Shown here piece after piece: positions 1-32,501 of a DNA stretch of 32,501 bases. Position numbers and translations under genes: made by a program. Source of the DNA: Fimbriimonadaceae bacterium (GTDB taxonomy: Bacteria > Armatimonadota > Fimbriimonadia > Fimbriimonadales > Fimbriimonadaceae); assembly GCA_019638775.1 (NCBI GenBank), contig JAHBTD010000009.1, positions 1 to 32,501 on the forward strand. Direction: 5' to 3'. Position 1 is the stretch's first letter. Each line of letters starts with the position of its first letter. Under the pieces are notes generated by a model. The model made no database searches, had not been told where the DNA came from, and saw only the letters and a program-made list of their open reading frames with translations.

Positions 1-45
1 GTTCTGTGATTTCCTTGATGGACATAACGTCTCCGTTGAGATGAA

Positions 46-125
46 CGTATCGAGATGCGTCTATGTATCAACCTTCCCATCGGAGGTCAATCGTGTTTTT
101 TGACATAGATTGATATCTCGATACG
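46..125. repeat. Long imperfect inverted repeat
   Basis: Outer arms 46-56 (CGTATCGAGAT) and 115-125 are perfect reverse complements of 11 bp. Inside them CTATGT (61-66) pairs with ACATAG (103-108), and CAA (69-71) pairs with TTG (100-102). The arms are therefore about 26 bp each, with small internal mismatches, around a 28-nt centre. No gene is visible in 1-320. The structure could be an RNA hairpin, a double operator or the relic of a small palindromic element; the sequence does not decide. Confidence 0.5.
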
Positions 126-151
126 ACATAGCAATAAGAGGCCTGCAGCTT

Positions 152-169
152 CTGTAAGCCAGCTTACAG
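152..169. promoter_or_regulatory. CRP-type palindrome, site 1
   Basis: Perfect 8-bp inverted repeat CTGTAAGC-CA-GCTTACAG. Its 16-bp core (153-168) matches the palindrome that recurs upstream of other operons in this window. It lies about 150 bp before the merR-like gene and 27 bp after the long inverted repeat. Assignment to the Crp/Fnr protein encoded at 25874-26575 is inferred. Confidence 0.6.
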
Positions 170-271
170 TGATCTTGGTGCCCCGCCTCGAGCGGGTGGA
201 TGCCGGTGAGCAGTCGAGTAGCCAGAAGAATTCATACGGACGATGTTGTGGCATGAGGGACTCGTGCCCCC

Positions 272-303
272 TTGACTCGATACCCTAGTATAGGGTGTAG
301 CAT
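272..303 (+). promoter_or_regulatory. MerR-type promoter and operator
   Basis: A -35 TTGACT (272-277) and a -10 TAGCAT (298-303) are separated by 20 bp, the stretched spacing typical of MerR-activated promoters. The spacer contains a perfect inverted repeat, ACCCTA-GTA-TAGGGT (282-296), where a MerR dimer would bind. It sits just upstream of the merR-like gene, so autoregulation of the three-gene operon is likely. Confidence 0.75.
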
Positions 304-320
304 CTTTCAACGGAGTAACG

Positions 321-758
321 ATGACATCCCAACAGACAATCGGGCAGCTTGCACAGTCGGCCGGTGTTCACGTGCAAACGATTCGCTACTACGAAAGACG
401 AAAACTCCTCTACCCCCAAGGCCGCCGACCCTCAGGGTATCGCCTGTACGACGAGGAGGCCCAAGCCCGGATCCGATTTATCAAGCACGCGCAGGGGCTG
501 GGGTTCACGCTTCGAGAGATCGGCGAGTTGCTCAGTCTGCGGTTCAAGACCGGGACTCGCTGTGGAGACATCCGGCGAACCACGCAAGATAAACTCCGGG
601 ACATCGAAGCGAGGATCAAGGAGTTACAGACGTGGGCCCGAGCGTTGCGCAGCCTGATTCGCACGTGTCGAGCCGGTCAAACGATCGAGCAGTGCCGGAT
701 TGTGAGTCATTTGGAGAAACAGCACAGAGTGACCGTCCGAGCGAAGAAACGGACATAA
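321..758 (+). CDS. MerR-family regulator, Hg/Pb thiolate-type sensor
   Basis: This 145-residue protein is a metal-responsive transcription activator of the MerR family. Residues 6-44 form the winged HTH (IGQLAQSAGVHVQTIRYYERR, then the GYRLYDEEA wing), followed by the dimerisation helix at about 85-115. Cys81, Cys116 and Cys125 have the same 35- and 9-residue spacing as the three mercury-binding cysteines of classical MerR (82, 117, 126), so a thiophilic metal such as Hg(II) or Pb(II) is the expected ligand. The RBS is GGAG in 310-313. A stretched promoter with an operator precedes it, and the AhpD-like gene starts 3 nt after its stop. No merT, merP or true merA is nearby, which is unusual for a mercury regulator. 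Other thiol metals or electrophiles remain possible. Confidence 0.85.
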   Translation: MTSQQTIGQLAQSAGVHVQTIRYYERRKLLYPQGRRPSGYRLYDEEAQARIRFIKHAQGLGFTLREIGELLSLRFKTGTRCGDIRRTTQDKLRDIEARIKELQTWARALRSLIRTCRAGQTIEQCRIVSHLEKQHRVTVRAKKRT

Positions 759-761
759 CCG

Positions 762-1157
762 ATGTCTTCACAACGAGACAGTCTGTTTGCCGAATTGCGT
801 CGTCTCAGTCCGAAGGTAACAGGAGGGTTGCTGCGCATGCGGCAGGACGCGTATCGCGATGGCGTCGTTCCCGCCAAGTTCAAGCTGTTAACGGCCATGG
901 CGATCTCCATCGCCATTCGGTGCGAACCCTGTATCCATGCCTATGTGCAGAGGGCCATCGACAAGGGAGTCTCGCAGGACGAGTTGATTGAATTCTTGGA
1001 AGTGGCGATGACCATGCAAGGCTGTCCCGGCGAAGAATGGGCGCTCAAGGCCTATGCCTTGTACAAAGCGTGTCTCGATCATGGCTCGCGCTCCACGACA
1101 TCCGGCTGCTGCGATCACCGGACAACGACCCAGACCGATGAGGAGGCGACACGATGA
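762..1157 (+). CDS. AhpD-like / carboxymuconolactone decarboxylase-family protein
   Basis: This 131-residue protein has the AhpD-like all-helical fold. The peroxidase-type motif is C54-E-P-C57 in the segment SIAIRCEPCIHAY. In most members a His follows the second Cys by four residues; here that position (61) is Tyr and a His sits at 59, so the proton relay may differ. The C-terminal tail carries a Cys-Cys pair (SGCCDH), as if a second thiol site were added. The likely role is thiol-dependent reduction of peroxides or electrophiles in the cytoplasm; the substrate is unknown. It lies between merR (3-nt gap) and the periplasmic DsrE gene (ATGA overlap), so all three should be co-transcribed and controlled by the MerR-type promoter. 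Confidence 0.8.
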   Translation: MSSQRDSLFAELRRLSPKVTGGLLRMRQDAYRDGVVPAKFKLLTAMAISIAIRCEPCIHAYVQRAIDKGVSQDELIEFLEVAMTMQGCPGEEWALKAYALYKACLDHGSRSTTSGCCDHRTTTQTDEEATR

Positions 1158-1690
1158 ACCGACGAACCAGCTATATGATCGTGGCGATGTGCGTGTGGCT
1201 GATAGGGAGCGCCGGCTTTGGGATTCAGCAGGCATCTGCAGCCAACATTCTGATCCACGTGAAAACGTCGCTCGCGCTGGATGATGCGCAGATCTGCGCG
1301 GTGCCGAATGTTGCCTGGGCAGCGGTCAGGGCGGGGCACAGGGTCACGGTTCTGGTTGATGCCAGCGCCATCACCTCGGTGACAAAAGGCTTCGGATGGT
1401 TCAGGACGCTCATCGGGGCTGAGACAACGGCGCTGGACTGCGCGGGCTTGCCGGAGCGGGAACGACAGAGCCTTTCCGAACAGATGGGCGTCCCGATCGA
1501 GCAGGTCCCACACCGCTACGGTGAGTATTTCGACGTCCTCAAGAAGATGGGCGTCGAAATCTACGGGAACCGGACAATGATGTTGCTCTACAACATCGAT
1601 CCGGCGCGAGTCGCCGATTCGGTCACGCCCGTTCCACTGGCCAAGATGGTGGAGCTGTTCGAGGCAGCGGACCGGATACTCGTCTATTGA
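1154..1690 (+). CDS. Periplasmic DsrE-like protein
   Basis: This 178-residue protein has a signal peptide (MNRR, hydrophobic core, then QQASA with likely cleavage after residue 29). The mature part resembles DsrE/DsrF-like proteins: a first beta strand ANILIHV, a central FDVLKKMGVEIYGNRTM segment, and a C-terminal FEAADRILVY characteristic of the fold. DsrE-family proteins carry or transfer sulfur through a cysteine. Here Cys48 (AQICAVP) and Cys95 (LDCAG) are available, but the DsrE active-site Cys cannot be assigned with confidence. An exported copy suggests periplasmic sulfur or thiol chemistry. The start codon overlaps the stop of the preceding AhpD-like gene (ATGA), indicating translational coupling. 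Confidence 0.7.
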   Translation: MNRRTSYMIVAMCVWLIGSAGFGIQQASAANILIHVKTSLALDDAQICAVPNVAWAAVRAGHRVTVLVDASAITSVTKGFGWFRTLIGAETTALDCAGLPERERQSLSEQMGVPIEQVPHRYGEYFDVLKKMGVEIYGNRTMMLLYNIDPARVADSVTPVPLAKMVELFEAADRILVY

Positions 1691-1755
1691 GAATCCTTGA
1701 TCCTGCAGTACCGATAGACAACCGATGAGCCAGCCAGACGGCGTACTAATGGTTC

Positions 1756-2133
1756 TTAGTGGCGCGCCAGGTTTCTGAAATAACTCCAGACATCGATGGT
1801 ATCGAGCACCAGGGACACTGCCATTGAGACGGACAAGAATAGCAAATACTGTTTGAAAGTCGCTTCAGCAGTGGGAATGGTGATCACGACATAGGCCAGC
1901 AGCGGGATCCATGGGAAGTGGCCGAGCCCAAGGATCTTGGTGAATCCATATCGCGCATAGAGCCCCATCATCAGCATCGCGCTCGCGAGAAAATTCATGA
2001 AGATGAGCTGGGCGACCGTTTCCTGCCAGAAGGCCAGACTCGCCATGTTGACGAGCATGAGAAACAGCACCCAGAGGGAGACCCATACGGGCTGCTCCAT
2101 CAATTCCATGAAAAATCGTAATGGGTTTCTCAT
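1756..2133 (-). CDS. Small four-helix membrane protein (paralogue of 13770-14180)
   Basis: This 125-residue hydrophobic protein has about four membrane segments (roughly 17-35, 41-59, 73-87, 93-110). I do not recognise the family. The ATG at 2133 is preferred over an upstream GTG at 2181 because AAGGA lies 8 nt before it and because the paralogue aligns from the same RNPLRFF motif. Both copies share RNPLRFF-x-EL-x-EQP near the N-terminus, ASLAFW/AGLAFW, SAMLMMGLY and KILGLGH/RILGLGH followed by WIPLL. Conserved charged loops suggest a specific function rather than a generic anchor. It lies downstream of a DsrE-like gene on the same strand. The second copy is in the sigma54 operon that also holds a DsrE-like gene, so a shared pathway is likely. 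Confidence 0.75.
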   Translation of the reverse strand: MRNPLRFFMELMEQPVWVSLWVLFLMLVNMASLAFWQETVAQLIFMNFLASAMLMMGLYARYGFTKILGLGHFPWIPLLAYVVITIPTAEATFKQYLLFLSVSMAVSLVLDTIDVWSYFRNLARH

Positions 2134-2244
2134 GCCTGAATTCCTTCTGACGACTGGGATCAGCCGTGTGTCGGTGAGCACTGATAAGGAGCGGACACCC
2201 GGCTGGATCGATAGCGCCGACCGGATGTCCGCTGGTCTACCGCA

Positions 2245-2601
2245 TTAGAATGTAATGACCTGGTACCCCTGAGACACGAGCTTCTTGAAGCTGGGATGGC
2301 CGTCGTACTCGCCGGCCAGTTTGACGCCGCAGGCCACGACTTTGTCCTTCACACCGAAAGCTCCGGCGCAAAAGTCGCACGCCCCGCCGATGCGGTCTTT
2401 CACCGCCACATAGAGCCCGTGGGCCATGTGATCGGGCTTTTCCAACTCGGGGATCCATTTCGGCCCGGCCCCGTCGAAAATCAGTTGCACGTCGTCATGG
2501 GCGTCTTTGAATTCTTTGACGGCCTCCATCGCGTTCACTACGCGTCCCAATCCTTCATGGGTGTCGGTGTCGGCCAATACCACGATCGCAACTTTGGACA
2601 T
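2245..2601 (-). CDS. DsrE-family protein
   Basis: This 118-residue cytosolic DsrE-like protein begins MSKVAIVVLADTD and contains the GLGRVVNAMEAVKEF helix. Three cysteines look functional: Cys75 and Cys78 (GGACDFCAGAFG) and Cys91 (VACGV). The Cys-x-x-Cys plus a downstream Cys-Gly is typical of DsrE-like proteins thought to bind persulfide or act as thiol carriers. The RBS AAGGAG precedes the ATG. It is about 45 percent similar by eye to the DsrE-like protein at 11395-11769. The next gene on the same strand is the small membrane protein, 111 bp away. Two degenerate CRP-type palindromes lie upstream, at 2713-2775. Confidence 0.85.
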   Translation of the reverse strand: MSKVAIVVLADTDTHEGLGRVVNAMEAVKEFKDAHDDVQLIFDGAGPKWIPELEKPDHMAHGLYVAVKDRIGGACDFCAGAFGVKDKVVACGVKLAGEYDGHPSFKKLVSQGYQVITF

Positions 2602-2712
2602 GCTGCACTCCTTTCAGAAGACAGTAGAACCGCATTGTCTCGTTCTCTCGGACAGAAGCGGCAACAATAGGTGTTCACGAGCCCCACTCTACCGGCCACT
2701 CCACGGCACATC

Positions 2713-2775
2713 TGTGGTCTGGATTACAAACGCACAGCGCGCGGCGTTCTTTTCTCACTGGTGAGGTGCCTTACA
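2713..2775. promoter_or_regulatory. Two degenerate CRP-type palindromes
   Basis: TGTGGTCTGGATTACA (2713-2728) and GGTGAGGTGCCTTACA (2760-2775) each keep one good half-site and most of the other of the palindrome repeated across the window. The second matches the 25643 site in 14 of 16 positions. They lie between the divergent DsrE-like gene (start 2601) and the zinc-ribbon gene (start 2848), so they could serve either. Confidence 0.4.
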
Positions 2776-2847
2776 GATAGATGACGGAACGGCGAGTAGG
2801 ATCGCGACAGCATGCGACAACACGAGTCACTCACAAGGAGGTGCGAC

Positions 2848-3060
2848 ATGACCTGCACACGGTGCGATGGTCTGATGGTCAGCGAGCAGATGTGCGATCT
2901 GCGAGGAACGGACAGCGAGCTCTGTGCGAGCGGGTATCGGTGTCTGCTCTGCGGCGATGTCGTCGATGCGACAATTCTTGCAAACAGGAGGCGGCCGGTA
3001 GAGGCGAGCGTTCGTCTCATCGCCGAGTATCCTCGAATGCCGAGCGTGGCCGCGGCGTAG
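2848..3060 (+). CDS. Small zinc-ribbon-like protein
   Basis: This 70-residue protein has CTRC at residues 3-6 and CLLC at about 33-36. The two C-x2-C knuckles would form a treble-clef or zinc-ribbon site binding one Zn(II) or Fe. The ATG at 2848 is chosen because AAGGAGG lies 6-7 nt upstream; an in-frame ATG at 2812 has no such signal. I know of small single-domain proteins of this MTCxRCxGLM type from environmental proteobacteria and Nitrospirota, but no function is established. It could be an RNA- or protein-binding accessory factor. It precedes the tautomerase and AhpD-like genes on the same strand. Confidence 0.7.
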   Translation: MTCTRCDGLMVSEQMCDLRGTDSELCASGYRCLLCGDVVDATILANRRRPVEASVRLIAEYPRMPSVAAA

Positions 3061-3190
3061 TGTCAGGAGTCTGCTCATGGCGGTCCGGTTCTTCGCACGG
3101 GGAGGGTGCGACGCGGCGCAGGGGCAGTAGGAGGTATCGATTGGTAGTATCACCGGTTCTCGAAGGACGAGGAAGGAGAGGAGAAAAGTC

Positions 3191-3412
3191 ATGCCGCTTG
3201 CACAATTGAAAGGACTCAGCGGGTATCTCAGCGCGGAGCAGAAGGCCGAGCTGATTCGGAAGGTCACGGACGCAATCGTGTCCGTGGAAGGAGAGGGGTT
3301 GCGATCCGTGACCTGGGTCATCCTTGAAGAGGTGCCGTCCGGCCAATGGGGCGTCGGCGGAACACCTGTGACCACGGAGGCTCTGAGGAAGATGGCCGCA
3401 CAAGGCCGATAA
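3191..3412 (+). CDS. 4-oxalocrotonate tautomerase-family protein
   Basis: This 73-residue protein begins Met-Pro. After Met removal, Pro1 would be the catalytic base of the tautomerase superfamily. The following SAEQKAELIRKVTDAIVS helix and the VTWVILEEVPSGQWGVGG segment are typical of the small 4-OT group that forms hexamers of short subunits. The RBS is GAGGAG in 3177-3182. Members tautomerise 2-hydroxy acids or add water to unsaturated acids; the substrate here is unknown. It is followed after 34 nt by an AhpD-like gene. Tautomerase, AhpD/CMD and SDR genes together hint at handling of reactive carbonyls or aromatic breakdown products. Confidence 0.85.
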   Translation: MPLAQLKGLSGYLSAEQKAELIRKVTDAIVSVEGEGLRSVTWVILEEVPSGQWGVGGTPVTTEALRKMAAQGR

Positions 3413-3446
3413 CCATCACATCTCGATGACGACAAGGAGGGCTCAG

Positions 3447-4010
3447 ATGAAGTTTCAAGTGCATACAACAGAGTCGGCTCCGGATGCCTCGCGCGCGACA
3501 TTGGATAGCACGGTGAAGAAATACGGGTTTCTGCCGAATCTATTCGGTGTCCTCGCAGAGTCTCCCACGGCGGTGCAGGCCTATGCGGCCATCAACAAGG
3601 CACTTGAACAGAGCGCACTGTCCCCGGTGGAGCAGCAGGTGGTGACCTTGACCGTCAGTGCCGTCAATAATTGTGCCTACTGCGTGGGGGCCCACTCCGT
3701 GGTCGCGACAATGGTCCGTATGCCGGAAGATGTGCTCGCCGCGTTACGGGATCAACATCCCTTGCCCGACAGGAAGCTCGATGCGCTGCGCACACTAGTC
3801 CTGTCCGTCCTGCGTCATCGCGGCTGGGTACCGGAGGGTGAGCTGGAGCAGGCCGCGGCGGCCGGCTATACCCAGCGTCATGTCTTGGATGTGTTGACGA
3901 TCGTCGCGCTCAAGACGTTGAGCAATTATGTGAATCACATTGCCCACACGCCGCTCGATCCGCAGTTTGCCGCGCAGGCGTGGAAATCGTCGGCTGCGAC
4001 CGTCGGCTGA
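3447..4010 (+). CDS. AhpD-like carboxymuconolactone decarboxylase-family protein
   Basis: This 187-residue protein has the canonical AhpD core, E63-QQVVTLTVSAVNNC76-AYC79-VGAH83. All catalytic residues of the alkylhydroperoxidase relay (Glu, Cys-x-x-Cys, His) are present. A YGFLPNLFGVLAESP segment near the N-terminus and a C-terminal VALKTLSNYVNHIAHTPLD segment match the peroxidase-related subgroup. The ATG at 3447 has AAGGAGG 6 nt upstream; an upstream in-frame ATG at 3426 lacks one. It is a clear paralogue of the sigma54-operon protein at 9895-10464, which shares PNLFxVL, CAYCxxAHS and NYxNHIA. Expected activity is thiol-dependent peroxide or electrophile reduction in the cytoplasm. Confidence 0.88.
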   Translation: MKFQVHTTESAPDASRATLDSTVKKYGFLPNLFGVLAESPTAVQAYAAINKALEQSALSPVEQQVVTLTVSAVNNCAYCVGAHSVVATMVRMPEDVLAALRDQHPLPDRKLDALRTLVLSVLRHRGWVPEGELEQAAAAGYTQRHVLDVLTIVALKTLSNYVNHIAHTPLDPQFAAQAWKSSAATVG

Positions 4011-4039
4011 GGGGGACCCCACGCGGCGCGGAGATCGGA

Positions 4040-4076
4040 CTAGAGGGCCTGTGCCTCCACGGGCTGGGCCCCCTAG
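4040..4076. terminator. Possible bidirectional terminator hairpin
   Basis: CTAGAGGGCC (4040-4049) pairs with GGCCCCCTAG (4067-4076) with one mismatch around a 17-nt loop, between the convergent AhpD-like and SDR genes. No U-tract follows on either strand, so this would be a weak intrinsic terminator or only a transcript-end stabiliser. Confidence 0.35.
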
Positions 4077-4100
4077 GCCAAGGGCATTTGCGAGGGGGCG

Positions 4101-4868
4101 CTAATTCCGTCCGGCCATCACGCCGCCGTCAACATCCCACACCGCACCGGTCACCCATTGCGCGTCGTCGCTCAATAGGAATGCGATGGTTCGACCGACA
4201 TCCTCCGCCGTGCCGATCCGGCCGATCGGGTGAAAACTGTCGAAGGTGGACAACGTGGCGTCGATGTGGGGTGGGTCGATGAAGGCTCCATAGATCGGCG
4301 TCTTGACCACGGCCGGCGACACCGCGTTGACACGAATCTTGTGGGCGGCCAGTTCCATCGCCATATGCTGCGTCAGCGCGTGCAAGCCGGCCTTTGCCAT
4401 CGAATAGGCGGAGGACGGCGTCGCTTTAATGGCCTGTTGCGCCCACATCGACCCAATATGCACGATGGAGCCGCCGCCGTTGGCCGCCATATTCTTGGCG
4501 ACGGCTTGCGAGATGAAAAAGAGGGCCCGGTTCAGATCCAGATACGTATCGTAGTCTTCGCCGGTATGATCGAGAAACGGCGTCGGCTTGAAATAGCCCG
4601 CGGCGTTCACCACGTACTTGATGTGGCGGTCGTGATTGCCGATGAATGCGATCAGGCGCTGCACATCTTTCGGCTCAGACAAGTTCGCTTGAAACGAGTC
4701 CACCGGACCGAACGAGGCCAGTTCGCTTTTGGCTTGCTCCAGTTTGGACGATCGGTTGGCGACAATCACGGTTGGAATGGCTCGCTCGAGTAATAGTTGC
4801 GCCGTGGCACGACCGATTCCACTGGACCCTCCAACAATGAGCGCGATGGGTTGATCGACGGGTTGCAT
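4101..4868 (-). CDS. Short-chain dehydrogenase/reductase (SDR)
   Basis: This 255-residue classical SDR has the NAD(P)-binding GGSSGIGRA at residues 13-21, the NAAG motif, the catalytic Ser in IVHIGSM, and YSMAK (Tyr-x3-Lys). A C-terminal [13 protein letters not shown] closes the Rossmann fold as usual. It should oxidise or reduce an alcohol/ketone with NAD(P)(H). The ATG at 4868 is used because GGAGG lies 8 nt upstream; a longer in-frame start at 4913 would add 15 residues without a signal. It is divergent from an HxlR-family regulator, the usual arrangement for HxlR-controlled oxidoreductases that respond to electrophiles such as quinones, aldehydes or hypochlorite. Confidence 0.9.
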
Positions 4869-5003
4869 CGGATGACCTCCTTCTTGAGTTATGGTAAACC
4901 AAACAGAACACACAGACGCAGTCTACGAAGATTCGCGGCGCGCCGACAGCAGGCACAAGCCGGTGCGGTAGGTACCAATCGGTCTATCTTGAAGAGCCCA
5001 CGC

Positions 5004-5333
5004 GTGAAACAAATCTCCCGGCAATCGGCTCCGGAGCGGAGCGCCAGAATGGTCGAAACGATCTACGGGTGTAAATGGTCGCTGACGGTCTATCGACTGT
5101 TGGCGAACGGGATCAATCGGCCGGGTGAGATGGTGCGCAGCGTCGAGGGGCTGACGACTAAAGTGCTTAACGAGTGTCTGCGCAAGAACGTGGCGTTCGG
5201 CATCATTGAACGCATCGCCTATAACGAAATTCCTCCCCGCGTGGAATATGCGGTCACTCCGTTCGGCAGGAAGTTTATCCGCATTCTGGATGCGCTCGAG
5301 CAGTTGCAAGATGACATTGCCGCAGAGCTCTAA
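5004..5333 (+). CDS. HxlR-family transcriptional regulator
   Basis: This protein of about 109 residues has the HxlR winged HTH: IYGCKWSLTVYRLLANGINRP, then LTTKVLNECLRKN and RVEYAVTPFGRKF. The start is uncertain. GTG 5004 gives a short N-terminal extension before the wHTH. ATG 5049 gives a 94-residue protein starting MVETIYGCKW, and longer in-frame starts reach 4797. The Cys in GCKW replaces the usual Gly-Gly-Lys-Trp, and the N-terminal CPxxxxL cysteine of redox-sensing HxlR proteins is not seen, so this Cys is the obvious redox-sensing candidate. It is divergent from the SDR and probably regulates it. Confidence 0.75.
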   Translation: MKQISRQSAPERSARMVETIYGCKWSLTVYRLLANGINRPGEMVRSVEGLTTKVLNECLRKNVAFGIIERIAYNEIPPRVEYAVTPFGRKFIRILDALEQLQDDIAAEL

Positions 5334-5528
5334 GGGGTTTGCCGGCGGAGGGCGCGTTCGGGGCGATGGTGTCGGGCCAGAATAGGCGGACTCACGAGCA
5401 GCCGGCCGAATTGTTGCGTGCATCGTTGAGGGGGTCGTGATTCCTGAACATGGAAGAATGCCAAGGGTGCTGAGACGCCAAGCGCGCCGCTAAGGTTTGC
5501 GCGAGGCCCAGCTAAGGGAGATTAAGGC

Positions 5529-6023
5529 ATGAAATTACTAACGGTCGCGCTCATTCTCGGCCTCGCCATCGTGATCTTTGTGACGCCGAGGCTTCTGCCG
5601 GCGGAGCAGTCGGCACCGACCCCTAGCCTCAACATGTCCCCGGACCTTCAGCAGCTGTTTCAGGCAGAGATGAGGGAGCTTCTGCTTGGCACGCAGCGCA
5701 TTGCGGGGGCGCTACCGATCGCGAACTGGGACGGCATCGCCGACTCCGCCATGGCCATGCGGAACAGCTACGTGCTTGAGCAGACACTCACGACAACCCA
5801 GAGGCACGACCTCGAACAGCTCCCCGAACAATTCAAGGCCTTCGATGAAGCGTTTCATTTGAGAGCCGAGAAGCTTGCCCACGCGGCCAAGGCCACGGAC
5901 GCCGAGGCCGTCTCGTTTCACTTCTCCCGGCTGCTGGATACCTGTGTTGCCTGTCATTCGACATATGCCACATCGACGTTTCCGAACTTTCGATCCGAAG
6001 GAGGAGTTGAGCACCGTCATTAG
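5529..6023 (+). CDS. Cytochrome c'-like (c556-type) periplasmic protein
   Basis: This 164-residue protein has an N-terminal hydrophobic signal or anchor (MKLLTVALILGLAIVIF). A helical body of the cytochrome c' type follows (DLQQLFQAEMRELLLGTQRI, then AMAMRNSYVLEQTL), ending in a C-terminal haem-binding motif C139-V-A-C142-H143. This order, haem site near the C-terminus of a four-helix bundle, is that of cytochromes c' and c556. The missing second methionine-containing loop means the axial ligand is unclear. The role is electron transfer or binding of small gases such as NO in the periplasm. The RBS is AAGGGAG in 5513-5519. It stands alone, with no obvious partner enzyme beside it. Confidence 0.82.
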   Translation: MKLLTVALILGLAIVIFVTPRLLPAEQSAPTPSLNMSPDLQQLFQAEMRELLLGTQRIAGALPIANWDGIADSAMAMRNSYVLEQTLTTTQRHDLEQLPEQFKAFDEAFHLRAEKLAHAAKATDAEAVSFHFSRLLDTCVACHSTYATSTFPNFRSEGGVEHRH

Positions 6024-6370
6024 AACGCAACCGGACCCTCTCACTGTAATCCTGGGTCAAAGGAGAAACGGTGTCGTGCAGGAATCTGGTTCCATTCTGT
6101 TGGCAGATCCCTCCGTAGCCCTTTCCGGCCCGCTCTCTTCTATCAAGCTCGGTTCTCGACATCGCACATTGTTCTGTGACATTCGCACGGCATAGCCCGC
6201 ATGTCCGTCATCGAATCCACCCATTCACTGAACCGCGTCGCCGCAGGCAGACTTTCGGCCCGATTGCAGGAGTTGTCCTTGCCGCTCACAGTCATCGCAT
6301 AAAAAGCCGGACCCACTGGTTTCCTCTACTAAACCCTGCCGCTAGATCGCATCCCGGTGGTTCGCCTTGG
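6024..6370. other. Gene-free stretch holding a diverged repeat (6160-6206)
   Basis: No credible gene lies between the convergent cytochrome and porin genes. The segment from about 6160 resembles the segment from about 19538: 21 of 25 bases match around CACATTGYTCTGTGA, with further similarity in a GCCCGYATG block downstream. Here only short CACA/TGTG arms remain of the perfect hairpin seen in the other copy. Both copies follow a c-type cytochrome gene. Confidence 0.4.
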
Positions 6371-7561
6371 TTACGATGACTCTCGGTCGAAGGTCCATAA
6401 GAGGCCGAGGACGATCAGGTGTTGGGAGCCGGTCAGGCCCGGCACACCCGGCGAGATGTCGCCTCGTCTGAAGAACCCGCCGTTGACCCCTGTCGAGTCG
6501 TCCCATCGGTACTCAAGCCGCACGTGAGTCTTGCTGAAGACGCGTGGCCCGCGATCAGAGAACGGCGCGTAGTCCAGCGTGGTCGTCATGGCCTGCACGA
6601 ATTGTTCGCTGCCCGTCCATTGCCCGTTGCGGTCCCAGTAGAATTCCGGCCGGATTGCCGCATACGCACTGGACGCGAATTTCCAGCCGATGCTGGCATT
6701 CCCACCCATCACGAATGCACGCGGGGCGCCAGGCCGATCGGCGATATTTTCCGTACCCACATCATAGGTTAGGGTGACGAAGAACTTCCGGTCTTCCCAC
6801 TTCATGACATTGCTCAGATAGTACCGCCAAAAATCGAGATCAGTTCGCTGCTGGTCCGGTCCGGCATAGAGTGTATGACTAATTGTCACGCATGGCAGCG
6901 GCGTGAACGTCAGTTGAAAGCCATAACTGGGGTGATCGTTTGGCCGGGACAGATGGGCATAGCCGTTCACGATGAATCCAGAAAGCGTCACGTTCTTGTT
7001 CATGCGGTAGACCGCATTGACGCCGAACATCTGATAGGGGCTGTAGTCCGAGGTCCAAGCCCGTGTGTAATGGACGTTGTCCTTTGCGTAGAGACTTTCG
7101 GAGCCGAGAAAACTACTGAACAGGCCCGCGGTCAACGTGAGGCCGTCACCTTTCGGGACCCAGTACGACACGTTCGCGAGGCCGACATGGCGCAGCGTGT
7201 CGGCACCGGAAAGTTTCGGCTCGCCCGGGAGGAACGCGAACTCCCGTGAGTCATAGCCGCCTTGCACCGCCAATTCCATGCCCCATTCAGCACCGGGAGC
7301 CGCCGCCTTACGCACATAGGCCATGGCCATATTCGGGCTGAGTTCGTTATGGCGTGGCACGGTGGAGCGGTTTCGCCAGAGATGGTTCTCAGGGAAATTG
7401 AAGTTCAGCGGATAGCTGACATCGAGGTAGGCTCCATACTGCCAGCCATCCGGGGACGTGCAGGAGAGGGAGGCGCACGGCTCATCGGCTAACGCCGGCA
7501 ACGCGATCGAAGTGTACAGCGCGGTACAGAGCGCCCAGATCCATATGGAGGTCCGGGTCAC
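6371..7561 (-). CDS. OmpL-like beta-barrel porin (BBP2 type)
   Basis: This outer-membrane protein of about 396 residues matches the putative beta-barrel porin-2 family. Recognisable parts are YGAYLDVSYPLNFNFPENHLWRNRST at the N-terminus of the mature protein, RAWTSDYSPYQMFGVN and LSGFIVNGYAHLSRPNDHPSYGFQLT mid-barrel, and a last strand ending in LGLLWTF. The start is taken at GTG 7561 because VTRTSIWIWALCTALYTSIALPALADEP is a clear signal peptide cleaved near ALA. No strong RBS is visible. The frame stays open to 7831 but runs antiparallel into an IS remnant, so the upstream part is probably not translated. It likely allows passive diffusion of small solutes; specificity is unknown. Confidence 0.78.
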   Translation of the reverse strand: MTRTSIWIWALCTALYTSIALPALADEPCASLSCTSPDGWQYGAYLDVSYPLNFNFPENHLWRNRSTVPRHNELSPNMAMAYVRKAAAPGAEWGMELAVQGGYDSREFAFLPGEPKLSGADTLRHVGLANVSYWVPKGDGLTLTAGLFSSFLGSESLYAKDNVHYTRAWTSDYSPYQMFGVNAVYRMNKNVTLSGFIVNGYAHLSRPNDHPSYGFQLTFTPLPCVTISHTLYAGPDQQRTDLDFWRYYLSNVMKWEDRKFFVTLTYDVGTENIADRPGAPRAFVMGGNASIGWKFASSAYAAIRPEFYWDRNGQWTGSEQFVQAMTTTLDYAPFSDRGPRVFSKTHVRLEYRWDDSTGVNGGFFRRGDISPGVPGLTGSQHLIVLGLLWTFDRESS

Positions 7562-7764
7562 CCAGGAGCCGTTGGCTGGAGCAGCGGGTATGGTGATCAC
7601 AAAGGCCAATGTTTGAATGGTTTGATGAAGGTAGCGGGTCTTGCAACTTGGAGATCCGATTTTCGATAACACAGCATATGATGAACCGGGTGTGATAGGA
7701 CGCTGGGGCGTGATCCAAACCGAGCGGGGGCCGCCAAGGGTGTTACCCCTCTCCCCGTATCGAG

Positions 7765-7970
7765 CCCGAACCAATTGTAGTGCGCCGAGGAGCGGATGTC
7801 GTGCCGTCGCCGGATCTTGTTGACCGGGCAACTCGCACCGGCCTCTTGCAGGATGTTGACGATCTGCGTCTCGGTGGTCTTCGACTGGCGCATGGAAACC
7901 TCTGGGCTAGGCGGTCTATTCTGCCAGAAGATTATCCTTTTGCGTGTCTCAAATTAGGGGAAGCTTACCA
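7765..7970 (-). mobile_element. IS3-family remnant: 5' end of orfA plus probable left end
   Basis: Reading from ATG 7893 on the minus strand, about 43 codons encode a typical IS3 OrfA N-terminus (MRQSKTTETQIVNILQEAG, then PVNKIRRRHDI and AHYNWFG). After about 7765 the similarity stops and the rest of the HTH, leucine zipper and OrfB are missing. Some 50 bp upstream, 7945-7970 reads on the minus strand as TGGTAAGC followed by CCCCTAATTTGAGACA, which resembles an IS3-type terminal repeat. The element is dead. Its insertion and decay sit directly upstream of the porin and may have removed or replaced its promoter. Confidence 0.65.
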
Positions 7971-8099
7971 TTCATGCGCAAGCAGCACCTCTATAAAGCA
8001 CGTTTCTTGAACCGTCGTATGGATCGAGCGGTGGCCGAGTCGGATACCCAAGACCTGCGCCCACGAGGCGCGATGGGAGAAGGCTGCGGGAGAATCGCC

Positions 8100-9686
8100 C
8101 TAGCGTCGCGTGATTCCCAATGCCTTGATGCGCGACGCGAGTGTGGTCGGCTTCATGCCCAGCAATGCCGCCGCGCCATCCGCGCCGAAGAGTTTTCCCT
8201 TGGTCAAGCCGAGCGCATGGACGATGTTCTCCCGTTCCTGGCGTCTCAGGTCGTCCCTGGTCGCCGGCCGTGGCGATTCCGGCGTCGAGTGAGAGGCGGT
8301 GATCGACATCGATCGCTGAGATGGTTGGAGTTGGATGTGCAAGGGCCCGCCTTGGGCGAGAATCACCGCGCGTTCCACGACGTTCTGAAGTTCTCGGACA
8401 TTGCCCGGCCAATCGTGACCGACCAGAAGGTTGGAGACGGCCGGCGTCAAACGCGGGGTGCGGCGATTCAGCCGTTGGGCGCTCCTGGCGATGAAATGCC
8501 GCGCCAGCGCAGGAATGTCCTCGCGACGCTCCCTGAGCGGGGGAATATGGATCGGGAACACGCTGAGGCGGTAGAACAGATCTTCCCGGAAGCGGCCGGC
8601 CTCCACCTCTCGCTTCAAGTCCCGGTTTGTCGCGGCCACGATTCGCACGTCCACCTTGCGCGTCTTGGTTTCTCCGACGCGCTCGAATTCGCCTTCTTGC
8701 AGCACGCGCAATAATTTGGCTTGCATGGGCAGGGGCACTTCCCCGATTTCGTCGAGGAACAGCGTGCCGCGGTCCGCCAGCTCGAAACGGCCGGGACGAT
8801 CCGACAGGGCGCCGGTGAAGGCGCCTTTTGCGTGACCGAAGAACTCGCTTTCGAACAGCGCATCCGGGACGGCGCTGCAATTCACTTTGATCATGGCCCG
8901 GCTCTTTCGCGGACTCCGGTCATGGATGGCCCGGGCCACCAACTCCTTGCCCGTGCCGCTCTCTCCGGTGATCAGGGCCGCCGCGTCGGTCGGGGCCACG
9001 AGGTGCACCTGCCGCAGCACGTGCTGGAGCGCCTGACTCTCTCCGACAAACTCTCCCATGCCGAGCGCCGCCGTGACTTCTTCGCGGAGGTAGAGATTTT
9101 CTTCTTCGAGGCGCGCGCGCAGCAGGTCGATCTCCTCGCGCGCGCGGGCGTTCGCAATGCTCACCGCCGCGTAGTCGGCGAACATACGTAGCCATTCGAA
9201 CGCTTCCGCATCCAGCCGGCCGCGGTCGAACAGCGCCAGCACGCCAAGCGTCTCTCCTCGAAAGATCAGCGGCTGGGCCGCGAACGTCTGAATGCCCTCG
9301 CGTGCAACCCAGCCCGAGTCGGCGATCCATTCTTCATCGCCACGGACGCCGGCGATCCAGAGGGCTTCTCCGTTTAAGGCGACACGACCGATCTTGCGCT
9401 CACCGATCAGACAGCGGTGAAAGGCGCCGTCGATGCGGCTGTAATCGACGTGCGAGTCTTGCGGCACGCCGGCGCTGGCGACGAGGTGCAGAGCCTTCGC
9501 GCTGTCTGCGGGGTCTTCTTCTCCCCGGCACACGGGGCACGATTGGTTGGGGATCGCGAGCCAGATGCGAGTCAGGACGGTGTTGGGGCATTGCGCGATG
9601 CCTTCGGTGATCGTTCGCAGGACTTCTTGCAGCGTGGCTTGACGAGCCGTCACTACCATGACCTGCGGGAGCTGATGCGGATTCAT
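8100..9686 (-). CDS. Sigma54-dependent activator with GAF sensor domain
   Basis: This 528-residue bacterial enhancer-binding protein has a GAF domain at about 17-180, an AAA+ domain at about 211-440, and a Fis-type HTH at the end ([23 protein letters not shown]). The Walker A is GESGTGKE (241-248), the sigma54-contacting GAFTGA loop is at 288-293, and the Walker [10 protein letters not shown] is at 308-316, so the ATPase looks fully active. The GAF domain carries C50-PVC53 in a loop, which could hold metal or a redox switch. The layout resembles NorR and FhlA. It is divergent from an operon with a -24/-12 promoter at 9820-9835 and is almost certainly its activator. The inducer is unknown. Confidence 0.92.
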
Positions 9687-9710
9687 GTGCGAGACTCTAC
9701 GAAATATCGT

Positions 9711-9728
9711 TCATCGTTGCAATGATAA
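9711..9728. promoter_or_regulatory. Candidate enhancer site for the sigma54 activator
   Basis: TCATCGTTGCAATGATAA is an 18-bp palindrome with 7 of 9 positions symmetrical around TTGCAA. A related half-site, GCATGATAAC, follows at about 9767-9776. They lie roughly 45-110 bp upstream of the -24/-12 promoter, the usual place for upstream activating sequences. Assignment is by position and symmetry only. Confidence 0.4.
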
Positions 9729-9819
9729 ATCGTAGATCACGAATAGTCGTAGTGTGGGGCGTGAGAGTTCATTGCATGATAACGCAGATATTTCAGTGAC
9801 TTGAGTCTCTTGATCCGCA

Positions 9820-9835
9820 TGGCACGGCATCTGCT
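9820..9835 (+). promoter_or_regulatory. Sigma54 (-24/-12) promoter
   Basis: TGGCACGGCATCTGCT matches the consensus TGGCAC-N5-TTGCW with one mismatch, and has the invariant GG (9821-9822) and GC (9833-9834) exactly 10 bp apart. Transcription would begin near 9846, giving a 5' leader of about 50 nt before the AhpD-like gene at 9895. The divergent gene encodes a sigma54 activator. Confidence 0.8.
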
Positions 9836-9894
9836 CAGGCAGGTGTGCAATCGCGCATGTGGCGCGGGTCACCCAATCAACCCAAGGAGGCAGT

Positions 9895-10464
9895 ATGAAT
9901 CGCATTGCACAACTCGATCCTCAGACCGCAACGGGCCAGACGAAAACCCTGTTCGATGGCGTGCAGCGAAAACTCGGCGTCGTGCCGAACCTGTTTCGCG
10001 TGTTGGGCAACGCGCCCGCTGCGCTTCAAGGGTATCTCAATTTCAGTGCTGCGCTGGCGGATGGGCAGTTGGGTCCGAAGGTTCGCGAGCAGATCGCCCT
10101 TACGGTTGCCCAGGCCAACGAATGCGCCTACTGCCTCAGCGCACACTCGTTCATCGGCGGCAAATTGGGACTGACGCAGCAGGATCTCGCCGAAGCTCGA
10201 CAGGCCCATGCGACCGATCCGCGCACGGAGGCCATCCTCAAGCTGGCGCAGCGCATGGTGACGCAGCGGGGTGAGCTGGGGGCGGAGGGCCTCGATGACG
10301 CGCGCCGTGCGGGGTTGACCGACGGGGATATCGTCGAGACGGTGGCGCAGGTCGCGCTGAACACCTTCAGCAATTACCTCAATCACATCGCCGGGACGGT
10401 CATCGACTTTCCTGAGGTCACGATCGCAGAGGGGTGCGGCACGTCTTCCTGCGGCTGTCGCTAG
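9895..10464 (+). CDS. AhpD-like carboxymuconolactone decarboxylase-family protein
   Basis: This 189-residue protein contains QIALTVAQANEC77-AYC80-LSAH84, the complete AhpD-type Glu, Cys-x-x-Cys, His relay. The GVVPNLFRVLGNAP and FSNYLNHIAGTVIDFPE segments match the peroxidase-related subgroup. The tail GCGTSSCGCR adds three further cysteines that the 3447-4010 paralogue lacks, perhaps a second redox or metal site. The RBS AAGGAGG precedes the ATG by 5 nt. It is the first gene of the sigma54-driven operon, which fits a role as an induced peroxide or electrophile reductase. Intergenic gaps of 20-70 bp link it to the next five genes. Confidence 0.88.
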   Translation: MNRIAQLDPQTATGQTKTLFDGVQRKLGVVPNLFRVLGNAPAALQGYLNFSAALADGQLGPKVREQIALTVAQANECAYCLSAHSFIGGKLGLTQQDLAEARQAHATDPRTEAILKLAQRMVTQRGELGAEGLDDARRAGLTDGDIVETVAQVALNTFSNYLNHIAGTVIDFPEVTIAEGCGTSSCGCR

Positions 10465-10527
10465 GCGGGGAAGGAATGCGTCGGTTCACGAGACTCTCGT
10501 CATCAATTTAGGAGAAAGGGTGCCATC

Positions 10528-11331
10528 ATGAAGATCAGCAGTCGATCGATCGTTGCGTCGCTTGCCATCGTGATTCTCACGTCTCCGCTCATCTCATCGG
10601 CAGGGGAGCAGGAGCAGAAACCGACGGTGTCGCATTATGCGGGTCCGCGAGAGGATGCGCCGATTCCCCGGCCTGGGTTACGACCCAAGAAGGGCCGGGT
10701 GGCGGTGGTCGTGACGGATCCGCAGAACGACTTTCTGAGCCCAACCGGCGTGGCCTGGGGTGTGGTCGGACAGAGCGTGCAGGAAAACCACACGGTGGAA
10801 CATCTCGAAGACCTGTTCAAGGTCGCCAAGGCCGCCGATGTGCCGGTCTTCGTCAGCCCGCACTATTACTATCCGCACGACCACCGGTGGACCTTCGGCG
10901 GCGCGCTCGAAGTGCTGATGCACAAGATCGGCATGTTCGACCGGAAAGCAGCGTTGACCCAGGAGGGGTTTGCGGGGTCCGGTGCCGATTGGCTCGACCG
11001 CTACAAACCCTATATCGAAGACGGCCGGACAGTCGTGACCAGCCCGCACAAGGTGTTCGGGCCCGAGTCGAACGATCTCATCCTGCAGCTGCGCAAGGCC
11101 GACATCAGCCAGGTGATCCTGGCCGGCATGTCTGCCAATCTCTGCACCGAGTCGCATCTGCGCGAGCTACTCGAACAGGGCTTCGAGGTGGTGGTGGTGA
11201 CGGATGCGACGGCGGCCGCCAAGCTGCCGGGATTCGACGGCTATGAAGCCGCCTTCGTGAATGTTCGCATGATGGCGAGCGACGTGTGGAGTACGGCGCA
11301 GGCGGTGAAGACGCTGGCCTCACTCAAGTAA
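10528..11331 (+). CDS. Exported isochorismatase-family cysteine hydrolase
   Basis: This 267-residue protein has the catalytic triad Asp64 (VVTDPQNDF), Lys175 (TSPHKVFGPE) and Cys206 (GMSANLCTESH) of isochorismatase-like hydrolases, the superfamily of nicotinamidase, N-carbamoylsarcosine amidase and related amidases. The SPHYYYPHDHRW segment, rich in His, follows the second strand and could bind metal or substrate. It begins with a signal peptide (MKISSRSIVASLAIVILTSPLISSA), so it should act in the periplasm. Most family members are cytosolic, so export is notable. It likely hydrolyses a small amide or carbamoyl compound. A substrate-binding protein is encoded in the same operon. Confidence 0.85.
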   Translation: MKISSRSIVASLAIVILTSPLISSAGEQEQKPTVSHYAGPREDAPIPRPGLRPKKGRVAVVVTDPQNDFLSPTGVAWGVVGQSVQENHTVEHLEDLFKVAKAADVPVFVSPHYYYPHDHRWTFGGALEVLMHKIGMFDRKAALTQEGFAGSGADWLDRYKPYIEDGRTVVTSPHKVFGPESNDLILQLRKADISQVILAGMSANLCTESHLRELLEQGFEVVVVTDATAAAKLPGFDGYEAAFVNVRMMASDVWSTAQAVKTLASLK

Positions 11332-11394
11332 TCCCTCGGACGTGGACCGTGCGATGCATCGATGACCGACAATCTGTGACAAGGAGGAATGACC

Positions 11395-11769
11395 GTGAAA
11401 ACTGCAATCGTTATCCTATCCGACCCGAAAGGCGGGGCAGAGGAAGCCTTGGGGCGAGTGTTCAATGCCCTCGCCTTGGCTGCCGAATCCAAGCAACAGG
11501 GCGACGAGGTGGCCGTAGTGTTCAATGGCCCGGGGACGCGATGGCCGGCTGAGCTGACCAAGCTGACGCATCCGGCCAACGGGCTGTATCAGTCGGTGCG
11601 CGATGTGGTGCAGGGCGCATCCTGTGCCTGTGCCGAGGTCTTCGGGGCAACGGACAGTGTGCGGTCCTGCGGCGTGAAGAGCGTGAACGATAACGCCTTA
11701 CCGGGCACGGCCGGCCTGTTGAGTCTCAGGCGGTACCTGGCCGACGGATGGCATGTGGTGGTGTTCTGA
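11395..11769 (+). CDS. DsrE-family protein
   Basis: This 124-residue DsrE-like protein starts (GTG) with MKTAIVILSDPKGGAEEALGR. GTG 11395 is preferred over ATG 11389 because AAGGAGG ends at 11387, giving proper spacing only for GTG. Cysteines are Cys77 and Cys79 (ASCACAEVFG) and Cys92 (RSCGV), the same region as Cys75/78/91 of the 2245-2601 paralogue but with a C-x-C in place of C-x-x-C. Likely a cytosolic thiol or persulfide carrier. It lies third in the sigma54 operon. Confidence 0.85.
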   Translation: MKTAIVILSDPKGGAEEALGRVFNALALAAESKQQGDEVAVVFNGPGTRWPAELTKLTHPANGLYQSVRDVVQGASCACAEVFGATDSVRSCGVKSVNDNALPGTAGLLSLRRYLADGWHVVVF

Positions 11770-11789
11770 GAGCGGGATGATGTGAATGA

Positions 11790-11819
11790 CGGCGTGCAAC
11801 GCCTGTGGGTTGCACGCCG
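11790..11819 (+). other. Intercistronic 11-bp perfect stem-loop
   Basis: CGGCGTGCAAC (11790-11800) pairs perfectly with GTTGCACGCCG (11809-11819) around an 8-nt loop. It lies between the DsrE stop (11769) and the RBS (GGAGG, 11827-11831) of the flavoprotein gene. It is not followed by a T-run, so an mRNA processing or stability element that changes output along the operon is more likely than a terminator. Confidence 0.6.
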
Positions 11820-11839
11820 GTCATACGGAGGACGGCACA

Positions 11840-12460
11840 ATGGCGATGAAATATTTGGACCTGGCGCTGACGGAGTCCGTGCGACGGGCACAGCAGCAGT
11901 ATTACGGCCATGCCGCGACGATCGCCGAGTCGCCTGAGCGTGATCCGCTCGGCGAGGCGGAGATGGAGTTCATCACGACCCGAGACAGTTTCTACCTGGG
12001 CACCGTGAGTGAGAGCGGATGGCCGTACCTTCAACATCGCGGCGGGTCCGCGGGATTCTTGCGTGTGCTGAGCCCATCCAGGCTGGCGTTTGCGGATTAT
12101 CGAGGCAATCGCCAACTGCTGAGCACGGGGAATCTCCTGGCGAACGATCGCGTGGCGCTGTTTCTGATGGATTACGCGAATCGGGCGCGTTTGAAGGTGT
12201 TCGGCCATGGCCGGATCGAAGATGCGCGATCCCAACCGGAACTCGTGGCGCAACTTGCCTCGCTGGACGTGCGCGCGAAGGTGGAACGGATTCTGTTCAT
12301 CGATGTGGTGTCCTACGACTGGAACTGCCCGAAGTACATCACGCCCCGCTATTCCATCGGCGAGGTGGAGGAGGTAGTTGGGCCGTTGAAATCCCGTATT
12401 GCCGAGCTGGAAGCACAGCTTCGATCGCTCCAGGGAGAGAAGCGCATCCTGTCGATCTGA
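11840..12460 (+). CDS. PPOX-class / pyridoxamine 5'-phosphate oxidase-family flavoprotein
   Basis: This 206-residue protein has a split-barrel flavin-binding fold. Typical parts are EMEFITTRDSFYLGTVSESGWPYLQHRGG (strands 1-3) and FADYRGNRQLLSTGNL (FMN phosphate loop), followed by RVALFLMDYANRARLKVFGHGRIED. A coiled-coil helix at the C-terminus (PLKSRIAELEAQLRSLQ) probably oligomerises. This subgroup binds FMN or F420 and reduces or oxidises small molecules; the substrate is unknown. ATG 11840 is preferred over ATG 11786 because GGAGGA is 8 nt upstream and the longer form would translate through the 11790-11819 hairpin. It is fourth in the sigma54 operon. Confidence 0.8.
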   Translation: MAMKYLDLALTESVRRAQQQYYGHAATIAESPERDPLGEAEMEFITTRDSFYLGTVSESGWPYLQHRGGSAGFLRVLSPSRLAFADYRGNRQLLSTGNLLANDRVALFLMDYANRARLKVFGHGRIEDARSQPELVAQLASLDVRAKVERILFIDVVSYDWNCPKYITPRYSIGEVEEVVGPLKSRIAELEAQLRSLQGEKRILSI

Positions 12461-12480
12461 ACGGAGAGGAGAGACCATTG

Positions 12481-13725
12481 ATGTCACACATATCGCGTCG
12501 ACACTTCCTGAAATTCGCCGTCGCAATAGGCGGCGCGGTCGCACTCGGAGGTCTGGACGGCTCGCCAGGGTTCTCCCGGTCGAGGCGGATCGCCCATGCC
12601 GCGGAACCGATCAAGATCGGCATCATCGATCCGCTGTCGGGCCCCTATAAGACGTCTTCGATCCACGACGTGCACGGCGCGACGGTCGCGGTGGATCGCT
12701 TCAATACAGCCGGCGGTGTACTGGGCCGTCCGGTGGTCCTTGTCGAGGCCGACGATGCATCCAAGGTGGACATCGGAGTACGGACGGCTCGGAAGTTGAT
12801 CATGGACGACCGTGTGGATGTGCTCATGGGCACCTTCAACGGAGACGTCGCAATGGCGATCGCGGAGGTGGCCAAGCGGGAGAACCGGTTGTTCATGGTG
12901 ACCGGCGCACATGTTCCCGAGTTAACGGGGGCCGCGTGCAACTCGCACACCTTCGTGTTCATGCCGACCGCCGACATGCTCGCAACAGCGGTGGCCCCGC
13001 ACCTGGTCAAGACCTATGGGACCAGGTGCTACATGGTCACGGCCGATACGGTGGACGGCGCTTCCGCACGTACCGCCATGACCGACGCACTCGTGGCCCA
13101 CGGGGCCGAGATCCTCGGCGATACTGTGGCGTCTTTCGGCACGACGGACTTTGTCCCGGCATTCACACGGGCGGTGCGAGCCAAGCCGACCTTCATCGTG
13201 CTCAACCTCTACGGCTGGGACCTCGTCCACGCGCTGAAAGCTTATGCCAAGCTGCAGTTGGCCGCAGCGCAGATCGGCGTGGGGGGCATGATCGGCGGCG
13301 AACAAATCGGCCGGCCGCTGGGCTATGCGGATCACGCCGGAATCTGGGGCCTGATCTGGGACCCGAAGGTCAAGTCCGAGAGCTCGCGACGGTTCATTCA
13401 AGGCGTGATCGACAAATACCACCACACACCGACCTCGCGGTGCTATCACGGTTACGCCGCCATGACGCAAATCCTGGAGGCGATGCAACGGGCAGGAACG
13501 ACCGACACACAGGCGCTCATCAAGACGTTGGAGGGGCATGCCTTCGACGGCCTGAAGGAAGGGCGCTCCTATTTCCGTGCGTCGGATCACCTGCATGTGC
13601 AAGACGTGTTGGTAGGGAAAGCCTACGGGAAGGAATTGGGATTGGGCCACTACCAGCTGCTGGCCACGGTAGGGGGAGAGGCGGTTGCGAGCGTGCCCGA
13701 CCGGTCGGGTTGTGGGTTGACCTGA
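12481..13725 (+). CDS. Tat-exported ABC substrate-binding protein, LivK/UrtA-like
   Basis: This 414-residue periplasmic binding protein of type 1 (Leu/Ile/Val, amide and urea class) begins with a twin-arginine signal, SRRHFLKFAVAIGGAVALGG, cleaved near AHA-AEP. The mature start IKIGIIDPLSGPYKTSSIHDVHGATVAVDRFN and ARKLIMDDRVDVLMGTFNGDVAMAIAEVAKR are typical of the family. Tat export implies folding in the cytoplasm. No permease or ATPase genes follow, so it may work with a transporter encoded elsewhere or serve as a periplasmic sensor or scavenger. It follows the flavoprotein gene by 20 bp in the sigma54 operon. Together with the exported hydrolase it suggests a small amide-like ligand. Confidence 0.85.
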   Translation: MSHISRRHFLKFAVAIGGAVALGGLDGSPGFSRSRRIAHAAEPIKIGIIDPLSGPYKTSSIHDVHGATVAVDRFNTAGGVLGRPVVLVEADDASKVDIGVRTARKLIMDDRVDVLMGTFNGDVAMAIAEVAKRENRLFMVTGAHVPELTGAACNSHTFVFMPTADMLATAVAPHLVKTYGTRCYMVTADTVDGASARTAMTDALVAHGAEILGDTVASFGTTDFVPAFTRAVRAKPTFIVLNLYGWDLVHALKAYAKLQLAAAQIGVGGMIGGEQIGRPLGYADHAGIWGLIWDPKVKSESSRRFIQGVIDKYHHTPTSRCYHGYAAMTQILEAMQRAGTTDTQALIKTLEGHAFDGLKEGRSYFRASDHLHVQDVLVGKAYGKELGLGHYQLLATVGGEAVASVPDRSGCGLT

Positions 13726-13769
13726 ACTTGCCGGTTGCACGGTATCGGTATCACACAGGAGGATCGAAC

Positions 13770-14180
13770 ATGAACAGGTTGGCGTTGCGACAGGGTCGAT
13801 GGCGAAATCCCCTGAGGTTCTTCAGCGAGTTGCTGGAGCAGCCGGCCTGGGTTGCGGGCTGGGTCTTAGTCCTCATGGCGATCAATCTGGCCGGCCTCGC
13901 ATTCTGGAGTGAGCTCTTGGCTCGGGTCATTGTGGCGATCTTCCTACTCTCAGCCATGCTGATGATGGGGTTGTATAGCGTATTCGGTTTTGAACGGATT
14001 CTTGGATTGGGGCACGTGTTCTGGATTCCCTTGTTAGTCATGCTGTTGATGCACCTGCCGCAGGCCGCCGGTGCATTCGCCGGCTACCTCATCGTGCTGG
14101 CTCTGTGTCTCGGGATTTCATTGCTGTTCGATATTCGTGACCTGTGGATCTACGTATCACAAAAACGGACGCGGCAGTGA
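13770..14180 (+). CDS. Small four-helix membrane protein (paralogue of 1756-2133)
   Basis: This 136-residue protein has about four membrane segments. It shares RNPLRFFSELLEQPAWV, AGLAFW, SAMLMMGLYSVFGFERILGLGH and WIPLL with the copy at 1756-2133. The RBS AGGAGG is at 13757-13762. The sequence is not one I recognise. It ends the sigma54 operon, 44 nt after the binding-protein gene, so it may anchor a complex or be the membrane partner of one of the redox proteins. The conserved Glu-Gln-Pro near the first helix and the GLGH loop are the residues to look at. Confidence 0.8.
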   Translation: MNRLALRQGRWRNPLRFFSELLEQPAWVAGWVLVLMAINLAGLAFWSELLARVIVAIFLLSAMLMMGLYSVFGFERILGLGHVFWIPLLVMLLMHLPQAAGAFAGYLIVLALCLGISLLFDIRDLWIYVSQKRTRQ

Positions 14181-14602
14181 GGCGATGGGTGTCGTGCCTA
14201 CACAAAGAGCAGCGGGCATGCGAATGGTACCGAGGTTGAACACGACTGCGTTGTCGAGGGCAGCCGTGAAGATCGGAAGCGAAAACGGAGCGGCAGTCGG
14301 CACAAGGGCCGACTGGGCCCACGTCGCGCCGGATCCCGGATCGATACGGACGCGTCCTCCCGAATGAGATCTATGTATTCCGTGCCATTCCTCCTCTCCA
14401 TCCTTGGCTCACGACGCGAGCCGATTTCCGATTCCAGGGGTCGAAGGCAAGCAATCCAGAATTGACTCAAGGGCGAACAGGCCACATTGAACGAGCGAAT
14501 GGGGCCGATTCCCGCGTCGGTTCGATCGCGGTGCTTTCGAGGCATGCCGGCGTGTGTGTGCACAGCGGCCCGCATGCCTCGCCCTCGAGGGAGATAGTTG
14601 GA

Positions 14603-14620
14603 CTGTAAGCTGGCTCACAG
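14603..14620. promoter_or_regulatory. CRP-type palindrome, site 2
   Basis: CTGTAAGCTGGCTCACAG: seven of eight arm positions are symmetrical, and the core TGTAAGCTGGCTCACA follows the window-wide motif. It lies about 120 bp before the 41-residue peptide gene. Confidence 0.65.
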
Positions 14621-14659
14621 CCGTCTCATGCCCTCAATGGTAAGGTCCGTTCATACATA

Positions 14660-14673
14660 TTGATATAGCTCAA
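14660..14673. promoter_or_regulatory. FNR-like box
   Basis: TTGATATAGCTCAA matches TTGAT-N4-ATCAA at 9 of 10 informative positions. It is 67 bp before the start of the 41-residue peptide gene and 40 bp after a CRP-type palindrome, suggesting two Crp/Fnr-family inputs. Confidence 0.5.
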
Positions 14674-14740
14674 TGTGTGTTGCGCTGTCGACCGCCGGAG
14701 CGTGGCCACGACCCGAGTCACCACAAAGGAGGAGCAGAGT

Positions 14741-14866
14741 ATGTCGATGATGTGCAGCCTGCAGGGATGTACCCGGAAGCACGGCATGTGCGGACACGAG
14801 AAGATGATGTTCGCCGTGATGATCATGCTGATGATCGGCGGCGTGGCCTATTGGTTTATGGGATGA
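14741..14866 (+). CDS. 41-residue Cys/Met-rich single-span membrane peptide
   Basis: The RBS AAAGGAGG precedes ATG 14741. The N-terminal half, MSMMCSLQGCTRKHGMCGHE, holds three Cys, two His and four Met. The second half, KMMFAVMIMLMIGGVAYWFMG, is one membrane span. I do not recognise it. The composition suggests binding of a soft metal such as Cu(I) at the membrane surface. It lies just before the bufferin operon and shares the same class of upstream regulatory sites, so it may be part of the same copper or redox response. It might instead be a small regulatory or assembly subunit. Confidence 0.65.
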   Translation: MSMMCSLQGCTRKHGMCGHEKMMFAVMIMLMIGGVAYWFMG

Positions 14867-14879
14867 GCAGATGCACGAC

Positions 14880-14895
14880 TGTAAGCTGCCTCACA
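14880..14895. promoter_or_regulatory. CRP-type palindrome, site 3
   Basis: TGTAAGCTGCCTCACA lies between the 41-residue peptide gene and bufA, about 200 bp before the bufA start, and matches the recurring motif. Confidence 0.6.
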
Positions 14896-15022
14896 GCAAT
14901 CGCGCCGGCTGCGCGATACGATTCACCGCAATAATTCGGCATTCGCGTGGGCACATGGGAAGCCGCCGCATGGTCCACAGGCCGGAGAAAGGGGTTGCAC
15001 GCATGATCGAGTGCTGAGTCTG

Positions 15023-15036
15023 TCGATGTAGATCAA
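15023..15036. promoter_or_regulatory. FNR-like box upstream of bufA
   Basis: TCGATGTAGATCAA matches TTGAT-N4-ATCAA at 9 of 10 informative positions and is close to the well-known FNR/ANR/DNR form. It is 55 bp before the bufA start, a position suited to activation under low oxygen or nitric oxide. Confidence 0.5.
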
Positions 15037-15091
15037 TATCCAATAACCGAAGACGTTCCCGATGGTATTGCAGTCCACAAAGGAGATTCAT

Positions 15092-15427
15092 ATGAACGCT
15101 CAGATGAAAAAACACGCGATGGTTCATTCTGCACTGTTGGTGGCCCTGAGTGTTGCCGGTGCCCAAGTGGCAAACGCCGCCCCCAAGATGGCCGAAATGC
15201 CCAGCGGCTGGGAAGCCTGCGGCGGGGTCGCGAAAGCCGGCATGAACGATTGCGCGGTCAAGACCAGTCTCCATTCCTGTGTCGGGATGTCCAAGACCGA
15301 CAATGAAGCCGATTCGTATGTGTTTTTGCCGAAAGGTCTCTGCACCAAGATCGCCAAGGGAACGGTGTTGGCCATCACGAAAGATGACTTGGCCAAGATG
15401 AAAGAGATGATGATGAAGAAGATGTAG
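15092..15427 (+). CDS. bufA: Bufferin precursor (BufA, DUF2282 type)
   Basis: This 111-residue precursor is of the DUF2282 type. A signal peptide (MNAQMKKHAMVHSALLVALSVAGAQVANA) precedes a mature part with four cysteines, Cys43 (WEACGGVAKAG), Cys54 (MNDC), Cys63 (HSC) and Cys84 (PKGLC). This is the usual bufferin pattern, in which cysteines of the core are turned into copper-binding thiooxazoles by BufB/BufC before export. Unlike the family members I know, it continues past the last Cys with a Met-rich tail (KMKEMMMKKM), possibly an extra Cu(I) site. The RBS AAAGGAG precedes ATG 15092. bufB, bufC and a doxX gene follow at once. A CRP-type palindrome and an FNR-like box lie upstream. Confidence 0.9.
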   Translation: MNAQMKKHAMVHSALLVALSVAGAQVANAAPKMAEMPSGWEACGGVAKAGMNDCAVKTSLHSCVGMSKTDNEADSYVFLPKGLCTKIAKGTVLAITKDDLAKMKEMMMKKM

Positions 15428-15438
15428 GACGGACGCCG

Positions 15439-16284
15439 ATGTCTGGTTCGCCTTCCGCCCCGATCCCGGCTCAGGCCGGGATCGGGCTACGGTCCCATCA
15501 TTTTCGCGAGATTCTGGAAGCCCCGCCGCCGGTGGCCTGGATGGAAACCCATCCGGAGAATTATTTCGGCGAAGGCGGCGCGCCGCTCCGCATCCTTGAG
15601 CGGATCAGATCTCTGTACCCCTTGAGTTTTCACGGGGTCGGCCTGTCGCTGGGCTCCATCGATCAGCTCGACCGTGACCATCTCCGAAAGCTCAAGAGCC
15701 TCATCGATCGCTTCGACCCGGCGTTTGTGTCGGAGCATCTGTCCTGGAGCTCCGTCGGCGGTCGTTTCCTCAATGAGTTGTTGCCGCTTCCCTACACGGA
15801 GGAAAGCCTGGAGCACATTTGCGCCAGGATCGACGACGTGCAGACCGTCTTGCAGCGGCCGCTCCTGATCGAAAATGTCACTCGGTACCTAACATGGGGC
15901 GGCTCCACGATCCCGGAAGGGGCGTTTATGGCTGAGGCGGTCCGACGGACCGGATGCGGAATTCTGTTGGATCTGAACAACGTGTATGTGAATGCCGTCA
16001 ATTTTCACCTCGACCCATTCGAGTTTCTGGACGAGATTCCGTCCGAGGCGGTTGGGGAAATCCATCTGGCCGGGTTCGATCGCTTCGGGAGATGGGTCAT
16101 CGACACCCATGGTGAGGCGGTTTCTCAGGAAGTCTGGGGCCTGTATCGGTGGGCGATCCATCGTTTCGGGTCACGGCCGACGCTGATTGAATGGGATACC
16201 AATATGCCGCCGCTGTCCGTCCTGGTCGATCAGGCGAAGCAGGCGGACGCGATTTTAGGAGGGTGTTGTGTGGCGACTCCGTGA
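15439..16284 (+). CDS. bufB: BufB-type multinuclear iron enzyme (MNIO, DUF692)
   Basis: This 281-residue DUF692 protein is the oxidative maturase of bufferins, a TIM-barrel enzyme with two or three irons that rearranges cysteine side chains in the precursor. Visible metal-site motifs are METHPENYF, SFHGVGLSLGS, VSEHLSW, LIENVTRYL, LLDLNNVYVNA, GEIHLAGF, IDTHGE and IEWDTNMP, so the active site appears complete. The first 16 codons contain a very stable hairpin (15459-15486), likely to lower its translation relative to bufA. The start ATG 15439 lies 11 nt after the bufA stop. The end overlaps bufC by 17 nt. Confidence 0.92.
   Translation: MSGSPSAPIPAQAGIGLRSHHFREILEAPPPVAWMETHPENYFGEGGAPLRILERIRSLYPLSFHGVGLSLGSIDQLDRDHLRKLKSLIDRFDPAFVSEHLSWSSVGGRFLNELLPLPYTEESLEHICARIDDVQTVLQRPLLIENVTRYLTWGGSTIPEGAFMAEAVRRTGCGILLDLNNVYVNAVNFHLDPFEFLDEIPSEAVGEIHLAGFDRFGRWVIDTHGEAVSQEVWGLYRWAIHRFGSRPTLIEWDTNMPPLSVLVDQAKQADAILGGCCVATP
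15459..15486 (+). promoter_or_regulatory. 12-bp GC-rich hairpin at the 5' end of bufB
   Basis: CCCGATCCCGGC (15459-15470) and GCCGGGATCGGG (15475-15486) form a perfect 12-bp stem closed by the loop TCAG. It starts 20 nt after the bufB start codon. No T-run follows, so attenuation of translation or protection of the bufA transcript end is more likely than intrinsic termination. Confidence 0.75.
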
Positions 16285-17053
16285 GATGCAGGAAGCCTTT
16301 GCCGAGGGGATGACGGCGGGGAACCATCAGGCGGTAGCAGACGCCCTCGCGTCCGACGGCTCGCCCCTGCGCAGCGTCGCGCTCTATCGCCGCCTGATTC
16401 GTACCAACTACACCCAGGTGTTGCGCGTCACCTATCCGCTGCTCGCCAAGCTGGTTGGGGAACGATTCTTTGCCGTGTGTGCGCGCGGATACCACGCGCG
16501 GTATCCATCGACCAGCGGCGATCTGTTCGCATACGGACGAGCCTTCCCGCAGTGGCTGCTCGAATTGGACGGGCCTCGTCTGCTGGTTCAACTGGCTCGA
16601 TTGGAGTGGGCGTGCCATGAAGTGCACCAGGCGGACGACGCGCGCGGTCCCGTCGCGGAGCGATCCGAGGTCGAGGCGTGGGCCGATCCGTCATCCGTGC
16701 GGTTCCGTATGAATCCGGCGGCGCGGCTGCTTGCGTGTGCCGTGCCGATCTATCATGTGTGGCATGCGCTCCAGGTCGAGATTGCCGGGGGCGGGTGCGA
16801 CGAGGGCGCCGAGCCGTCGCCGGTTCCGGAGGAAACGGGCCTGCTCGTAGCTCGGGCCGCTGGAACCATTCAGGTGACCGGTCTCTCCCCAGAACAGTTT
16901 CTCCTGTTGCACGCTATGCGTGACGGGAAGACCGTGGCCCAGGTCGAGCGCATGGCCGCCGAGCTGATCCCCGCCGACCAAGGAGCATCTCTGTTGGCCA
17001 TGCTCCTGGACGAACCCACGCGCTCGGCCTTCTCTCTTGAGGTGACCCCATGA
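16268..17053 (+). CDS. bufC: BufC-type partner protein (DUF2063)
   Basis: This 261-residue protein matches the DUF2063 partner of MNIO enzymes: the N-terminal MQEAFAEGM helix, RLIRTNYTQVLRVTYPLLAKLVGERFF, and DLFAYGRAFPQWLLELDGPRLLVQLARLEWACHEVH. A C-terminal winged-helix-like region probably binds the precursor leader and presents it to BufB. The GTG at 16268 is chosen because AGGAGG lies 5 nt upstream inside bufB. The overlap with bufB (17 nt) and with doxX (ATGA) indicates coupled translation. Confidence 0.9.
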   Translation: MWRLREMQEAFAEGMTAGNHQAVADALASDGSPLRSVALYRRLIRTNYTQVLRVTYPLLAKLVGERFFAVCARGYHARYPSTSGDLFAYGRAFPQWLLELDGPRLLVQLARLEWACHEVHQADDARGPVAERSEVEAWADPSSVRFRMNPAARLLACAVPIYHVWHALQVEIAGGGCDEGAEPSPVPEETGLLVARAAGTIQVTGLSPEQFLLLHAMRDGKTVAQVERMAAELIPADQGASLLAMLLDEPTRSAFSLEVTP

Positions 17054-17583
17054 CACAGACGACAGGATCGTTGGCGATCGCATTCGATCGGGCGAGTCAG
17101 GTCTACGGACGAATCGTCGGTATCCTGGAGGCGTTGTTGCCGCTTTTCGACCTGTCCGTGCGTCTGTATTTAGCGCACATCTTCTGGAAAGGCGGTATGG
17201 TCAAACTCTCCAGTTGGATGTCGACCGTCATGCTGTTTACAATGGTCTACGATGTGCCGGTGCTTCCGCCGGAAATTGCGGCCTACTTGGCGACGACCGT
17301 CGAATTGGGTGGATCGTTTCTCCTGGCGATCGGGCTGGCCGGTCGTTGGGCAGCGCTCTCGCTCTTCGGGCTCAACATCGTGGCGGTGCTCTCCTACGGG
17401 CAACTGTCGGAAGCCGCGATCCAGGAGGCGTTCTATTGGGGGATTCTCTTTCTGTATTTCGTTCTGCATGGGCCTGGTCTGATCTCCGTGGATGCCTTGT
17501 TGCGGCGGCTCATCCGACGGAAGCAGGAATCGGGCACTGTCGACTCGGCCTCGACGACGACGCGGGCGTTTCACGGCGCCTGA
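17050..17583 (+). CDS. DoxX-family membrane protein
   Basis: This 177-residue protein has about four membrane segments (PLFDLSVRLYLAHIFWKGGMVKL is the typical DoxX first helix and loop; then TTVELGGSFLLAIGLAGRWAAL, LNIVAVLSY and AFYWGILFLYFVLHGPGLISVD). DoxX-family proteins commonly accompany bufferin genes and may link the quinone pool or thiol redox to peptide maturation or export. The start overlaps the bufC stop (ATGA). The next gene, a SoxC-like molybdoenzyme, begins 21 nt after its stop (about 63 nt if its alternative ATG 17647 is used), so this gene bridges the two modules. Confidence 0.88.
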   Translation: MTQTTGSLAIAFDRASQVYGRIVGILEALLPLFDLSVRLYLAHIFWKGGMVKLSSWMSTVMLFTMVYDVPVLPPEIAAYLATTVELGGSFLLAIGLAGRWAALSLFGLNIVAVLSYGQLSEAAIQEAFYWGILFLYFVLHGPGLISVDALLRRLIRRKQESGTVDSASTTTRAFHGA

Positions 17584-17604
17584 TAGGGAGGCAGGGTATG
17601 AACG

Positions 17605-18909
17605 ATGTATGTCGGCGGTGTAGCGCTGTCTCTCGACAGGGGGCGTATGCGTGTGCCCGATGAAGAGACGCCGGTCTCCTCGGACGAGGAACCCCCCGAT
17701 GGCTGGTACGTCGATCGCCGCGCCTGGCTGATCGGCGCCGCTTCGGTGCTTGGCGCAACGGCGGCAGAGCTGCTGTCACCCGCTCTTCCGACTGCCGGCG
17801 AATCGGCGCCTGAAGATCCCACTCGCGTACCCGGCGCGGCGCCGAGTGCCTACGGAGTGCGTTCCCGCTTCGAGCGAGCGCAACGGGTGACGACGGCGAC
17901 GCATTCGCTCACACCCTACCAATTGTTGCACGGCATCGTTACCCCCAGTTCGCTGCACTTCGAGCGCCACCATAACGGCGTACCGGCGATCGATCCACAT
18001 CGTCATCGGTTGTTGGTCCATGGATTGGTGGATCGGCCTCTGATGTTGTCCATGGACGAGCTGACAAGGTTTCCCTCCCTCACGCGCACGCTGTGCATCG
18101 AATGTTCCGGCAATACGGGCAAAGAATGGAAAGATCCGGTTGGAAGGACCGTCCAGGAGACGCATGGGCTCATGAGCACGAGCGAATGGACGGGCGTGCC
18201 GCTCGCGACGGTCTTGGCGGAGTGCGGCATCAGACCGGATGCGATGTGGGTGCTGGCCGAGGGCGGCGATGCCGCGGCCATGACACGGAGCTTGCCGCTC
18301 AAGGAGGTGTTGAACGAGGCGGTGCTCTGTTACGCGCACAACGGCGAGGCGCTCAGGCCGGAGCAAGGTTATCCCTTGCGACTGGTGATTCCCGGCTGGG
18401 AGGGCAACACCTGCATCAAATGGCTGCGGCGGCTCAAGCTCGGCGCGGCGCCGTTCATGACACGTGAAGAAACAGCCCGCTATACCGACTTGATGCCGGA
18501 CGGAAAAGCCAGGCAGTTCACGTTTGTGATGGAGGCCAAGTCGGTGATCACGAGTCCGTCAGGCGGACAACGCATCGAGCCGGGTTTCGTCGAGATTCGT
18601 GGGTTGGCTTGGAGTGGGCGCGGCAAGATCACCACGGTCGAGGTGAGCATGGACGGTGGTCGCATGTGGAAGCAGGCACAGCTTCAGGAGCCGGTGCTGT
18701 CGAAGTGCCACACTCGCTTTCGGTTCGGCTGGCGGTGGAAGGGTGAGGAGGTGCTGCTCCAGAGCCGCTGCGCCGACGAGACCGGATACGTTCAACCGAC
18801 CAGGGCCGCGCTCGTCGCCGCGCGCGGTGTGCACTCGTCGTACCACTACAACGCCATACAGACGTGGAAGATCGCTCGGGACGGGCTGGTGACGAATGTA
18901 CACCTATAA
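17605..18909 (+). CDS. SoxC/sulfite dehydrogenase-like molybdopterin subunit
   Basis: This protein of about 434 residues has the sulfite-oxidase fold. The molybdenum ligand Cys167 lies in TLCIECSGNTGKEW. DPVGRTVQETHGLMSTSEWTGVPLATVL and YPLRLVIPGWEGNTCIKWLRRLKLG match SoxC, as does the C-terminal dimerisation domain (ITSPSGGQRIEPGFVEIRGLAWSG). The N-terminus has a twin-arginine signal (DRRAWLIGAASVLGA) after a variable segment, so the protein is periplasmic. The start is unsettled: ATG 17605 has a poor RBS, ATG 17647 is alternative, and the best-spaced RBS (GGAGG, 17587-17591) serves an out-of-frame ATG 17598. The cytochrome gene overlaps its end by 14 nt. Likely oxidises sulfite or a sulfur intermediate, passing electrons to that cytochrome. 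Confidence 0.85.
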   Translation: MYVGGVALSLDRGRMRVPDEETPVSSDEEPPDGWYVDRRAWLIGAASVLGATAAELLSPALPTAGESAPEDPTRVPGAAPSAYGVRSRFERAQRVTTATHSLTPYQLLHGIVTPSSLHFERHHNGVPAIDPHRHRLLVHGLVDRPLMLSMDELTRFPSLTRTLCIECSGNTGKEWKDPVGRTVQETHGLMSTSEWTGVPLATVLAECGIRPDAMWVLAEGGDAAAMTRSLPLKEVLNEAVLCYAHNGEALRPEQGYPLRLVIPGWEGNTCIKWLRRLKLGAAPFMTREETARYTDLMPDGKARQFTFVMEAKSVITSPSGGQRIEPGFVEIRGLAWSGRGKITTVEVSMDGGRMWKQAQLQEPVLSKCHTRFRFGWRWKGEEVLLQSRCADETGYVQPTRAALVAARGVHSSYHYNAIQTWKIARDGLVTNVHL

Positions 18910-19447
18910 CGCCGCATTGGTCGTCGTGGGCATCGCGCTGTCCGGCAGTGGGGTCGGCCTGGCCGAGGAGTCGATCGGGTATGGGGTTGGAAGATCGGCG
19001 ACGGTGGCCGAGGTCCACGCTTGGGACATCGATATCACTCCGACCGGTGCGGGGTTGCCGCCTGGCCGGGGAACCGTGATACAGGGCGCAACAGTCTATG
19101 CCGCCAAGTGCGCGTCCTGCCATGGCTCGACCGGGATCGAAGGGCCGCAGAATCGTTTAGTCGGCGGGCATGGCTCACTCGCCACAGACCAGCCGGTCAA
19201 GACCATCGGCAGTTTCTGGCCCTACGCGACCACGCTGTACGACTACATTCGTCGCGCCATGCCGTGGAACGCGCCGCAATCGTTGACGCCGGACGAGGTC
19301 TATGCGGTCGTCGCCTGGCTGCTCCATCAAAACGGCATCGTCCCCACGGATGCGGTGATGGATGCCGGGACCCTTCCCGCCGTTCGGATGCCCAATCGCG
19401 AGGGATTTGTCGCCGATCCGCGGCCGGATGTCGGGTCGCACGAATGA
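18896..19447 (+). CDS. SoxD/SorB-like monohaem cytochrome c
   Basis: This 183-residue protein has a signal peptide (NAALVVVGIALSGSGVGLA) and one haem motif C72-ASC75-H76. Downstream, LTPDEVYAVVAWLLHQNGIVP and MPNREGFVADPRPDV are typical of SoxD-like cytochromes. A Met in RRAMPWNAPQ is a plausible second axial ligand. Paracoccus SoxD carries two haems, so this is a shorter version with only the C-terminal haem domain. The start overlaps the molybdoenzyme stop by 14 nt, and the two should form a heterodimer in the periplasm. It is the last gene of the bufferin operon as I read it. Confidence 0.85.
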   Translation: MYTYNAALVVVGIALSGSGVGLAEESIGYGVGRSATVAEVHAWDIDITPTGAGLPPGRGTVIQGATVYAAKCASCHGSTGIEGPQNRLVGGHGSLATDQPVKTIGSFWPYATTLYDYIRRAMPWNAPQSLTPDEVYAVVAWLLHQNGIVPTDAVMDAGTLPAVRMPNREGFVADPRPDVGSHE

Positions 19448-19486
19448 TCGGGCTGTCCACCCGCCGCTATCTGGATGAGGAGTCCT

Positions 19487-19513
19487 GCTTCTTGAACAGG
19501 ATGTCTCCGTAAT
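19487..19513. repeat. 27-bp direct repeat, left copy
   Basis: Identical over 27 bp to 20622-20648. Read on the minus strand it encodes YGDILFKK, the C-terminus of the DUF3047 protein at 20614-21378, but no other part of that gene is present here. The neighbouring sequence differs on both sides of the 27 bp. The two copies bracket about 1.1 kb that contains the toxin-antitoxin pair. Confidence 0.85.
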
Positions 19514-19538
19514 TTCGTCTCTTGGGGGCGGGTTTTGC

Positions 19539-19562
19539 AATCTCACATTGCTCTGTGAGATT
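19539..19562. repeat. Perfect 9-bp hairpin, diverged copy of 6160-6184
   Basis: AATCTCACA (19539-19547) and TGTGAGATT (19554-19562) pair perfectly around TTGCTC. The half-sites point outward (TCACA then TGTGA), the reverse of a CRP operator, so I do not count this as one. It follows the SoxD-like gene by about 90 bp and lies just inside the left 27-bp repeat. No T-run follows. Confidence 0.6.
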
Positions 19563-19735
19563 CAGGCGGTTTGGCCCGTATGGTCGCGCAATAAGGATCT
19601 TGAGCTGTGCCAGCTCAATGGCGCCAATACCCAAGCGACCCTGCTCTTCTTTCCTGGAGCACGCTCCCATATCTCTTCTCGCATCTTGACACGCATCTTG
19701 ACGTATATGGTTATCGTATACTACCGTAGAAGCCG

Positions 19736-20056
19736 ATGGAGCAGTTTGCAAACCTGGAAAGTTTCGAGTGGGACAAGGGCAATCTCACCAAGAACTGGGA
19801 GAAACACCGCGTCACTCCGTGGGAATGCGAGCAAATATTTTTCAACATCCCATTGGTCGTCGCGGATGATGCCGCTCACTCCTCAGGGGAGCCTCGATAC
19901 TACGTCCTCGGGCACACCGATGCAGGTCGGCGACTCTTCCTGGTGTTTACCGTGCGTAAGCGGCAGATTCGCGTCATTTCCGCGAGAGACATGAGTCCGA
20001 AGGAACGGAGGGCCTACCGTGAAGAAACTCAAAAAAAGACCGACGTTCGAGAGTGA
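19736..20056 (+). CDS. brnT: BrnT-family toxin
   Basis: This 106-residue RelE-fold ribonuclease toxin of a type II system contains FEWDKGNLTKNWEKHRVTPWECEQIFFN, then GHTDAGRRLFLVFTVRKRQIRVISARDMSPKERRAYREE. Both blocks are diagnostic for BrnT. The catalytic Arg/His set of the RVISARDMSPKERRAY end is intact. AT-rich promoter-like sequence with two CATCTTGAC direct repeats (about 19683-19702) and an inverted GTATA/TATAC pair (19703-19721) precedes it and may be the operator. It overlaps the antitoxin gene by 38 nt and lies inside the 27-bp repeats. Confidence 0.88.
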   Translation: MEQFANLESFEWDKGNLTKNWEKHRVTPWECEQIFFNIPLVVADDAAHSSGEPRYYVLGHTDAGRRLFLVFTVRKRQIRVISARDMSPKERRAYREETQKKTDVRE

Positions 20057-20309
20057 GAACCACGAAGCGGCGTTTTGGGCGTCGCACGATTCCACGGACT
20101 ACATCGACTACTCCAAGAGCCAGCGCGTGCTGTTCCCGCGCCTCAAGCCATCGACGGAGACTATTTCGCTTCGCCTGCCTAAGTCACTCCTAGAGCAACT
20201 GAAGACGCTCGCTAACAAGCGTGACGTACCCTACCAAACCCTACTCAAGCTGTTCGTACTCGAGCGTGTGGAGTTGGAACTTCACCGAAAGACCGCGAAG
20301 GCCTCCTAG
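20019..20309 (+). CDS. BrnA/CopG-type antitoxin
   Basis: This 96-residue protein (GTG start, GGAACGGAGG upstream) begins KKLKKRPTFESENHEAAFWASHDSTDYIDYSKS. It ends with a ribbon-helix-helix domain: TISLRLPKSLLEQLKTLANKRDVPYQTLLKLFVLERV. The acidic, flexible N-terminal part is of the toxin-binding CopG-antitoxin type; the C-terminal part binds the operator. It overlaps the toxin gene, so the usual toxin-first order of brnT/brnA systems is kept. It should neutralise the toxin and repress the operon. Confidence 0.88.
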   Translation: MKKLKKRPTFESENHEAAFWASHDSTDYIDYSKSQRVLFPRLKPSTETISLRLPKSLLEQLKTLANKRDVPYQTLLKLFVLERVELELHRKTAKAS

Positions 20310-20613
20310 CATTCACGATGCACCCGGCATCGCAACCATGAGCGGGGTGAAGGTCGTCTTCGGCAGGTCAGTGACGTAGAGGCGGCGGCCTGGACCATCA
20401 CCTCCGCATCGAATTCGCCGGGCGTGTCTGGATCACGGCGAGGGCGCCCTCGATCCCGAGCGTACCCTCGCCAACGATGTTCCCGAGTTCGCCGAGTCGG
20501 CTTTCGGCCTCGCCACTGTTCGGCGATTGATGCGCCAGAGAGGTCAAATCTTGTCTTGTCCGGAACCGCAGCAACGCCAAGAGGGACTGGAGGGCAACCC
20601 GACGGGATAGCTC
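20310..20613. other. Unassigned 300-bp stretch inside the repeat-bounded segment
   Basis: No convincing gene. Short open frames exist on the minus strand (for instance 20398-20580, containing RLGELGNIVGEGTLGIEGALAVIQTRP), but none has an RBS or a family I recognise. It might be a decayed gene carried in with the toxin-antitoxin pair. Confidence 0.3.
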
Positions 20614-21378
20614 TCACGGGCGCTTCTTGAACAGGATGTCTCCGTAATAGGCCTCCGCCGACTCGCCGGTATTGTCGGTATCGGTCATGATGGCCACGCC
20701 GGAAATCGGCGGTGGCTCTTCGCCGAACGCTCGCTTATAGTCTTCATAGACATTGCGTTCTTCCGTGACCCAGGTATTGAGCTTGGTCGTCCCGCTTTCT
20801 ACGACGATCATGGAGACCTGATCCGTAAAAGGGTTGGGAACGGTCGTGCCGATCGGTGCGCGGCTCTCCCAGATATAGTTGATGGCGCCGAGCGGGGGGT
20901 AGCGGCCATAAATCAACTTGGCCGTCTCGTATTTCGCCTTGCCGAAGAGTCCGACTTTCGCGCTGTCGTATTCAAAGGTGACATAGATCCGGGCGGGATA
21001 ATCGTCGCCCGCCTTTTTGGCGACATCGCCCGCCTTGAGCACGTTGGAGACTTTCCACTGCCATCGAATGATCGGATAGTCCTTGGGGTCGATGCGAATT
21101 TCTCGCGTCATGCCTGAGGAGGAGGCCTGGCTGGACGCTTTGACGACGACCTGTTCCCCTTCCTTCACAAGACCGTAGGTGGTGTGCTGCGGGATCTTGG
21201 GGAACGTGAGCGGCTTCCAGCCGTCGGGCCAGGGGCCTCCTGGCGCGGCGGCCGAGAAGGCGCCGATCGTCTGGGTGTCCGGCGAGTTGGCGTCCAGTCG
21301 GTCCGGATCTCCCAGAATCATTCCGACCAACAGGAACGACGAGAGGCCGACGATCAGGGAAGACGTTGCTGGTGGCAT
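20614..21378 (-). CDS. DUF3047 protein, exported
   Basis: This 254-residue protein has a signal peptide or anchor (MPPATSSLIVGLSSFLLVGMILG). The DUF3047 pattern follows: PDGWKPLTFPKIPQHTTYGLVKEGEQVVVKASSQASSSGMTREI, YPIIRWQWKVSNVLKAGD, GDDYPARIYVTFEYD, NYIWESRAPIGTTVPNP and GVAIMTDTDNTGESAEAYYGDI. The fold is a jelly-roll-like periplasmic domain of unknown function. ATG 21378 has AAAGGA 8 nt upstream. It is third in an operon behind the TVP38 and flavoprotein genes (gap 61 bp). Its last 9 codons are part of the 27-bp repeat copied at 19487-19513. Confidence 0.85.
   Translation of the reverse strand: MPPATSSLIVGLSSFLLVGMILGDPDRLDANSPDTQTIGAFSAAAPGGPWPDGWKPLTFPKIPQHTTYGLVKEGEQVVVKASSQASSSGMTREIRIDPKDYPIIRWQWKVSNVLKAGDVAKKAGDDYPARIYVTFEYDSAKVGLFGKAKYETAKLIYGRYPPLGAINYIWESRAPIGTTVPNPFTDQVSMIVVESGTTKLNTWVTEERNVYEDYKRAFGEEPPPISGVAIMTDTDNTGESAEAYYGDILFKKRP
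20622..20648. repeat. 27-bp direct repeat, right copy
   Basis: Perfect copy of 19487-19513. It coincides with the 3' end of the DUF3047 coding sequence (YYGDILFKKR before the stop), so that gene is intact while the left copy is an isolated fragment. This is the signature left when an element integrates into, and restores, the 3' end of a gene. Confidence 0.85.
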
Positions 21379-21439
21379 CGCCTGTGTCCTTTGAAATCCA
21401 CGAGGTGCATAAGTTCTCCTGTTCCCGGGCAGGGCAACC

Positions 21440-23026
21440 CTACCGCCGCATCCATGCAAACAACTTGATCAAGAACTCTCTGGTCCTCTGCGTGAAGTGG
21501 GCTTTTCGCCAGAGATTGATCACCTTTTTGTTGACTTCGGCCTGTGTCGGATAGGGATGGATGGTACCCGCGATCGCCTTGGCCCCTGCTCCCGTTTTCA
21601 TCGCGACCGAGAACTCGCTGATCATCTCCCCGGCATGGGCCGCCACGATGGTCGCCCCCAGAATCTTGTCGGTTCCCTTTTGAATGTGGACCCGAGCAAA
21701 GCCTTCGTCCTCTCCGTCCAGAATCGCTCGATCGACCTCGTCCAACGTGTACGTGTAGGTTTCCACTTCAATGCCCTTCTCCTGAGCCTCCTTCTCATAC
21801 ATGCCGACATGCGCCACTTCCGGTTCGGTGAAGGTACACCAGGGCATGACCAAAGAATCGACACTGGCGTAGCCCAGACCGAAGGGATGCGGGAACAAGG
21901 CATTCTGGATGACGATTTGTGCCATGGCATCGGCGGCATGCGTAAACTTATAGCGCGAGCAGACATCGCCTGCTGCATAGATCGAGGGGTTGGTGGTCTG
22001 CAGTCTGGCGTTCACCGTGATTCCGTGTTTGTCGTATTCGACACCGGCCGTCTCCAATCCGATCCCGTCCACATTCGGCGTCCGCCCGGTACCGACAAGA
22101 ATATCGTCGACGGTCACATCGTAGTGCCGGCCATGCGAATCGACGATCAACCGTTTCCCGCCGTCGGACTTCTCCACCCTGAGATCCTTTCCGCAGCAGA
22201 GCAGGGTCACGCCGTCGCGGATCATCTGTTGCTCGACGATCTCGGCCGCGTCGCGGTCCTCGTTCGGCATGATGCCGTGCATGGCTTCGATGAGGGAGAC
22301 CTGACTGCCGAAGCGGGCGAACGATTGTGCCAGTTCACAGCCGATGGGGCCGGCGCCGATCACCCCGAGACGTCGAGGCAGCTCCGTCAATGAAAACACG
22401 GTTTCGTTGGTGAGATACCCGGTCTCCTGCAGTCCCGGAATCGGAGGTGCCGATGCCCGGGCACCGGTGCAGACGGCGGCTTTCACGAACGTCAGGGTGC
22501 GATGGCCCGACGGTCCTTCCACCTGGACGGTCGTGGGTCCGGTGAATCGCCCGCTGCCGATATAGACGTCGACGCCCAGTTTGGCGTAGCGCTGAACGGA
22601 GTCGTTCCGGCTGATGCGCGCCCGCAGTTTTCGCATGCGCGCCATGACGGCGCCGAAGTCATAGGTCACGCCGGGCGGCACATGGAGGCCAAAGTCCGTG
22701 GCCCGCCGGAGATCGGCCCAGGCTCTGGCTGCCCGGATCACGCCCTTCGACGGGACGCAGCCGACATTGAGACAGTCGCCGCCCATCAGATGCTGTTCAA
22801 TCAATGCCACCTTGGCTCCCAGGCTTGCGGCCACGACTGCGGTGATCAATCCGGCCGTCCCCGCTCCGATGACGACGATGTTGTAGCGCCCTGTCGGTTC
22901 GGGATTCACCCAATCGGACGGATGCACATTCGCGACCAGTTGCTGGTTGTACTCGTCGTGCGGAAGCATGAGAGGCTGCTGGTGCTCAGTCTTTCCGGCA
23001 ATGCGTGGAGGCGGCTCTGTCGTCAT
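21440..23026 (-). CDS. Mercuric-reductase-like flavoprotein disulfide reductase
   Basis: This 528-residue class I pyridine nucleotide-disulfide oxidoreductase has an FAD-binding VVIGAGTAGL (51-60) and a redox disulfide in GGDC85-LNVGC90-VPSK. Further matches are NAD(P)-binding RLGVIGAGPIGCELAQ, second FAD motif SIYAAGDVCSR, and C-terminal interface IHPYPTQAEVNKK in place of the His-Pro-Thr of glutathione reductase. It lacks both the NmerA metallochaperone domain and the C-terminal Cys-Cys pair of MerA, so mercury reduction is unlikely. Proteins like this are often encoded with, or fused to, TVP38 domains, as here (45-bp gap). It may reduce a quinone, thiol or metal. An N-terminal extension of about 45 residues precedes the core. 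Confidence 0.85.
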   Translation of the reverse strand: MTTEPPPRIAGKTEHQQPLMLPHDEYNQQLVANVHPSDWVNPEPTGRYNIVVIGAGTAGLITAVVAASLGAKVALIEQHLMGGDCLNVGCVPSKGVIRAARAWADLRRATDFGLHVPPGVTYDFGAVMARMRKLRARISRNDSVQRYAKLGVDVYIGSGRFTGPTTVQVEGPSGHRTLTFVKAAVCTGARASAPPIPGLQETGYLTNETVFSLTELPRRLGVIGAGPIGCELAQSFARFGSQVSLIEAMHGIMPNEDRDAAEIVEQQMIRDGVTLLCCGKDLRVEKSDGGKRLIVDSHGRHYDVTVDDILVGTGRTPNVDGIGLETAGVEYDKHGITVNARLQTTNPSIYAAGDVCSRYKFTHAADAMAQIVIQNALFPHPFGLGYASVDSLVMPWCTFTEPEVAHVGMYEKEAQEKGIEVETYTYTLDEVDRAILDGEDEGFARVHIQKGTDKILGATIVAAHAGEMISEFSVAMKTGAGAKAIAGTIHPYPTQAEVNKKVINLWRKAHFTQRTREFLIKLFAWMRR

Positions 23027-23071
23027 AACGTGGCATCCTTCGGTGTAGGGAGGGAAACGATATACGAGTCC

Positions 23072-23845
23072 TCATGCCGAGGCGGTGGTGTACTTCTTAT
23101 ACACCACCGGCACGAGGGCGAGAAGCCCCAGAAAGACAAAGGCTCCGATCACATTTGGCGAGGCGATGTCTGTCAGCGAGTGTATGGTGCCCAATTGGCG
23201 TCCTGCATAGGCGTAGACGAACGAACCGGGAACGATGCCGAGCGCCGTGGCCCCGATATACGTGCCGGCGCTCACGCGGGTCAGTCCGGATACGAGGTTG
23301 ACCACGAAGAACGGAAACAGGGGAATCAAGCGAAGGGTCAAGAGATAGCTGAACGCATTCTTGGTAAAGCCTTCTTGCAGGGGCTTCAGCGCCTTTCCGA
23401 ATTTCTGCTCCACCGTATCCTGCAACACATACCGGGCGGTCAAAAACGCCAGGGTTGCGCCGGTCGTCGCCCCGACATTCACGAACAGGGTGCCCAGGAC
23501 GGCTCCGAAGAGGAACCCGCCGGCGAGCGTGAGAATGACCGCGCCCGGAAGCGACAGGCCGGTGACGATCGTATACGCGGCGATAAAGAGGCCGACCGTG
23601 GCGACATAATTCGTATCCGCGAAGGCCTGGAGCTTGTCTCGATGGTTCTGTAGGGCGCTCAACGAAAGGAATTGCCCCAGATCGAAATACACGAAACCTG
23701 CGATGGCCAGCCCGATGACGAGGGCGATGAGTATCTTGCCTGAAACCGGCGCCTTCGTCGAGGTGCCGGTCGATGTGCCCGGATGACACGGGAGAATCTC
23801 ATCTTGTGCGTTATCCTGGTGTCTGTCTGTGCAGGGCGTTTCCAT
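23072..23845 (-). CDS. TVP38/TMEM64 (VTT-domain) membrane protein
   Basis: This 257-residue integral membrane protein has the VTT/DedA-like domain. A first helix (ILIALVIGLAIAGFVYF) is followed by the re-entrant motif GLSLPGAVILTLAGGFLFGAVLGTL, then FLTARYVLQD and AFSYLLTLRLIPLFPFFVVNLVSGLTRVS, and a last helix ANVIGAFVFLGLLALVPVVY-like. The first 40 residues are polar. VTT proteins move or flip lipids and support membrane homeostasis. The ATG at 23845 (METPC) is chosen for AAGGGA upstream; a longer in-frame ORF reaches 23998. It leads an operon with the MerA-like and DUF3047 genes. A CRP-type palindrome is 138 bp upstream. Confidence 0.88.
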   Translation of the reverse strand: METPCTDRHQDNAQDEILPCHPGTSTGTSTKAPVSGKILIALVIGLAIAGFVYFDLGQFLSLSALQNHRDKLQAFADTNYVATVGLFIAAYTIVTGLSLPGAVILTLAGGFLFGAVLGTLFVNVGATTGATLAFLTARYVLQDTVEQKFGKALKPLQEGFTKNAFSYLLTLRLIPLFPFFVVNLVSGLTRVSAGTYIGATALGIVPGSFVYAYAGRQLGTIHSLTDIASPNVIGAFVFLGLLALVPVVYKKYTTASA

Positions 23846-23983
23846 AGACGGGATTCCCTTCGTGTGACTCAGCGATGCCGATACCGGGGTCTGTGGCCCA
23901 TCAGGCTCTCCGGAACAATCACGCTGTCTGAAAGATGCGTGTCTCACCATGGCTTCACGATACCCTGCTTCTTGTTCTGATTC

Positions 23984-23999
23984 TGTGAGCCAATTCACA
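23984..23999. promoter_or_regulatory. CRP-type palindrome, site 4
   Basis: TGTGAGCCAATTCACA, with TGTGA/TCACA half-sites in the exact CRP arrangement (N6 spacing). It lies upstream of the TVP38/flavoprotein/DUF3047 operon, reading leftward. Confidence 0.7.
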
Positions 24000-24219
24000 A
24001 TCGGCAGAATGGGAACAACTCCGCCAGCGGCGGACTCGGCACCCGAGATGCGTGGCTCGTCGGGAGGCGCAACCGAGCCGTAGCCGAACGACGCAGGAGG
24101 AGGACGGCCCTATTGCGTATCCTGCAGACCGGGGCGCCGGGCACGTGCATCCGGTCTACAGCCGCAAGAGGCGATCGCGCATATCCCGGCGGAAGGTGTC
24201 GCCGGTCGCCCCGCCGAGC

Positions 24220-25569
24220 TTACGAATGTCCGTCAACATTCGGGATGACGAGCGTGAGGTGATTCAACAGCGCATGCCGCTCGTAACTGAGCAGATACAG
24301 ATGCAGCAAGGTGGGATCGTCGGCATCCCAATGGAGTACGGGGCCATCGACGCCGACGGCATGGTGGTCGATCCATCGGTTGTGCGCGTCGAGGTGAAAT
24401 CCATACCACGTGCGCTGAATCGGCGGCGACGCCACGACGTGCTCGTATGATTCGAAGAAGCCGGGGTTGCCGATGCCGAGAGGCGCCTGCCAGCCGCGAT
24501 CGTATTCGCTCGGATCAATCCTTGGTAGCATGGCAAGATCGAGCCCGCCGATGATGAGACGCGTGGCCTCCTGCGTTCGGTTGCTGCGGAAGGCCAACTC
24601 AATCTCACCCAGCGGTTTCGACGTGGGTGGAGTCCTGACCAGCCGAAACGTGGCACCGGTCAGTTCGGCCAGATAGTGAAGCTGCGTCTCTCGCGGGTGA
24701 GCCCAGGAATACCGGCCCGGCGGGATAAAGCTCACGAAGCGGACCGGCTGCCTGTACCAGTCGCGATAAGTCGTTGCGACGGGCGTCAGGATATTCCGGC
24801 GCTTGCGAGCCTGCTCCCCCCGCGCCGCGACGGACTCGTTCCAGTGCGCCGTCGCGACGACCGGCCATGCCTGCTCCACGGTTCGCAGTCGGTCGACGCG
24901 GATGGCTGTTCCTGCCGGATCGACCCAATGTTCCAGCGACCACCAGTAGGACCAATAGGACAGGCCGTTGACCTGCTCGAACAGCTGTTTGTAGAGCCCG
25001 AGCGGGAAGGTGAACCACAGGTGCTCATAGACCCGCTCTTCCCCCTCCTCCTCCGTGAACAACAGCAGTTCCCACAGTCCGGCGTTCAGGCAATTGCGCG
25101 CGAGATCGATGCGGCTCAATGCCCGTTGTTCGAGCCCGTCGCCTCCCTCGCGCACCTGCACCTGAGAAGCGGTTCGGGGAAACCGAACCTGTTGCCGGTT
25201 CCATTCACGGTCGATGAGTCCCACCTTCGTGAGATCCGGATCAGCTTTGATCCAAGGAGGGACCGCTGCGACGAAATGGGCGAGATCCACCTCGGTCAGT
25301 TCGATCGCGGCTGCGTTGGCCGTCGCAGGCTCCAGAAGGAAACGAAACCTGGTGTCTCCGACGGACTCAATAATCAGTTGCCGGTGTGGATAGGTGCCGA
25401 ACAAGGAGCTCTTTGTCTCGGGATTTTCCGGATACTCCTCAGATGTAAAGGCGTTCACTGCGACGACTTGCCGGGGCTGATCATCATAGCGAAGGACAAA
25501 CCAGATGAGACCGGCCACAAGGAGGAGAACCAGGACAAGAAGCAGGGTGAAGCGAGCGCGAACGGTCAC
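24220..25569 (-). CDS. Membrane-anchored protein of unknown family
   Basis: This protein of about 449 residues has one N-terminal anchor (VRARFTLLLVLVLLLVAGLIWFVLRY) and a large outward domain with no motif I recognise. Notable segments are rich in Trp and Tyr (VNGLSYWSYWWSLEHWVDP, TTYRDWYRQPVRF, FIPPGRYSWAHPRE), followed by the His-rich stretch WYGFHLDAHNRWIDHHAV near the C-terminus. The GTG at 25569 has GAGGA upstream and gives a normal n-region; an ATG at 25614 would add 15 residues. It could be a carbohydrate- or lipid-binding periplasmic protein. A CRP-type palindrome lies about 75 bp upstream. It stands alone as a transcription unit. Confidence 0.7.
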   Translation of the reverse strand: MTVRARFTLLLVLVLLLVAGLIWFVLRYDDQPRQVVAVNAFTSEEYPENPETKSSLFGTYPHRQLIIESVGDTRFRFLLEPATANAAAIELTEVDLAHFVAAVPPWIKADPDLTKVGLIDREWNRQQVRFPRTASQVQVREGGDGLEQRALSRIDLARNCLNAGLWELLLFTEEEGEERVYEHLWFTFPLGLYKQLFEQVNGLSYWSYWWSLEHWVDPAGTAIRVDRLRTVEQAWPVVATAHWNESVAARGEQARKRRNILTPVATTYRDWYRQPVRFVSFIPPGRYSWAHPRETQLHYLAELTGATFRLVRTPPTSKPLGEIELAFRSNRTQEATRLIIGGLDLAMLPRIDPSEYDRGWQAPLGIGNPGFFESYEHVVASPPIQRTWYGFHLDAHNRWIDHHAVGVDGPVLHWDADDPTLLHLYLLSYERHALLNHLTLVIPNVDGHS

Positions 25570-25642
25570 GAGGTTCGTCCTCAAAGCGGACACGCCGGTA
25601 CCATACGCTGCCATCGAGCCCGTCTCAAGGGGGAGGCAGGAT

Positions 25643-25658
25643 TGTGAGCTGCCTTACA
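25643..25658. promoter_or_regulatory. CRP-type palindrome, site 5
   Basis: TGTGAGCTGCCTTACA, one of the best matches. It lies between the leftward unknown membrane-anchored gene (start 25569) and the rightward Crp/Fnr gene (start 25874), so it could control either, including autoregulation. Confidence 0.7.
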
Positions 25659-25873
25659 GTTCCGTGGATGGAACGTGGGTATATGTTCACAGGGTGCGGT
25701 AGTCCGGATTGCGGATCACCGATCGTGCCGGACGGCGTATCAGGGACGTGAAGATAGCCCCTTTCCTGAAGCGATGGGTCCCGGGTTCGAACTGGCTATC
25801 GATCGGGAAGATCGGGCTTGCATCGATGGCGTCGGTCACGTAGGGTAGGGGCCGCTTTCGCGGAGTCTCAAGC

Positions 25874-26575
25874 ATGGACAGTCCACCCACTCCTCAGAAC
25901 AAACTCTGGTACCTCAAGCACATTCGATTGTTCGACGGGATTTCTCCATCGGAAATGCAGGAGATGGAGAAGATTACCAGGATGGAAGAGGTCAAGAAGC
26001 GACAACCGTTCTACCTTCCCGGCGATCCAAGCTCCAACGTGTATCTCCTCAAACGAGGGCGCGTCAAACTGGCCAACACCGCCGCAAGCGGCAAGGAAGT
26101 GACGTTCGACATCCTGGAGCCTGGAGAGGTCTTTGGAGAGTTAGAGGTCTTGGAAGGTTTGCCTCGTGAAACCGCCGCCGAAGCGTTGGATGATGCCATG
26201 ATTTGCGTCATTCGCCGCGAAGACTTCGATCGGTACCTGGCCATGCATCCGAAGATCACCGTGAAGCTGACGAAACTGATCGGCTTGCGGTTGAGGCGCA
26301 TTCAAAGCCGTATCGAGGACTTGGTCTTCCGGGATGTCCCGGCGCGATTGGCCCATTTGCTGCTCGAACTCAGCAAAAGCGACGGCGCGCAAGAGCCGCG
26401 TGGGATTCGGATCAAGGCGAAATTGACGCATCAGGAAATGGCCAACCTCATCGGCTGTAGCCGGGAGACGGTGAGTGCCACGCTGGGACAGTTCCGCGAT
26501 GAAGGGCTTCTTCAACTCGACGGCCGCACCCTGACGATTCTAGACCCCAAAGGGTTGTCCAGACTGCTTGGTTGA
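25874..26575 (+). CDS. Crp/Fnr-family transcriptional regulator
   Basis: This 233-residue protein has a cyclic-nucleotide-type beta-roll at about 20-130 (LKRGRVKLANTAASGKEVTFDILEPGEVFGELEVLEG), a long dimerisation helix (about 126-165), and a winged HTH at 184-213 (LTHQEMANLIGCSRETVSATLGQFRDEGLL). No N-terminal Fe-S cysteine cluster of the FNR type is present. In the recognition helix R197-E198-T199-V200 matches the CRP residues that read TGTGA, while the next contact Arg is replaced by Ala202. The recurrent TGTGAGC palindromes in this window are the obvious targets. The RBS is GGAG, 8 nt before the ATG. The nearest palindrome is about 215 bp upstream. Effector unknown: cAMP, a redox or other small ligand. 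Confidence 0.9.
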   Translation: MDSPPTPQNKLWYLKHIRLFDGISPSEMQEMEKITRMEEVKKRQPFYLPGDPSSNVYLLKRGRVKLANTAASGKEVTFDILEPGEVFGELEVLEGLPRETAAEALDDAMICVIRREDFDRYLAMHPKITVKLTKLIGLRLRRIQSRIEDLVFRDVPARLAHLLLELSKSDGAQEPRGIRIKAKLTHQEMANLIGCSRETVSATLGQFRDEGLLQLDGRTLTILDPKGLSRLLG

Positions 26576-26665
26576 AGGGGTTTCCCTCGGGCGCCTCTCC
26601 GCCAAGAAGCTCTGAGTTCCTCGAACTACACCAGCCGCTGCCGGAATGCTTCCTCAGCCTGCGTA

Positions 26666-27577
26666 TCATTCTCGTATCGCCTTCGCCCGCTTCTGCAGAT
26701 ACGCGTTGCGGACGGCTGCGTACAGGTCCAGCGTCGCTTCCTCCACCCCTTGAAACGTTTCCAGATTGAGTGCCCGGTCGTTGGTGATTTCTCCGACACG
26801 TCTGCCCAGCTGGATCACGGAGGTCGTTGTCCGATTTTTATGAGCGATGACTGAGGGCACCCCCTGGATCTCGATGAGCGGGAGGACGAGCCAGTTAATG
26901 GGGTCGAGCACGATGTCCGCAAGGTATCCAACCCCGTCGCGGAGCGTGAGAGGCGGCAGAAGCGGAAGGATAAGGTACGGGCCCGCTGGGACACCATAAT
27001 AACCGAGCGTCTGTCCGGTATCTTCTTCCGGGGTTCGCAGATTCAACTGGGTGGCGATATCGAGGAAGCCGCCGATGCCGAGCGTCGAGTTCACGAGAAA
27101 TCGTCCCATCTCCTTGCCGGCCCCGGCGACTTTCCCCTGAAAGACATTGTTCACGAAGCGAGGCACGACACGAAGATTATAGAAGAAGTTGCTGAATCCG
27201 ATTTGGACCCTATCGGGCACGAGAAAGTTGTAGCCTTGGGCGACCGGTTTCAACACGAAGCGATCCGCCTGGCGGTTGAACTCGAACATCGTGCTGTTGA
27301 AGGATTCCCACGGGTCGTGCTCGCCGCCTAACGGCTCATCCGATTCGGCAAAGGGATCGAAGACCTCATCGCGATTCGACGCGGGCTGCGCCGAGGAGCC
27401 CGCGTCGTCAATCGGAGCCGGCCGCGACTCCGAAACGGCGGACCGATTCGCTGGGGTACTGGGGTGAAGAGTCTCAGGAGTCGTGCTGCAGCCGGTGATC
27501 CCCAGGCTGATCGCTACGACAAGGGGGAGCTTACAGCGTGCGATCAGCCACCCACCACTACGATGCCCGATCCTCAT
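26666..27577 (-). CDS. mlaA: MlaA (VacJ) family outer-membrane lipoprotein
   Basis: This 303-residue lipoprotein has the lipobox LGITGC (signal peptidase II), an acidic linker of about 60 residues, then the MlaA domain: DPWESFNSTMFEFNRQADRFVLKPVAQGYNFLVP, RVVPRFVNNVFQGKVAGAGKEMGRFLVNSTLGIGGFLDIA, GQTLGYYGVPAGPYLILPLLPPLTLRD. MlaA removes mislocalised phospholipids from the outer leaflet of the outer membrane. No other Mla gene is in the window. The long, Pro/Ser-rich linker is unusual. Its start overlaps the stop of the DUF2934 gene (ATGA), and the two should be co-translated. Confidence 0.9.
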   Translation of the reverse strand: MRIGHRSGGWLIARCKLPLVVAISLGITGCSTTPETLHPSTPANRSAVSESRPAPIDDAGSSAQPASNRDEVFDPFAESDEPLGGEHDPWESFNSTMFEFNRQADRFVLKPVAQGYNFLVPDRVQIGFSNFFYNLRVVPRFVNNVFQGKVAGAGKEMGRFLVNSTLGIGGFLDIATQLNLRTPEEDTGQTLGYYGVPAGPYLILPLLPPLTLRDGVGYLADIVLDPINWLVLPLIEIQGVPSVIAHKNRTTTSVIQLGRRVGEITNDRALNLETFQGVEEATLDLYAAVRNAYLQKRAKAIRE

Positions 27578-27768
27578 TGTGTGGATCGTCCTTCGACCCG
27601 TTCACGCACCTGCCGTTCCGCCTCGACCCAATGTTCGAGATCGTGGCCGTGCTCATAGCCACACCGGCAGTAGAGCGCATACGCCAACGTCTGAATTTCC
27701 TCCTGCAACCGAGCCTGATTCGGTTGTACGGGGTGCACCGCTTCAGATTGTTTCCGGGTGTGTGCCAT
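27574..27768 (-). CDS. DUF2934 protein
   Basis: This small 64-residue protein matches DUF2934: a helix QEEIQTLAYALYCRCGYEHGHDLEHWVEAERQVRER. The Cys-x-Cys (CRCG) replaces the usual residues after ALY. GGAGG lies 7 nt upstream of ATG 27768. The family function is unknown. Its stop overlaps the mlaA start. A CRP-type palindrome lies about 95 bp upstream. Confidence 0.8.
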   Translation of the reverse strand: MAHTRKQSEAVHPVQPNQARLQEEIQTLAYALYCRCGYEHGHDLEHWVEAERQVRERVEGRSTQ

Positions 27769-27860
27769 GGTCTGACCTCCCGTCATGAATGGTGATCCCA
27801 TCGGCTGGGACAGAATCTGTACGATTGTGCCTCAGGCTATCACGTGGGCCCGTATCACTC

Positions 27861-27876
27861 TGTCAGCTGGTTCACA
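27861..27876. promoter_or_regulatory. CRP-type palindrome, site 6
   Basis: TGTCAGCTGGTTCACA, one half-site degenerate (TGTCA). It lies upstream of the DUF2934-mlaA pair, reading leftward. Confidence 0.5.
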
Positions 27877-27988
27877 CTTTGAGGTGTGGTGGTGTGACAA
27901 ACGGGAAACGGGGTCGGTCGGCGACGACGGGTCGGCACGGGAGGCTGCTGGCCAGGGGCGCAGTGTGGTGTGGGGGGGAGCGACCGTG

Positions 27989-28762
27989 TCAGCTCAACGG
28001 ACCGCCGCAGGAATCGCACCGTGAGACGAGGCGTTCAACTGCAACCGCAGGCTGAAGAGACGGAACCGGCACAGGAGCCTCCGCCGGCATCTCGCCGCGT
28101 AACAGACGAACCCACCGTGCGGTCGGATAGCGGAGCACCAGTTTGGGAATGAGCAGCATCACGCCTACCATCGCCAGACCGGACAGGATCAGCAGCCATG
28201 CGCCCGATACCACCTGGCTGCCCGCATAAGTCAGCGCCAAAGTCGGCGGAATCATTCCGAAGAATGTCACGAGGGCAAAGACCTTGACCGACATGTTGGT
28301 CAGACCGGCGCCGTAGCTGATCACGTCGAATGAAAAGAGAGGAAGCAGGCGAGCCAGGAACACGAAAATTGCCAAATGGCGATCCGAGCAACGTTCACAG
28401 AAGGCGATGTTGGTGCGTAAGAGCCGGGTCAACACTTCCCGGCCCAGCGCCCGGCCGATGAGGAAACTCGCGATCGCTCCGATTTCTGCGCCGATCACAG
28501 CATAGGCCGTTCCCAGCATCGGACCGAAGGTGGCGCCGGCCGCGATGTCCAGCGGTAAACTTGGAATCGGGCTGATGACCACGGCGGCGGCCATCAGGGC
28601 GATAAAGACCAGCGGTCCGAACGAGCCGGCCTCCCTTAGCCAGCCCGCAATCAGGTTCGGCTGGAGGAGTTCTTCGAGATCGAGCCGGAAGACCATGATC
28701 AAGGCGGCAAAGGCCAGGACGGCAAGGGCTCCGAGCTTTATCCAGAACGTGTTGATGTTCAT
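27989..28762 (-). CDS. TVP38/TMEM64 (VTT-domain) membrane protein with Cys-x-x-Cys tail
   Basis: This 257-residue protein has the VTT domain: VVISPIPSLPLDIAAGATFGPMLGTAYAVIGAEIGAIASFLIGR, then FLARLLPLFSFDVISYGAGLT and TFFGMIPPTLALTYAG. Six or so membrane segments. It adds a C-terminal extension ending SRCDSCGGPLS, a C-x2-C knuckle that could bind metal or act as a thiol switch; the other TVP38 protein in this window lacks it. The RBS AAGGAC precedes ATG 28762. It lies 18 bp downstream of the PagL-like gene, so they are probably co-transcribed. Role: lipid movement or membrane homeostasis. Confidence 0.88.
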   Translation of the reverse strand: MNINTFWIKLGALAVLAFAALIMVFRLDLEELLQPNLIAGWLREAGSFGPLVFIALMAAAVVISPIPSLPLDIAAGATFGPMLGTAYAVIGAEIGAIASFLIGRALGREVLTRLLRTNIAFCERCSDRHLAIFVFLARLLPLFSFDVISYGAGLTNMSVKVFALVTFFGMIPPTLALTYAGSQVVSGAWLLILSGLAMVGVMLLIPKLVLRYPTARWVRLLRGEMPAEAPVPVPSLQPAVAVERLVSRCDSCGGPLS

Positions 28763-28780
28763 GTCCTTGCGCCTGTGCTC

Positions 28781-29428
28781 TCAGAAGACTTCGGGTGTCA
28801 TGAATGATAGGCCGATATATGGCAGCACTCCATTGATTCCGGTATTTCTGTCGCCGAGATTCGAGTTGGAAATGTGATGGAGTCGGACACCCATCATCCA
28901 GGTTATCCGGTCCGTCACAAAATACTGCAGGCCGGGACCGGTCTCCAGTACGAACTCGAACTGGGTGCTTTGTTCGGGAATCCGCGGCGCCAGATTGGTC
29001 CAGACGATGCCGGCACCCACGTCCCAGAAAGGCATCCACCGTCCGAACGAGAGAAGATTGTATTTCAGGACGAACGACCCTCCGACCGCCTCGGCGGCAA
29101 ACGGTTTGGTAAACCGCGCAACCACCGGCTCGATCATCAGTTCGACATTGCCCTGCCACCAGTTTCTCCCCAATGGCTCAGTCACGATCATGCCTGCGCG
29201 CGGCATCACGAAGACCGCGCTCCTGTTCGACGACTCCGCGGCCCCGATTGCGGTGGTGCCTTGTGCGTATCCTACGGCCCCGCCGAATTCGAAGGTGCCC
29301 TTCCGCATAACCTCGCGAGCGTCAAACGACGATCGGTCCTCCGCCGCCCCGGTTGACGTCCACAGCACAATGCTGAGGCAGGTGGTGATAAGGAGCACGG
29401 CCTGCGTAAGGCGGCGCGCCTCGCTCAT
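28781..29428 (-). CDS. PagL-like lipid A 3-O-deacylase (acyloxyacyl hydrolase family)
   Basis: This protein of about 215 residues has a signal peptide (MSEARRLTQAVLLITTCLSIVLW, then STGAA) and an eight-stranded barrel. The C-terminal block RLHHISNSNLGDRNTGINGVLPYIGLSF holds the PagL catalytic His and Ser and matches the family signature. It would remove an acyl chain of lipid A in the outer membrane, a common envelope-stress response. The first ATG at 29458 would add ten residues; neither start has a clear RBS advantage. A CRP-type palindrome lies about 70 bp from the longer start. The TVP38 gene follows after 18 bp. Confidence 0.82.
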   Translation of the reverse strand: MSEARRLTQAVLLITTCLSIVLWTSTGAAEDRSSFDAREVMRKGTFEFGGAVGYAQGTTAIGAAESSNRSAVFVMPRAGMIVTEPLGRNWWQGNVELMIEPVVARFTKPFAAEAVGGSFVLKYNLLSFGRWMPFWDVGAGIVWTNLAPRIPEQSTQFEFVLETGPGLQYFVTDRITWMMGVRLHHISNSNLGDRNTGINGVLPYIGLSFMTPEVF

Positions 29429-29527
29429 CGTGGTGTTTCGTTCCTCAACTCTCCCCATGGTGTCTCACACGGTCCTTTCTATCCGCTGGTGGATGAGGAC
29501 AGGCTATCGCGGGGCAGCGCGAAGATC

Positions 29528-29543
29528 TGTGACGGTTCTTACA
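29528..29543. promoter_or_regulatory. CRP-type palindrome, site 7
   Basis: TGTGACGGTTCTTACA, with TGTGA and TTACA half-sites at N6 spacing. It lies upstream of the pagL-TVP38 pair, reading leftward. Nothing else is visible in 29459-29709. Confidence 0.6.
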
Positions 29544-29709
29544 AACGGCGGACAATGTGGGAGGAGGAGAGGGGCGAGACAGAGCGATTCGCCGGGTGAT
29601 TCGGCGATGGTCGGCGGCAGAGCCGTTCTTGTTGGAGCGACCTCGATCGTCTCGGTGGGACTGCGAGGGGAGCGGCTCAGGTTCGGAACCGGGGCGTGGT
29701 GACTGCCGG

Positions 29710-30249
29710 TCAGCGATCCGGCACGTTGCCCTGTCTGTGCTGTGACGCATCAGGAGTCCTGCAGCCCATGACATGCATCACGGTGGGAAACAGGCGTGCG
29801 ATGGAGATGGCTTGGGCCAGCTCGATGATGCCTACCTCGCCGTAACGGCGCATGATGGCTTCGCGCCAATGGCCCTCTTCACCGCTGCCTCTCGCGACAG
29901 ATTCGGCAAAAAAGTAGACTTCCGCCAGCTCCGGCGGCAACGCACAGGGAGATTCGCCGAGCACGGCGTGGAGGAGCGGGGTTCTGAGTCCGGCCTGCTG
30001 TGCGAGCTCTATCTCCATCTGCAGGCAGATCCCGCCGTGCTCGTGCCGTGCCGTCACGATGCGCGCCAGGTGATAGGCCTCCGGGGGCAGGGCGCGCCGA
30101 AACCTTGCAAGCGGCATGAGCGTGATGAACGTAAAAAAGTGGGCAGGCGAGACACGAAGCATGTGGCGGAGATAGGACAGCGGGCGGCCGTGGTCCTGTT
30201 CGATGGCACGCAGGCGCCTCTCACCGAACCAACGCGTCAAGCAGATCAT
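29710..30249 (-). CDS. AhpD-like fold protein, single-Cys variant
   Basis: This 179-residue protein is read as a distant AhpD/carboxymuconolactone decarboxylase-fold member. The segment ARHEHGGICLQMEIELAQQAGL occupies the place of the usual EHCGxCxQ core, and only one cysteine (ICLQ) of the pair remains. A peroxidase relay through a disulfide is therefore not possible within one subunit. ATG 30249 is chosen because AAGGAG lies 9 nt upstream; the open frame continues much farther upstream but overlaps DUF3179. The start overlaps the DUF3179 stop (ATGA). It is the last gene of a four-gene operon. Confidence 0.65.
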   Translation of the reverse strand: MICLTRWFGERRLRAIEQDHGRPLSYLRHMLRVSPAHFFTFITLMPLARFRRALPPEAYHLARIVTARHEHGGICLQMEIELAQQAGLRTPLLHAVLGESPCALPPELAEVYFFAESVARGSGEEGHWREAIMRRYGEVGIIELAQAISIARLFPTVMHVMGCRTPDASQHRQGNVPDR

Positions 30250-31274
30250 GGGGCGTGCTCCTTCGGATGCGTGTATCTGTGCGTGTCCGGATGAAACGCA
30301 TACCAGGCAAACCAGAACGCCATGATGGAGGGGAGAGGGGTGCCGTCGGCGTCGATGACGGACGCGCTTCGGGATGTCTGGTTGAACCGCACCGTGATAG
30401 CCCGGCCGCCGACGTGATCGCCGATGGGTGCGCCGGCCTTCTTGAGTTCCGACAAAGGGTAGGCTTTGGCGACTCCGTCGATCTCCACTCCGACGATCCA
30501 TTCCTTGGGATGGTAGCTGGGGTCGAAGTGCGTGGTGTCGAACAGCAGGTCTCGGCGCTCGCCATACCCCAGATACGGGTCGTCCTCGTAGTTGCGGAAA
30601 AAGCCGGTCGGTGGAGACAGGACGAGGGTGGCAGGATGGGCGGCGCGCCATTCCGACCACGTCGTATGTTCGAGGAAGAGGGGCGTGAGCGTCTCGCCGG
30701 TCGAAGGGCCGGCCACCGCCTGCATGCCGACCTGCGACCAAAGGCTTTCCGTCTGATGGTCGTACATGAGGAGATCGCTTTGATACAACAGGCCGGAGAC
30801 GCCGAACGTATGTCGCCGCCCCTGAAGCGTGGCATCGAACGCGATGCCGGTTCCGCAGAGGGGGCAGTAGGTGACGGCAATCGGTGTCGTTCCCAGCGAG
30901 TCGTTCACGATTTCATGCCAATTCAGAATCTTGATCGGGTAGGCCTTGGCGGCTTGTCCCAGCGTGAGGCCGAGCACGCGATCTCCATCGCGGAGAAACG
31001 CCGCCTCCTCGGCTGACACGAAACGCGGCTCAAGGATGGCGGGGATGCCATCCTTGCCCGGCCCTCCGTCGACGATTTGATCGAGCGGCACCTTGTGGCG
31101 AGTCAGGTCGAATGCCGTCGTCGGACGTCTTCCGAGTCCAATCCAGGCCGCAAGAATCAAGAGGGTGCCGATTGCAAGCAACACCGTCAGGCGCCGGCGC
31201 GGAGACATCGGATGTTCATGAGCCGTGTCGCGGGAGACCCCAGCGGGGAAGAGGTCCGGGTGAAGCGCGCTCAT
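30246..31274 (-). CDS. DUF3179 membrane-anchored protein
   Basis: This 342-residue protein has an N-terminal anchor (RLTVLLAIGTLLILAAWIGLG) and the DUF3179 domain. The signature is ILNWHEIVNDSLGTTPIAVTYCPLCGTGIAFD, with Cys-Pro-Leu-Cys and a His nearby, which suggests metal or haem binding. GLLYQSDLLMYDHQTESLWSQ and DTTHFDPSYHPKEWIVGVEIDG follow. Its function is unknown. Start and stop each overlap a neighbour by an ATGA, so it is tightly coupled to the anchored AhpD-like gene before it and the single-Cys AhpD-like gene after it. Position in this operon suggests a thiol or metal-linked periplasmic role. Confidence 0.87.
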   Translation of the reverse strand: MSALHPDLFPAGVSRDTAHEHPMSPRRRLTVLLAIGTLLILAAWIGLGRRPTTAFDLTRHKVPLDQIVDGGPGKDGIPAILEPRFVSAEEAAFLRDGDRVLGLTLGQAAKAYPIKILNWHEIVNDSLGTTPIAVTYCPLCGTGIAFDATLQGRRHTFGVSGLLYQSDLLMYDHQTESLWSQVGMQAVAGPSTGETLTPLFLEHTTWSEWRAAHPATLVLSPPTGFFRNYEDDPYLGYGERRDLLFDTTHFDPSYHPKEWIVGVEIDGVAKAYPLSELKKAGAPIGDHVGGRAITVRFNQTSRSASVIDADGTPLPSIMAFWFAWYAFHPDTHRYTHPKEHAP

Positions 31275-31900
31275 CGGATAAACCAATAGATGCCCATTGC
31301 ACACGAGAGCAGGGTGATCACGATAATCCTGCCCACGATTCCTGAGGCGTCCTCTCGGTGCGCTGTGCTGGAACGCATAAGGTGGCTGGCTCGCGTCGCC
31401 GGATCACTCAGATATTCTTCGCGCAGATGATCGTTCACGAACGTGACGGTGTCCGGCGCAACGGCCGGCACGATGTCGGACAGGTATCGATCGAATACCG
31501 TGAACACACGAATGGTCGACAAGATGGCGTCGCAGGTGGCGGGATCGAGCGCGTTCACACGGAATACGCCGGGCATGGCCGCAATGAAATAGGCTCCGGC
31601 CTCGTTCGTCGAGATCGCTAAGGCAATCATACGTCTGGTGCTTCGATCCAGACATTCCAGGTTCATCTCGTCTTTGAAGAGCGTCCATGTCGTATCGAGA
31701 TACGACGGCCGATGGCGCATGCCCTCAAACAATTCGGGTACGAACGAAATGCCGAACGTGCTGGTGATGTTCTGAAAGACGCTCTGAACGGTGGTATCCC
31801 GGGTGATGTCAGGATCAGCCGGTGAGGCGTCCTCCTGTTCCGGCGAGGCGTGGGCAGGTCGAACTGTGTGGCGTTGAGCAACAGCCGACCGATTCCTCAT
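31271..31900 (-). CDS. Tail-anchored AhpD-like protein lacking the catalytic cysteines
   Basis: This 209-residue protein has a polar N-terminus and then an AhpD-like helical region (LECLDRSTRRMIALAISTNEAGAYFIAAMPGVFR). The usual Cys-x-x-Cys of NxCxYC is replaced by EAGAYF. A C-terminal membrane span (GIVGRIIVITLLSCAMGIYWFI) anchors it. Both ends overlap neighbouring genes by ATGA. A degenerate, catalytically dead AhpD-like domain on the membrane suggests a structural or sensing partner for the other operon products. Confidence 0.65.
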   Translation of the reverse strand: MRNRSAVAQRHTVRPAHASPEQEDASPADPDITRDTTVQSVFQNITSTFGISFVPELFEGMRHRPSYLDTTWTLFKDEMNLECLDRSTRRMIALAISTNEAGAYFIAAMPGVFRVNALDPATCDAILSTIRVFTVFDRYLSDIVPAVAPDTVTFVNDHLREEYLSDPATRASHLMRSSTAHREDASGIVGRIIVITLLSCAMGIYWFIR

Positions 31901-32151
31901 CGCTCCCCCCGGTCCCAGGCGCGCAACCGGTCCACCAGCCAGTCCTTCCTCGGGACCCCTGTCGCGAGGACGCGTCCGTCCAGCAAGAAGGCGGGAAAGA
32001 CGATGACTCCGGAGAGGGCCGGATCGCCCGCTACTGCAGTTCTAACGGTGATGTTCCAATGCGGGAGTTCGTGCCGGATCTCCTCCGCCAGGCGTCGAGC
32101 CGAGTGCTCGGACAGGCACCCCCCATGAACGAGAATGTCGAGCCGTGCCAT
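31897..32151 (-). CDS. Small thioredoxin-fold protein with C-x-S site
   Basis: This 84-residue protein has a first strand LDILVHGGCLSEHSARRLAEEI, with Cys12 followed by Leu-Ser in place of a second cysteine, and the cis-Pro segment VIVFPAFLLDG. This is a glutaredoxin/thioredoxin-type fold with a monothiol site. It is the first gene of the four-gene operon. Its stop overlaps the next start (ATGA). A CRP-type palindrome lies 34 bp before its ATG. Confidence 0.7.
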   Translation of the reverse strand: MARLDILVHGGCLSEHSARRLAEEIRHELPHWNITVRTAVAGDPALSGVIVFPAFLLDGRVLATGVPRKDWLVDRLRAWDRGER

Positions 32152-32160
32152 TGGGCCATT

Positions 32161-32409
32161 CTAAAGGGGGCGCCCACGGCGATCTGTGAGGGGGCTTACA
32201 GTTTCCAGACGCCCGGAGAACGTCTCGAACGCGCCTATCAGAAGCAGCGCGAGGATCTTTCCTCGGAGTTGCTGAAGACCATCGAAGAATGTTCCCCGGC
32301 GTTCTTCGAGCGTCTGGTCATCGACGTACGCGTAAAGATGGGCGATGGAGGGTCTCGCAAAGAAGCGGGGAGAGCCATCGGTCGCAGTGGTGACGAAGGC
32401 GTCGCCCAT
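32161..32409 (-). CDS. Uncertain 82-residue ORF
   Basis: An open frame with a hydrophobic helix (GKILALLLIGAFETF) and no recognisable motif. No good RBS precedes the ATG, and the CRP-type palindrome at 32185-32200 falls inside its last codons. It may be a real small protein directly upstream of the operon or simply leader sequence. Nothing else is visible in 32410-32501. Confidence 0.3.
   Translation of the reverse strand: MGDAFVTTATDGSPRFFARPSIAHLYAYVDDQTLEERRGTFFDGLQQLRGKILALLLIGAFETFSGRLETVSPLTDRRGRPL
32185..32200. promoter_or_regulatory. CRP-type palindrome, site 8
   Basis: TGTGAGGGGGCTTACA, close to the consensus, 34 bp before the thioredoxin-fold gene and reading leftward into the four-gene operon. 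Confidence 0.7.
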
Positions 32410-32501
32410 CCATTCAGCCTATTTGCTGCCTGGACGCGGCGGGGTAACCGTTTGGATCACCCCGCCAGAGTCCGGCGGTACGCGCTGCCGCTACCGGATC
32501 C

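Follow-up and report, generated by a model that had tools for sequence, protein, structure and literature searches.

Does a bufferin operon that runs directly into genes for a sulfur-oxidizing enzyme handle copper and sulfur together, or do the two sets of genes simply lie side by side? The question is raised by a 32,501-base stretch of DNA, the complete contig C9 of bin G000 and hereafter the window, in which a bufferin operon is followed by genes for a molybdoenzyme and a c-type cytochrome. An earlier note on this DNA had suggested either joint handling of copper and sulfur or a supply of electrons to the peptide chemistry through DoxX.

Gene content of the operon

We read seven open reading frames directly and then identified them with Pfam and NCBIfam (Table 1). 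All six genes named in the earlier note (bufA, bufB, bufC, doxX, the molybdoenzyme gene and the cytochrome gene) are present on the plus strand in the order claimed, and their description as overlapping or near-contiguous is borne out by the measured junctions: bufA and bufB are 11 nt apart, and the bufB/bufC, bufC/doxX and soxC/cytochrome pairs overlap by 17, 4 and 14 nt, respectively. The proposed range of 14741-19447 holds for these genes and fails at its start: position 14741 opens a separate 41-aa ORF with its own upstream site, and bufA begins at 15092. This small ORF has no match in Pfam or NCBIfam, starts with a Cys/His-rich segment (CSLQGCTRKHGMCGHEK), and is found ahead of bufA in at least 12 of the 34 Nitrospira buf loci described below; its product is possibly a metal-binding membrane peptide.

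Table 1. Features of the window (positions count from its first base)
Feature	Position	Strand	Evidence or context
Crp-type palindrome	152..169		before MerR-family gene 321-758
Palindrome CTGTAAGCTGGCTCACAG	14603..14620		upstream of 41-aa ORF
Small ORF, 41 aa	14741..14866	+	Cys/His-rich N-terminus and one membrane helix, by inspection
Palindrome CTGTAAGCTGCCTCACAG	14879..14896		~210 nt ahead of bufA; hardly varies among relatives
bufA, bufferin-1 precursor, DUF2282	15092..15427	+	PF10048, 67 bits
bufB, MNIO bufferin maturase	15439..16284	+	NF050167 MNIO_BufB, 365 bits, cut-off 310
bufC, DUF2063 partner protein	16268..17053	+	PF09836 over cut-off
doxX, DoxX/HvfX-like membrane protein	17050..17583	+	PF07681 over cut-off
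soxC, molybdopterin sulfite/sulfane dehydrogenase subunit	17647..18909	+	TIGR04555, 559.5 bits, cut-off 420; PF00174 and PF03404
SoxD-like monoheme c-type cytochrome	18896..19447	+	one CxxCH in 183 aa; PF13442
Crp-type palindrome	25643..25658		between crp gene and divergent gene 24220-25614
Crp/Fnr-family regulator, proposed operon controller	25874..26575	+	Crp domain families
Crp-type palindrome	32184..32201		before minus-strand gene 31271-31900

BufA has four conserved cysteines and, by inspection, a signal peptide; the bufC and doxX products score below the cut-offs of the HvfC and HvfX equivalog models. With a DUF2282 four-Cys precursor, an MNIO, a DUF2063 protein and DoxX in the same order, the window resembles the bufferin-1 clusters of Cupriavidus and Legionella (gig operon) and Caulobacter (sigF operon), but it carries at its 3' end a SoxC-cytochrome pair that is not described for Buf1 clusters. 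In a survey of MNIO clusters, the extra conserved genes of bufferin clusters occurred in extremely low proportions, oxidored_molyb was found only beside some Buf_EGKCG clusters, and the words sulfite, Sox and Nitrospira are absent from the main text (PMC12452194). Our literature search on Nitrospira bufferins (DUF692/DUF2282) returned no paper describing a soxC-linked operon. About 100 nt before bufA, at 14987-14994, a Shine-Dalgarno-like GAAAGGRG is conserved within an otherwise diverged leader. We rejected it as the start signal of a leader ORF, as the four-codon ORF of the window (MIEC) is not conserved in most relatives; the element is possibly an RNA regulatory element.

The soxC reading frame is open from 17605, and alignment with relatives favors the ATG at 17647 as its most likely start over 17605, where it had been placed earlier. 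By inspection, SoxC carries a twin-arginine signal (DRRAWLIGAAS). The label "SoxCD-like" stands by sequence: SoxCD of Paracoccus pantotrophus (2XTS) is the closest solved structure for both subunits (SoxC versus 2xts_A, E 6.5e-107), and TIGR04555 is exceeded. The pair is nevertheless an orphan. Unlike the P. pantotrophus genes, those of the window are not accompanied by a sox cluster, and the cytochrome, whose match to SoxD (2XTS chain B) covers just the N-terminal domain, lacks a second heme domain and does not qualify as a diheme SoxD. Moreover, the SoxY carrier (PF13501) is absent from 28 of 29 Nitrospira genomes, G292 being the only one with it, in a search that recovered both of two positive controls; SoxY is missing from 14 of the 15 Nitrospira genomes with linked genes. 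Because SoxY is missing, a complete Sox cycle or a carrier-bound reaction is unlikely. SorAB and SorT likewise are periplasmic molybdenum enzymes, often with a c-type cytochrome, but the window protein falls far below both cut-offs (145.6 bits versus 600 for the SorA equivalog NF052245, and 122.9 versus 570 for SorT). Another orphan SoxC-cytochrome pair, 50% identical, lies on a Pseudomonas plasmid beside genes for TauD-type dioxygenases, a sulfurtransferase and a sulfate permease.

The gap between doxX and soxC measures 63 nt in the window and 85-108 nt in most relatives. In keeping with the direct run into the molybdoenzyme gene that the earlier note had described, inspection of this gap revealed no terminator-like or sigma-70-like site, and thus no separate terminator or promoter before soxC, nor any palindrome or other motif, in the window or in the relatives checked. 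We infer that bufABC, doxX, soxC and the cytochrome gene would be co-transcribed. Most loci with this linkage have soxC within about 110 nt after doxX; two have 1.2-1.8 kb of other genes in between, and one (L064) has no doxX. In L062, doxX and soxC are separated by same-strand genes that inspection suggests are thioredoxin-like and old-yellow-enzyme-like (3535-5185).

Recurrence, history and origin of the linkage

A SoxC scan of genome contigs from 84,980 species gave 80 loci. In nine Nitrospira loci, buf genes lie directly upstream of the soxC-cytochrome pair; the pair stands without buf in about 60 other loci, nearly all from Nitrospirota or Nitrospinota, and 14 loci from Pseudomonadota and Bacteroidota are also without buf. 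Searching for BufB in 49 genomes of the SoxC scan and in 345 phylum members, we obtained 34 Nitrospira buf loci (the window among them), three of which are cut by contig ends. Among the 31 informative loci, the soxC-cytochrome pair is found downstream of buf in 17 (window counted; two of these have identical SoxC) and is absent from 14. This neighborhood survey confirms that the pairing recurs in other genomes. In the class of Methyloversatilis (369 genomes), 51 genomes have SoxC and 41 of these also a BufB-family protein, but by coordinates the two are more than 10 kb apart in all 41, with a smallest distance of about 17 kb. N. moscoviensis, too, has both genes without linkage. Adjacency alone is no proof of a functional tie, because the flanking genes (DUF3047, MerA-like, TVP38 and crp) likewise keep their order.

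All 17 linked proteins group in a single clade (support 100/100) of a tree built from 87 SoxC proteins, and linkage requires one change, compared with 15.7 in shuffles. Members of this clade are 73-97% identical to the window protein, and we found none of them away from buf. With 17 of 17 linked SoxC in one clade, a single joining is probable. In the BufB tree, loci that have soxC are interspersed with loci that lack it, with 10 changes, at least three of them forced by well-supported branches. Judged from the two trees, buf and soxC were probably joined once, with several later losses. The 14-nt soxC/cytochrome overlap occurs in 15 of the 17 linked loci and is the commonest arrangement in unlinked loci too. 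Key residues are the same in linked and unlinked SoxC, in a comparison that included Nitrospira without buf, and a candidate active-site shift in linked SoxC came down to minor substitutions, with nothing clear among them.

The window itself probably comes from Nitrospira. Its GC content is 0.60, versus about 0.55 in the large contigs of the bin, and its tetranucleotide use differs from theirs (correlation 0.34-0.39); correlations with several Nitrospira loci are 0.62-0.65, and with others 0.37-0.56. A contig named Nitrospira defluvii isolate NOB1 matches the operon region at 93-96% identity, and SoxC over the cut-off was found in none of 290 other genomes of the bin's assigned phylum, a genome set distinct from the phylum set that holds N. 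moscoviensis. The simplest reading is a mis-binned Nitrospira contig in a genome of another phylum; horizontal transfer is a possible alternative source. A contig native to the assembled genome is less likely, given the Nitrospira-like composition and synteny, the GC mismatch and a phylum otherwise without SoxC over the cut-off. Three small contigs of the same bin (C6, C8 and C12) are also Nitrospira-like in composition.

A conserved Nitrospira island flanks the operon at 8100-14180 and 20614-31900, with Crp-type sites in places. Its genes, several of them named by inspection, encode a sigma-54 activator, AhpD-like, isochorismatase-like and PNP oxidase-like proteins, a Tat-exported ABC substrate protein, and DUF3047, MerA-like flavoprotein, TVP38-like and DUF3179-like proteins. 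A stretch of about 1.1 kb (region 19487-20648), bracketed by perfect 27-base direct repeats (GCTTCTTGAACAGGATGTCTCCGTAAT, at 19487 and 20622), holds a toxin-antitoxin pair that looks BrnT/BrnA-like on inspection (19736-20309). L058, a close relative, has a single copy of the repeat and lacks the BrnT/BrnA-like insert.

A Crp-type palindrome and its candidate regulator

Most Nitrospira buf loci have a Crp-type palindrome, TGTRAGSNNSCTYACA, ahead of bufA, usually at a distance of about 210 nt; two (L202 and L206) lack it. The 34 buf loci (564 kb) contain 62 matches, where base shuffles predict 0.2; 75 other loci (1.11 Mb), unlinked soxC loci included, contain none. Candidate FNR-like boxes near 14660 and 15023, noticed by eye, were rejected, as they are not conserved in relatives. 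Palindromes of the TGTRA-N6-TYACA type, which fits the CRP-type site TGTGA-N6-TCACA, stand upstream of both the operon and the gene for a Crp/Fnr-family regulator. This crp gene is present in 20 of the 34 buf loci, several of the rest being short or not reaching that far, and in none of the 75 other loci. The recognition helix of its product, CSRETV, is identical to that of E. coli CRP. Co-occurrence and helix similarity together suggest that this Crp protein binds the palindromes. The palindrome upstream of bufA in most loci, and upstream of a conserved crp gene, is new here.

Bufferin-1 clusters elsewhere differ in this respect: the window has no recognized ECF sigma factor or NrsF genes beside the operon, and has Crp-type sites instead. 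The Caulobacter sigF regulon, in which bufferin operons and a molybdopterin oxidoreductase share one regulator, sets a precedent for regulating bufferin genes jointly with a molybdenum enzyme, as proposed here, but there the oxidoreductase is of the YedY/MsrP type, lies at another locus and is controlled by an ECF sigma factor (PMC3511200). Recruitment beside buf would have brought SoxCD into a regulon from which unlinked SoxCD seems to be absent. The joined genes thus seem to have a gene switch of their own, a hint that copper and sulfite are handled together.

What the linkage may do

We propose that the locus is a bufferin-1 operon with a once-recruited orphan SoxC-SoxD pair, placed under one nearby Crp-type regulator for the combined detoxification of copper and sulfite, and consider this proposal evenly balanced between right and wrong. 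BufB and BufC would modify the precursor BufA in the cytoplasm, and BufA would then be exported to trap copper in the periplasm, as is known for the family. Tat-exported SoxC and its one-heme cytochrome would convert sulfite to sulfate, with the cytochrome c pool receiving the electrons. Combined detoxification is the most likely benefit of joint expression, since removing copper and sulfite together may protect the envelope. Sulfite undergoes copper-catalyzed radical oxidation and itself converts Cu(II) into Cu(I), the more toxic form, which makes joint removal reasonable. Sulfite oxidation is the likely activity of SoxCD here and our best guess: SoxCD is able to oxidize sulfite (PMC5336275), Nitrospira has been proposed to possess a sulfite dehydrogenase in the periplasm (PMC7078480), and the orphan pair on the Pseudomonas plasmid has sulfonate and sulfate genes around it. 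That copper and sulfur are handled jointly, as first suggested in the earlier note, is plausible.

It is possible, if somewhat unlikely, that the genes are neutral neighbors, SoxCD being carried along in a Crp-controlled stress island and serving a separate need under the same inducing signal. The conserved flanking genes of the island fit such passive association, as do the repeated presence and absence of soxC on the BufB tree (10 changes) and the varied redox genes that end bufferin operons elsewhere: plasmid operons end in MsrQ (Methylomagnum) or an FAD oxidoreductase (Rhizobium). However, linked-clade SoxC was not found away from buf despite its wide divergence, and soxC follows doxX closely in most linked loci. 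In the Methylomagnum plasmid locus (L241, 3675-6777), bufABC-doxX is followed by msrQ, and the operon lies near genes for a sigma-54 regulator and a carboxymuconolactone decarboxylase, resembling parts of the Nitrospira island.

We regard it as quite improbable that SoxCD, as a sulfite dehydrogenase, yields energy for lithotrophic growth and has no tie to copper. Such a role has been suggested for comammox Nitrospira (PMC7078480), and SoxC-cytochrome pairs without buf are widespread in Nitrospirota, but the unlinked pairs have no palindrome, and lithotrophy leaves both the recruitment into the buf operon and the regulatory site unexplained.

Very little credence goes to a bufferin that replaces SoxY, in which the Cys-rich exported peptide would carry a persulfide for oxidation by SoxCD and so handle both copper and sulfane sulfur. 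The canonical SoxCD substrate is carrier-bound sulfur, and SoxY is missing where the same operon encodes an exported Cys peptide; yet SoxC shows no clear active-site difference from that of Nitrospira without buf, and BufA is alike in SoxC-linked and unlinked loci and has no SoxY-like GGCGG arm. Electron supply from SoxCD to bufferin maturation through DoxX, the other suggestion made earlier, is hardly credible: gene order speaks for it, but BufB works in the cytoplasm on the precursor, according to the literature, whereas SoxC is Tat-exported to the periplasm, many bufferin operons lack SoxCD (about half of those in Nitrospira, 14 loci), and the linked locus L064 has no doxX.

If the link between copper trapping and sulfite oxidation is functional, bufferin systems would act jointly with periplasmic sulfite oxidation, a Crp-type controller would be named where ECF sigma factors are usual, and a first clue would emerge to the placement of DoxX and other redox genes behind bufferin genes. 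As Nitrospira has copper enzymes and lives amid copper and reduced sulfur, for example in treatment plants, the operon could bear on the tolerance of these nitrifiers to both.
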